Part shown: one piece after another, positions 1 to 64,000 of the stretch
How the letters are laid out: each line of letters starts with the position of its first letter
How positions within the stretch are numbered: position 1 is the stretch's first letter
Assembly: GCF_009730915.1 (NCBI RefSeq)
Contig: NC_052482.1
Span: 20,986,345 to 21,050,344, forward strand
Direction of reading: 5' to 3'
Length of the DNA stretch: 64,000 nucleotides
Source of the DNA: Dioscorea cayenensis subsp. rotundata
Taxonomy: Eukaryota > Streptophyta > Magnoliopsida > Dioscoreales > Dioscoreaceae
Notes under the pieces: model-generated
The model's input: only the letters and a program-made list of their open reading frames with translations
Databases searched by the model: none
Told to the model about the DNA's origin: nothing
Made by a program: the position numbers and the translations under genes

Positions 1-1142
1 GGCATGGGTTATTTGGACCAATATTTAAATTATAAAGATAGGAATAAGTGGAGAGTTTGCCATGAGCAAGCTTCCAGATATGAACCTTGATACGCGGGAT
101 GACCGGAAGTCTCCAAATTTCATGCCAGCCAATCCAGGAATTAGAGGAATAAGTGGAACAAAGATTTACGCTAAGATGATTATATACCAGTGGAAAGCAA
201 CGAAGCATTACAGGGAAAGATGATTCCATTTCCAAACCGAGTGCCATCATTATTAAATTGAATGTCATTTTTGCGAGTTTATATCAAAAGAGTTCCCAAA
301 CAATTCACTGGTAATATCATAGTAGAAACCATTAGAAGAAATTATGTCTGTGAATTTGAACTCATCAAGATCCATGGAAGTGTTAAGAAAAGTAGGCTTG
401 CGAGAGATGGGAAGATAAAAAATACAAGCATCATTCCAAATGTCCACAAGGTCAGGGTCACAGGAAAAGAGTTTGAAATTAGAGCGGACCACCTTTGCCG
501 TGTTACAAATGGATTTATAAAACCAGGAGGAGTTAGGGAAATAATCAGGATCCCAAAGATGCCATCCTCTATATTTGTATTTGAAAATGTGAACCCAAAT
601 TTTATCCTCAGAGTTAAGAATAGCTAAGAGGTTTTTCGTCATGAGAGAGTGATTCACAATTCTAAGATTACGAATGCCGAGGCCCCCCTCAGATTTGTCA
701 AGTGTAGTAACTGACCAGCCAATCGAGTGGAAACCCTTATTATTGTTGTTCCTACCCTAGAGGAAGCACCTGGCAAACTTAGAGATACAATCCATAATAG
801 AGACAGGAAAATTCATCACAGACAAAATGTAGTTAGGAATGGCAAAAACAGTACTGTTGAGGAGAGTAATTTTGCCGGCCATAGAGAGAGAGGAATGATT
901 CCAAGAATGAATGACTTTCTGAACTTTGTTAGGAATGAATTGAAGCTGGTTGACAGTTAATCTTTTAGGGGAGATGGGAATACCAAGATAAGTATATGGG
1001 AAGTTACCCAATTTAATGCCAAGGATTTTAGATAAAGCATTTGCCAGCTTACGGTTACACCAGGTAGGGAGAAACAAGGCCGATTTCAACAAGTTTGCCT
1101 TTTGCCCAGTAAGGTTATGATAAACATTCAGGCACGGTGTTT
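1..1142 (-). mobile_element. LINE (non-LTR retrotransposon) fragment, end of reverse transcriptase and following region
   Basis: The minus strand reads as the C-terminal part of a plant L1-type ORF2. Positions 1142 to 757 give the stretch around LTGQKANLLKSALF, YTYLGIPIS and SLSMAGKITLLNS, ending near PNYILSVMNFP; these are standard motifs after the RT palm. Positions 657 to 265 continue with the KIWVHIFKYKY region that leads to the zf-RVT domain. Stops lie between and after these blocks, so it is a dead copy. It is truncated on its 5' side at about 1142 and runs off the window on its 3' side. It lies just upstream of the first DUF674 gene, in the opposite direction. Confidence 0.85.
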
Positions 1143-1154
1143 GGAACTTTGAAT

Positions 1155-1466
1155 TAGAAGCAGGGCAGCAAAAGTAAAATTAGTTGAGAGAAGATGCATT
1201 TGATTCTATTGGAAAAACAATAAAGAATAAAGAAGAAAAAAAGGCCTCTACAATGTCTATGTAGAGAGAAACAAGTTTAAAGGTTTCATTGCTTTTCTTC
1301 TTGACTAAGGAAGTGGTGTACAGTTTAGTGAACTGAAGAGGTTACTGCTGAAGACTTCATGGACAAGAAATTGTTAAAAAGGTGCAAATTTCCAACAAAT
1401 ATATAAGGAAATGAAAGCAAGCATTGAGCATTGCGAAAACATAGACAGTTCTCACAACAACAAAAA
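1155..1466 (+). promoter_or_regulatory. Promoter and 5' leader of the first DUF674 gene
   Basis: Two blocks here are conserved upstream of the DUF674 gene at 7284: CATTTGATTCTATTGG (an inverted CCAAT box, 1198-1213) and the CCTCTA-AATG block near 1245-1255, which is a TATA-like CTCTATAATG in the other gene but reads CTCTACAATG here. The following leader, with TTGACTAAGGAAGT and GTTACTG-TGAA, is also shared. That this is the core promoter is inferred from position and conservation only. Confidence 0.4.
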
Positions 1467-2270
1467 ATGACTGGGAAAACAATGGCCCTGAAGCTGCTCA
1501 TAGACACTAAGGCAAACAGAGTCTTGTTTGCTGAAGCTGGGAAAGAGGTGGTAGATTTCCTCTTTGGTCTTCTTGCACTGCCATTAGGCTCCATAGTGAA
1601 GCTACTGAGCAAGGATCAGATGCTAGGATCCATTGGAAGTCTTTACAGCAGTCTGGAGAACCTGGATTCCACTTATATCCAGCCTAACCAAGATAAAGAC
1701 ATCCTCCTTAGCCCACAGTTACAGCAACAGAGTCAGGAAGTAAACATTCTCCTCTTATCAGCACCAAACCCACCAAAAGTTGAGGAATACTACGGTTGTT
1801 GTCGCAGTAACTTTTGCAATAGTTTATGTTTCGAAAGTGTCACTAAAGTTTGTGGTACTCAATGTCCTTCATGCCCTGGAAGAATGGAGAAAGTGTTGCG
1901 GTTTGTGCATCCTGAGCCTGGAATGGCGTCAGAAAATGATGAAGGAGAAGGAGGTTATGTGAAGGGTGTGGTTACTTACACTATAATGGATGATCTTTCT
2001 GTGACTCCAATGTCCACCATCTCCTGCATCACTTTGCTCAGCAAGTTCAATGTCACGAATGTGAACGTTCTCAAGGAGAAGAATGTTAACTTGGGCATGC
2101 AAGAGGTTGTGTTTCAATTTGTAATACATACATACAGATATATATATATATATATATATCATGTCATACTATTTTTCATGAGTTCTTGTTTGCAGGCGTT
2201 GGAGTTGCTGAAGGCCTCCTTCAAGTCCAAGACTGTCCTGACTGATGTGTTCCTGGCCAGTAAGCTGTAG
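1467..2270 (+). CDS. DUF674 family protein, copy A (two exons)
   Basis: A plant-specific DUF674 protein (Pfam DUF674, function unknown). Exon 1 is 1467-2105 and exon 2 is 2196-2270, joined across a 90-bp GT-AG intron (2106-2195) that contains a TA repeat; the product is 237 residues. The N terminus has the family signature: ALKLLIDTKANRVLFAEAG, then VVDFLFGLLALPLGSIVKLL. The middle holds a four-cysteine pattern, YYGC, further Cys, then CPSC, which looks like a small zinc ribbon. The C-terminal part carries GVVTYTIMDDLSVTP, and exon 2 encodes ALELLKASFKSKTVLTDVF. The intron length is a multiple of three, so a read-through frame exists; the splice is supported by the identical junction in the other copies. 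The start is the Met shared by the paralogs. It ends LASKL where the others end LANKE. Confidence 0.88.
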   Translation: MTGKTMALKLLIDTKANRVLFAEAGKEVVDFLFGLLALPLGSIVKLLSKDQMLGSIGSLYSSLENLDSTYIQPNQDKDILLSPQLQQQSQEVNILLLSAPNPPKVEEYYGCCRSNFCNSLCFESVTKVCGTQCPSCPGRMEKVLRFVHPEPGMASENDEGEGGYVKGVVTYTIMDDLSVTPMSTISCITLLSKFNVTNVNVLKEKNVNLGMQEVVFQFVIHTYRYIYIYIYHVILFFMSSCLQALELLKASFKSKTVLTDVFLASKL

Positions 2271-2810
2271 CTAGGCTAGCTAGCTTTGTATCTGGGCGGC
2301 TTTGTTTATGTGGGACTTTAGGATTTTTATGCATGCATGATTGTTTAATGTTTCTTGCTCTTTGGTGCCATTGTTCAATACATTTAAAAAATTAATTAAA
2401 AAAAATAAACCATATTCAATAAAGACCAAACAAATACAAAGTAGACTACAACAAGGAAAAATCGAACTATAACTTCCAGATAAAGAGTACAAAAGGGGAG
2501 TCTCAGGTAGCTCCACAAATCACTCAAGGAAGTGGGAGGGAGACTTGACCTAAATAAATGACCAAATTAGTTCTAGATGCACTCTGCCACATGACATAAG
2601 AATAATAATGATATTTCTGGAATAAATTTTCAAGTCACTGAAAACTACATATTGTTTTGAAAAAAATCACAAACACAATAGTAAGTGTGAGCATTTAGTA
2701 GTAACGCTTGCAATTCCCAGCAATTCATTCATCTTTAATGCATGGCCCATTGGCTGTCATTATAAAGAAAAACAAACACTGTGACCACGTACAAAGGCAG
2801 TACATAGAAA
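2271..2810 (+). other. Intergenic region with putative promoter of copy B
   Basis: No gene is seen in the first 450 bases, which are AT-rich. Close to the next start are CCCATTGGCTGTCATTATAAAG (about 2746-2767: inverted CCAAT box, then TATAAAG) and GACCACGTAC, a plausible core promoter about 45-60 bases upstream of the ATG at 2811. This upstream sequence is not like that of copies A, D and F, so copy B has a different promoter context. Confidence 0.4.
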
Positions 2811-3607
2811 ATGGGTAACAAAACAATGGTTCTGAAGCTGCTTATAGACCCAAAAGCAAACAGAGTCCTGTTTGCTGAAGCTGGGAAACAAGTGGTGGAT
2901 TTCCTCTTTGGTCTACTAGCACTGCCATTAGGCTCCATAGTGAAGGTCCTGGGCAAGGATCAAATGGTAGGATCCATTGGACTTATCTATAGCAGTCTGG
3001 AGACCTTGGATTTGTCCTATATCCGGCCTGATCAAGATAAGGACATATTCCTTAACCCACAGGGACCGGAACAAGGACAGTACCAGAACAATCTCCTCTT
3101 ATCAACACCAGCCCCTGCAAAAGTTGAGGAATACTATGGGTGTGAGACTCATGGTAGTCCATGTTCTGAATATGTTACTAAAAGTCTTGGCGTTCAATGT
3201 CCAAAATGTTGCTATGAAATGGAAAAAATTATGCAGTATGTTCATCCTCAGCCCAGTGAAGATTCAGGAAATGGTGAAGGAGAAGAAGGTTTGGTTAATG
3301 GTGTGGTTACTTACATTATAATGGATGACCTTTCTGTGACACCAATGTCCACCATCTCCTGTATCACTTTGCTCAACAAGTTTAGTGTCAAGAATGTGGA
3401 CGTTCTCGAGGAGAAGAATGTCAGCTTGGGCATGCAAGAGGTAGTGTGTTGCAATTTGTTGTATTATTATTATTATTATTATTACTATTATTATTATTAT
3501 TATCACTGTACTTCATGTGTTCTTGCTTTCAGGCTTTGGAGCTGCTGAAGACCTCGTTTGAGTCTCAGACTGTCCTCACTGAAGTGTTCCTGGCGAACAA
3601 AGAATAA
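2811..3607 (+). CDS. DUF674 family protein, copy B (two exons)
   Basis: Exon 1 is 2811-3440, exon 2 is 3533-3607, and the 92-bp GT-AG intron lies at 3441-3532; the product is 234 residues. It shows the family N terminus (LKLLIDPKANRVLFAEAGKQ, FLFGLLALPLGSIVKVLGK), the Cys pattern YYGC plus CPKC, MDDLSVTPMSTISCITLL, and the exon-2 block ALELLKTSFESQTVLTEVF ending in LANKE. Within the cluster it is closest to the second half of the fused pair, sharing VKVLGKDQMVGSIG. An AATAAA at 3701-3706 follows the stop by about 95 bases, in a sequence also found after the fused pair. The function is unknown. Confidence 0.88.
3461..3503 (+). repeat. (ATT)n microsatellite inside the copy B intron
   Basis: About 14 ATT-like triplets, with one interruption, lie in the 92-bp intron of DUF674 copy B. 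A shorter ATT run sits in the matching intron at 8839-8861, and TA-type repeats occupy this intron in the copies at 2106-2195 and 11793-11877, so the intron repeatedly gains simple repeats. Confidence 0.9.
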
Positions 3608-3837
3608 CAATTAACAAACTAGCTTGTGTTATATATCATGCATGATGCATGGTTCACTCGTTTCTCTTTTTTCCAGTTTATGTACTAGTCCTTATTTATC
3701 AATAAATATAGATCCACTACTGTTCTATGCTTCTAAATTGAAGTGGAACTTCATTTTATATCCAAGATTGTTTATTATATCAGTTCCATCTTGTTCCTAT
3801 TATTGTTGTTCTCTTTTTTATTTTTGAAATGTGTGTT

Positions 3838-4200
3838 ATTTTTTTAAAGGTGGATAAATCACTTTCATTAAACACCGGAATAATACAAACAAATTCCTAC
3901 GTAATAGAAGGAAAATAAAACAACAACTACTAAGAGTGGTACAACAAAAGTAGAAAACCAAAACAAAAGACAAAGACATAAGACAAGGAAGTAGGACTTC
4001 CTTCTGATCTCTTAGAATCTTTATAACTCATGCATGGATCTTGTGTCTCCTCGATCAATGGGACCTCACCTGGACTCTCCACACAAGGTCCTAAGAACTC
4101 CAGATCTCTATGGATGGTCATCATAGAATCTACCAACTTCTCTTTTCGTGCCTTTTGAGACAACTGAGAACTAAGATAAAAGTATGTGGTCAACTTTCAG
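3838..4200 (-). mobile_element. LINE 3' end fragment
   Basis: On the minus strand 4193-3930 encodes the last residues of a LINE ORF2, including MTIHRDLEFLGP, which matches RRNLEFLGQ in the LINE copy at 36.1 kb. A 3' untranslated tail ends in GTGATTTATCCACCTTTAAAAAAA at about 3838-3862. Only this end is present, as expected for 5'-truncated insertion. Confidence 0.65.
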
Positions 4201-4640
4201 AATAATAACCTGAGTAGATATGGCATAGCATTAAAAATAGGGTCATTTCTAGCAAATCACACAATTACTTTTACAATTAAGTCACCCATGTTTCTAAGCG
4301 AAGGTCGCACCAACGATCTCCAGAAACCCAAAGAGTAATAATATCCTGAAGTTAATATTGTCACGTCAATATTAGAGAAACTAAATTAGATATTTTACTT
4401 TTTTTCCTTTGCTATAATTATTTTTTAGCAAAAAAAAACTTTATTAAAGGATTTTTCAGTGACATTATATTAAAGGGATTAAAGCAATAGATTGACTATA
4501 TTAGAAGAATTAAATAGAGTTTTTTTTTAATGTAGCTATCTTTTAGTAAAAAGAAACCAGACTAAATAACACATTGATAAGAAAATGAAAAAAAGAATTA
4601 AAAGAGCCGACTACAGAGGATAAATAAAAGCAAAAGCCAA
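4201..4640. other. AT-rich intergenic DNA
   Basis: No coding, RNA or clear repeat signal seen. The stretch contains several A or T runs and lies between two minus-strand LINE fragments. Confidence 0.5.
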
Positions 4641-4644
4641 AAAA

Positions 4645-5203
4645 TTTGGCTCAATTTTTGAAAAATGGATAAACCACTTAAATTAAAACGAAAACACAAG
4701 TACACGAGAACACCCAACACAGCAAACCCACAAAATAACCCCCGCACCACAAGAGGTGATACAGACGAGATACAACAAAAACCACTAGAGGAAAACAACA
4801 CAGGCTTCCTCGAGCCCACACTCAGACATGATAGACTAGCCTGTGGTCGGATCTGGTGCCTCCTCGCCAGTGGCACTACCCAGTGGCAGTTGTCCCCGTG
4901 ACCCCAAGAATTCGAGATTGCACCGAACCATAGAAATAGAGTCTTCCAGCTTCCCTTTGGCGTTATCTACAAGCGCATCGAGACACGATAAAATCATCCG
5001 AGCAATATTCAGGACAATGCAATGAATATGAAGAATTTTAGCATTAAAAATTCTATCATTCCTAGCCAGACAAATATGTGAAACAAACGCCTTTGATCAC
5101 TATGTCCATAATCACCCTAGCCGTCGGACTCACATTCCATCTCCAAGAACACCAGATAGTACTCGTCTTCGGAAGAGCAATATGGGAAGGTCTTTTTCCT
5201 CGG
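4645..5203 (-). mobile_element. LINE fragment, end of ORF2 and 3' tail
   Basis: Reading the minus strand from 5203, one frame gives TSTIWCSWRW, a block ending SGNDRIFNAK, and then CNLEFLGSRGQ. This matches the same part of the LINE at 36.1 kb (WLARNDRIFNANA, RRNLEFLGQRS). The 3' tail ends with the GTGGTTTATCCATTTTTCAAAAA type of LINE terminus near 4645. It is cut on its 5' side by the Copia LTR that starts at 5204. Confidence 0.65.
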
Positions 5204-5546
5204 TGAAATAAAACACAGGAATATAAAGCAACAAACTAATGCTTACCAGCTAGGATGCTGACACAATACACAAAAACAAAAAGCAACATCCCATCGAATC
5301 ACAGTCTTACACTTACATCGTTTTCAACATGCACATATCCATGCAACGTACGCAACAGTCTAAATCTAACAACAAAGTCAACTGTGCTTAGCTTAGTAGA
5401 GTCTTCAACATCTTTCCCTTACTTAGAAACCTCCTACCCCTAAGCATTACGGAAGTATTCAAACTTATGGCATAAAAGACCTTTGGTGAAGACGTCAGCA
5501 ACCTGCTCATTTGTGCTACAATGCACTACTTCAATTTCACCATTGC
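5204..5546 (-). mobile_element. Copia retrotransposon 3' end: last RNase H residues, polypurine tract and LTR
   Basis: Reading the minus strand from 5546 gives IEVVHCSTNEQVADVFTKGL, the end of a Copia RNase H domain, followed by a stop and a purine-rich AAGTAAGGGAAAGA. A putative LTR then runs from TGTTGAAGACT (5410) to TTATTTCA (5204). At 5546 the Copia sequence is joined directly to the body of a DUF674 gene. The other half of the element is absent. Confidence 0.7.
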
Positions 5547-5949
5547 AAACAGAGTCCTATTTGCTGAAGCTGGGAAAGAGATGGTAGATTTCCTCTTTGG
5601 TCTTCTTGCACTGCAATTAGGCTCCATAGTGAAGCTATTGAGCGAGGATCATATGCTAGGATCCATTGGAAGTCTTTACAACAGCCTGGAGAACCTGGAT
5701 TCCACTTATATCCAGGCTAATCAAGATAAGGACGTCCTCCTTAGCCCACAGGACCAGGAACAGAGACAGCACCAAAACAATTTCAAATTTGTGACAAGAG
5801 TTGAGGCACCATCCCCTCCAAAATATGTGACAAAAGTTTGTAGTATTCAATGTCCTTCATGCTCCGGCAGAATTCAAAGAGTGCTGCAGTATGAGGATCC
5901 GGAATCTAGAATGGTAGACTGCATAATAACCACATTTACTTCCAAATAA
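5547..5949 (+). pseudogene. DUF674 fragment, copy C
   Basis: It begins inside the family N terminus at NRVLFAEAGKEMVDFLF and lacks the first ten or so residues (the LKLLIDTK part); the Met at 5521 belongs to joined Copia sequence. It keeps GSIVKLLSEDHMLGSIG and a Cys block (TKVCSIQCPSCSGRI) but not the first YYGC pair. It stops at 5949 before the VTYTIMDDLSV region, and exon 2 is missing. So both ends are lost, by the Copia junction on the left and by a deletion on the right that runs into the shared 3' flank. It is unlikely to make a working protein. Confidence 0.85.
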
Positions 5950-7084
5950 CTGAGATTGGTAGACAATTATAACTACAACATAATACATAATACATCTGAA
6001 GAATACAGATTTGTTTGCAAGTTTAATCAAAATATCCCATGCCATATCTGCCGAGCTCATATTGACCTATCAAAATCTGACATGTGTTCTCTTAAAAAAA
6101 TTAATCACATATGTCAGGCTCTGATAGGCCAGAATCAGAGAATTGTCTGGTTTCTGGAACCGGGCAAATGAACTCATATCTGACTGCTATTAATTGGAAT
6201 ATCTGTTGTCATCTTGAGATTTGTCATCAGCTCTTTGTACCACAAAACAAAACAGTGAAACAAACTTCAAATAGCTGTCTAAAGCAAACCAATGAATGAT
6301 TTCAAGCATTCTAGGACATTTTGAACTTGCTGTAGAAGCCTAAACAATGAATGAATAAACAAGTAAAACAACAGATGACATTCTAACACCATGACATACA
6401 TGAAAGATCTGATTCATCTAAGATATTGTTGAATTCAGAAACCAAGTGTAAACAACATCCATAGTAAATCCAACCTAAACAATCAAATCCCACAAATACA
6501 TAATTCAGGAATGATAACAAGTGTTAAAGATCCACAGCAGATTGAGTAGTCCTGTAAAAACCCATGAACAGCAAATACAATTTCAAATAGAATTTGACAC
6601 AATCAGCATCATAACTACAATATCATAAAACATGCTAATAAAAAACAATGCAGCAGAAAATTTTCTTACTTTATCAAGCTTGCTCAAGGTTCATGCTACT
6701 GATTCCAAACAGAATAGCTCTACCTCCTAAACATGTCACAAAATTAACTTGGCTAGTTTTTTATCACCATCCGAATCATGTGATTATCTCTGCAAAAAAA
6801 AATTTTGGAAAAGCTCTTTAACTGACTTATTTCAGTTGCTTATGCTAGTGTTCTTAATTTCAAAAACATCCCACACATTGAATTATGAGAAAAGTGAATT
6901 TTAAGATATTTTACTCTCAATAACAATTTCAACAACTTAAAGATGAATGCATCAAAGGACTCCTCTCAAGAGAAACCAACACAGACCTAATTCCACTGCA
7001 CTGGCAGTTCTCCTCTTCTGTTATTGCTGGTGTTAGGAACTTTGAAGTGGAAGGAGACCAGCAAAAGTAGAATTAGTGGAGAGA
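5950..7084. repeat. Duplicated flank of the DUF674 unit (first copy)
   Basis: Non-coding DNA repeated downstream of the fused pair (about 9103-10700) and of copy F (about 12262-14400). Shared words include CATTTACTTCC-AATAACTGAGATTG, GTGAAACAAACTTCAAATAGCTG, AATCAGCATCATAA-TACAAT and TTTATCAAGCTTGCT. This shows that gene plus about 2 kb of flank was the duplication unit. No gene is seen inside. Confidence 0.75.
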
Positions 7085-7283
7085 AAAGACATTTGATTCT
7101 ATTGGGGAAAAAAAGCCTCTATAATGTTTCTTTAGAGAGATATGACTGTAAAGGTTACATTACTTTGCTTCTTGACTAAGGAAGTTGAATGCTGTTTAGT
7201 GGAGAAGTTACTGTTGAACACTTTAACAATTATGTAAGGAAAGCAAATATTGAACACTGGGAAAACACTGGCAGTTCACAAAA
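7085..7283 (+). promoter_or_regulatory. Promoter and 5' leader of the fused DUF674 pair
   Basis: ACATTTGATTCTATTGGGG (inverted CCAAT) at about 7089-7107 is followed by CCTCTATAATG with TATAAT at 7120-7125, then a leader shared with copies A and F. The spacing suits a plant TATA promoter with a start site near 7150; the start site is inferred. Confidence 0.45.
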
Positions 7284-8622
7284 ATGGCTGAGAAAACAAT
7301 GGCCCTGAAGCTACTCATAGACACTAAAGCAAACAGAGTTCTGTTTGCTGAAGCTGGGAAAGAAGTTGTGGATTTCCTCTTCAGTCTTCTTGCACTACCA
7401 TTAGGCTCCATAGTGAAGCTAGTGAGCAAGGATCAGATGGTAGGATCCATTGGAAGTATCTACAGCAGCCTGGAGAACTTGGATTCCACATATATGCAGC
7501 CTAATCAAGATAAGGACATCCTCCTTAGCCCACATTTACAGCAACAGAAACAGCGCCAGAACCATCTCTGCTTACCATCACCAGCCCCTGCAAAAGTTAA
7601 GGCTTACTACGGGTGTCCCAACTTCCATCACAAGGTATCATGTTATGATCTTGTTAGTGAAGTTCGTGGTATTAGTTGTCCTTCATGCGGCAGAAGAATG
7701 GAAAGAGTGTTGAAGTGTCTGCAATCTGAGCCTGGAATGAAGACAGGAAATGGTGAAGCAGAAGATGGTTATGTGAAGGGTGTGGTTACTTACACTGTAA
7801 TGGATGATCTTTCTGTGATGCCAATGTCCAGCATCGCCAGCATCACTTTGCTCAACAAGTTCAATGCCAAGACTGTAAATGTTTTTGAGGAGAAGTATGT
7901 TAGCTTGGGAATACAAGAGGTGGTGTTTCAATTGAAAGAAAAATTTTATTCATATACTTATTTTAACACACTAATTTTTCATGTGCTTTTGTTTTCAGGC
8001 TTTGGAGTTACTGAAGGCCTCCTTTGAGTCCAAGACTGTTCTCACTGATGTGTTCCTGGCTGAGGCAAATGGAGAAGCCAATGTTCTGTGTCGCTTGATT
8101 GAACTTGGACTTCATTTTTTATGCACAATGGCTGTCGCTTGTTCCAGCCAAAAATCTGGATTTTTAGGTGGTTTATGGATCAACAAAACAATGACACTGA
8201 AGCTGGTGGTGCACACTAAAGCAAACAGAGTACTGTTTGCTGAAGCTGATAAACAAGTGGTGGATTTCCTCTTTGGTCTTCTTGCACTGCCATTAGGCTC
8301 CATAGTGAAGGTCTTGGGCAAGGATCAAATGGTAGGATCCATTGGATGTATCTACAGCAGTCTGGAGAACTTGGATTCCACTTATATCCAACCTGATCAA
8401 GATAAGAATATCCTTCTCAACCCACAGTTACAGCAACAGAAACAGTGCCTGAACAATCTCCTCTTACCATCACCAGCCCCAGCAAAACTCAAGGCATTCT
8501 ATGGGTGTCACAATATCAGAAGCAAAATTCAATGTCGCAATTATGTTAGTGAAGTTTGTGGTATTGATTGTCCTTCATGCAGCGGCACAATGGAAAGAGT
8601 GTTTGAAGTGTTTGCATCCTGA
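7284..8622 (+). CDS. DUF674 family protein, copy D, reading through into a second DUF674 unit (copy E)
   Basis: Exon 1 (7284-7919) encodes a complete first DUF674 block: LKLLIDTKANRVLFAEAG, FLFSLLALPLGSIVKL, YYGC with CPSC, and MDDLSVMPMSS. A 79-bp intron (7920-7998) follows at the family position. Exon 2 starts ALELLKASFESKTVLTDVF, but where the other copies stop after LANKE this one continues LAEANGEANVLCRLIELGLH. It runs in frame through about 48 linker residues into a second unit beginning MTLKLVVHTKANRVLFAEAD (M at 8191). The frame ends at 8620-8622 because of one extra T near 8600. The predicted product is 419 residues. Multi-unit DUF674 proteins exist in plants, so the fusion is credible; the frameshift could be real or an assembly error. 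Confidence 0.72.
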
Positions 8623-8969
8623 GCCTGAAATGAAGACAGGAAATGGTGGAGGAGAAAATGGTTATGTGAAGGATGTGGTTAGTTACACTATAGTGGATGA
8701 TCTTTCTGTGATGCCAATATCCAGCATCTCCAGCATCACTTTGTTTAACGAATTCAATGTCAAGAATGCAGACACTCTGGAGGAGAAGAATGTCAGCTTG
8801 GGCAAGCAAGAGGTTGCCTTTCAATTGATAGAATGTTTTATTATTATTATTATTATTTTTTAAACACTATTTTTCATGTATATTTTGTTTTCAGGCTGTG
8901 GATTTGCTGAAGGCCTCATTGAAGTCCAAGACTGTCCTCACTGATGTTTTCCTGGCCAACAAAGAATAG
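8191..8969 (+). pseudogene. DUF674 second unit (copy E) with a +1 frameshift
   Basis: The unit is complete in outline: N-terminal signature, Cys block (FYGC, then CPSC), IVDDLSVMPISSISSITLF, intron 8813-8894 (82 bp), and exon 2 8895-8969 ending LANKE. At about 8600 it reads GTGTTTGAAGTGTTTGC where copy D has GTGTTGAAGTGTCTGC. The extra T forces a stop at 8622, and the remaining 190 coding bases continue in another frame. AATAAA lies at 9027-9032 in a trailer shared with copy B. Without the shift, D plus E would encode one two-unit protein. Confidence 0.75.
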
Positions 8970-9032
8970 CAAACCAACTAGTATTGTTTCTCTTTTTTCC
9001 AGTTTATGAAATAGTCCTTGTTTATCAATAAA

Positions 9033-10740
9033 TATGGAGCCACTACTGTTCTGTGTTTCCTTTTTGTAGTATGGGTTTCTATGTAAACTCTCTTAAATAG
9101 CTAAAGCCACAAAGCTAAGTTCAGATATATGAGCTTGACTGAACTAGGAGTGCTTAGCAGAGATTGACTGTAACAATGACATTTACTTCCGAATAACTGA
9201 GATTGAGAAAAAAATGACCTCCAGCATAACACATATGAAGATAGTTTGTCACTTGTGACAAGTAACAGATTGAAAAATACAAAGATATGCTGCAAATTTA
9301 ATTCAAATTTCTCACAATATCTGAAACTAGTAATTGGAATACCTGTTGTCATCTTGAGATTTGTCATCAAGTCGATAGACTGTAAGTCAAGTTCACAAGA
9401 GATTATCACAGTGAAACAAACTTCAAATAGCTGTTTAAAGTAAAATAATAAATTGCTTCAAGTATTGCTAGGAAGTTTTAAACTAGTTGTAGAAGACAGG
9501 TTTGAAAGGAAGAAGTGGCACGAGCCTTTCAATGTACATAAACAAGAAAGAATGGATAAATAACACCATGACACGCTTTAAAGATTTGATTCATCAATAT
9601 ATTATTGAATTCAGATACCAACCCATAAAGATCAGACTACTCGAAATTGAAATGTTTAGTTGCCATTACAAATATAAAATATATGAAGAGCAAGAAGGCG
9701 GGTAAAAGGAACAAAAGGCAATCTCCAAAAACAAGTACTAGAAGAGTCTCATATTGTCTTTTCATTGATAAACAAATAAAATCCAACAAATCCAAACAAT
9801 TCAGGAATGAGAACAAGTGTTACGATCGATAGCAGATTAACTACTGCGAAAAACCCACAAATAGTAAATACAATTGCAATTAGATTCAAACAGAATATGA
9901 TTCAATGAGCATCGATAATTTCAATATCATAAATACATGCTAATAGGAAACAATTACAAAGAAAAATTGTCACACTTTATCAAGCTTGCTTAGGATTCAT
10001 GCCAATGATACCAAACAGGATAGCTCTACCACTTATACATCTGAGGACACTAGCCTATATTTGTTTATGCTACACTTCCAAGTTCCAAAATAATAAGAGA
10101 AAATTGAAGAATTTTATTCTATTGTGCTCTCAATTACAACATCAACCTCTTCAACATGAACATATCAAAAGACTCCTCTCAAGGAAAACCAACACAAATC
10201 TTTATTGCACTCTGAAACAAAGAAAAGCTACCAGTTTGTCATCATTGCCGACTTCAGACTAAAACAAACATTAAACACCACAATAAGAGAGCATAAAAGA
10301 CTATCTAACATCTCTAGCGTTCATCAGACTAGACAGCAAGATACGAGGAAAGGCCATCGGCACAAACTCACAGCAATGCATAATCTATATTGTCAAACTA
10401 CGATTCATTGAGGTAGAAAAAATCAATTCAGAATACTAAGTACAAATTGAATTATAAAAATCAGAAGTATGTATATATATACATACATATATACATACAT
10501 ATACACAATTTTTTTATTCAAAAAAAAATGCCAGATGATTAGCTACTTTTTATTCCTCAATTGAAAGCATACCAATGAGAACTAAATGCATCACAGAATC
10601 CATTACTCCTAAGCAAGCAAGGAACAACAGCTATAATAGATCAAATAAATAATTAATTGAATAAACAATGATTAGACAAGATCATACCTTTAGTTCTCTG
10701 ATAATCTCCGGAAGGACCCTGAAAATCAAGGACGACAAAA
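9033..10740. repeat. Duplicated flank of the DUF674 unit (second copy)
   Basis: Non-coding DNA matching 5950-7084 in part and 12262-14410 for most of its length, with shared starts AAGCCACAAA-CTA-GTTCAGATA. The end (10450-10740) matches the DNA just downstream of H2B (about 14140-14410), including the exon-like block TTTCAGGGTCCTTCCGGAG read on the minus strand. Confidence 0.7.
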
Positions 10741-10762
10741 AATTTGGAAAAAAAAAATACTC

Positions 10763-10770
10763 TATAAATA
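10763..10770 (+). promoter_or_regulatory. TATA box of DUF674 copy F
   Basis: TATAAATA in the context CTCTATAAATATGTG, at the place of the CTCTATAATG block upstream of the gene at 7284. It is the best TATA of the cluster, with the tandem repeats and leader directly downstream. Confidence 0.5.
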
Positions 10771-10807
10771 TGTGATACATAGAGTGAGAAGCAATTGTAA
10801 AGGTTAT

Positions 10808-11032
10808 GATGCCTTGGCCATTCAAATCAAAACATTCTTTTCTCCTTGACAAAGTTGATGCCTTAGCAAATCAAAACATTCTTTTCTCCTTGACAAAGTT
10901 GATGCCTAAGCAAATCAAAACATTCTTTTCTCCTTGACTAAGTTGATGCCTCGGCAAATCAAAACATTCTTTTCTCCTTGACTAAGTTGATGCCTAAGCA
11001 AATCATGACATTCTTTTCTCTTTGACTAAGTT
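10808..11032 (+). repeat. 44-bp tandem repeat, five units, in the copy F leader
   Basis: Units begin GATGCCT at 10808, 10857, 10901, 10945 and 10989; the first is 49 bp, the rest 44 bp. Each contains CAAATCA, ACATTCTTTTCTC and TTGAC-AAGTT. The unit corresponds to a single CATT-CTTTTCTTCTTGACTAAGGAAG block upstream of copies A and D, so this is a local expansion of leader DNA between the TATA box and the ATG of copy F. Confidence 0.9.
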
Positions 11033-11159
11033 GAGTACCGTTTACAGTGAAGAAGTCACTGTTGAAGACTTGATAGACAAGGCATTGTTAAAGGTTGCTA
11101 ATTTCAAAAATTATATAATGAAAGCAAAGCAAGAATTGAGCACTGAGAAGTTCACAACA

Positions 11160-11952
11160 ATGGCTGAGAAAACACTGGTGCTGAAGCTGCTCATAGACAC
11201 CAGAGAAAACAGAGTCCTGTTTGCTGAAGCTGGGAAAGAGGTTGTGGATTTCCTCTTTAGTCTTCTTGCATTGCCATTAGGCTTCATAGTGAAGCTACTG
11301 AGCAAGGATCAAATGGTAGGATCCATTGGGAGTATCTACAGCAGCCTGCAGAACCTGGATTCCACTTATATCCAGCCCAATCAAGATAAGGACATCCTCC
11401 TTGGCTCACAGGAACAGGAACAGATAGAGCCCCAGAACAATCTTCTCTTATCTGTACCAATCCCTCCTAAAGTTAATAAATACTACGGTTGTAACAATAG
11501 ATATCACAATAGTTCATGTTACCAATATGTCACTAAAGTTTGTGGCATTCAATGTCCTTCGTGTGGCGACAGAATGGGAAGAGTGATCCAGTTTGTAAAT
11601 CCTGAGTCTGGAACGGCGTCAGGAAATGGTGGAGGAGAAGGTTATGTGAAGGGTGTGGTTACTTACACTATAATGGATGATCTTTCTGTGACGCCAATGT
11701 CTACCATCTCCTGCATCACTTTGCTCAGCAAGTTCAATGTCACGAATGTGGACGTTCTCAAAGAGAAGAATGTCAGCCTGGGCACACAAGAGGTTGTGTT
11801 TCAATTTCTAACATATACATACATATATACATATATGTATAAATGTGACACTAATTTTCATGTGTTTTTGTTTCCAGGCATTGGAGTTACTTGAGGCCTC
11901 CTTGGGAACAAAGACTGTCCTCACTGATGTGTTCCTGGCCAACGAAGAATAG
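11160..11952 (+). CDS. DUF674 family protein, copy F (two exons)
   Basis: Exon 1 is 11160-11792, exon 2 is 11878-11952, and the 85-bp GT-AG intron is 11793-11877; the product is 235 residues. It carries LKLLIDTRENRVLFAEAG, FLFSLLALPLGFIVKLL, YYGC and CPSC cysteines, and GVVTYTIMDDLSVTP. Exon 2 gives ALELLEASLGTKTVLTDVF and ends LANEE. An in-frame Met lies upstream at 11022, but that stretch aligns with untranslated leader of copies A and D, so the start at 11160, shared by the family (MAEKT), was chosen. AATAAA at 12031-12036 is a likely polyadenylation signal. The function is unknown. Confidence 0.88.
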
Positions 11953-12036
11953 CAAACTAGCTTCTATTATATATCACGCATGGTTCACTCCTTTATCATT
12001 ATCCAGTTTATGTACTAGTCCTTGTTTATGAATAAA

Positions 12037-14400
12037 GATGGAGCCGTGACTGTTCTGTGCTTCCTTTTTAAAGTGGAACTTAATTTTTCTATGCAAGATT
12101 GCTTATTATATAGTTTCATCTCGTTCCTTTTATTTTTCTTCTTGTTCTGTGTTTTTGTTGGTTTGCTGGTTTTCCTAGACTCTATCATGAAGCTACCTAA
12201 ATTTCTGTGTCACTGATATCCTACGTATTAAGTCTGGGTTTCAGTGTAAGCTCTCTTAAATAGTTAGCCACAAACCTATGTTCAGATACATGAGCTTGAT
12301 TGAACATGTGATTCATTATACAAAAAATTGCATTTGTGTTAAAATTTTCAAGTGTGCTAACTGCTAGGCAGAGATTGACTGTATAATAACGACATTTAGG
12401 TAGTGTTTGGATCCTGGATTGATGCGCAATCCAAACGGCCCTTTACTTCCCAAAAAACTAAGCTTGGTAGACAAATATGACCTCCAAAATAATACATCTG
12501 AAAGATGATTTATTCACAGGGACAAGTATCAGATTGAAAAATACAAGATATATAAGTTGCAATTTTAATTTTAAAAAAAAACTTCACATTATCTGCCAAT
12601 AGTATTTGAAATGCATGTTGTCATCTTTGAGATTTGTCATGTAAACAAATGATGATCACAGTGAAACAAACTTCAAATAGCTGATTAAAGTGAAATAATA
12701 AATGATTTCAAGTATTGCTTGGAAAGTTTTTAAACTTGCTGTAAAACACAGCTTGAAAGGAAAAACTGGCAGCGAGCCTTTCAACACAAACAAAGAACAG
12801 ATAAATAACAGATGACATAGATTCAACACCATGTCACACTTTAAAGATTTGATTCATCAAGATATTGTTGAATTGACTGATCATAATTGAAATGTTTAGT
12901 TACCATTACAACCATAAAATATGTGGAGAGCAAGAAGGTGGGTAAAAGAACTAAGGCAATCTCCAAAAACAAGCACTAGAAGAGTGTCATATTCTCTTTT
13001 GTTAACAAACAATTCAAATCCAACAAATCCACAATTCAGGAATAAGAACAAGTGATACAATTGACAACAGATTGACTAGTGAAAAACTCCACGAATAGTA
13101 AATACAATTGCAATTAGATTCAAACAAAATATGGTTCAATCAGCATCATAATTACAATGTCATAAAACATGCTATAATAAGAAAACAATTCCGCAAAAAA
13201 AATTTCATACATTTTATCAAGCTTGCTCAACAATTCATGTCAGTGATACCAAACAAAATAGCTCTACCTCTTATACATCTCAGGAAACTGAGCTAAGTTT
13301 TGATCACCATCCAAATGATATCATCATCTCAGCAATAAAACATTTTTGAAGAGCACTAAAATTGACTTGTTTAATGAAATAATTGCTTATGCTATGATAA
13401 ACTATGGGAACAGAGATTTTGGTGTGTAGCACGAGTCCGTGAAGATAATGTATATAGATTGAACTAGTGTTGGAGGTAGTCTTCTCAACAATGAGAGAAA
13501 GAACAAGGAAAAACATTAAGGTATGGCTGTTGAGCCTTTTGACTGAGCTATGATACATGTGAAAGGTGCTACGTCTTGACATTGCTTTACAAGAAATTTA
13601 TACAGATTGTTGTCACAAACTATACATCAACCTGTGAACCTATGATACACAGTTAAAATAACCACAAACTGGGGCTACACCAAAATGTATGTTCCTATGG
13701 TTTAACATGCTACAACAATTCCTAATTCCAAAACATTCTGCATGTTAAATTTAAGTAAAACCTGAAGAATTTTAAACTATTTTGCACGCTCAATATCAAC
13801 TTCAACAACTTCGGCGTGATCATATCAAAGAACTCCTCCTCTCAGGAAAACCAACACTGCACTCTTGTCATCATTCCTGACTCCAGACTAAAACAAACAT
13901 TAAACATAAACACCACAACAACGAGGGCACAAAAAATTATGTTTCATCTCTTGGGTTCATCAAACCAGGCACAACATATGAGAAAAGGCCATCAGCACAA
14001 ACTCACAGCAGTGTATAATCCATGATGTCAAACTATTATTCATTGAGATAAATTACTGAAGTATCATGGTCTAGATAAAAAAAGAAATACAGAGACATTC
14101 AAAGACGAATTTCAAGTAAAATTCAACATATATATTTATTGTTCTGATCTTTCTATATATATATATATATACATACTCTTTCTATTCAAAAATTAAACCA
14201 GGTGATTAGCTACTATTTATTCCTCAATTGCAAGCATAACAATGAGAACTAGACGTTCAGAATAGTAACCATCATCAAAAAAATCCATCACTTCTAAGCA
14301 AGCAAAGAACAACAGCAACAATAGATCCAATAAACAAATACGTAAATAAATAGCAACAATTAGAAAAGACCATACCTTTATTTCTCTGATCATCTCCAGA
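12037..14400. repeat. Duplicated flank of the DUF674 unit (third copy)
   Basis: Non-coding DNA matching 9033-10740 over most of its length, ending next to H2B. It contains a 44-bp micro-MITE at 12399-12442 and a stretch of about 300 bases near 13380-13680 without a counterpart that I could see in the other flanks. No gene was recognised. Confidence 0.65.
12399..12442. mobile_element. 44-bp Tourist-like micro-MITE with TTA target duplication
   Basis: The paralogous flanks read CATTTACTTCC (5932-5942 and 9180-9190), but here CATTTA is followed by 44 extra bases and then TTACTTCC. The insert is bounded by TTA at 12396-12398 and 12443-12445. Its ends, GGTAGTGTTTGGAT and the complement of ATCCAAACGGCC, share GTTTGGAT as an inverted end. 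TTA duplication and GTTTGG-type ends fit PIF/Harbinger (Tourist) elements. Confidence 0.65.
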
Positions 14401-14653
14401 TTGAACCTGAAAATCAAGAACAAAAATTTTGAAATTACTATAAAAACAGAAAATATTCCCAAATCTCAGAGAACAAATTCAACCAGAAAAGAGAAAATAA
14501 GGTCAAACATCACAATACATAGGTTTAAAATTTCAACTTTTAATTCATTCATTCAACGATCCATCACTACAAACTATCGAAGAAAACCTAGCAAATCCTG
14601 GAAATTACATATTAGAGAATCGAGAACACGAAATCAAGAAAGAAACCCTAGAT

Positions 14654-15115
14654 CTAAGAACTGGTGAACTTGGTGACAGCCTTGGTACCCTCCGACACGG
14701 CATGCTTGGCGAGCTCTCCAGGAAGAACAAGACGAACAGAGGTCTGGATCTCCCGGGACGTGATGGTCGGCTTCTTGTTGTAGCGAGCCAAGCGAGATGC
14801 CTCCTGAGCGAGCTTCTCGAAGATATCATTGATGAAGGAGTTCATGATACCCATAGCCTTGCTGGAGATCCCGATATCAGGGTGGACCTGCTTGAGAACC
14901 TTGAAGATGTAGATCTTGTAGGTCTCGCTCCCCTTCTTCATCTTCTTCTTCTTCTTCTCTCCAGTAGCGGCATCCTTGGATGGGAGACGCTTCCCGGCCT
15001 TGGGCTTCTTCTCAGCAGGAGCTTTCTCGGCGACGGACTTCTTCTCCTTCTCCTCCGCCGGCTTCTCGGCGGCCGGCTTCTTCTCAGCGGGCTTCTTCTC
15101 GGCTTTGGGGGCCAT
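14654..15115 (-). CDS. H2B: Histone H2B
   Basis: An intronless frame of 153 residues, core nucleosome subunit that pairs with H2A. The start [14 protein letters not shown] is a typical plant H2B N terminus, followed by a Lys/Ala/Pro/Glu-rich tail of about 55 residues. The histone fold runs from [17 protein letters not shown] through [36 protein letters not shown] and [20 protein letters not shown], and the protein ends TKFTSS. The C-terminal Lys of AVTKFTSS, the monoubiquitination site in plants, is present. No disruptive changes are seen. The long frame on the opposite strand is a shadow of its GC-rich codons. Confidence 0.97.
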
Positions 15116-15198
15116 CGGAATCGAAGGATTGAGAGAGAGTTGGTGAGATAAAGGATCGAAGAGAGAGGATGAGATGAAAGGGAACGAAAGGGAGGGTG

Positions 15199-15263
15199 TT
15201 ATTATATAGATGAAGAGAAAGGCTGTGATTGGTGGATGATGTCTTCGTGAGGATTGATGACGT
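15199..15263 (-). promoter_or_regulatory. H2B promoter elements
   Basis: Read on the minus strand, TATATAAT lies at 15208-15201, about 90 bases upstream of the ATG. CCAAT lies at 15232-15228. The hexamer ACGTCA at 15263-15258 is followed by TCAATCC, which resembles the ACGTCA hexamer elements of plant histone promoters. The role is inferred from position and motif. Confidence 0.55.
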
Positions 15264-15860
15264 GTCAGGAATATTGACCGTTGGATTGAGACTGGGTGGA
15301 TTTAGACGGTCCGGATCTGATGTATTAATGGGTGGAAGTTTACAATTGGTATTCTGAGTAAAATTTGGAGTTTAAAAAATTAAGATTTTAAAAATTTGGG
15401 TCCAATTAGAAATCTTACAAAATAATTCATATGCATAAGGCCGCAAATATATATATATATATGAAAATCTATAAAGAGATATACAGTAGCCGTTAAATTA
15501 TTATCTAACGGTGATGATTCATTCATAAACTATGTTAAACAGTATCAAACAATGTAATATAGTAACATATAATAATTATGAATAATAAATTTTACCATCA
15601 ATGATTGTAAAAAGATATCTCTGATAAATAGTAATCTCTGTACGTACGTAGATAACTTAAATTATATATTTTAAGTAAATTAAAATATTAAAAATTATTA
15701 AAGAATGAAGTGAGGCTATCTATTCGGGTTGAACCTAAATTGAGTAAAAAAAAATTAAGCTTTGTTTGATTTTAATTTCAAAAACTTAAGTTTGGTAAAT
15801 TTTAGTTTGAAATTAAAACTAAATATTTTATTCTAAAAAACTCAAATTCAAATAAATTTA

Positions 15861-16660
15861 GGCTATGTTTGATTACCTTTTTTTCCTTTGGAAAAATTTT
15901 CTACTAGTCATTTTCCAGCTAAATAGGTTGTTTGTTTGTCAAAATTTTTCGTGGAAAATTTTTTCACAAACTCTGTCACATGACCCTATTTTCCCTCAAA
16001 TCAGTAGAAAAATTTTCCTGCCTCCACCTTGGGAAAAGTTTTCCAGGGAAAACGTAACCTATGTGAAAAAATAACATGTGATTGAAATATTTAAAATAAC
16101 TTTTCTTTTAAAAATTTAAAAGAAAAGTTTTTTCTTTTCTTTCAAATTTTTTTAAAAAATAGATAAATTATATAATTTGATAATATTTTAAATAAATTTA
16201 TCCGGATTAGTGAACAGATCTCGACACATTTTGATGGTCTTTTAAAAATTTAAAAGAAAAGTTTTTCGTTTTCTTTTAAATTTTTTTTAAAAAAAGATAA
16301 ATTATATAACTTGATAATATTTTAAATAAATTTATCTAGATCAGTGAACAGATCACGCGGTATTTTGATGGTAAGATTCAATTCCACGTAGTGTTGTTTA
16401 TAATTTTAATAAATTTTAAAAAAAAATCCATGGAAAATGTGACTTTTTCATGAAAAATGTTTTATTTTCCGTGAAAAATAAGATCAATCAAACAACAAAT
16501 CTGAATTTTCTATAATTTTTTTTTTATTTTCTAGCTAGAAAATAATGCCAATTAAACGACTATTTTTTTATTTTCCATGTAAAATTTTTTTCATGGAAAA
16601 ATATTCCATGGGAAAATTTTCTTTTCCACCCATTTTCTATGTTGACAATCAAACACAGCC
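15861..16660. mobile_element. 800-bp Tourist-like (PIF/Harbinger) MITE
   Basis: The left end GGCTATGTTTGATTA and the complement of the right end, GGCTGTGTTTGATTG, are terminal inverted repeats. TTA occurs immediately outside both ends (15858-15860 and 16661-16663). The near-end regions are also complementary (GGAAAA and TTTTCC words). No coding frame is present. TTA duplication and GGC-TGTTTG ends fit the Tourist group. Confidence 0.8.
16105..16372. repeat. 134-bp tandem duplication inside the MITE
   Basis: Two adjacent units, 16105-16238 and 16239-16372, both start CTTTTAAAAATTTAAAAG and end ATTTTGATGGT, with GATAAATTATATAA and AGTGAACAGATC inside. They differ at several positions. Confidence 0.85.
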
Positions 16661-16974
16661 TTAGTTTGAAAACTAAGATCTAATTTATAGCATAATTTTT
16701 GTGTTTAAAAAATAAACAACATGGAGTAAATTATATAATGTTTTAATATAATACAAAATTATAAAATGTTTCTATATGTTATAAATATATTATCATATAT
16801 ATTATATATATATATATATATATATTATCAAGTGAATCTTGATCAAGTGCCCCTAATCTAGGAATCACAACTTGATGCCACATTGGTTTATTATAATACA
16901 AAATTTCTCTCCAATGAGACCAATTAACTCAAAATATAAAGTACAATATATAAATAAAAAACAACACAAATAAT

Positions 16975-19471
16975 TCAAGTAAATCCATTGATAATTTTCA
17001 GACAATTATTGTGAGTATTATTGATGGCTGAGAAGGGTACAAGACACAATCCTCTGCTAACAAGGTCTTCTTTATCACCCTGATGATTAGCATAAACATT
17101 AATTAAAAAAGTTAATTAATTTATAAGATGAGATTAATGAATTAATTATCACTGAAACTAAAAGCAAAAATTAGTACCTTAATACAAGTTAAGGATTTGA
17201 TTTGGAAGTATGGAGAAGTCAGCACCTACAAACATTTCATTTGAAAATTTAATAAATTTATCAACTAATTAATATCAAAAGTATCTTTTTTTATAATTCA
17301 TACTTTGATTTGTTCATGGAGGAGCTTAATGCAAACAGCGGTTTCATTAAGAACTGATGCTGTATCTGTCTGCTAGATAATCATAAGTTAATTAAAAGCT
17401 TAATAATCAAATGTTAATCTTTAATTACTTTCAATTAATTTAGTTTAATGATTAATGGACCTTTCCAAATGGAGAAACAAGATGTTGAAGAGCAGTGATT
17501 TTATCTCCAAGTTTTTTGCTCCTCTTTGAAGTGATGATTTGCTGAAGAGAAAAATTAAGCACAAGTTGGTAAACTTAATTTAAACACTAATTACAAAAAG
17601 ATTAAAAGTAAAAACCTCTCAGAAATTACCTGGTTATTGAGTGATTTATTGAAGATTAATCTCTCTGCATGCACTATCTTCTGTCTCTTTGATTTATGTT
17701 GCTGTTTATTATCAACCATGATCTGTAATGCAAAACCAAGTTATATTTCATACATCAATTTATATTATTACTAAAAGGATCAAAGTGTTTATGTTCATTT
17801 TGTAATATGTTAGCTCTAATTTAATATCAAGTTGCAGGCAAACAAATTAACTACGTTCTAATACAGTATTATTAGAGGTGAATCAAACATATATATTTTC
17901 CGGCTCTGAACAACTCAAAAGCTTAAATTAATACTCATATTTGTCAGAATTAATTTGATGGTGATAAAAAAACATATGATTACGGCCTTATTTATATTGG
18001 CTTCTCAAAAAAGTTTTTTTTTTCAAGTTAGTAAAAATGTTTCCGGAAAAATCTTCTCGGAGTAAGTTAAAGCGTGTTTTTTTGTAGTTTGTGTTTTGGA
18101 TTAAACTTTTTTAGAAATAGAAACGCAAAAACAAAGTTAAAAATAACTTTTATGAAGGTAGTCGCCTTTCAACTTTGACAACATTTTTGTGGAAAAAGCT
18201 ATGTACAAACAACTTTTTGAGCCATAAGTGTTTGAATTTATAAAACACTTACAAGTTTCTAAAAACTTATCAAAACAAACCCTATGTGACAATGCCAAAT
18301 CTCCGTCAACATTGATGGTATACTTTCAATTGTTGGCGCAAACCAATGGATCATAATCTATTAGCCCAAACCAATGGCCCAAAACTAACTCCTCTTAAAC
18401 CATCAACCCAAAACCAATGGCACGTCAAAAGAAACTAATGGCTTACTTAAACCATTAGCTACCTAAACCATGATCTTAACACATGGATTAATGCCCATAT
18501 GTTAAAGGAAAATGGTGGTTTTAGTTGGCCGATAAATATGTGAAGCTTATTCTCATTCCACACACAACTTGAGTAAAGAACCAAAATGAGAGTGAGAGTA
18601 AGAAAAATAAGAGAGAAAGAAGAAGAGTAAGGAAGTATGAAAAAAATATTTTGAGAGTTAGTTTATTTTCCTTATATAAGAGAGAGCACTGGTTTTCTCT
18701 TTGTTATTAGAGAGATTGTAACTCCTAAAATTTTTCCACATAGTAAATTCTTCTATTTTTGCCCGTGCTTTTTACCCTAATTATTTAGGGGTTTTCCACG
18801 TAACATCTTTTTGTCATTATTTTTCAACATTATTTTTATTTATTTTACTACAGTAATGCTATATTCGGTCCTATATTTTACAACAACAATTTCATCAAAA
18901 AAAAAAAAAATTAACTCAACAAAAGATATATTTTTGGAGACTAATTGGTAGCTACTTAAATTGAATTTAACCCTAATTAAACAAAGAAAAGAGAAAAAAG
19001 AAATCAAACATGCACTTACATTTGTTGTTGTTTTTGAGCCAATGAGAAACTCAGCCTTCCAATCACTTCCATCTATTTAGACACACATACACACACTGCC
19101 ATAAATTGTGAGGAATTAAACATTATTAATAAAAACTGAAAGAAATTAAGGATTAAGAGAACCTATATTGGAAAAGCTTGACAAGTTGAAGCCATCACTG
19201 TACATCAAAGATAATTAATGAGAGAAGAGAAACTAATAAATGATTAATCACATAATAAAAACAAATAAACAAAAGAATTAAACTTACAAACTTTGCTCTT
19301 GTGATTCTCTATGATTCATAGCTGCAAAACAATGACAAGTTAAGAATCTAATGAACATCATTATTAATGGAAACAAAAGAACTTGTTTTCAAAACTAAAA
19401 ATACCATAAAATGCTTGCATCATGGAAGATATATGAACCCTTGAATCATAAATCAGTGAATCAGAACTCAT
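16975..19471 (-). CDS. bHLH transcription factor of the bHLH110/112/123 type, nine exons
   Basis: No exon exceeds 105 bases. Exons on the minus strand: 19471-19405, 19321-19288, 19197-19163, 19072-19020, 17722-17630, 17541-17461, 17369-17304, 17225-17178 and 17079-16975. Every junction is GT-AG and the phases agree, giving 193 residues. Early part: MSSDSLIYDSRV; then the D-G-F/D-G-S region. Helix 1 is KKLGDKITALQHLVSPFGK, and the loop and helix 2 start TDTASVLNE and run to IKLLHEQIKVLTSPYF. The tail has the family signature SRGLCLVPFS. These factors act as dimers in the nucleus. The basic region (TSKRSKK before helix 1) lacks the Glu and Arg that contact E-boxes, as is usual in this clade. 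Helix 2 has NETAVCIKLL where relatives have EAIGYIKFL. Intron 4 (17723-19019) is long. A TA repeat directly precedes the ATG. All exons were joined by eye. Confidence 0.85.
18331..18852 (+). mobile_element. Possible solo LTR in the bHLH intron
   Basis: A stretch that starts TGTTGG, ends CTACA, and carries a TATA-like CTTATATAAGAGAG (about 18672-18685) followed by a leader with TTTTCCACGTAAC looks like a Copia-type LTR. No clear target duplication is visible, so this is tentative. Confidence 0.3.
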
Positions 19472-20646
19472 ATATATATATATATATATATATATTTCTT
19501 GATCTTTGCTAATGGGAAAACAGTGGCCTAATGACTTCTTTTTTGTGCAACAATGGAAGTGGAGAAATTTAGTGGGTAAGAGAGCTTTAAGTAGAAGTCC
19601 ATCCTTTTTTTTATCAATCTTATATTTTTAATTCTCTATCTAATCTCATTCATTAATGTTAAACATGAATTAATTAAAACAAAATCAAAACCTCAACTGC
19701 GGACATATATAATTTTCATGGAAATTGTTCTTATTTCTATGGGGTTTTCTTTGTTGTTTGAACTTGGGTTTTGGTCCAATTAGATTAAGGAAATGGATAA
19801 GCTTCCTTAATTATCCCAGCAATCACTTATATAATTAAATTATTTAATTATTAGTTTAATTAAAAGTAAGTAGCAATTGTCTTATGCCATGCAAACTACG
19901 TAAAAGGGAATCAAAGGTTAGAAAATGAGCATTTGTTGTTATTAGCTTAATCCTTGAAACAAATTGAATAAATTAATGCTACTATAACATTTTAATTAAT
20001 TGATTTAAGAGTTTAATTATGCATGTATGTTTCGTATAAGAAAGCACTTGGAGAAGAGGCTGAATCTAATTGGTTTGTCTTATTTGGTTGAGTATTTGAT
20101 TAAGGACTAATTATTCCATTTAGTTTGGCTTTAGGGATTTAAACAAAAATAATGCACTAGGGGATCATTTCAAATGATTTTTGGTTTTTAGATGTGTTTG
20201 TTTCTTAGATTCTAATTAGATGATATTTTAATATGAAACTTAAATAATATGAATTATATGTGTCAATTTTCTGTGTTTGGTTTGTTGTAAGTACATCATC
20301 TATTATCATAAACAATACAGTAAAACCAATAGCTACTCTTGCCACCTGAGAAAAGCCACTTGGTTTGGGTGGTTAGCAGTACTAGCTTATAAAGAAGTAT
20401 TAACTCTGTCAAAAGTTGGACTCCGATTAAACTCATCAATGATATTATTAAAAAATTCATAATTATTCACTAGAAAAAGAGTTTTCTAAATCCTAATCTC
20501 TATTTTAATAAATAAATATTATTTAATTTATTTTTAGTAAGAGCGAATTATAAACATTTCTAATATTATACCATTTCTTTTTTAATATGAATTAATTCGA
20601 TGTTTGTAAAATTAATATTTACACCGTGATATTGAAGTCTAACAAT

Positions 20647-20647
<1 letters not shown>
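19472..20647. other. Upstream region of the bHLH gene
   Basis: It begins with a TA repeat (about 19471-19495) abutting the start codon, then AT-rich non-coding DNA. The promoter of the bHLH gene should lie here on the minus strand, but I see no decisive TATA or CCAAT pair. No other gene was seen. Confidence 0.4.
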
Positions 20648-20722
<75 letters not shown>

Positions 20723-20805
20723 AAAAGCAAGTTCTAAATACTTGATATAGACAACATGATATCGAACCAAAAGCGGTAGGATGGAAATATGGCGGTCTTA
20801 TCTAC

Positions 20806-20856
<51 letters not shown>
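20648..20856. repeat. Two (TA)n microsatellites
   Basis: Runs of alternating TA at about 20648-20718 and 20810-20856, separated by about 90 bases of ordinary sequence. Other short TA runs occur at 14153-14172, 16797-16826, 40800-40826, 40921-40951, 46403-46425 and 53950-53970. Confidence 0.95.
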
Positions 20857-20858
<2 letters not shown>

Positions 20859-21532
20859 CACCGCCCATTTACAAGAGAGATGAGATTTTATCTTCATCTC
20901 CATGATTTTTAATCCTCTTTATTCCGATTTTACTTATTTACTTGAACCCTTTTTTTTTTTTTTGGATTTACTTGAACATTGACAAAGATCATACGTTTTA
21001 AAATTCTAATTATCTAAGCATTTTATTCTAGTGATAATTTTTGTGGTTCAATTGGGATATTATATGGATTTCAATCTCCAAGTTTGACTTTGATTTTTCT
21101 TGTTTGAGTAAGAAGTTAACGGTATAAGGGATTAGCGGGATTCGAGCTTCTTGAACACAATTTGTTTGTTTGATAGAATGATAAGTTGAATTTATTTTAT
21201 TTTTTTTGAGGAAATTTTTAAAACTAATTTAGAATTTAGAGATAAAAAAAAATCAGTATTATTTTGTGGAATTTTTTTAAATAGGACGTGTCGACTAGTA
21301 CTTGCTTTAATTCACAAAAATTTGATATTGATATTAAGCTTAAAATAAAGGAAATCGAAGAGAGCTCGAGTTAATCTCATGGTCCCAAAAGAGTGATTAA
21401 CTGAAAACTTTTGTTGCAATTTGGAAAAAGAGGGCTATTGGGTGAATCTTTCAACATTCATGTGTGGACATAGATATAAAAATACCTCTAAAAATAAACA
21501 GTCTAAAAAGATAAAGAAAGATACTACATGCT
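20857..21532. other. Intergenic DNA
   Basis: No coding or repeat feature was recognised; AT-rich with several T runs. Confidence 0.4.
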
Positions 21533-22489
21533 TAGAGGTGAGGCACGGGCCGTCCCAAATGACCCAGCTCACTCGAGGTTATTGACCACGCGTACGGTTA
21601 CGGGTTGGGCTTCTTCCAACCCGTGGCCCGCCGGTCCAACCGCTGGCCAAAACCGGCCCGGGCTCCTAACTAAAACTGGTTCGTAGCTCGGTTCCCAACC
21701 CGCCGAGTCAACTCGGCGGGTTGGGCCCGTTGAAGCCCAGTTGGGCTTCAACGGCTATGAATTCAAAAAATTCATAGCCGTTGGCTATTTTAATTTCAAA
21801 TTTTAAATTTTTCAGAATAAATTCTTATAAATTTTTATATATACCCCCACCCCACTATTATTTACTTTTTACCAATTATTACTCTTTTCCAACCCTCTAC
21901 TCTCATGCTCTCTTAATCTCCTACTTTCATTCTTTCATAATCTCACTCTCTCAAGGCTTATTATTTGGATTCTTGGAGTTTTAATTATCGAGGCTTAATA
22001 TTACAAGTTGGAATCTTGGATACTTGGAGTGGTTCAACTTTGGTTTTTCTCTTATTTTTTTAAGATTTCGAAGTTCCCAATTAACAAGGTTGGTGATGAT
22101 TTATTTATTTTTTTATGTTTAGTTAAAGTTTCCCTAGGCTTGTCTTAATTTAATCATGCAAGTATTAGTTGTATTCTTTATATGTTTATTTTAATTATTA
22201 GTTTAGACTTGTGGACATATTAAAAATGCATGAAATTATTATTTGTAGTTTTTGACCTTTGGTTGATTTTTTTTATAAATATTTGGACGAAATTATTATT
22301 GTAGACATGAATAAATGTATTTGTTGAAATTGTTGATATTTATTTTTAATTATTATTTTTAGACTTGTGGACATATAAGAAATGCATGAAATTATTATTT
22401 GTAGTTTCTATAGAGTTGTTTTTAAATAATTGTATGAATGATTTTTTTGTAGACTTGAACAAAATTATTATTTATATTCTTCATATTTA

Positions 22490-23200
22490 TTTTTTTATTA
22501 TTAGAATAGATATGTGTTTTAAAAAAGTACATGAAATTAGTATTTCTAGTTTTTTTGTAGAGCTTGGTTTTCTTTAATATTTGCATGAAAATTATTTTTG
22601 TAGAATTGAATGATTTTTGCATTTATGATATTAATTTTTTTATTATTAGTTTAGAGTTGTGGTTTTTTTATGCATGAATGTATTATTTATGGACTTGTAT
22701 AAAATTATTTTTAACTTCTGGGTTTTTAAAAAAAGTAGACTTGGTTTTCTTTTAATATTTGCATGAAAATTATTTTTTTGTGAATGAATGTTCTTTGCAT
22801 TTATGATATTAATTTTTTTATTATTAGTTTAGAGTTGTGGTTTTTAAAAAAATGCATGAATGTATTTTTATGGACTTATATGAAATTATTTTTTTAACTT
22901 GTTGGGAGTTTTAAAAAGTACGAAATTAATATTTCTAGTTTTTGTAGACTTGGTTTTTAATATTTGCATGAAATTATTTTTTTGTAGAATTGAATGATGC
23001 ATTTATGATATTAATTTTTTTATTACTAGTTTAGAGTTGTGGTTTTTTTATGCATGAATGTATTTTTTATGTATTTGTATGAAATTATTTTTAACTTGTG
23101 GGAGTTTTAAAAAGTACATGAAATTAATATTTCTAGTTTTTGTAGACTTGGATTTGCATGAATGTATTTTTTATTGATTTGCATGAAATTATTATGTGTA
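22490..23200 (+). repeat. Imperfect tandem repeats of about 180-200 bp in the hAT leader
   Basis: Three or four successive units contain the ordered words AGTTTAGAGTTGTGGTTTT, TGCATGAATGTATT, ATGAAATTATTTTTAACTT, TTTCTAGTTTTTGTAGA and ATATTTGCATGAAA. The TTAGAGTTGT word is at about 22651, 22829 and 23031. It lies between the left hAT end and the transposase. Confidence 0.75.
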
Positions 23201-23496
23201 ATTTTTGTATACTTATTTTTTTAAATATTTGCATGAAATTATTTTTGTAGACTTGAATGAAATTATTTGTAGTATTCTTAGATATTTAATTTCATTATTA
23301 GTTTTAGACTTGTGTATGCATTTTTTTTAATATTTGCATAAAATTATTTTTGTTGACTTGAATGAAATTATTTGTAATATTGTTAGATATTTAATTCAAT
23401 TATTAGTTTTAGATTTTTTTTTTGGTAAATACTTGTTAGATATTATTTGTTGTAAACTTGAAAGAAATTAGTTGTTGTATTCTTAGATATTAAAAC

Positions 23497-25640
23497 ATGG
23501 CTTCACGGGGTGGATCCTCTCGAGGAAAAAAGCGTTGTTGGATCGGCTTCCACTCCCACACCACCTACTCAAGAAAGCAATCCATTTCAAGATTTTGAGA
23601 GCCCGATAGAACAATCGGCATCGGTTGATGTACCCTCGCAAACCCGGGACAAGCAACCAACTCCACAGACATTACCCTCAAATCTAACATTTTTAAAACT
23701 CATTTTACAAAATTGTATAATAATGATGGCATTGTAACACATGGTAAATGTAACTATTGTGGTTCCGAATTTAAACATTGTAAGGGTGGAGGGTATGGCA
23801 CATTCAATGAGACACTTGGAGAAGAAGCACGGACAAGCTTGGGACATGCTCGATCAGCGATCACAAATTCGGTTCATCTGTGGATGAAGGTACAGGGTTC
23901 TCGATCATCTCTATTTACATTTTCGCAAGCAAAAATACGGGGATAAAAGTGCGGAGACAATTTCGTCGGCGCTTGCCGATTCGACTTCTGAGCGAGTGTC
24001 AAGTTCAAGAAATGCATCGATAGACTGCCTGGCAACGGCGTGCGAGAAGGTTTCCACGAAGGACGATTCAAAGAACGATATTCAAACAATACAAGTTTGG
24101 TGAGAACAACTTTTGTGAATATTTTCGTACTTTTAACTCTTCGGTTTCTTTATGTTCCGATGTTTGGACCGATGTTTTTCATGAAAATTCTTTTATGGGT
24201 ATTACGGCACATTGGGTTGATGACAAGTGGAACATCAGCGTGTTCTCGCTTTTAGGGTGTTGACGAGTCTCGTAGTGCCGATAATATTTCATAGACTTAT
24301 GCGTGGAGTTATCGAAGAATTTGGTTTAATGTTTAAAATTTTTTTCGATTTCTTTTTGATAATGCCTCCGCTAATCTGACCTCAATTACACTCTAGAAGA
24401 TTTTTTTGAGGCCTTCATGTGAGTGGCAAATATTTTCATATAAGATGTGTTTTGTCACGTTTTAAAATTTATGTGTGCAAAGTGGTTTTGGAAGAGCTTA
24501 AAAATTTGTACTCCCCATTAGGGAAGGTGCGTAGCTTATATGGGAAGCATGACCCTCGTGAAAGCAATGGGCTCGCTATTGTAAAGCCATAACATGAGGG
24601 TCGAAAAAAATTCTAAAAGATGTCAAAACAAGATGGAACTCGACTTATCGGCTTCTTGGTGCTAACATTTCCCTATAGGGACGTTTGTTGACTAAGTTTG
24701 TTAATGATTCCTTAGTTGGTTTTTCTTTATATGAGTATAACTGGGTAATTATCGCTCGTATTATTGATTTGCTTGTGGTTTTTAACACATGTACTAATTT
24801 GTTTTCCCAAGTTTATTTTCCTACTTCCCATTTATTTTACATATGGTCTGTTGTTGGCGTGGGTGAACAATTTTTGGAAGTTTAGATTAGATCCATGATT
24901 GTTTTTGTGCGTTAATCGCTATAGAAAAATGAAATGGTTGTCTTATTATAAAAAAATATACCTCCTATTGCTTTAGTTGCATTTTTGTTCTTGATCCAAA
25001 GGCAAAAGCTAGAAGGTTTCGAGGAATATTTGGGCGCATATTACAAATTCTTAGGATTGATGGAGGACAAGATTCCCAACAGGTTCCCATGAGCTTGCCC
25101 GTGAGCGGCGTGGATACTCGAGAATCCGAGGCCCGGACTCCGAGCGGCGTTGTGGATGTCGATGAAATTGTTGTTGATCTAGGGAGTCGACTTGTTGAAT
25201 TATATGATAGCTATTGTATTAGATATAGTCGTATAGTTCCACGGGTTGTCTGAGGAGGCGATAGAGACAATCTAGTAGTGGTGGAGGAGAATCATTCAGC
25301 GAGACAAAGCAAAGAAGAAACCAAGGGGATCACTGATATCTGAGCTCGACTTGTACTTAAACACAACTTTCGGTTCTCGGGAAAGAAATCAACACGAGAC
25401 GTGACTTTCAGCGTCCTCAGTGGTGGCGAGGTAATGAAAATCCAGTACCCCATTCTTTCCGCTAATGGTAAAGGATATTTTTGCATGTCCTATGTCTGAG
25501 TGAGCTTACGACGAGACTTTTAAGCGCGGTGGAAACATGTTGGATTCGACACGTTCGCAATTGACCCCACAAAAATATTGAAATTCAAGTTTACGCGGAT
25601 GGTGGAAAGCGTGCTCGAGTTCAGCGACGAAGCGAGATGA
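23497..25640 (+). pseudogene. hAT transposase pseudogene (BED finger, core, C-terminal dimerisation region)
   Basis: Pieces in all three frames follow the order of a plant RICESLEEPER-like transposase. A BED zinc-finger region around 23710-23860 shows GKCNYCGSEFKH and GGGYGTF. The core around 24100-24260 has LCSDVWTDVFHEN and FMGITAHWVDDKWNI. A later block near 24440-24570 gives LEELKNLYSPLGKVRSLYGK. A hAT C-terminal region around 25340-25600 shows ELDLYLNTTF and, frameshifted, NMLDSTRSQLTPQ. Stops and shifts are frequent. Confidence 0.75.
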
Positions 25641-26340
25641 AGAGAAGTCCGGATGCTAGTGATTTCTTCTACCGAGATAACATGATGAGCACACTGCAGC
25701 TCGGCGGTCGTTGAGTCAGAGCGAGACCTAGATGGTCTAGATTAAGTAAAGTGGGTGTGACGTTATAATGTGTAATAGAACTACGTGAGCTTTTGATTCC
25801 TCTTACACCGAGGGAGGATACGTAGGCAACAATTCGGCATGTAAAGCGAATTAAGTCAAGCCAGTATTTCCAAATTTAGTGTAATTTCGATTTTTAGTGA
25901 AATTTAGTGTATATCGATGGGACATCTCTTGTCTTGGAAACTTGTGAGTGCTTCGTTTTTGGGGTCTTAATTAATTCATTTTTATATGAAATTTTCTGAA
26001 TTTTTCTTGAATTTTCACAAATTTTTCTCATTTTTGAATTTTTCTGAATTTTCTGTAATTTTTAAATATTGAGGTGAGCCCCGACCCGGCCCGCCGGGCC
26101 CCAGCTGCAGGCAGACCCACGGCAACCTGCGGGTTGGCCCGCCGGTTGGCCCGGCCCGCCGAGACCAACAGGGAGCGGGCGGTTCGGGCGGCTTCATGTG
26201 ATCGGACCGGCGGGTCCGGCGGGCCAACCCGCCCGGCCCGGGTTCTAGACCAGTAGGGCCGGGTCGGGGTCGATGGGCGGTGAACCGGACCCGGCGGTCG
26301 GGTCAGCCCGCGAGCCGAGTTACCCGGCCGTGCCTCTCAC

Positions 26341-27655
26341 TCATAACTTCGACTTCCTCGATCCAGCAGTTGGTGAAGTCAATCCGGCCAGATTCGTCCG
26401 GATATCAAAAATATCTCCTAATGGGATCGTACTGTTCATTTCCTCGTGCTGGCCGTGACCCATCCAATCTTATCCACGGGGCCTCACGGATCTCCGGAAA
26501 AAGTTAATTTGAAAAACCCTCTTCCCACACGGTCTTCCTCCCCATCTCCCATCCTCCGTACATCACTCTCTGGCAACCCTTCTTGCCCTCCGTCTGCTGA
26601 GAAGGATTCCTACTTGCAAATCGTTGAATAGATAACAAATGCTCTTAATGAAGAAGATATGAAGGAAAAATGATAGTCAAAGATGATGCCTCTTCTAATG
26701 ATGATGAGAAGGAGATTTTACGAAGATGAAGATGATAAGTCAGATGATGATGGTCTTAAGGATAACATGACTTTAAATCAGTATCAAGTTGAAGCTCGAC
26801 ATGAGACCCTCATCAGGAAGGGGTACCTCGTTTCTTGCCACTTCCTTGAAGAAAGGAAAAGGCAGAACATTGGAACCCTTGTTCCTAGGTTTTTCCTATC
26901 GGGCCGGTCTACATTTTCTATTACCTTTAATCAGGTTGTATTTCTCCTTTCTCTTTCTCAAGTTTATCCATGATGAATACGAGTTCTGTTAAAATTCTTT
27001 CTTGGAACTGCAGGGGCATGTCTGCGAGGACACTTCCTCTTGAGTGTTCATGATGATTAGCACCTATAATCCCTCATCTTCTTTGCCTCGTTAAGTCTCG
27101 TGCTAACTATGATCATGTGAATCGTTTTGCTACTAAAGTTCCCCGTAACTGGGATTGGGCTGCAATTGAAGCGGTTGGCTTTTCGGGTGGTATTTTTGTT
27201 TTTTCGGAGACAATGATTTTTGGTCATGTCATGCCAATTCTTTGCTTTCTCCTAAAGCTTTGCATTTGGTGGTTTCCAATCATTTTCTTAAAAATTGCAT
27301 CATTTTTGTTGTTTATAATTCTTCTCGTTTTCGTAGTTAGTGTCTTCTTTGGCATGAGTTGTCAAAGAAGATAGCCCCTTCTGACTTCCTTGTCTCGATT
27401 CGGGTGATTTTAATGCGTGTCTATCCGAAATGAGCATAAAGGAGGAAATTTCATGTATTATGATACAAAAGCTTGTTTCTTTAAAAACTTTGTTGATTCT
27501 AATAACTTATTCGATCTTGTTTTTTCTAGTCCATCTTTCACTTGGTGTAATAATCAAACTGGCCTGACTCGTTATTGGGCTAGATTATATCATTGTTTGG
27601 TGAACATGGAATGGTCCAATCATTTTCCGAATTACAATCTTCAACATCTTATTAT
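26341..27655 (+). mobile_element. LINE fragment: end of ORF1 and endonuclease domain
   Basis: From about 26968 one frame begins VKILSWNCRGMSARTL, the start of an L1-type apurinic endonuclease. It continues in broken frames through LCLVKSRANYDHV, NWDWAAIEAVGFSGGIFVF and SPSFTWCNNQTGLTRYW. The preceding part (26640-26960) has a gag-like acidic stretch that may be ORF1. There is no reverse transcriptase after 27655; the LINE is cut there by TTAA-rich DNA. Confidence 0.75.
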
Positions 27656-29240
27656 TAAGTTAATTAATTAATTAATTTTACATTAGTGTTAAAAAGTAGA
27701 TGGGAGAGTTAAATTAATTGTTTAGAGTTAGTATTTAATTATTTAAGTTTCTTATTATTATTTGGCTTAGTTATTTGAGTTTCTGATTATTATTTTTAAA
27801 TGTAATAAATACTTTATTAAATCATTTAATTTAATTTAAAAATTAAATTAAATTAAATTAAATTAATTATTTTAGTTTAAATTATAAAATGCATTAAATA
27901 ATTAATAATAATACGATATATCGATGTATCTACTGCTCTACTTACGTGGTATTAGTATCTTACAACTTACATCAAATAAAACAAATTAAAAAGTAATGAC
28001 GGCGTTTTCGATTCGTGAAAGACCAGCAGATGGTATGTAAATGAAATGCAGCGTTTTATTTCTATTTGTATTTCGACTTACGTATAATTTCACTACAGAA
28101 CAGCCAAACAACCCCTTAATATTCACCAAAATGGGCTCCGGTTGGGTGCAATGCCGCGTGGCGATCCTCACCCTCCATTTTGAATTAAAGGGTCCCTCCC
28201 TCGCGTTGCCATGTGTTGGTTTGGTGCATGGTGGTTCCTGTATGGCCTGTTGTACCAAGGTGCTCGGCAATAAGGGTCTCACCTGTACTTATAGTTAGTT
28301 GCTATGTAGTACATATCATATCAGTAGAACAATTATCGGTATGTTGTGGTGTGATGACCTTCTGACCCGAACAAAAAGACAATCAACAAAAGTGTTTATA
28401 AAGTCAACAACCACAACAAACATAAGAAGAAATAGCATAACTTGCATTATAAAATGGTATTGTCTATAAACAAAGGATTGTCAACCATTTCCTCATAACA
28501 ACAAAATGAAACATAGAAACCAAAAAGCTTTAGCCATTTACTAGCATTAGATTACCTAATGTGAAGTTTGCTAACTAGCATGCCCTGAGACCATCCTAGT
28601 AGCACCCCTCATCATTAACTGCTTCATTGCTCTCTCGGTACAAGAAAACCATTCATCTGAGAAAATTTAACAAAGCATTAAATTTACTAATAAAAATAAA
28701 ACAAATCATATATTTGATGTAAAGATTAAGAACAATAAGGGGTAGAAGCAAATAAAAGTTTCAGGATGTTCAAATCCCATATCACTGTAATTATATCGTT
28801 TGGGTTCACTTAACAAACAAGTACTTTTACATGTCTTGAAAGAATTTCATTAGTTTTCAGTCTGCAACTCCACGGCTTTAAAGTTCTTTTTGATTCATGA
28901 AACATGAATTCTTAAAGAGTTCAAGAAACCCACGATGGAGAAACAAGATTCATTTGAAATTCTTAAGTAATTTGAATCATCAAGCTCAAAACTTTTTTCA
29001 TTTATGATTCTTTGATGAGTGTGAGCACAATCAAAACAATGGAGTGATGGTTTGAGCCAAAGAATCAAAGTGGAGAGTAGAAGACAATTTGAAATGATAA
29101 GATCTTTAATTGGAGATTTGGGTACAACAAACACCATACCAACATGATTTAAGAGGACTTGAAACATGAGAAGAACAATGGCTACTGAAGTGACTTCATT
29201 TTCATTAGATGATTACTTGTGATCCAAGGACTTCCTTCAC
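27656..29240. other. Intergenic DNA, low-complexity TTAA-rich at the start
   Basis: 27656-27900 is TTAA/AATTA-rich simple sequence. 28000-28320 is more GC-balanced but I recognise no protein in either strand. A 90-residue minus-strand frame at 29167-28895 begins with a hydrophobic stretch and is unassigned. Nothing here is firm. Confidence 0.35.
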
Positions 29241-29249
29241 GTACTGATC

Positions 29250-29751
29250 AATAACAAGGAAGAAGAAATATTTCCATCATTTCCTGAAGTATAATAGAGC
29301 CAAACCTATGATGAAACCAAATGCAAACAGATGCAAAAATATGATATGGTCCATTACTTTCTTCATCATCATGATCATTAGCAACTTGACTTAGCTCTGG
29401 AGAGATGAAAAACATGAAGGTGCACTTCTTCACCAATGGAGGACCACAAAGATAAGTGGGTTCCTTCCATAGTCTTTTCATCAAACGTACCGAACTGAGA
29501 GACCATTCCTTTGGGTCGTTGGACCAGAAAGGTTATTGTGGCCACTGAGAAGACTTCAAAGAAAATGAAGCTCTATCAATTGCAAAGGTATGCGGCCAAT
29601 CAACATGTTGTGGGAGAGGTCCAAGTCAATATCAACCTTGACAATGTAAAGTGGTATTGGACCAGTCAAGTGATTGTTGAGAAACTAAAGCTCGAGCAAA
29701 GTCATCTCACCAACCTCCTCTGGATTTTCCCATCAAATTGGTTTTCAGATG
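29250..29751 (-). pseudogene. 3' end of an LRR receptor-like protein gene, broken
   Basis: Reading the minus strand from 29751 into lower coordinates, three frames give the C terminus of a plant LRR receptor-like protein: an LRR with LTGPIP and LDLSHNMLIGRIPLQL, HNNLSGPT, FGTFDEK, then LCGPPLVKKCT. An acidic VANDHDDEES linker and a membrane-spanning segment FGFIIGLALLYFRK follow. Such proteins sit in the plasma membrane and sense extracellular ligands. Frameshifts and a stop separate the pieces. The N-terminal LRRs would lie in the assembly gap. Confidence 0.75.
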
Positions 29752-30751
29752 NNNNNNNNNNNNNNNNNNNNNNNNNNNNNNNNNNNNNNNNNNNNNNNNN
29801 NNNNNNNNNNNNNNNNNNNNNNNNNNNNNNNNNNNNNNNNNNNNNNNNNNNNNNNNNNNNNNNNNNNNNNNNNNNNNNNNNNNNNNNNNNNNNNNNNNNN
29901 NNNNNNNNNNNNNNNNNNNNNNNNNNNNNNNNNNNNNNNNNNNNNNNNNNNNNNNNNNNNNNNNNNNNNNNNNNNNNNNNNNNNNNNNNNNNNNNNNNNN
30001 NNNNNNNNNNNNNNNNNNNNNNNNNNNNNNNNNNNNNNNNNNNNNNNNNNNNNNNNNNNNNNNNNNNNNNNNNNNNNNNNNNNNNNNNNNNNNNNNNNNN
30101 NNNNNNNNNNNNNNNNNNNNNNNNNNNNNNNNNNNNNNNNNNNNNNNNNNNNNNNNNNNNNNNNNNNNNNNNNNNNNNNNNNNNNNNNNNNNNNNNNNNN
30201 NNNNNNNNNNNNNNNNNNNNNNNNNNNNNNNNNNNNNNNNNNNNNNNNNNNNNNNNNNNNNNNNNNNNNNNNNNNNNNNNNNNNNNNNNNNNNNNNNNNN
30301 NNNNNNNNNNNNNNNNNNNNNNNNNNNNNNNNNNNNNNNNNNNNNNNNNNNNNNNNNNNNNNNNNNNNNNNNNNNNNNNNNNNNNNNNNNNNNNNNNNNN
30401 NNNNNNNNNNNNNNNNNNNNNNNNNNNNNNNNNNNNNNNNNNNNNNNNNNNNNNNNNNNNNNNNNNNNNNNNNNNNNNNNNNNNNNNNNNNNNNNNNNNN
30501 NNNNNNNNNNNNNNNNNNNNNNNNNNNNNNNNNNNNNNNNNNNNNNNNNNNNNNNNNNNNNNNNNNNNNNNNNNNNNNNNNNNNNNNNNNNNNNNNNNNN
30601 NNNNNNNNNNNNNNNNNNNNNNNNNNNNNNNNNNNNNNNNNNNNNNNNNNNNNNNNNNNNNNNNNNNNNNNNNNNNNNNNNNNNNNNNNNNNNNNNNNNN
30701 NNNNNNNNNNNNNNNNNNNNNNNNNNNNNNNNNNNNNNNNNNNNNNNNNNN
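29752..30751. other. Assembly gap, 1000 N
   Basis: Exactly 1000 undetermined bases, a conventional gap size. It separates the LRR pseudogene from the Mutator-like transposase, so the true spacing and any missing sequence are unknown. Frames spanning it are artefacts. Confidence 0.99.
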
Positions 30752-32131
30752 GCCATTACTCCTTTATATTTTCTTTTTAGATGGTATCCATCAAGTCCCA
30801 AGAAAGGTCTACACCCCAATAGAAACCCTATACTGCAAGGTCCTAGACATATGAACATCCTCTTGAAATGTGATTTCCCCTCCTTTGATTCTTTGTCAAT
30901 TTTTACTAAACTTCCATGATTCCTTCTTATCAACTCATCCTTGAAATTTGTGATTCATATAAGAATCCTCCCAATTACCATGTATGCATGGTAGACACTG
31001 CTTCTTCTTTCCCCCTACAAATTAACCTGATGATATGGTAGATCCATATATATTATACTTTTCATTCAGCCTTCTTCTTAACTCCTTGGCAGATAAATCA
31101 CCTTCCTGTCAAAGCTAATCACAAACCTTACTTGCAATCCAATGTTGGGTAGCCATTTTACTCCCACATTTGTTTATTGAGCAACAAGAGTGTTCATCTT
31201 GCATTTACCTAAAAGGTATTAATGCATATTAATTGCTAGTTAATGTGTATTGCAAAATTAAGTAACAATAAGTAAATAATAATCGTTCTTACTTGGAATA
31301 CACCTTGCTCTTGAATAATTGATGCATGGACCCAGCTCCAAGAGCATTTATAATTTGCACTACTTGCCGTCACTCTTGATCGATCCCTTTTGATGTACTT
31401 AATGGAAAACTCCCTAAGGATGGAGTATTGTTCAAGTGCCCTTTAGATTTAATAACAATCAACAAACAAGGACCCAATCTTTATACTTGGGTTTTCGCCA
31501 TCAATCTGAATTTGGTCTTCCTTAGCACCTGATTCATCACCTGATTCATCACTCGATTCACTACTATATATACAATGAATGGTAGCTAGTTTCACAATCA
31601 ATCTGCTCAACCAAGTCATCATCTTGACCACAATCTTCTTCATGCACTATATTGATGATTTCATGATTTACATCAATGTTTGCTTGAACTGGAATAGGTC
31701 TGTCATTAGAAGTACAACTTTGAGTTTCTCTCCTATACAGTACTTCTAAATTAGTGACCCTTTGCCCACCCTCCTGTACAGAACATGGTGTTGCATCAAC
31801 TAATGTTACATAAATCTCACACTTCTTTAAGTCCTTATACTCATTAAACATGTTGGTGAGATCTTCTTCTCTTCTAATTTCAACAAATGACTTCTGACTA
31901 TTTTGTCATATCACACTCCAAAATATTGGTATTTGATTCAACCCTCAATTGTAGAATTGAGATAGATCTTCTTCCATATTCATTTTGTTGTATAAATCAA
32001 CATCTACAGTAATTGATTTTTGTTTGCCCAAATGATACTTCAATCTTGTAGTGCCTTTAATTTCCTTGAAGTATCCACCATACTTGAATGTCAACTTATA
32101 CACATTGTTGACACTATCACTACATTAAATG
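30752..32131 (-). pseudogene. Mutator-like (MULE) transposase pseudogene, N-terminal half
   Basis: On the minus strand the order from 32131 downward is an N-terminal block (NVYKLTFKYGGYF), an acidic region (31850-31450) rich in Asp, Glu and Ser, then YSILREFSIKYIKRDRSRV and CSWSWVHASI of the MuDR zinc-finger-like domain. The segment KMATQHWIASKVCD and DLSAKELRRRLNEKY follows, then SHFKRMFICLGPCSIGF and CRPFLGLDGYHLK, the start of the catalytic MULE domain, which is cut by the gap at 30752. Stops and shifts show it is inactive. A possible intron lies near 31310-31210. Confidence 0.8.
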
Positions 32132-33880
32132 GAAATTGTTGGAATTGTTTAAAGAACTTACAACCTAAAACAAAGTGGGAAAACATTTTAGCACAAAACA
32201 AAAATCTTATTTTGATACCACATTGTTGTAAACTTAATAGGTACTAGGAATCAGCCCTTTAATTCTTCAAAGGTATCATTTAGCATGTAAAAGAAACCTC
32301 ATCCAAGGTACTACATCCAGTAAGGACCAATAATTCAAGAAACAAAGATGTTATTATCTTTCAGCCATTCAGCTATTGATTAAGTGAATGCATATAAAAT
32401 ACCAAGAACAAAGAAAACATAGAAATTATTTAGACAGTAAATAGATCAAACACCAAAAGTTGACAGTTGAAGCAATATAAAAGAACCTTCTGAATAATAA
32501 CCAGCAAATATACATATCACCCAAAATTAGGATTTATGTTAAAAGCATACATAGTACACAATAAACAAGATACATAGTACACATGTTTGGTACAAGATTC
32601 ACATGAGACACTCACCGCTCTCAGAATTGTTCTTCTATCTCTCTCCCTAGCATTTTTAATGGCCTACAAACATTTCCACAAGTCACTCAACTACCAAACA
32701 CCATTAAAAATTAAAGAAATAGGCACCATGGTATCACACATTCAAAGAGAAAGAACAAAAAGAAGGAATAGCAACCTCCTCTAGCTCCTTCTCGCTCTTG
32801 CGATCCACCTCAAAATATCCCTACACAAACCATCCAAACTTGCACCTTTGAAAATACTTTTACCCAATAATATATAAAATAAATCCCCAAAGAAACTCAA
32901 ATAACACCCGCCAACAATCATGCTCCACTACGCACAGAGACTTGGCACACACATTAACATTCTTAGAGCATCCACGCATCATTAGAAACCAAACTATCAA
33001 AAATAATTAACACACAAAAACATGCAAACTAAAAATTTAAAACACACACAACACAGACACCCAAAAGAAAAAAGGAAAAGAAAAGGAAATACCATAAAGG
33101 CTTGTACTTACCACACTTGGCACACCAAACACATCAAAAAGAGCACCAGAAACATAACAAAAATCTAAAAATTAAGAAAAATAAGAAAAGATGAACTTGG
33201 GCTTCCAATGGATCTGATCCTTGCAACGGGGCAAACTCCAGTGATCTCCGAGTATGGCCGAAGCCGACCCCCAACTTCCGGTGAATTTCCAATAAATCAC
33301 TCAACAAATCAGCAACAATAAACAGCAGGGGATAAAGTTAATTAACTTCTGTTAATGGAATCTAACATCAGGGACATATCCGTAAGTATCTATATTTTTC
33401 AGGGGTATATATGCAATTATATTTTTTTCTGAAGGTAAATATGCAATTATAGAATTTTTGAGATGTTTATAACCAATTTTCCCATTTCTATACTTGAACA
33501 AGATAGGATCAAGCGCTAGTTCCAGTTTAACCCACACTAATTGGTCGATTGGGTCTAATTTAACAAACATTGATAAAAATTATTTTTATTATAAGTAAAA
33601 GTTTGTGAAAATTCATATTGAGAAAGATTTGAGACAAAGATATAAATATATTGACAAAATAATAAATACCCAATTAAAAAAAAATCCAGCCCCAGCTGCT
33701 TGGGTGACCACACCACCATTTTCCTAATAGTTTGCATATCGCTAGAGTTCATATATCTTATTTAGTTATTTTTTAACTCATCATAATTTTTAAATATTTG
33801 AATTATCTCTAAAAAATTTGAAAGAAAGTCTTCTAATTAAAAATATAAATTTTCAAAGAATTTATTGTCAAACCTATAAT
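32132..33880. other. Intergenic DNA beyond the MULE
   Basis: Mostly A-rich non-coding sequence. Part may be MULE terminal sequence, but I could not pair the ends. No gene was recognised. Confidence 0.4.
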
Positions 33881-34560
33881 ATCCACTTCACCTCGTGTTT
33901 CAAAGGAAGTTACTGACGTTGTCTGATGACAGTACGTGATGCACGACCAACACATAAACCAAGTGCCTTGCAATCAAAATAAAGATTCTCCATTCCTCCA
34001 TGATGCATGCAATCAAGAAAGAGCTAATTATATATTTTTCGTTTCATCATGAAAATTAATGTACTTAAATAAGTGCACCGGATGTTTAAATAGTTTAAAT
34101 AAAGACAAATATATAAAAAATTTTAAGATTATTACTATTAACCCACTTCAACTATATAAACCCCTTATATACGTTTAGTTTTTATCCCACATATAACTAT
34201 TATCCTGCTCCATCATTTTCAACAAATTAAATTACTCCAAAATCTTGATCTTCTATGAAACTAAAACTGCCTCCGTGATTGAGTACAATATGACAGATCT
34301 CTCTCACCTCACCTTTGGTACGCCACTGCTAACAAGAGTCATCACTGAGACAACTTTTGTTGTGTAAGGCTCGCATACCTTGTTCACCATCAAAGTCGGA
34401 GCATTCTCAACTTCTACAGACTTGACTGCAGCACTCCATTTTGTAGCTCGTCATGCAAACGTGCAAAGAACTACTTGTAATGCTAGCTGTTTCGGATATC
34501 TCAAGGATAAACACAGCAAGGATGCCGGTGCATTGTTCCGAAGCTTAGATTAATTACTAA
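33881..34560 (-). pseudogene. Ferredoxin-NADP reductase-like remnant (copy C)
   Basis: Two pieces match exons 3 and 4 of the intact copy at 46.6-54.0 kb. 34560-34250 corresponds to the exon with MSARQA and VSVETLVGPKG; it retains ICHIVLNHGGSFSFIE in one frame. 34015-33890 corresponds to the exon with LSLCVRRAEL and retains GLCVGRAS. Frameshifts and stops interrupt both and the later exons are missing. It is the most diverged of the three copies. Confidence 0.75.
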
Positions 34561-34607
34561 AAATTTGCATAACAAAAATATGAATGAGCTACAAATTAAT
34601 TACTGCA

Positions 34608-34833
34608 CTAATAATATTATGGTGCCTTCCAAGTTCATGACACTCGCACACACATTAAAAAACAACGAGGGTTAAAGATGGTAGTGGTGGATAACAATAC
34701 ATTTAAATGGATTGATAATATTGTGGTGCCTTCCCAAGTTCATGACACTCGCAGGCAGATTAAAAAAAATAATAAAGAATTAAAGATGATAGTGGTGGAT
34801 AACAATGCATTTAAATAGATTGATAACGTCAAA
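34608..34833. repeat. Tandem repeat of about 115 bp, two units
   Basis: Two adjacent units share TATTGTGGTGCCTTCC-AAGTTCATGACACTCGCA, TTAAAGATG-TAGTGGTGGATAACAAT and CATTTAAAT-GATTGATAA. The unit derives from the sequence upstream of the reductase exon (compare about 53711-53750). Confidence 0.8.
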
Positions 34834-35107
34834 TTAAAAAATTAGCATATTTATATTAAGTATGTGAAAAAATATCATGGAACATAAAAATTTCTAAAAA
34901 ATGAATATTATGGGACCGAGGAAATAGCTAGTATTTTAAATAGAGAAAAGTAATAATAAATCTTATTACTTAAACACAACTAATTTGGTGCTCACACTTC
35001 ACTGCATATTCCCTAAAAGTTTTTTTTTAATTATACTTTTTAATCCGACTGACATTAATTTATAATTAAATTTAAAAACAAAAAGTTAAAAAAAATAAAT
35101 ATTTTAA

Positions 35108-35600
35108 GTGGATATCATGTCATTTTTCATTTTGAGTATCTGACTTCAATTTATATCATTTTGATTATTCAATTTTAATTTGTATTCATTTGGAGATTAC
35201 CTATAAAATTTCAGAGAGAATTTGATAACATATATGCCGGATTCGACATGTTAACACCAGTTCACCCCTTCATCTATATATACGGAATGACACATCATTA
35301 AAGAGAGCCATGTGACCACTCTTATTGACACGACATATGCCACATCAGCCAAGTGAACTTGTTAATAAGTATAGCCATGTGGCTCTCTTTGATGATGTGG
35401 CATATCCACATATGCAAATGATATGCAAACTGGTGTTGAAATGATAAATCCGACATAAATGTGATCAAATTCTCTCAAGAATCTCATGGGTACCCTCCCA
35501 GTGAACACAAATTAAAGCTGAGTGACTAAAATGATATAAATTAAAGTTTGATTCTCCAAATAAAAAATAACTATAGTATGATAGCCATCCAAAAAATTTG
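35108..35600. repeat. Foldback element with long imperfect inverted arms
   Basis: The left arm (about 35110-35315) and the complement of the right arm (about 35600-35370) share TCAATTTATATCATTTT, AATTTGTATTCA, GAGAGAATTTGAT, AACACCAGTT and CATCATTAAAGAGAGCCA. The same structure is present in the duplicated copy at about 56300-56800. No coding frame; the family is unknown. Confidence 0.6.
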
Positions 35601-35782
35601 CCCGACTAAAAGGCATAGTAGTACGTGGGGTTTATATACAAATATATAAATCACCCATGTTTGAGTGTTTTTTCATGTATGGCCTAACAAAATGTATAAT
35701 TTACTCATAGATTTGTTTAGAACTTCTCCAAATATAATATCAAGTACGTTTTTCTGAAACAAAAAATTGTATAATTCTCTAC

Positions 35783-36035
35783 ACATTTCCTCTACTTTTT
35801 CAAATTTAACCTTTTAGTCCCTTTACTTTTAACTGTAACATTTCGGTCTCTCAAAAATTTTAATTTAGCCATGTCAGTTCCCCTAAACCCCAAACTCTAA
35901 CCCTAAACCATCAAAAAGGGTGTCTGACATTGCTCATTTAAACATAGTAGAGGGACTAAAAAGTTGCAATTTAAAGTGAGGGACTTAAAGGATAAGTTTG
36001 AAAAAATATAGAGACTATTTATAAAATTTTTTAAA
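35783..36035. mobile_element. MITE-like inverted repeat
   Basis: The left side CTCTACTTTTTCAAATTTAACCTTTTAGTCCCT pairs with the right side (complement: CTCTATATTTTTTCAAACTTATCCTTTAAGTCCCT). The two arms carry AGTCCCTTTACTTTTAA and its complement. It is duplicated at about 56974-57219. The target duplication was not determined. Confidence 0.5.
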
Positions 36036-36077
36036 ATAATTTAAATGTAAAATAATAAAAAATATCTTATATATATA

Positions 36078-36957
36078 ATTTTTTGCTTGATGGGGCCACT
36101 TTCGTGTCTAATCCTGATATAGTTGGTTACCGTGATAGTTGTTTATGCAACTCGAGGATGGCTAGGGACAAGGAGTGGTGGACTCTCATGCCAAATGGAA
36201 ATTTCACGGTGAAATCATTTTATACTATCCTGAATGATGGGGGCATGCATTGTCCGATTGCTAGATGGTTTTGATGCAGCAATTGTCTGAAGAAAGTCAA
36301 CATTTTCAATTGGTTGGTTTGGCAAAACAAGATCTTTTCTCTTGAAAATTTGGAGAAGCGCAGATGTAACAATCTCCCGACAGCTACTTGTGTGATGTGT
36401 CATTATGAGATTGAGTCTATAGATCATCTTTTTCTCCATTGTCATTTTACCTAAGAGATTTGGGAGTACTTTGTAGATTTATTTCAGCTGCATGTTCCAG
36501 CTGAGTCCATGTGTCAAATTTGGGGGATGTGGAGTTCCCGACTTAGGCCTGCTTTTAGAAATATGGGTGTTTGGATTGTGAAAGCTCTTGTCTGGAATAT
36601 TTGGCTAGCTAGAAATGATCGTATTTTTAATGCTAATGCTTCGCCCACTATTGCTATTATTGTGGAAAGTGAACAAATGATTTTATCTTGGTTTTCAGCA
36701 GGTACTGATGGATCCAGAGAGAAGTTTGAAGGCTCTATCAATTCTATTAGACGCAATCTGGAGTTTCTGGGACAACGTTCGAAGAAGCGAAGAGACGATG
36801 TGATGGCCGAGGAGGCGCATATCCAGATCCCAGGTTAGACCTTGTTGTCTTCTTCTGGTGTTAGGTGCTTGGTGATGGTCATACCTAGTTTTTCTTTTCT
36901 GTTCGGTTTGTGACTTTGGGCTTTTGTACCACATATAGTGGTATGTTCTTGTATATT
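36078..36957 (+). mobile_element. 5'-truncated LINE, zf-RVT region and C terminus of ORF2
   Basis: Starting near DGATFVSNPDIVGY the frame runs through MPNGNFTVKSFYTIL, a stop, WLVWQNKIFSLENLEKRR, CVMCHYEIESIDHLFLHC (the zf-RVT Cys and His pattern), a stop, then IWEYFVDLFQLHVP, VWNIWLARNDRIFNAN and RRNLEFLGQRSK, ending at 36836-36838. The two internal stops show it is dead. Its 3' untranslated tail is split by the CACTA element and resumes at 45804-45880, ending in an A-rich AAATAAA tail. Confidence 0.85.
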
Positions 36958-36975
36958 CACTACAAGAAAAATCAT

Positions 36976-37350
36976 AAATCGGCACGGTAAAATTGGCACG
37001 GAAATGGAGTTAAAAACCGTGCCAAATTAATTTTGGCACTGTATTTGGCACCAAAAATTAACCATGCCTATAGCACCGTCACAAATACATTTTGACACCG
37101 TTTTTTTAATACCGTACCGAACTTTGTCACTGTTTTCGACACGGCTTTTTACTATTGTGCCAACCATTGCCATTGATGTTTGGCACGGACTTTGATTCTA
37201 CATTTGGCACTATTTTGGCACTGTTTTATTGGTTCAATATTTGGCATGATTTTTAGCACGATTTTATATACTATTCTTTTTTTCACGGTATTTGGCACAG
37301 CTTTTAATAAAACTTTTTTGTTACAACTTTCGGCACGCTTTTGTTTAATC
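36976..37350. repeat. Left subterminal repeat region of the CACTA element
   Basis: Repeated short motifs GGCACGG, TTGGCAC and CACCGT, many with TTTGGCAC-GTTTT context, fill the first 370 bases. Such clustered motifs are transposase binding sites in known CACTA elements; here the role is inferred. Confidence 0.7.
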
Positions 37351-37552
37351 TGTGAAAAAAATAATTTATATGAAATTAATTTTATTTAATTTTTTTTAAT
37401 TACACTAGTTAAAAATTTTGAATTACCAAACAAAAATCATTTTATTGAACTAACAATACATATAGTATAACTATATGCATTGGAAATCATGTAGTATAAC
37501 TATACAAACACTTGTATCAAAACAACATTAAAACTCCATTCCACATGCAACA

Positions 37553-37897
37553 TTAAAATTCAGTATTGCAGCCTTGTTGCTGGGGAACAAACAAGATCCA
37601 GTCCTGGAATACTTCCGGGACTGTTTCATCAATACATTCTAATATCAAAACCCACTTAGTGAAGATATCAAGATCAAGATATTCAAAACAGAGAATTTGA
37701 ATAACAGTACTTCCTAATGCATACAATAGCCTTTCGATTGTATCGTAAGATGTATGATAGAAATAACCACCAAGGACAAAGATAATGTCCAGTCCTTGAA
37801 TATCGCCATTATCTTTAGCAAAAATCTGGTAATCTGTATCCCCAGGAATGATGCCAAATATATCCTGAATAAACATGTTACGGATGAGCATTACCAA
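37553..37897 (-). pseudogene. Captured fragment of an endoplasmic reticulum M28 metallopeptidase gene (ERMP1-like), second piece
   Basis: The minus strand encodes IPGDTDYQIFAKDNGDIQGL and LDIIFVLGGYFYHTSYDTIE, very close to a conserved block of plant ERMP1-like zinc peptidases. The sequence then departs from the family (a shifted frame after ERLL). No start, upstream exons or promoter accompany it, and it lies inside the CACTA element, so it is a transduplicated piece. Confidence 0.75.
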
Positions 37898-39954
37898 AAG
37901 TAGAGGACAACAATGAAAATGTTGTGAAAATGCATGAGAAACAGAATTTAAGAAGACAGTTTCCTCTCATAGAATAATGTTTGATTGAAAATCTACCAAA
38001 CCATTTCAAACTTTCATTTAAAACCAGTCTTCCTCACAGACGTTTCCACTAGGTATTAGAGACTGTAAAAAAGAACATGTTTACAGGTTGCAACAGAGCA
38101 AAACAATTTATTTAGAAAACCTAATTGACTTCTGAGAGAGAAATGAACTTGGGAAAAATTGAAGCCATGCATGATCAAATAAGCAAGAGAAACAATATAC
38201 CACTAAAATAAAAATTGGAAAAAAGTATCTCACTTTCCTTAGAAAATATTCAAATCCAACATTGATTTTTATTTTTACTAATAATAGAAATCTCAAAAAT
38301 CTGAGAGAGCTCCATTCATGAATTATAAATTAAATACAATATCCATAAAAATTTCCATAATAGAAAAAGTAAAAGTCACTGGAAAATCATCATCAAAGTA
38401 TTAAGCCAATAAATTAATAACAAGATTTCTATCAACTAAACTTTAAACCCATTCATACAAACACAGAACTGGACACAATAACAATGAATTCCAACAAAAA
38501 AAGTCAGCAAAAATCATCATCAATCTCTCACATACAAAATAAAAAATCTTTTTTTTTGTCAATAATAAAAGAAAACCATACTTTGTTCAAATAAAAATCA
38601 TTCATTTTCAGTAAAACCAAACAAATTGAAAAAGAATAAAAACAAACTTGTTATGGTATTCAGCAATGAAAGGGAAAGAAGAACTTGAGAGGGAGTCTTG
38701 ATGGGTGGTCATGGCCTTATGCATATGAAGAAGCCGATCACACAACCCATCTGTGCATCCCAAAATGGATGGAAGAAAACCCTAATTTTAAAAAGGTGGC
38801 TGGAATATTGTAAGTTAAGGAATATTGTAAGAAAACCATACATGTGCTTCTAATGCAACATGGATGGTTAAAAGGGAATATAGTAACTAGTTTGCAACAC
38901 AAAGATGCAAAATAAGATCACAAAGCTGCCACAATAAAATCCATAGGTCATAAAGGACAGTGCATTTTGTGTTAGAAATGATTATCTAGTTTGTTTCTAA
39001 GAAATGATCTAGTTACAATATTATTTGTAGTTTAATAACGGAATTTATCTTACCATGTTGATTAATTTACCATTTTAAGTCTCTAGAGAGAGTGAAGTTA
39101 TGGAATAATAATACCCACCACCAATAACAATCAAAGAAGTATGATCTAGGCCTACCACACCACCAATCATTTATTCAGAAGTAAAAAAAGTGATTTGATT
39201 AACTGGCATTTGCAATATACGAAATTGTAAGAATTCAAACTGCAAGAAAAGAGAGACCTAGGCTAACAATCACACAACAACAAGAATCTTTGGGAAAAAT
39301 TGACTTGAACCCTGCACACAATTTAACCATTTAAGTGTTGCTTGTTACCAAAAATAAACAAAAATTAAAATCGATTCGTGATTATAATTGATTCCATGGC
39401 CCTAGGAAGCGATAACACCTTTTCAAAAATAAGCTGCTTAGGTTATTCCATTGTATCGGATGTCATTTTTATAAGGAGCATGAGCAATCAAAATTGGTTA
39501 ATGTTGCATGAAAAAATCTGTTCAAAATATCACGTAAAAATTCATTTCGATGTGACCGGATAAAAGTGAATGACTGCATTTTTAACATTTCCATGCATTT
39601 CTGCCACTTCTAGTGAAATAAGAAAAGAAAAGCGAGAACACATAAGTATAAAGAAATTTGCATAGAAGACTAGCAAATGAAATTTGAGGTAAAGAAAAGG
39701 GAACTAAGCATGATGAGCAAAAATTGATAATGTTTTTACCAAAAGAAAAAAACTTCCTCGAGACCATTGAAAAGAAAAAAATTATTTGTCGCGGAGGGAC
39801 CTAGCTAGAATCAACTATTTGCCGTGTTGTTTTCGGGCATTGATGCTCGAAGTCAAAAGCAAAGAAAAAAATGAATTATTCAAGTATACAAGATAACTAT
39901 TCCCTGACTATTAAGCATGAATGGTTAATATTATTCAACTCACCATCATAGGAA

Positions 39955-40063
39955 CCACGATCCACTGTCACCGGGAGAACCGAGCGGACTATCAAAGTGA
40001 CCATTCACCATAGCGGAAGGATCATCATCCTGAGAATTCCTTGATGAGATCCTGTGATCAAAG
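39955..40063 (-). pseudogene. Captured fragment of the same M28 metallopeptidase gene, first piece
   Basis: Reading the minus strand after an AG acceptor: HRISSRNSQDDDPSAMVN followed by GHFDSPLGSPGDSGS. GHFDSPLGSPG carries the first zinc-ligand His and the Asp of the M28 active site. The next conserved residues are changed (GDSGSW where GDCGSC is usual). In the source protein this piece lies before the one at 37.7 kb, and the order and strand here agree, so a multi-exon segment was captured. Confidence 0.7.
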
Positions 40064-40917
40064 CTGAAATTATTGATAACACCTTATATGAAACTAATCA
40101 AAGAGGTTGTTGCAACTATTGAAACAAGGATCATTTGAAATGAGATTTTTTTCTAAAGGATTACATTTTGGCTTTTTATCCCATAAAGAAATTTATCGAA
40201 GTTTAAGCCAACTCTAGATTTTTATTACTAATTACATCGGAGATACGTAAATATTTTTTATATCGAGTTCATTAAGAAATTAGTGGAGATAATGAACATT
40301 TCTTTTAGTAGACGTGATGGGTAAATGATAGACTAAACCCCCACTTGTTTTTCTTAGTTCTTAACATTAATATTTGACTCCATATCTAGATGTGAGTTAT
40401 TTGCATAACTCTAATTTTTATTCTTTTTGGTAAGATGTTACATTAATAATCTAGTCTTTGTTGTTTACGTAAAAATTCAACTTTTTGTTGCTTTGTAGGA
40501 TAAGGTATGGTGCAACTATACTTATAATGAAGAAGTTTGATGCTTTGTGAAGTTGATGGAGCTAGTGCAAAAAAGTATAAGGTCACAATTGCACCATTTG
40601 TGCCACCAATTCTAATTGAGGATTGCCAAGAGCCGGTGGTTGATAACTATGGTCTCTCATCTATAAGGATGGTTATTTGAGGGTCAGACTAATGGGAAAG
40701 TTTATACATATATAAACTTCTGAGGGTTTTCAGGGTCAAATGCAATTATAAATTGACACGGGTGTATGCACACACACATATAAGATGTTCTTCTTTGTAA
40801 ATATATATATATATATATATATATATTTTCAAATAAGACTCTGTGAGGTTATATATATGCAAAATTCTTAGATATAAGCAATTATGGGCTTTTGCCAAGG
40901 TTTGCAGAAAAAGCCCA

Positions 40918-40953
<36 letters not shown>

Positions 40954-41589
40954 CATGCAATTATCGAGACTTTTGTAAGGTATAAATGCAAAAGAGGGAT
41001 GAAAGCAGGGCAAAGAAGCAGGACAATTTTGAAGATTGGAAACGCTAGAACATGAATATATACAGACAAGAATATGAAACACAATTTTCATATAATAATG
41101 CGAGTCAAGCATTAAAAAGACACAAAAAAATGCTTTTTGAATTTTTATTCATGGAAGTACACATATAACCTTACTTCTTTACTTTCTAGCGAGATAAAAT
41201 ATCTATTTGGAATCCATTATAATAATAAAAATCACTAACAGGGAAAAAAAAGAGAATTTTCTTTTATGAACAAAAAAAACTTCAGATATGATTCAGATTC
41301 TATTCACAAAGTTTGGAAAAAAGATGATAAAATTCTAATATCTTGAATTCAGCCCTATAACTATAATTAAGATTTAATTACGGAATGTTTATCACGAATG
41401 AAAAGAGCTCTAATGGTATCTCCGTGGAATTCGGACAAGCATCCAGAAGCCAAACCAAGAAAGTGTGTTCAGGTTGTTTATCCACATAATAAATCCCAAA
41501 GGAAACTGGAGATCAATGTAAGGTCACCACTTTTAACGCCATTAGACATCCAATTATTTCATCCACTTGTAAAAAAATCATCATACACG

Positions 41590-41690
41590 GCAACTTTCTT
41601 GGTTTTCTCGATTGGGACAAACTTTGCACCAATAGCTAGTGCAATGGGTGATCCAAATATAAAAGCCCTCGGCCTCGATTCCTAAGAAAC
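41590..41690 (-). pseudogene. Captured exon of adenine phosphoribosyltransferase
   Basis: The minus strand reads IEAEGF, then after a one-base shift IFGSPIALAIGAKFVPIEK. This is the highly conserved APRT block (normally IEARGFIFGPPIALAIGAKFVP) of the purine-salvage enzyme. The shift and the absence of neighbouring exons show it is a fragment. Downstream sequence to 41398 reads as open frame in places but I do not recognise it. Confidence 0.75.
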
Positions 41691-43845
41691 TCGAGACCAT
41701 CACCAAGTTAGTCATAACAATAATACAGCATCCCTAGAATAGTAAGAATGATATGGCTAGAAACTTGACCAAACACCAAACATATAAATTATAAACACTA
41801 GCACCATTACGCTCCGTATGGAACTCCCCAAGTATAGTGTACAGGTGTCAAAAATTTCTTCCCAATTTAAACATGCTACTTGCCTTTACAAAACTTTTTA
41901 CTAAAAATTAATCACATCAACTACAATATAAGCGAAGTTCGTTGATATTTTACTAGTCACTTTGTGCTATTTTTCCATGTTCGAGTGGAAAAGTTACATT
42001 TTAGTTAAGAACTAGAAAATAAAAGAAAATCTGAATTTAGCATAAAGAGGGGAACTTGGCCATATTTAGTAAATCTCTGAGATTACGCTCAAAGACAACA
42101 AGAAAGAAATGCATTACTACCTCACGAAGTCTCGACTCTCTACCAATTTTTCAAAGATTAAACACTTCTTGCCCAACAACTATAACAACTAATAATAACT
42201 ACAAATTCAAATTGATTACCTTTTTAATCTCGATCAGGTCTTGATGATGAAATTTCTTTCTCCTTCTTGTTTAAAAGCAACACTTGAACCTAATAACATT
42301 TCCGGTATACCACTATATGAGCACTAATCCCTCAATTTCTACCTAAACTTGTTCGTTTGAGAATTCAAAAGAATGATAAATTCAGTAAAAGTCATGAGTA
42401 ATATTACTATCAGCAATAGGTTACAATAACAATAATATATAGACAAGCAGTAAATAAAAGAAAGGATTCAGGAAACAATAAAAAGCAGATAGCGAGACAA
42501 CATGTTTAACAAGAGAACCATTAATTGCAAGATAGACAGGAACAATGGCATATAATTCGAGTTGATTTCGCAAGATATACCGCACCATAACCACACAAAT
42601 TGTCGCATATCATTATCATGTAAAAATTCAGCTACAAGGACACACTTGTCATGTTGATTCCATCAAATCAAACCATATCATATATCCAAAATAAAAGTCA
42701 CTTTTGGAAAGGAGATAATATCAACCAAAGTTATTTTGTGATTTTAAATAGACATCAATTTCTTAATTTGAGAATCATAAAATTAAAAAAATAATGTCTA
42801 TTTTAAATTCAATAAGATAAACCATAAGATTCCCATAACATCATAAACCCCTTAACAGATATCCACCTGCACAACATCCCATTCCATAACATAAAAAACA
42901 TGATTTTGAATTAAGAAATAAAAGAAAAACATAGAAAACAATATAAACCAATTTGAAACTTTGATTTAAATCTCAATAAAAACAATTGCTAATGTTACTG
43001 ATAATCTCAGTAAAAACAAACAAATTGAAACTCAACTTAAATTTGACATATTACAATAGAACAACTATACTTGACAATATAAATTACAAGGATGATAGCA
43101 TCATATGTAAATACAATTGAAACCAAGAAGATAATTCCCAAATCCTTAATTTACTAAAAGATTATTCCATGTGCACTTTCCAAATTTGGAAAGCGAATTT
43201 AACAATTGACCACAATAATTTTTCAATACCATGTTCGGATTAAGCATGCCCAAAAATATACATTGATAATTTGATCCCTAAAAGAGAAATAAACAAGAGA
43301 ATGAGTTATTTGTATCCCAAACAATATAGTATATCACATATATATGATACATATAATGAGAGAGAAATAGTTGATACCTAATTTTGTCCCCCAAACCCAA
43401 AAGCCTTCTCATGAATACTGTACCATCATTTTTCCCATTTCAACAAATTAGGTCCTGCAATTAAATAACAAATAATAAATTGTGCTTTTTTATGCTTCAA
43501 CAATTGAAAATTTCTGTTCATTTGATGTTCTCTTTCTATTTTCTGTTAGTGACTAACATCATCCAACAAACAAGAAAATGTTAGTTCATACTCATGCCAG
43601 ATGTTGATGCTGATAAATTATCCTCAAATGCATTCATGATGAAAGAAAACAAGATAATAAATAAAATAACAAAATTCTTCCCCATGTAAACAACAATGAC
43701 CAATAGGATTCGGAGTGACTACTTAAAAACAAAATGTCTGGATTAATTAGCAAACGTATTGAACTATGGAAATCAATGGAGATAGTGAACAGTTTGTACA
43801 TCAGATGGCTAGCAATCTATAAAAAAGATTATTAACTAACCTGTC

Positions 43846-44610
43846 CCCAGCTCACAAATTTGACTGCCAATGCATGGGCAATTAATAGGATCATAACAAT
43901 TTTAACCACCCTATTCTTCATCTGTTCCAATTCAAACTTATTTTAGAAAAAACACAAGAAAATAACTGACACAAGAACAAGATGACAACAATAATTCAGA
44001 AATCAGAAAATTGAAACCCCAAAATAAAATTATAAAAAAGAACCTTATAAGGAAGAGAGCTTCTCCACCACCATCATCTTCTCCTTTGAAAACAGTATTT
44101 GATACCTAGAATCAATGAACCCTAACCCTAGAAAAAGTTAATTAATCACCAAACCAACAGAAATTCAGAAATAAATCAATCAAAAGGTTTACAGATCACA
44201 ATACCACTTCGGAAGCACTCTAGGCCAAGATTGTCAACTTGCGATCAAAATTATAGTCATTTGTTAGCAGACCTAGAACTAAAACACCACAAAAATTAGG
44301 AAAAACTCAGAAAAAAAATTAGGTAAAGAAATTGCAATACTTCGATAAATCTCCGGCGAGGTAGGCATCGTCGAAGTTGAGGGCGTAAAGAGGATCATAC
44401 CTGAAATCCTCGAAATGGCAACAATGGTGATGATTGTCCGACATCCGAGACATCAGGCGGAGGAGCAATAGAGGTCGCCGATCGTATCCAAGTGAAGGAG
44501 GAGATGATGAGGAAGGCGGTCTGGTGGTCGTCGGCGTCACGATCGGCTGCGGACATGGAGGCGACTTGTAGGAATCTCGAGAGAGGGAGAGGATAAGACA
44601 AGCCGGTATT
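43846..44610 (-). other. Exon-like segments of an unrecognised gene in the CACTA element
   Basis: On the minus strand 44560-44395 starts MSAADRDADDHQTAF and ends at a GT donor, in GC-rich DNA that differs from its surroundings. 43925-43847 starts MKNRVVKIVMILLIAHALAV, a signal-peptide-like run, and ends CAG before GTTAGT. Both look like 5' exons of captured host genes. I cannot assign them. Confidence 0.35.
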
Positions 44611-44621
44611 AATTATAATTC

Positions 44622-44656
44622 CATCCGAGACATCAGGCGGATGGAATTATGATTAT
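44622..44656. repeat. Small hairpin that repeats a 19-base word of the captured exon
   Basis: CATCCGAGACATCAGGCGG occurs at 44441-44459 inside the exon-like segment and again at 44622-44640. The second occurrence is inside the inverted repeat ATAATTCCATCCG and CGGATGGAATTAT. This looks like template switching during element rearrangement. Confidence 0.6.
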
Positions 44657-44659
44657 ATA

Positions 44660-45760
44660 ATATATTATATATATAATATAATTATATATAATAATACAAG
44701 TATATATATAATTATCTTAAATCAAGAGTTTAAGTGTTTAACAATGTATTAAAAAATTATTGTATTTGTATTTTTTGCACTGTATTTGATACGGCATTAA
44801 TCAATTTAGTACTTTTAGCATTATACTTAGTACGATATTAATAATTTACTTATATTTATATTTTTTTGAGTGCAGGATTTGATCACGGTGTTAATATATT
44901 ATTATATTTATATTTTTTTATACCATATTTAGACGAGTATTAATATATTATTATATTTATATTTTTTTAGCGTAGTATTTGGAACCCAGTATTAATACAT
45001 AAATATATTCATATTTTTTAGTAGCAGTATTTAGATGCAGTATTAATATATTATTATATTTATATTTTTAGCACCGTGTTGTACGAGTATTAATATATTA
45101 TTATATTTATACTTTGGCACTGTATTAATATATAAATATATTTGTATTTTTGGCATGGTATTTGGCACGATATTAATATATTGTTATATTTATATTTTTT
45201 AGCACTTTGTATTTGACATTTGTATTAATAATTTTCTATATTTATATTTTTTTACGCGATATTTGAGTACGGTGTTAATATATTATTATATTTATATTTT
45301 TGGCACCGTATTTGGCTACATATTAGTATATTATTATATTTTTATATTATTGTAGCGGTATTTGGTACGAGTCTTAGTATATTATTATATTTTTATATTG
45401 GTGGCTACGAGTATTTGCACTGGAAGTAATATAATATAATATTTATATTTTGGTATGGTATTTGACATGGTATCAATATACTATTATATTTGTATTTTGG
45501 CACGACATTTGGCACAGTATTAATATATTATTATAGTTGAGTTTTTGGCACAGTATTTGGCACGGTAATAATATAATTATATTTTTTTAAAAATATGTTT
45601 GGAACTGCATTTGGCACTGTCATTTAAAATTATTAAATTTATATATTTGGCACGGTATTTGGCACGGAATTAAAAAATATTTTTAAAAAAATTCATATAT
45701 TTGACACTATTTCTTAGTTCCGTATCAAATGTTGTAACAAATTTGTCACGATTTTGTTTT
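44660..45760. repeat. Right subterminal repeat array of the CACTA element
   Basis: About 15 imperfect units of roughly 60-75 bases combine a GGCAC-GTATTTGGCAC-type word with TATTAATATATTATTATATTTATATTTTT. The motif matches the left subterminal region in the opposite orientation. Confidence 0.8.
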
Positions 45761-45803
45761 CGTGCCAATTTTACAGTGCCAATTTGAAGTTTTTCTTGTA
45801 GCG

Positions 45804-45880
45804 ATTATACTGTTGCTTTCTCCTTTTTCTTAATCAAAGTGATTTATTCACTTCGTCAAAATAAATAAAATAAAATAATT
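45804..45880 (+). mobile_element. LINE 3' tail, continued after the CACTA insertion
   Basis: After the right ATT, TACTGTTGCTTTCTCC continues to GTGATTTATTCACTTCGTC and an A-rich AAATAAATAAAATAAAATAA end, like the other LINE tails in this window. It completes the LINE that starts at 36078. Confidence 0.7.
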
Positions 45881-46598
45881 ACTTTTGAAAGTTGTAGCAC
45901 AGAAAAGTGTGGTCATCAAAATCGCAGGCACTTTGGATCTTATATTATATTTATTCAATACTAACATTAAGATGCGTGGTCCGTGGATTTTTTTTTTTTA
46001 AGAAATTTTACTGAACTATCATCTAGTTGCCTTTTTATTAGTTCAAAATTTGTGGTTAAAATTATAACACTTTTGTACTGTATAATCTAAACCGTTTTCA
46101 AAAAATATCAAAATACTTAACTCCGTTAATTTATACTTGAATTAATCTTTTTATCCTTATTTACATTCTTTAATTAAACATGTACTAATTAAGAATCATT
46201 CAAGTCTATTTTTAATGTGAATGGTTTTAAATATTATTCAAATAGACTTAATTTACGGTTTTAGTCGTAATACTTTTATAACCTATTATTTAAACTGTTT
46301 GAAAAAAAGTGCCAAAACATTCAACTCCCTTAGTTATTGATAACGTGGCATAAAAATAGATCTGAATTTTTTTTATCCTATTTACATTACATACTTTATC
46401 AAATATATATATATATATATATATATCAGCCTCTCATAGCAAATACAGTTAATGATATTCTGACAAGACTTTGCAAATCAGGAAGATGCAGGTGGCATTT
46501 ATTAATTAAACATTAATATATAGATAAAAAGGACATTAATACTCAATGTCACTGCGCCACCAATTTTAACATATATAAACCCTTTGGATTGAAGTTAT

Positions 46599-49500
46599 CT
46601 AGTAAACTTCAACACGCCAGTGATTAGTTTTCTGCAGTTGGTCCAGCATCTTTGGCCAATCCACACCTCTTTCTTGAGCAATCTTAACGAATGTCTCCTT
46701 AATTCCCGGCAGCATGGTACTTGATCCAGCGATATATATATATGCACCAGCTTTCAAAAGTGTGAAAATTTCATTACCACTTTCATAGATGCTATCCTCC
46801 ACAGAGTTATTCAAGGCCCTCTGATATCTGCATTAATATTTTAATCATCATTAATATTTGCAAATGATTAATTGATATTATTTATAGGTATACTTTAACA
46901 AATTTATGTGAATTTAAAAATTAATTAAAATTATTTGATAATATTAAATTTATAAAAAAAATATTGTATAAATTTTTTTAAAAAAATTATTCTTATTAGA
47001 AATTCATCAATGTTCTATTGATTTTTCTCTAATTTAATTATTATCATTTTTTATTATTTCTCTCAAAATAGTACTTTATGTTTTCTAAAAAAAATATATT
47101 TTCACATTAGATACGAACATTTAATTTGAAAAAAAAACATTTAATATTTTATAAATTTTTTTTATGAACACGTAAAAAAAGAAAAAAAAACATCTTCTAA
47201 AAGAATAAAAAATATACATAGGGCGTAAAGAAATATTAGATAGTCTTTTAAGTACCTGAAGTGATTAATATTGTCATTTTGAATTTGAGTAAATTCGTTG
47301 TCGTAAAGAAGACTATTATAGTTGTCAGCCCCAGAGATCAACCAGACATGTTTATTGAATGTAAGAATTTTTTGTTGTTGTTGGGTGTCGAATAAATATT
47401 GATGATGTAGGAACAATCGTTGGATGTTGCTGCGAAAAGGAGCAATACCAGTTGTTGTTGCAACCATAATATGTTTGACTTCCCGTGTTGGCCATATCGG
47501 CATGGGTTCCAATGTTGATATGGGTTCTATTTCTGGTTTTGGTGGGCTTAGCGGTATGAGTTCCGGTGGGAATACCATTTTACCTCCTGCAGGACCTGTA
47601 ATAAAAGCACATGACAAAACCAATTTTATTACTGATAATTAAAAGTATTGTGAAAATTTAAATTAAGAAAGATTTGAGAAAAACACAATTGAAAAAAACA
47701 CACCCAATTTTAACAAAGTTCCCGCACCATGCACCACTTTGACAATATTGTTGGAAATAATCAAGACGTGGGTTGTTTGGATCTAACGCATAGATGTTTG
47801 AAGTTTGTGTTAGTTTATCTTGTAGATTTATGTGGATAAGATTAATATTATTTAATTATGTTGATTTGATTAGATAAGAAGAGTAGTTATTTTTTTGAAT
47901 TTATCTTGATAAGGTAAACGTCTCATAGCTTATCTAGATGGTTTTGTTAGTCTATATATACAGCTTGTAATCTAGCTTTTGATTAGATGAAATAAAATCA
48001 GTGAGATTAAAGCTGTGCATCTCTCTCGTTCTTCTCTTTTCTTCTTCTTGTTTTCTCATTTCAAGTAGGCATCTTCTACACGTGGTATCAGAGCCAGTGC
48101 ATGCCAAGTACCTGAGGTTCACACCAATGGCGATCACCACCCAACAGGCAGCGAAAGAAAGCGGCGGTGTGTCGTTTCACTGCCCAATGTTGACGTCATC
48201 CAACTATGACACATGGGCGATCAAGATGGAGGCGATCATGGATGCTCAAGGGGTTTGGGAATCCATCGAACCGGTGGCCGGAACGACCGTGGATCCAAAG
48301 AAGGACAAGATGGCGCGGGTATACCTGTTCCAGTCCATTCCCGAGGACGTGCTTCTGCAGGTTGCAATGAAGAAGACAGCCAAGGAGGTTTGGGACAGCC
48401 TCAAGACGAGGTACCTTGGAGCAGATAGAGTGAAGAAGGCCCGTTTGCAAACCCTGAAGAGCGAGTTTGATAACTTGCGCATGAAAGAAGACGAATCAAT
48501 TGATGAATTCGCCGGTAAGTTGAGCGGGATGGCGACCCACTACAGCAACCTTGGCTCCACCTTGGAGAACGCTGCCCTCGTCAGAAAGTTGCTTGATTCT
48601 GTCCCTGACAAGTTTTTCCCGGTGATTGCTGGAATTGAGCAATTTTATGACATTGACACTATGCCTTTTGAGGAGGCAATCGGTCGTTTGAAGGCATATG
48701 ATGAACGTGTTCGTCTTCGCAGCGGCCATGGCAACAACAATGGGCAGCTCTTGTTAACCTATGCTGAGTGGCAGGCACGACAAAAATACAGTGGCGGAGA
48801 GGTGTCATCCGCTACCAAGGGGCGAGGAGTAAATGCCAACAGCAATGATGGTCGCGGCCGTGGACGAGGCCATGGACGTGGTCGTGGTTTTGGAACGGGT
48901 CGTGATAAGAGTCACATAAAATGTTTTAATTGTGATCTTTATGGCCATTTTGCTTTGGAATGCAGGAACAAGAAACGAGAGGAGGAGACACACCTTGCAC
49001 AAGCACAGGAGGAGGATCCAGCACTATTATTAGAGGATCCAGCACTACTGTTAGCAATGAACACGGAGTTAGGCAAATTGGTGTTACTGAATGAAGACAA
49101 GGTGGAACCGCAACTACGAGCTGACGGTGAGGCATATGTAAGCTCTGACATGTGGTACTTCGACAACGGTGCAAGCAATCACATGTCAGGCCAGCAAAAC
49201 AAGTTTCATGATCTGGATGACTCTATCCAGGGTCATGTGAGGTTCGGTGACGGCTCTACTGTGCAAATCAAAGGAAGAGGAACAGTGTTGTTCCAGTTTG
49301 AAGGTGGAGAGCAAAGGCTTCTCACAGAGGTGTATTACATTCCCGCACTGTCCAGTAACATCATAAGCATCGGCCAACTTACTGAGGGAGGTAGCAAAAT
49401 TGTTATTGCTAGTGCCTTCCTGCAATTGTATGATTCACAAGGAAGACTTCTCATGAAGGTCAGACGCTCATCCAATCATCTTTACAAAGTGTTGATGAAG

Positions 49501-52500
49501 ACGTGTGAGCCGGTGTGCTTGTATGCAAACATATCTAACCCAGCTTGGTTATGGCATGCAAGATTGGGACACGTAAATTTTCAAGCTCTCAAGATGATGG
49601 TCAACAGAGGAATGGTATATGGGTTGCCTAAGATTAGTCACCCGATGCAAGTATGTGCAGGTTGCACAATTGCCAAGCAACCACGTCTTCCATTCCCCAC
49701 TGTGGCAACATACCGAGCTAAGGAGCGACTCGAGCTAGTGCATGCAGACTTATGTGGTCCCATTACTCCACAAACGGCGGCCGGGAACAAATACTTCTTA
49801 CTCTTTGTTGATGACTACAGTCGGATGATGTGGGTGTATATGCTCAAGTCAAAGAGTGATACATTAGAACAATTCAAGAAGTACAAGGTACTTGTGGAGA
49901 ATGAGTCTGGTCATAAGATGAAGATACTCAAAACCGATCGTGGGGGTGAGTTCTTATCCAAAATGTTCAACACATTTTGTGAGAGCGAAGGCATTCAACG
50001 GTATTTCACCGCACCTTATACACCACAACAAAACGGTGTTGTAGAGAGGAGAAATAGAACCGTGGTGGACATGGCGAGAAGTTTGCTGAAAAGCACACAG
50101 ATGCCTTCAAGATTTTGGGGCGAAGCAGTCCGGCACACGGTCTACATCTTAAATCGTGTGACTACAAAAGCATTGCATAATTCAACCCCTCATGAAGCGT
50201 GGACTGGAAGAAAACCACGCTTGGACCACCTGAGGGTGTTTGGTTGCATGGCTTACATGAAGATACCAACTGCGCACCTTAAGAAGCTTGACGATCGTAG
50301 TATTCCTGTGGTCTATCTCTGCGTTGAAGCTGGGTGTAAAGTGCATAGACTCTTCGATCCACATCACAACAAGGTTCATATTAGCCGTGATGTGATCTTT
50401 GAGGAGAGCAAAAGTTGGATGTGGAGTGAGGCTGTAACAGATGACCAAGACATATGGGCCACATTCTCCATTGAGGAACCAGACATTGAAGAAAACAATG
50501 AAGCAAGAACATCGAACTCACCAGGGATGCCAAGGGATGTGACTACGACATCAGATGTAGCTCCAGACACTAGAAGCTCACCCTCAGCCACACCAAAACC
50601 AACAGATGTAGCACCAACATTACCAGCCACTATGGGAAGTTTGAGCCCTCCATATTCATCCAAATATGATGATAAACCAGGTAAGTTTCGATCTCTTGCA
50701 GAAATTTATGAAGAAACAGAGGAATTACATCCATTGTCAGAGGAACTATTACAGGCTGAAATGCATGAACCTGTAACCTTCTTTGAAGCAGTCAAAGAGA
50801 AGCAATGGGTTGAAGCAATGGACCAAGAGATTGCATCAATTGAAAAGAATAAGACATGGTCACTAACTGACTTGCCAGCTGGACATAAACCTATAGGTTT
50901 GAAATGGGTTTACAAACTAAAAAAGGATTCAGAAGGGAATGTGGTTAAACACAAAGCCAGACTTGTTGCAAAGGGATATGTACAGCGACAAGGAATTGAC
51001 TACGAGGAAGTCTTCTCTCCAGTGGCAAGAATCGAAACAATCAGGTTATTACTTGCACTAGCAGCTCAATGCAAATGGCAAGTGCATCACATGGATGTCA
51101 AAACGGCGTTCTTGAATGGAGAGCTACTGGAAGAAGTCTATGTTACTCAGCCAGAAGGATATGTAGTGAAGCAACAAGAGCACAAGGTGTACTGCATTGT
51201 TCAAGGCACTATACGGATTACGCCAAGCACCCCGAGCCCGGAATCTTCGGGTTGGATAGAAAAATTGAAGAGCTTTTTGTTTTATTAAATGCCCCCCAAG
51301 AGCATGTCTGTTTATGTGAGAACTAAACAATCTAATATTTTTGATTATTGGAGTTTATGTTGATGATCTTATTATAACTCGAAGAAGTTATAGACATCCA
51401 AGAATTCAAGCATCGGATGATGAATGAATTTGAGATGTCCCGATCTCGGACTTCTTTCCTATTATCTGGGCATTGAAGTGGAGCAAAGGGAAGAGAGAAT
51501 TTCCCTCAAACAATCGGGATACGCTAGAAGGATCCTACAACAATTCGGTATGGAAGATTGTAACCCATGTAAGTGCTCCATGGAACCAAAACTACAACTT
51601 GGAAAAAGATCCCCGAGGGAGAGTTTGTTGATCCAACTGAATATCGGCGTGCCATTGGAAACCTAATGTACATGCTGCACACTCGACCTGATCTTGCATA
51701 TTCAGTTGGGATGGTCAGTAGATACATGGAGAAGCCTACAATGCTACACCAAAAGGCTGTAAAGCAAATCTTAAGGTATATTAAAGGTACAATTGAATTT
51801 GGTTTGGAATACACAAGTGGAGGTGATGGCGAAATTATTGGGTTTTGTGATAGTAGTTTGGCCAGTGATATTGATGACAGAAGAAGCACTAGTGGGATGG
51901 TGTTTTATGTCAATAAAAGTGTGATTTCATGGAGTTCACAGAAACAAAAGAGCGTCGCATTATCGTCATGTGAAGCTGAATTCATGGCAGCAACGGCAGC
52001 CGCTTGTCAGGCGATATGGTTGAGGGGATTGATGAGTGAAGTGACAGGGCGTTCTCCAGAATTAGTCAGGCTATATGTTGATAACAAATCAACGATAGCA
52101 CTAATGAAGAATCCAGTGTTCCATGGGAGAAGTAAGCACATCAATACCCGGTTCCATTTTATTCGTGAATGCATTGAAAGAGGGGAGATTATTGTTGAGC
52201 ATGTAAGTGGAGAAGAACAACGTGCAGACATTCTCACTAAGTCACTTACAAAGGTGAAGTTCTCAGAGATGCGCCTCTTAATTGGAGTCAAGGACTTAAC
52301 ACAACCAAGTCTAGATTAGGGGGAGAGTTTGTTGGAAATAATCAAGACTTGGGTTGTTTGGATCTAACGCATAGATGTTTGAAGTTTGTGTTAGTTTATC
52401 TTGTAGATTTATGTGGATAAGATTAATATTATTTAATTATGTTGATTTGATTAGATAAGAAGAGTAGTTATTTTTTTGAATTTATCTTGATAAGATAAAC

Positions 52501-54049
52501 GTCTCATAGCTTATCTAGATGGTTTTGTTAGTCTATATATACAGCTTGTAATCTAGCTTTTGATTAGATGAAATAAAATCAGTGAGATTAAAGCTGTGCA
52601 TCTCTCTCGTCCTTCTCTTTTCTTCTTCTTGTTTTCTCATTTCAAGTAGGCATCTTCTACAAATATATAGTCCACACAAATTGAATTCTACTTAAGCTCA
52701 AAATGAATAGAGTTTATTGTTCAAGTTAATAATATTTAGATTGTCTTAATTTTTTTTTTTATAAATGCAACAAGTGTTGTTAGTAAAAGAAACGTTCACA
52801 CGGCCAAAATTCAATCATCTAGTTAATGTGCCCTCACCCAAAAATATATGGTGCAAATTGCAAGCATAAATCCACATTTGAAGAACTGTTATCATTGTTA
52901 TCATTGTTGTGGTTAGTGAAATTCAAATTTGAGAAAATTAAATGTCTTGCACCCACTTTTCCCAGTGTGGCTGGGCAATAAATGTCTTGCACCCACTTTT
53001 CACAGTGAGGCTGGGCAATAAACCCTTTTGCTCCCTACAAATTTAAAACAAAGTCTTGTAAATAAATATAAAATTTCAAAGTACGTATTTTCAAACCTGA
53101 AATTTCAACCACGTCTCCAGCTTTAACGTTACAGAGGTAGTTACTAACACTGTCTGACGACAGTTCTGCACGACGAACACATAGACTGAGTGTATTGCCA
53201 TCACAAGAATCTCCACGTCTCCATGATGCAATCGAGAAATAGCGTTTGTTCTGCAGGAATGATTGATGTATAATTAGTAGAGATCGAAAACACTAAAAAT
53301 TAAATCACAAACGTGAAAATGCACGTACTTAAACAAACTCACTGATTGAAAACATACTGCAAGATATTGGCCTTCCATGAAACTAAAGCAACCACAGTGA
53401 TCAAGCACAATATGGCAGACCTCTCCGAGGCCGCCTTTGGGGCCAACAAGAGTCTCCACTGAGACAACTGTTGTTTTGTAAGTCTTGTCAGCACTCGAAG
53501 GTATTTCTCTAGTCTCCCAAGCTTCTAAAGGGACGACTGCAGCATTCAGTTTTGTAGCTTGGCGTGCAGACATGCCGAGAACCTTGTGGTTATACTTGGA
53601 ATGCTGTTTCTCATTTCTTAAAGATAAACTGGGTAGGGATGTCGGCACCTTGTTTTCGAAGCTCAGATTACTGGTTATCTGCATAACAAGAATATGAATG
53701 AGCTACAACTGCATTAATAATCTTGCCTTCCGATCGAGTTCATAATACACTTACACAAGCAGAAAAAAGTTACAACAAAGTATAAGAAACAGACAGAATT
53801 ATTTATACAAGGGCTTAATTAAGATGTTCACCAGTGAGGCAGAGTGATTAAACCCTAAACTCTTCCCAGGGAGCATCTGCGCATGCATGACACTGCAAAG
53901 ATTAGCCCTGCAATCAATTAACACAACCAAAACCTTAGCTTGACACGGATATATATATATATATATATATTAATATTTTTAACCAACCACACAATTATCT
54001 GAATAATATATACAAAGGATGTTAGTGAAAATAGATACTTGAGAGCCAT
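46599..54049 (-). CDS. Ferredoxin-NADP reductase-like protein, six exons, intact frame but altered active site (copy A)
   Basis: Exons on the minus strand: 54049-54039, 53907-53832, 53678-53358, 53250-53097, 47595-47256 and 46827-46599. All junctions are GT-AG and in phase, giving 376 residues, the usual length of a root-type plastid FNR precursor. N terminus MALKANLCSVMHAQ with a Ser-rich transit-like stretch, then MSARQATKLNAAVVPLEAWE, TTVVSVETLVGPKGG, EVCHIVLDH and EGQYLAV. FAD-binding motif RYFSIAS replaces RLYSIAS. The NADP-binding half has MVATTTGIAPFRS where GTGVAPFR is usual, SLLYDNEF, and the C terminus HWRVEVY with the final Tyr. About 24 Pro-rich residues are inserted before HIMVA. 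The Ser-Arg and Lys-Tyr motif that holds the NADP 2'-phosphate is missing, and IYIAGSS replaces IYFCGLK, losing the catalytic Cys. A Copia element fills most of the fourth intron (47596-53096). Catalysis on NADP is doubtful. Confidence 0.8.
48127..51288 (+). CDS. Copia gag-pol polyprotein (element 1), frameshifted in the reverse transcriptase
   Basis: The start MAITTQQAAKESGG after the primer site was chosen; the open frame reaches back into the LTR but that is not coding. Gag (UBN2 type) covers about residues 20-240 and the zinc knuckle CFNCDLYGHFALEC is near 265. The protease motif near 345 reads DNGAS, where DTGA or DSGA is expected. Integrase follows with HADLCGP, KTDRGGEF and VERRNR, so the D, D and E residues are present. 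The reverse transcriptase starts near EKQWVEAMDQEI, keeps HHMDVKTAFLNGEL, and breaks after HKVY near 51195; the frame then ends at 51288. The element therefore cannot make a full polyprotein. Confidence 0.9.
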   Translation: MAITTQQAAKESGGVSFHCPMLTSSNYDTWAIKMEAIMDAQGVWESIEPVAGTTVDPKKDKMARVYLFQSIPEDVLLQVAMKKTAKEVWDSLKTRYLGADRVKKARLQTLKSEFDNLRMKEDESIDEFAGKLSGMATHYSNLGSTLENAALVRKLLDSVPDKFFPVIAGIEQFYDIDTMPFEEAIGRLKAYDERVRLRSGHGNNNGQLLLTYAEWQARQKYSGGEVSSATKGRGVNANSNDGRGRGRGHGRGRGFGTGRDKSHIKCFNCDLYGHFALECRNKKREEETHLAQAQEEDPALLLEDPALLLAMNTELGKLVLLNEDKVEPQLRADGEAYVSSDMWYFDNGASNHMSGQQNKFHDLDDSIQGHVRFGDGSTVQIKGRGTVLFQFEGGEQRLLTEVYYIPALSSNIISIGQLTEGGSKIVIASAFLQLYDSQGRLLMKVRRSSNHLYKVLMKTCEPVCLYANISNPAWLWHARLGHVNFQALKMMVNRGMVYGLPKISHPMQVCAGCTIAKQPRLPFPTVATYRAKERLELVHADLCGPITPQTAAGNKYFLLFVDDYSRMMWVYMLKSKSDTLEQFKKYKVLVENESGHKMKILKTDRGGEFLSKMFNTFCESEGIQRYFTAPYTPQQNGVVERRNRTVVDMARSLLKSTQMPSRFWGEAVRHTVYILNRVTTKALHNSTPHEAWTGRKPRLDHLRVFGCMAYMKIPTAHLKKLDDRSIPVVYLCVEAGCKVHRLFDPHHNKVHISRDVIFEESKSWMWSEAVTDDQDIWATFSIEEPDIEENNEARTSNSPGMPRDVTTTSDVAPDTRSSPSATPKPTDVAPTLPATMGSLSPPYSSKYDDKPGKFRSLAEIYEETEELHPLSEELLQAEMHEPVTFFEAVKEKQWVEAMDQEIASIEKNKTWSLTDLPAGHKPIGLKWVYKLKKDSEGNVVKHKARLVAKGYVQRQGIDYEEVFSPVARIETIRLLLALAAQCKWQVHHMDVKTAFLNGELLEEVYVTQPEGYVVKQQEHKVYCIVQGTIRITPSTPSPESSGWIEKLKSFLFY
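51200..52319 (+). pseudogene. Remainder of Copia 1: reverse transcriptase end and RNase H
   Basis: In other frames LYGLRQAPRA (about 51210), VYVDDLI (about 51353), then LSYYLGIEVEQ (51460) and, after another shift near 51600, GNLMYMLHTRPDLAYSVG and RNase H with SVALSSCEAEFMAA and DILTKSLT, ending at 52319. At least three frame changes separate these conserved blocks, so the loss of coding is not a single error. Confidence 0.85.
52667..53096 (-). other. Fourth-intron sequence of the reductase gene next to Copia 1
   Basis: Non-coding, matching 58466-58854 in the other copy. It contains two near-identical direct repeats of AATGTCTTGCACCCACTTTTC-CAGTG (about 52941 and 52981), while the other copy has one. 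No other feature. Confidence 0.6.
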
Positions 54050-54125
54050 TTTGGAGTTTCAACAACACAGTGAAAACCTCAGACAACAGTATGAAGAGTG
54101 AAGAAGAATGACTCCAAACCCTAAA

Positions 54126-54197
54126 CATATATAGAAGAGAAATGAGGGGAACTCGGTCGTAAAAATCTTCAATTTCGTGGTGCAAAATGCTCACGTG
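54126..54197 (-). promoter_or_regulatory. Promoter of the reductase-like gene: TATA box and G-box
   Basis: On the minus strand CTATATATG lies at about 54134-54126, some 80 bases upstream of the ATG at 54049. CACGTG (a G-box) is at 54192-54197, about 60 bases further up. This is a plausible plant promoter for copy A. The other copies lack this region or run off the window. Confidence 0.5.
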
Positions 54198-54404
54198 CCC
54201 CACCACACTTCTTACTGATGTGAATGCCTAGAACTTTTGAGTGTTAATCAATGCAATTGCAAAATACTTGCCCAGTTAGTTATCTTGTACCTCTTTAACA
54301 TCAATGCCGCATAAAACAGTTGAGTGTGAGCACATATGACACGTATTTTATGTGAACATATAAAACATTAGCGATTTTAAAAAATAAAAAAAAATAAAAT
54401 GAAT

Positions 54405-54548
54405 TAACCAACCACCCAATAGCTAAGAGGTAAGTCGTTTAGCTCTCATGAGGGAAGTTGAGACTTTGACTCTCTCTCAATGGTTGAGTCTATAGGGTGT
54501 GGTAGCTTGTCCACTTTATTAAAAATAATAATAATAAATAAATCAATA
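54405..54548 (+). mobile_element. SINE-like element
   Basis: ATAGCTAAGAGGTAAGTCG resembles a pol III A box (TAGCTAAGAGG), followed by a weak B-box-like AGTTGAGACTTTGACTC and an AATAATAATAAATAAA tail. This order is that of a tRNA-derived plant SINE. The B box is degenerate, so the assignment is provisional. Confidence 0.45.
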
Positions 54549-55507
54549 AAATATATTTAAACAAAAAAAATACAAAAAAAATACTCTTTTCTGCCCTTTA
54601 AACAAAAAAAATACAAAAAAATATATTAAATTGGAATAGGTTTGGCCTATTAATTAGGGCATTTAACAAAGTGGTCTTTAGTGCATCAACACTCACCTAT
54701 GCAATGGACAACGCATTCATAATACCTCGTACGTATGTCCCCATCATGAACTCCCACGTCACGTAATCCTCTTGACCATCCTACTATCACATAGTTTAGG
54801 TTTCTTTAGCCGATTTAAATGGGAACATGGCCCAAGGCACATGTGACCGTTTGGTTCACGGAATAAGTATGGATGTAAGAATGGGAGTGGTGGAGTAGTG
54901 GATGGGAATTGGTAATGGAATTAAAAGTATATAGATATAAATGAAAATAATGTTTGGTTGGAAGGAATAAGATATGGGAATAAAAAAAATATGAAAAAAA
55001 AAATCATATAAAATTACTTTTATATTCGTTAATGTAAATGAATGATATTACATACCATAGTTAATTATATTTAAAGATAATTAATTTTTTAATTTATAAA
55101 ATAATTTAAACAAAATTATTTGTTTTAATTATTATAATTAAATATTTTAAATAAAATCTAATTTAATTATTATATGTTTTATTATAATTATTAAAATAAC
55201 AAATATATTTAACTATTATCCAATTTAATTTTTATAATTAAATAATACATTTTAACTACAGTTTTATAAAAATTAAAATGGACAAAAATTTCTATTTTCC
55301 TAAAAAAATTTTGAAGTCTATTTTAATCATGATTTAATTATGATAATTAAATATTTTAATGACATAAATTAAATTAATTAAAGAGTGATTTAATTATAGG
55401 ATGTATTTAATTAAGAATGATTTAATTATAACATGTACGATAGAAATAATTTTTTTATGTATTAAGGATATAATGGTAATTAAAGAGGCAAAAAGGGGGA
55501 AGGAATG
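54549..55507. other. AT-rich intergenic DNA
   Basis: No gene seen. A stretch from about 54848 (CCGTTTGGTTCACGGAATAAG) to the hairpin region may be one non-autonomous element, as such GTTTGG starts are common in MITEs, but I could not pair its ends with confidence. Confidence 0.35.
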
Positions 55508-55538
55508 CTCATGCCTCCTCAATTTTGGGGGGCATGAG
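55508..55538. repeat. Imperfect hairpin next to the hAT MITE
   Basis: CTCATGCCTCC and GGGGGGCATGAG are nearly complementary and separated by a short loop. It precedes the hAT MITE and is about the same length as the three hairpins at 56096-56226. Confidence 0.55.
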
Positions 55539-55561
55539 TAATATGGGTTTTGAGGGGATGA

Positions 55562-56059
55562 TAGGGATGGGCATGGGGCTGGGAATCCCCGTCCCCCACG
55601 GGGATCCACCCTGTTTGGGGCGGGGAATCCCCGGTTTCCTCCCCCGCGGGGACCGGGGTGGGGGAATAAAATTCCCCGATAATTGTAGCTGGGTGAGGGT
55701 GGGGAGTGATCTTTCCGCCCCACGTTGTTTCCTTAGATTATTGGATTTTTGTAAGAAATGTGTTAAAATAAAAATTAGAAAATATATAATATAATATCAT
55801 GTTTGTTATTAATAAAGATGAGTCTTAATTGATATCTAAGATTCTAAGTTCATAAATTTAAACATTAGATTAGTGGATTGTTTTTTTTTTTAAGAAAAAA
55901 TTGTGTTTGGAGGCCGGGGTGGGATCCCCGTGGGGCGGGGAGTGGGGGCTTCCTCCTCCCCGATTCCCCAACTGGGGTGGGGACGGGGAATCCCCGCCCA
56001 AGATGAGGAAGTGAGTGGGGAGATACTCCCCGTCCCGTCCCGCCCCATGCCCATCCCTA
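55562..56059. mobile_element. hAT-type MITE, 498 bp, with perfect 8-bp target duplication
   Basis: The ends are TAGGGATGGGCATGGGGC and its complement GCCCCATGCCCATCCCTA. GGGGATGA occurs at both sides (55554-55561 and 56060-56067). The G- and C-rich inner regions are also complementary. TAGGG-TGG ends and an 8-bp duplication define a hAT non-autonomous element. Confidence 0.92.
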
Positions 56060-56095
56060 GGGGATGAAGCCCCCTTCAATCTCGCCCCAACCCCA

Positions 56096-56226
56096 TTGGT
56101 GCATACCCATGTCTGGGTATGCACCAAAAGTGCCCCCTCAATCTCGTCCCCAACCCCATTGGTGCATACCCATGTCTGGGTATGCACCAAAAGTGGGAGT
56201 GATCCCTTGCCTTAGGGATCACTCCC
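56096..56226. repeat. Three consecutive 32-bp perfect hairpins
   Basis: Hairpins at 56096-56127 and 56159-56190 each have a 14-bp stem, TTGGTGCATACCCA with its exact complement, around a TGTC loop; they sit in a 63-bp direct repeat that also shares CAATCTCG-CCC-AACCCCA. A third hairpin at 56195-56226 has a 12-bp stem GGGAGTGATCCC around TTGCCTTA. All three are 32 bases long. Confidence 0.9.
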
Positions 56227-56246
56227 TCAATCCGAAACGGAATCAC

Positions 56247-57940
56247 CATTAATTTATAATTAAATTTAAAAACAAAAGGTTAAAAAAAGTAAATATTTTG
56301 AGTGGATATCATGTCATTTTTTATTTTAAGTATCGAACTTCAATTTATATCATTTTAATCATTCAACTTTTAATTTGTATTCATTTGAAGATTACCTAGA
56401 GAATTTTGGAGAGAAATTGATGACATGTATGCCAAATTTGGCACGTTAACACGAGTTCACCCCTCCATCTGCATATACGGAATGACACATCATTAAAGAG
56501 AGCCATATGATCACTCTTATTTATACGACATATGCCACATCAGCCAAGTGAATTGGTTAATAAGTATAGCCATATGGCTCTCTTTGATGATGTGACATAT
56601 CCACATATGCAAATAATATGCAAACTGGTGCTGAAATGACAAATCAGACATATATGTGATCAAATTCTCCCAAGAATCTCTTGGATACCCTCCCAGTGAA
56701 CACAAATTAAAGCTGGGTGACTAAAATGATAAAAATTAAAGTTTGAATCTCAAAATAAAAAATAACTATAGTATGATAGCTACCCAAAAAATTTACCTGA
56801 CTAAAAAGCATAGTAGTATGTGGGATTTATATACAAATATATAAATCTCCCATGTTTGATTGTTTTTTCATGTATGGCCTCACAAAATGTATAATTTACT
56901 CATAGATTTGTTTAGAACTTCTCCAAATAAAATACCAAGTAGGTTTTTCTGCAACAAAAAATAATGGTATAATTCTCTAAACAGTTCCTCTACTTTTTCA
57001 AATTTAACCTTTTAGTCCCTTTATTTTTAACTGTAACATTTTGGTCTCTCAACAATTTTAATTTAGCCACGTCAGTTCTCCTAAACCCTAAACTCTAACT
57101 CTAAACCATCAAAAATGGGGACTAACATTGCTCATTTAAACATATTAGAGGGACTAAATAGTTGCAATTTAAAGTGAGGGACTAAAAAGATAAGTTTGAA
57201 TAAGTATAGAAACTATTTAGAAAATTATTAAAAAAAATTAAATGTAAAATAATAAAAGATATCTTATGTACATAATTTTTTGCTTGTTGGGGCCCCTTTC
57301 ATGTCTAATCCTGATATAGTTGGTTACCATGATAGTTTTTTATGCAACTCGAGGATGGCTAGGGACAAGAAGTGGTGGACTCTCATGCCAAATGGAAATT
57401 TCACGGTGAAATCATTTTATACTTTCTTCAGTGATGGGGACATGCGTTGTCAGATTGCTAGATGGTTCTTGTGCGAGAATTTTCCGAAGAAAGTCAACAT
57501 TTTCAATTAGTTGGCCTAGCAAAACAAGATCCTGTCTCTTGAAAATTTGGAGAAGCGCAGATGTAACAGGCTCCCGACAGCTGCTTGTGTAATGTGTCAT
57601 TCCGAGATTGAGTCTGTAGATCATCTTTTTCTCCATTGTCGTTTTACCAAAGAGATTTGGGAGTACTTTGTAGATTTATTTCAGCTGCATGTTCCGGCCG
57701 AGTCCATGTGTCAAATTTGGGGGATGTGGAGTTCCCGACTTAGGCCTGCTTTTAGAAATATGGGTGTTTGGATTGTGAAAGCTTTATGTGGAATATTTGG
57801 CTAGCTAGAAATGATCACATTTTTTATGCGAATGTCTCGCCTACTATTGTTATTATTGTGAAAAGAGAACAAATGATTTTATCTTGGTTTTCAGCATTTA
57901 CCGATGGATCCAGAGAGCAGTTTGAAGGCTCTATCAATTC
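56247..57940. repeat. Second copy of the 35053-36744 segment
   Basis: The two segments are collinear over about 1.69 kb, from CATTAATTTATAATTAAATT to CTCTATCAATTC. They include the foldback (about 56300-56800), the MITE-like repeat (about 56974-57219) and the start of the LINE. At 57940 the segment joins directly to the sequence corresponding to 47224, skipping about 10.5 kb of the other copy. Confidence 0.9.
57275..57940 (+). mobile_element. LINE fragment, second copy
   Basis: Same LINE portion as at 36078: SNPDIVGYHDSFLCNSR, MPNGNFTVKSFYTFF, CVMCHSEIESVDHLFLHC and IWEYFVDLFQLHVP. It keeps reading frame where the first copy has a stop before IWEYF, but has its own stops (LA after FN, and after KALCGIFG). 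It is cut at 57940 by the deletion junction. Confidence 0.85.
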
Positions 57941-58875
57941 GTAAAGAAATATTAGATAGTCTTTTAAGTACCTGAAGTGATTAATGTTGTCATTTTGAAT
58001 TTGAGTAAATTCGTTGTCGTAAAGAAGACTCAGTTATAGTTGTCACCCCGTAGATCAACCGTATATGTTCATTGAATCTAAGAATTTTTTGTTGTTGTTG
58101 GGTGTCGAGTAAATATTGATGATGTACGAACAATCATTGGATGTTGCTGCGAAAAGGAGCAATACCAGTTGTTGTTGCAACCATGATATGTTTGACTTCC
58201 CATGTTGGCCATATCGACATGGGTTCCAATGTTGATATGGGTTCTATTTCTGGTTTTTGTGGGCTTAGCGGTATGAGTTCCGCTGGGAATACCATTTTAC
58301 CTCCCGCAGGACCTGTAATAAAAGCGCATGACAAAAACCAATTTTATTAGTGATAATTAAAAGTATTGTGAAAATTTAAACTAAGAAAGATTTGAGACAA
58401 ACACAATTGAAAAACACACCCAATTTTAACAAAGTTCCCACACCATGCACCACTTTGACAATATATAGTCCACACAAATTGAATTCTACTCAAGCTCAAA
58501 ATGAATAGAGTTTATTGTTCAAGTTAATAATATTTAGATTGTCTTAATTTTTTTTTTTTATAAATGCGGCAAGTGTTGTTAGTAAAAGAAACGTTCACAT
58601 GGCCAAAAATCAATCATCTAGTCAATGTGCCCTCACCTAAAAATATATGGTGCAAATTGCAAGCATAAATCCACATTTGAAGAACTGTTATCATTGTTAT
58701 CATTGTTGTGGTTAGTGGATTCAAATTTGAGAAAATTAAATGTCTTTCACCCACTTTTCACAGTGAGGCTGGGCAATAAACCCTTTTGCACCCTACAAAT
58801 TTAAAACAAAGTCTTGTAAATAAATATAAAATTTCAAAGTACGTATTTTCAAACCTGAAATTTCAATCACGTCTC

Positions 58876-61800
58876 TGATAGAATTAATCTTGTTAGTGCA
58901 TATATGACCCTATGTTATTTATATTTTATATTTAGATATTATTGCATTTATGCATTTATGTTTGCAGTTATAACCCTTGGTATTTCAAAAATTGCATTTG
59001 CATTTAGAATTATGTTTAGATAAGCTTCTTAATTTGAATTTGTTTAGTTTCTTGGTGGATAAGAAATGTAGTTTGAATTCAGTTATTATTATCAATATAA
59101 AAGATAGAAAGGTGGGGAGTTTTGGTTGACCGCGTCAAAATTATCTCATCTTCTTTGAGTGTTCTTTGTTTGTTTTTCTCTGATTTTCCTAACATTTGGT
59201 ACCAGAGCAAGGTTTGGAGTAGATACCAAAGATCCTGTCAGGTTCATCATCAAAGAGTGAAACAACCGTCGGTACGACAGCATTGAAGGCTCCAACAAGA
59301 GACGGGATGGTGACCCTCCAGTATCTGTTGTTCACGAAGAGCAATTACTCGGATGAAGGTGTACATGCGTGCACAAGGCGTGTGGGATGCTATTGAGCCT
59401 ATTGACCCGAAGGAAGAGATAGAGACGCGGAAGGATCAGATGGCCTTTACTACCATCTATCAGGGTATTAGCGAGGAGACGCTCCTGGTGTTGGCTAAGA
59501 AGGAGACGGCCAAGGAGGCATGGGAGATGTTGAAGACAATGCACATGGGCACCGAGCGTGTCAAGGAGGCAAAGATCCAGACTCTGAGAAGCGAGTTTGA
59601 AGGTCTAAGCATGCGTGAAGCGGAGATGGTTGATGACTTTGCCACAAAGTTGACCACAATAGTCAGCAAAATTCGTGTATTGGGCGACAAGGTGGAGGAG
59701 GCTTACGTCGTCAAGAAGCTCCTTCATGTTGTTCCTTCCAAGTTTATTTAGATTGCATCGACGATTGAGCAGTTCGGCAATCTCCAAACAATGACCTTGG
59801 AGAAAGTCATCGGGTCGCTTAAAGTCCATGAAGAGTGATTGCGGGGTTACGAGGATGAGAAAGAAGAATACATCCTATTAACAAAGAACGAATGGAATGC
59901 AAGAGAAGAAGGTGAAGGTACATCGAACTCGTTGAGAGGACGAGGAGGAAGCAACTGGCGTGGTCGTGGCTATGGCTGTGGTCGTGGATGTGGGCATAAT
60001 GATGGAGGCCACAGGACTGACAATAATCATCAAGAGAAGAAGTTCGATAAGTCAAAGATGAAGTGTTACAATTGTAACCATTTTGGACACTTTGCCTATG
60101 AATGTCATTCTAAGAAGAAGAATGAGAGGGCCCTTGTTGCAGATAAGCAAGAAGATGATGAACCAGCATTGCTTATGGTCGAGGTATATGAGCTCTTGCA
60201 ATCTGTTAAAGATTCAACTAAAGAAGTAAAGCTTAATGAACAGAAGATGAAGCTAACTTTGGGGAGTGATGAGAAGTATGAGAGTGATGTATGGTATTTG
60301 GACACCGGGGCGAGCAATCACATGGTCGGGTGTATAGATAAATTCAACGAGCTTGATGGAACTGTGAAAGGCACGGTGAAGTTTGGAGATGGAATGATTG
60401 TTGACATATGTGGCCGTGGATCGGTTCTGTTCAAATGCCAAAATGGTGAGCACAGGGTATTGACTAATGTGTACTACATTCCAAGGCTTAAGAGTAATAT
60501 TGTGAGCTTGGGACAACTGGATAAGCACGGCTGCAAAACAATCATGGAAAATGGATACATGTGTATTTTCGATATGTAAAGAAAGTTACTGGTGAAAATA
60601 AGGAGGTCAAGAAATAGGTTGTACATGCTTAACCTCAACCTAGCCCAGCCGGTGTGCATGTTGGCAAGCTACAAAGAAGATGCATGGGTCTGGCATGCAC
60701 GATATGAGCACCTAAACTTCCAAGTATTGAGAAGTGTGGCACACAAAAAGATGGTGGAAGGTCTGCCAGTTCTGGAATATGTAGACCAACTTTGTGATGG
60801 TTGCATGGTGGGTAAACAACGGCGTACTCCGTTCCCTCATGACTCAAATTATCGTGCAGAGAAACCACTGCAACTTGTTCATGGTGATTTGTGTGGACCA
60901 ATTACACCAACAACCCCTGGAGGTAATAAATTCTTTTTATTGGTTGTTGATGATTTCAGAAGATACATGTGGATAGTGATGCTCAAGACTAAAGATGAAG
61001 CTTTGAGTGATTTTAAGAAAATCAAAGCGAGTGCTGAGATGGAGGTAGGTCACAAGATGAAGGCCTTGCGAACTAATAGAGGAGGAGAGTTTATGTCCAA
61101 GGAGTTCAGTCAATATTGCAAAGACTTTGGGGTAAAACGGTTTCTCACTGCACCATATTCTCCACAGCAAAATGGTGTTGTTGAGCGGAGAAACCAAACC
61201 ATTATGGCAATAGCAAGGAGTTTGCTGAAGAGAAAGAATGTGCCGGGAACATTCTGGGGAGAAGTAGTGGCGACAGCGGTGTACCTTCTTAATCGTGCCG
61301 CAACACAGAGTAGTCGGGAAGACACCATATGAAGCTTGGTATCAGAAGAAACCAAAGGTGCAACATTTACGTACCTTTGGTTGTGTGGCACACGTTAAAA
61401 CAGTGAACACACACCTCAAGAAGTTAGAAGATCAGAGTACTCCCATGGTATTTCTTGGCTATGAACATGGGTCCAAGGCCTATCGAGTTTATGATCCTAA
61501 GACAAGAAAGTTGCACATCAGCCGAGATGTGTTTTTCAATGAGGAGAAGCAATGGGATTGGGAGTCATATCTTGGGCATGATACCACTTTATCTAATCAA
61601 GGTAACACATTTACAGTAATGCATGAAACTGACCATGTTGTAGGAGAAGATGAGAGCTGTGGACTAGATATTCCAGTGTCACCCACAATGGGCGCAACAC
61701 CCACCTCGGCCATAATGATCTCATCGAGTGCCTCTTCATCATCTTCTATGGAGGGGCCAAGTCGTTTTTGGTCTCTCCAGGAGGTGTATGATGCCACATC

Positions 61801-63725
61801 CGAGGTGGAGCCAGAATATGGTGAACTATGCTTGCTGGATGAGGAAGAGCCAATGAGCTTTGAAGAAGCCCAAAAAGAAGAAAGTTGGAGATGTGCAATG
61901 CAAGAGGAGTTGAAAGCTATTGAAGATAATGACACATGGGAGCTAGTAAACTTGCCAAGTGGACACAAACCCATTGGATTAAAGTTGGTGTACAAAGTGA
62001 AAAAGGATTCACAAGATGTAATAGTGAAACATAAAGCTCGTCTTGTAGCAAAGGAGTATGTGCAAAAACAGGGAGTGGACTTTGATGAAGTTTTTGCACC
62101 TGTTACGAGGCTTGAGACAGTGAGATTGCTCATTGCCATGGCTGCTCAAGATGGTTGGGAGGTGCATCACATGGATGTTAAATCGGCATTCCTCAATAGG
62201 GAGCTTAGCGAGGAAGTTTACGTGTTGCAACCGCCTGGTTTTGTTAAGAGGAACCATGAGTATAAGGTGCTGAAATTAAGGAAGGCACTTTATGGACTTC
62301 GACAGGCGCCTAGGGCATGGAATTCCAAGCTTGATCAGAGTCTTTTGTCACTTGGGTTTGAAAGATGTCCACTTGAGCATGCCTTGTATAAAAGAAGCCT
62401 AGGTGAGTCAAGTTTGTTGGTTGGAGTGTATGTCGATGACTTGATCATTACAGGTTCCAGTACTGCTGACATCACAAAATTCAAGACACAGATAAAGAAA
62501 TTATTCAATATGAGTAACCTAGATCTATTGAGTAACTATTTAGGGATAGAAGTTCAACAAACATCTCAAGGAATAACACTGTGTCAATCAGCCTATGCAG
62601 CCAAGATACTAGAAAAGTGTGGCATGAGTGGGTGTAACCCAACCCAAACTCCCATGGAATCTAGGTTGAAGCTGAGCAAACTGAGTACAAATCCACCAGT
62701 TGATGCTACTCTATATAGGAGCATTGTTGGAAGTTTGAGGTATCTTGTTAATACAAGGCCGGACATAGCATATGCGGTCGGGATTGTAAGTCGATTCATG
62801 GAAGGTCCTACCACTCAACATATGGCCGCTATGAAGCATATACTCAGGTATGTGAGTGGTATATTGAATTTTGGATGTCACTATACAAAGATATAGGATG
62901 AGAAACCGTAGCTAGTTGGGTATAGTGATAGTGACTTAGCTAGCGATGTTGATCATCGCAAGAGTACTACTAAAGTTGTCTACTTTCTTGGTCCAAACCT
63001 AATCACTTGGATGTCACAGAAGCAGAAAGTAGTGGCACTATCATCTTGCGAGGCGGAGTATATTGCTGCAACAACGGCTGCATGTCAAGGTATATGGCTA
63101 AATCGTTTATTAGTTGATTTGATGAAGCAAGAGTTGAGCTCGGTGGTTCTTAAGGTGGACAACAAATCTGCAATTTCCCTTTGCAAGAATCCTGTCAATC
63201 ATGATAGGAGCAAGCACATTGACACATGATACCATTTCATCCGGGAATATATCGAGAGTAGCAAGATAGCAGTAAAGTATGTGAATTCAGATAACCAGCT
63301 CACTGACATACTGACCAAGTCGCTTGGGAGTGTCAAATTCTTGGAGATACGCCAGAAGATTGGGTTGCGAGATGTGAAGAAAAATCAACAAGATTAAGGG
63401 AGTGAATGATAGAATTAATCTTGTTAGTGCATATATGACCCTATGTTCTTTATATTTTATATTTAGATATTATTGCATTTATGCATTTATGTTTGCAGTT
63501 ATAACCCTAGGTATTTCAAAAATTACATTTTCATTTAGAATTATGTTTAGATAAACTTCTTAGTTTGAATTTGTTTTGTTTCTTGGTGGAGAAGACATGT
63601 AGTTTGAATTCAGTTATTATTATCAATATAAAAGATAGAAAGGTGGGGAATTCTGGTTGACCCCGTCAAAATTATCTCATCTTCTTTGAGTGTTCTTTGT
63701 GTGTTTTTCTCTGATTTTCCTAACA
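58876..63725 (+). mobile_element. Copia retrotransposon 2, complete structure but degenerate, in a reductase exon
   Basis: LTRs at 58876-59194 and 63407-63725, each 319 bp, TGATAG to TAACA, differ at about 13 bases (near 4 percent), so it is older than Copia 1. Target duplication GTCTC is at 58871-58875 and 63726-63730; copy A has the empty site at 53113-53117 (CACGTCTCCAGC). Primer site TGGTACCAGAGC is at 59197-59208. It interrupts the coding exon of copy B. Confidence 0.95.
59307..63397 (+). pseudogene. Copia gag-pol of element 2, with many stops and shifts
   Basis: Order is normal: gag (MKVYMRAQGVWDAIEP), zinc knuckle CYNCNHFGHFAYEC near 60063, protease DTGASN near 60301, integrase 60670-61330, reverse transcriptase 61880-62480 with HHMDVKSAFLN and VYVDDLIITG, and RNase H with VVALSSCEAEYIAA near 63029. 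Breaks include a small gag deletion near 59350, stops at 59749, 59836 and 60577, a shift near 61310, and stops at 62894 and 63227. The integrase motif reads RTNRGGEF, so the second catalytic Asp is Asn. It cannot be autonomous. Confidence 0.9.
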
Positions 63726-64000
63726 GTCTCCAGCTTTAATGTTACAGCGGTAGTTACTAACACTATCTAACGATAGTTCTGCACGACGAACGCATAGACT
63801 GAGTGTATTGCTATCACAAGAATCTCCACGTCTCCATGATGCAATCAAGAAATAGCGTTTGTTCTGCAGGAATGATTGATGTATAATTAGTAGAGAAAAC
63901 ACTAAAAATTAAATCACAAACGTGAAAATGCACGTACTTAAACAAACTCGCAGACTGAAAACATACTGCAAGATATTGGCCTTCCATGAAACTAAAGCAA

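Follow-up and report, generated by a model that had tools for sequence, protein, structure and literature searches.

A stretch of 64,000 nucleotides from Dioscorea cayenensis subsp. rotundata, here called the window (C12:20986345-21050344 of the 584 Mb assembly), carries an intact member of a gene family that derives from a root-type ferredoxin-NADP reductase (FNR). In this family the NADP phosphate site has been lost while the flavin-ring site has been kept, and the genes are still selected, such that they probably encode a flavin protein with a new job. The most likely reading of these data, to which we give an even chance, is an NADP-independent flavoprotein that would retain the flavin-ring pocket of root FNR.

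Structure of gene A

The intact member, gene A, lies on the minus strand between positions 54049 and 46599 of the window. Its six exons, bordered by GT/AG, yield a joined frame of 1131 nt with zero internal stops and no frame-breaking changes. The same six exons were returned by a spliced aligner:

54039-54049, minus strand: exon 1, 11 nt, start MALK.., phase 2 donor (exon 1 of the root FNR in the same genome is likewise 11 nt long)
53832-53907, minus strand: exon 2, N-terminal, transit-peptide-like
53343-53678, minus strand: exon 3, start of the FNR FAD domain, GTGAGT donor (end in the earlier model: 53358)
53097-53250, minus strand: exon 4, flavin site RYFS and SLCVRRA, without the YYDPETGKED loop, short start
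47256-47595, minus strand: exon 5, Pro-rich insert and TTGIAPFR
46599-46827, minus strand: exon 6 including the stop, without SREQ..KMY, Cys272 replaced by Ala, Glu312 and Tyr314 retained

The six in-phase exons of the earlier note are thus an unbroken frame, but its protein length of 376 residues needs correction. The most likely end of exon 3 is 53343, which would add the residues VCFQS and give a protein of 381 aa, since this donor place is common to gene A and five paralogs. In the latter (L019, L021, L024, L030 and L033) GTGAGC or GTAAGC is found at the matching exon end just past EGQYL.V, and a sixth stretch, L017, has GTGGGG where gene A has GTGAGT.

Among solved structures the top match of the gene A protein was maize root FNR (1jb9, E 1.9e-50), and a sequence comparison found its N terminus to be similar to that of the root FNR of the same genome. 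The Pfam domain NAD_binding_1 was still detected, with 32.8 bits. Three departures from FNR that had been described earlier were confirmed: the segment SREQ..KMY is missing, the Cys of CGLKGM is replaced by Ala (AGSSTM), and GTG of GTGVAPFR has become TTG (TTGIAPFR). An alternative exon that restores the missing motif, which the earlier note had considered, was not found in the window when searched with root FNR, nor did any of the 21 assessable exon-6 places of the family (22 fetched) contain the motif. In addition, 11 residues including the adenine-stacking Tyr120 are absent from gene A, an absence that is family-wide. Exon 4 begins some 10-15 residues shorter, which is a trait of the clade of gene A; the intact members C15_19.77, C11_9.2 and C11_17.1 have a different, acid-rich stretch at this place. 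The Pro-rich insert of about 24 residues is present as had been claimed, but it lies outside the shared loss and was found only in close copies (A, A', B, L012, L014 and L016). An origin of the insert as a tandem repeat was rejected, because no such repeat was found.

Surroundings of gene A in the window

Two further copies of the gene and two Copia retrotransposons were found in the window:

47749-52661, plus strand: Copia LTR retrotransposon of 4.9 kb in intron 4 of gene A, antisense to the gene, with target duplication and LTRs
57940-64000, minus strand: copy B, a broken paralog; its exon 5 has two indels and an in-frame stop, its exon 4 a Copia insertion
58876-63725, plus strand: the Copia inserted in exon 4 of copy B, with GTCTC as target duplication and LTRs of 95.9% identity (319 bp)
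33814-34602, minus strand: copy C, an old fossil that has several stops and in which exons 3 and 4 survive as remnants

The Copia element in intron 4 is flanked by a 5-bp target duplication (AATAT at 47744-47748 and 52662-52666), its LTRs differ at 3 of 333 aligned sites, and its frame contains gag, integrase and reverse transcriptase domains. The insertion site is unoccupied in copy B and in A', the twin of gene A on C11. Copy B is about 94-95% identical to gene A in exon-bearing stretches and less so in the remaining part of intron 4. Its 5' part extends past the end of the window (into L011), and no exon 6 of it was found within the window. An element of 1.7 kb that contains an internal inverted repeat occurs in two copies (91%) at 35053-36744 and 56247-57940; since its end is the point where the homology of B to A stops, it may have truncated copy B.

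Elsewhere in the window the plus strand carries about six similar genes or gene fragments in an array (1428-12000); its copies are roughly 76-92% identical, and both scanned members match Pfam DUF674. A core histone gene (14657-15301, minus strand, Pfam PF00125) is presumably H2B. A run of 1000 N (29752-30751) is either an assembly gap or a stretch that was withheld, and a diverged AT-rich repeat block with a recurring TTTGGCAC motif lies at 44658-45690.

A family of FNR-derived genes in the same genome

Searching the genome with the DNA of exon 5 gave 29 matches, located on C7, C9, C11, C12, C14, C15, C18 and C450. With maize root FNR as query 88 exon matches were obtained. Besides numerous FNR-like exons, these included one canonical root FNR (C12:18.84 Mb, 80-88% identity by exon) and a leaf FNR (C19:24.41 Mb). 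When exon 6 of a C15 member served as query, the 35 matches could be merged to about 28 places of the family, plus the root FNR and a weak place on C17; 22 of the 28 family places were fetched, of which 21 could be assessed for SREQ..KMY.

From 27 fetched stretches we modelled 26 or 27 family copies, with two copies in L025 and copy B split between L011 and the window. Eight of them are without frameshift or stop: A (window), A' (C11 20.32 Mb, L013), C12_21.09, C11_20.35 (L019), C14_11.3, C15_19.77, C11_9.2 and C11_17.1. The other 18 or 19 are broken or partial. For C11_17.1 (L033) a first model, in which exon 3 was wrongly split and the start of exon 4 misplaced, entered the tree, pairwise, codon-model and residue-table results given below; on re-examination its exons 1, 3 and 4 are open and exon 3 has the usual donor.

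Two of the intact members, C15_19.77 and C11_9.2, are without the transit-peptide exons (MA(L/F)KAEIK...); the places concerned are L021 3642-5368 and L030 5810-7412. This suggests a change of location inside the family, and a plastid location can therefore not hold family-wide.

The intron phases 2,0,0,1,2 were the same in gene A, in four other intact models and in the root FNR of the same genome, which also has six exons like gene A. In the tree the family formed one clade with 100% ultrafast bootstrap and a long stem, and it stood beside root FNR with leaf FNR assumed as outgroup. Gene structure and distances agree with this grouping: leaf FNR is farther from the family by distance and differs in exon structure. 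Tree, exon structure and distances together establish at the sequence level that the members have a common ancestry and descend from a root-type FNR. The canonical root FNR has a broken family member (L029, C12:18808500-18818499) at a distance of about 26 kb, possibly a trace of the founding tandem duplication. The stretch around A' (L013, C11:20320000-20329999) is near-identical to positions 33800-54600 of the window, with A' and a piece resembling fossil C and without the Copia element of intron 4; either the segment was duplicated recently, or a haplotype is misplaced.

Residues lost and kept

Functional residues were compared in a table of 15 family sequences, i.e. the 8 intact members and 7 with one or two breaks; the more broken or partial copies (L012, L014, L015, the 5' fragment in L019, L020, L022, L025, L026, L029, L036 and B) are omitted from it. 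In spinach numbering, Tyr120, Gly130, Val131, Cys132, Gly171, Ser234, Arg235, Lys244, Tyr246 and Cys272 were altered or absent in all 15 sequences, where the alignment of Ser234 and Arg235 depends on the gap setting and one Ser comes after two Asn. Equally without exception Ser96, Cys114, Val115, Ser133, Thr172, Gly173, Glu312 and Tyr314 were retained, and Tyr95 was replaced by Phe. At position 272, which we take to be the active-site Cys of FNR, Ala was found in 13 sequences and Ser in 2. In the FAD motifs RxYS and SLCV(K/R)(R/Q)(L/A), to which Arg93, Tyr95, Cys114, Val115 and Arg116 belong, Arg116 was present in 14 of the 15 copies; Arg93 was kept in 8, gene A among them, and lost in 7. A gap or Asp took the place of Lys85 in 15/15, the entry of C11_17.1 coming from the faulty model and the corrected stretch having no Lys before RVK. 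The positions 88 and 91 are non-Lys in the root FNR of the same genome too, and Ser234, Arg235, Lys244 and Tyr246 are present in both its root and its leaf FNR.

What these residues do in FNR has been described for known enzymes. In FNR structures Ser234, Arg235, Arg245 and Tyr247 (Leptospira numbering) contact the NADP adenosine ribose and phosphate, and Arg94, Val133, Cys134 and Ser135 contact the FAD pyrophosphate (PMC2148051). PMC9687028 describes Tyr95, Ser96, Glu312 and Tyr314 as surrounding the isoalloxazine and tuning its chemistry, and Lys85 is given as a ferredoxin-docking residue of leaf FNR in PMC10857128. The family has thus kept the ring site but lost the site for the adenosine of NADP, along with most of the site for the FAD tail. 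On the evidence of the alignment, both the losses and the retentions are common to the family. Since Val131 and Cys132 are changed in 15/15 and Arg93 is lost in 7/15, binding of FAD may be weak or absent.

Selection on the family and on gene A

Selection was evaluated on 277 codons of 10 sequences with a codon model that distinguishes three classes of branches. The dN/dS was 0.575 for the family and 0.07 for the canonical FNR branches, an about 8-fold gap. The family value was significantly different from 1 (LRT 36.6, p 1.4e-9), and little changed when A and A' or C11_17.1 were left out. The dN/dS test had been proposed in the earlier note, and its outcome supports a retained role. On the stem of the family the dN/dS was at the upper bound, yet positive selection was rejected since the value was not significantly above 1 (p 0.18). 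Maximum likelihood tests of nine pairs (A-A' and eight other family pairs) all gave a dN/dS below 1, ranging from 0.32 to 0.67 with p 0.048 or lower. These codon-based estimates demonstrate that purifying selection acts within the family.

Of the changes between gene A and A', 10 are synonymous and 8 nonsynonymous (ML dN/dS 0.32, p 0.02), and for the tip branch of gene A a dN/dS of 0.165 was obtained (p 0.006; 277 codons, insert of A excluded). Between the twins no indels were found in 1146 coding sites and 12 in 1343 intron sites. The frequency of substitutions was not significantly lower in exons (18/1146) than in introns (31/1343, p 0.20), and it was as low in the 3' flank (9/599) as in the exons. 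Between A and B exon divergence (27/532) was not below intron divergence (20/681, including two at a ragged end; Fisher p 0.07 in the wrong direction).

Polarising the A-A' differences with other copies placed 13 on A and 2 on A' and left 3 unassigned. Of the 13 changes on A, 11 were C-to-T or G-to-A. Such an excess is the pattern expected of methylated DNA. Only 4 of the 11 were nonsynonymous, counting the third-position change in codon 353 as silent, which is few for that spectrum (p 0.03). Gene A thus seems, from these substitution counts, to be under selection yet changing faster than its twin, since few of the 11 changes were nonsynonymous and the polarised changes were 13 versus 2.

Interpretation of the losses

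For the evolution of the family we propose the following scenario. A root-type FNR gene would have been duplicated at the DNA level and have given rise to a multigene family with gene A as an intact member. The NADP 2'-phosphate/adenosine site (Ser234, Arg235, Lys244, Tyr246) and Cys272 would have been lost before the sampled members diverged, and the Tyr120 loop, which stacks on the FAD adenine, together with most FAD pyrophosphate contacts in the same ancestral lineage. What appears to have been retained is the isoalloxazine pocket with Phe replacing Tyr95, Ser96, SLCVRR, Ser133, Glu312 and the C-terminal Tyr314. The protein, with its root-FNR-like N terminus, would be targeted to plastids, bind flavin and leave NADP(H) unused. 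It might exchange electrons with another redox partner or have acquired the role of a regulator. A more specific version is tentative: the FNR fold would have been turned into an NADP-free flavin enzyme by dismantling both dinucleotide-tail sites (FAD adenosine and NADP adenosine), and an isoalloxazine pocket with Ser-Glu-Tyr chemistry would be under selection. Such an enzyme may hold FMN or loose FAD and use a new electron partner or an organic substrate, its clusters having been amplified on several chromosomes. Several points weigh against a flavoprotein reading: the roughly 8-fold higher dN/dS of the family compared to canonical FNR, the 18 or 19 broken or partial copies out of 26 or 27, the loss of most FAD pyrophosphate contacts, the two intact members without transit-peptide exons, and exon substitutions that are no rarer than intron substitutions between A and B and not significantly rarer between A and A'.

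The earlier note had left the choice between a changed function and very recent decay. The window by itself, with the dead copies B and C and the A-B divergence, suggested a private recent decay of gene A, a view that was overturned by the family in the same genome. Changed function is favoured because the key losses are common to the 15 paralog sequences, the family dN/dS is below 1, and A and the intact A' differ by 10 synonymous against 8 nonsynonymous changes with all coding sites free of indels. Decay is not baseless, though. The family could be a graveyard of relaxed root-FNR duplicates with gene A as a young pseudogene that kept its frame by chance. The many broken copies, the dead B and C, the surplus of mostly C-to-T/G-to-A changes on A, the recent Copia element in intron 4 and the A-B comparison without exon constraint all fit this picture, which we nevertheless regard as unlikely: the family dN/dS is below 1 at p about 1e-9, the flavin-ring residues are retained in 15/15, the tip of A is poor in nonsynonymous changes given its mutation spectrum, and the 12 indels versus the twin are all in introns.

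A more plausible competitor of the flavoprotein reading, but still clearly a minority view, is a flavin-less pseudoenzyme, in which the fold serves without redox chemistry as scaffold, decoy or regulator, e.g. by binding ferredoxin, root FNR or an FNR tether. It would account for the relaxed dN/dS and for the loss of the pyridine-nucleotide site along with most FAD-tail contacts; Lys at position 85 is found in 0/15. A pure scaffold would, however, have no need of Ser96, Glu312 and Tyr314, which are kept in 15/15 and which tune the flavin chemistry in FNR (PMC9687028). Least probable appears a switch of the coenzyme from NADPH to NADH by loss of the 2'-phosphate pocket. The loss does centre on the 2'-phosphate contacts and NAD_binding_1 is still recognised by Pfam, but in 15/15 the Tyr246 hairpin, Cys272 and the Gly that opens GTG are gone too, such that little is left to hold any dinucleotide.

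Relation to known enzymes and meaning

With the root-type plastid FNR (the gene at C12:18.84 Mb; maize 1jb9) the family shares the six exons with identical phases, a related N terminus and an FNR-type sequence, including SLCVRRA, Ser96, Ser133, Glu312 and Tyr314. It differs from root-type FNR by the absence of the NADP 2'-phosphate segment, Cys272, the Tyr120 loop, GVC of GVCS, the Tyr95 hydroxyl and Lys85, and by the higher dN/dS. The leaf-type FNR (the gene at C19:24.41 Mb; spinach 1fnb) belongs to the same protein family and has the same flavin-ring residues, but it retains all listed NADP residues, has a different exon structure and is more distant. The name FNR-like has likewise been used in plants for FNRL (AT1G15140), which PMC11500984 describes as mostly present in one copy in dicots and as clearly separate from leaf and root FNR. 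By this description FNRL is set apart from the present family, which groups with root FNR. Plant pseudoenzymes that arose from active enzymes (e.g. PMC12727527) follow the same idea of a protein retained without the parent activity; they belong to another enzyme family and have no functional link to the FNR-derived genes. Among the matches listed for open-licence PMC text no title or abstract start describes such an FNR-derived family. In GTDB genomes 2 Prochlorococcus FNR loci were obtained, one of which was used as PDB query. Related plants may carry the family as well, perhaps under a plain root FNR label.

In textbooks FNR is an enzyme defined by its NADP site. Judged by sequence, the family described here is FNR by descent and not by this defining site, and an automatic label as ferredoxin-NADP reductase would be misleading for such genes. 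With one canonical root FNR and its eight intact offshoots a single genome provides a clean test set. A large, still selected family without the NADP site but with the flavin-ring residues would constitute a natural experiment on the FNR fold free of NADP(H).
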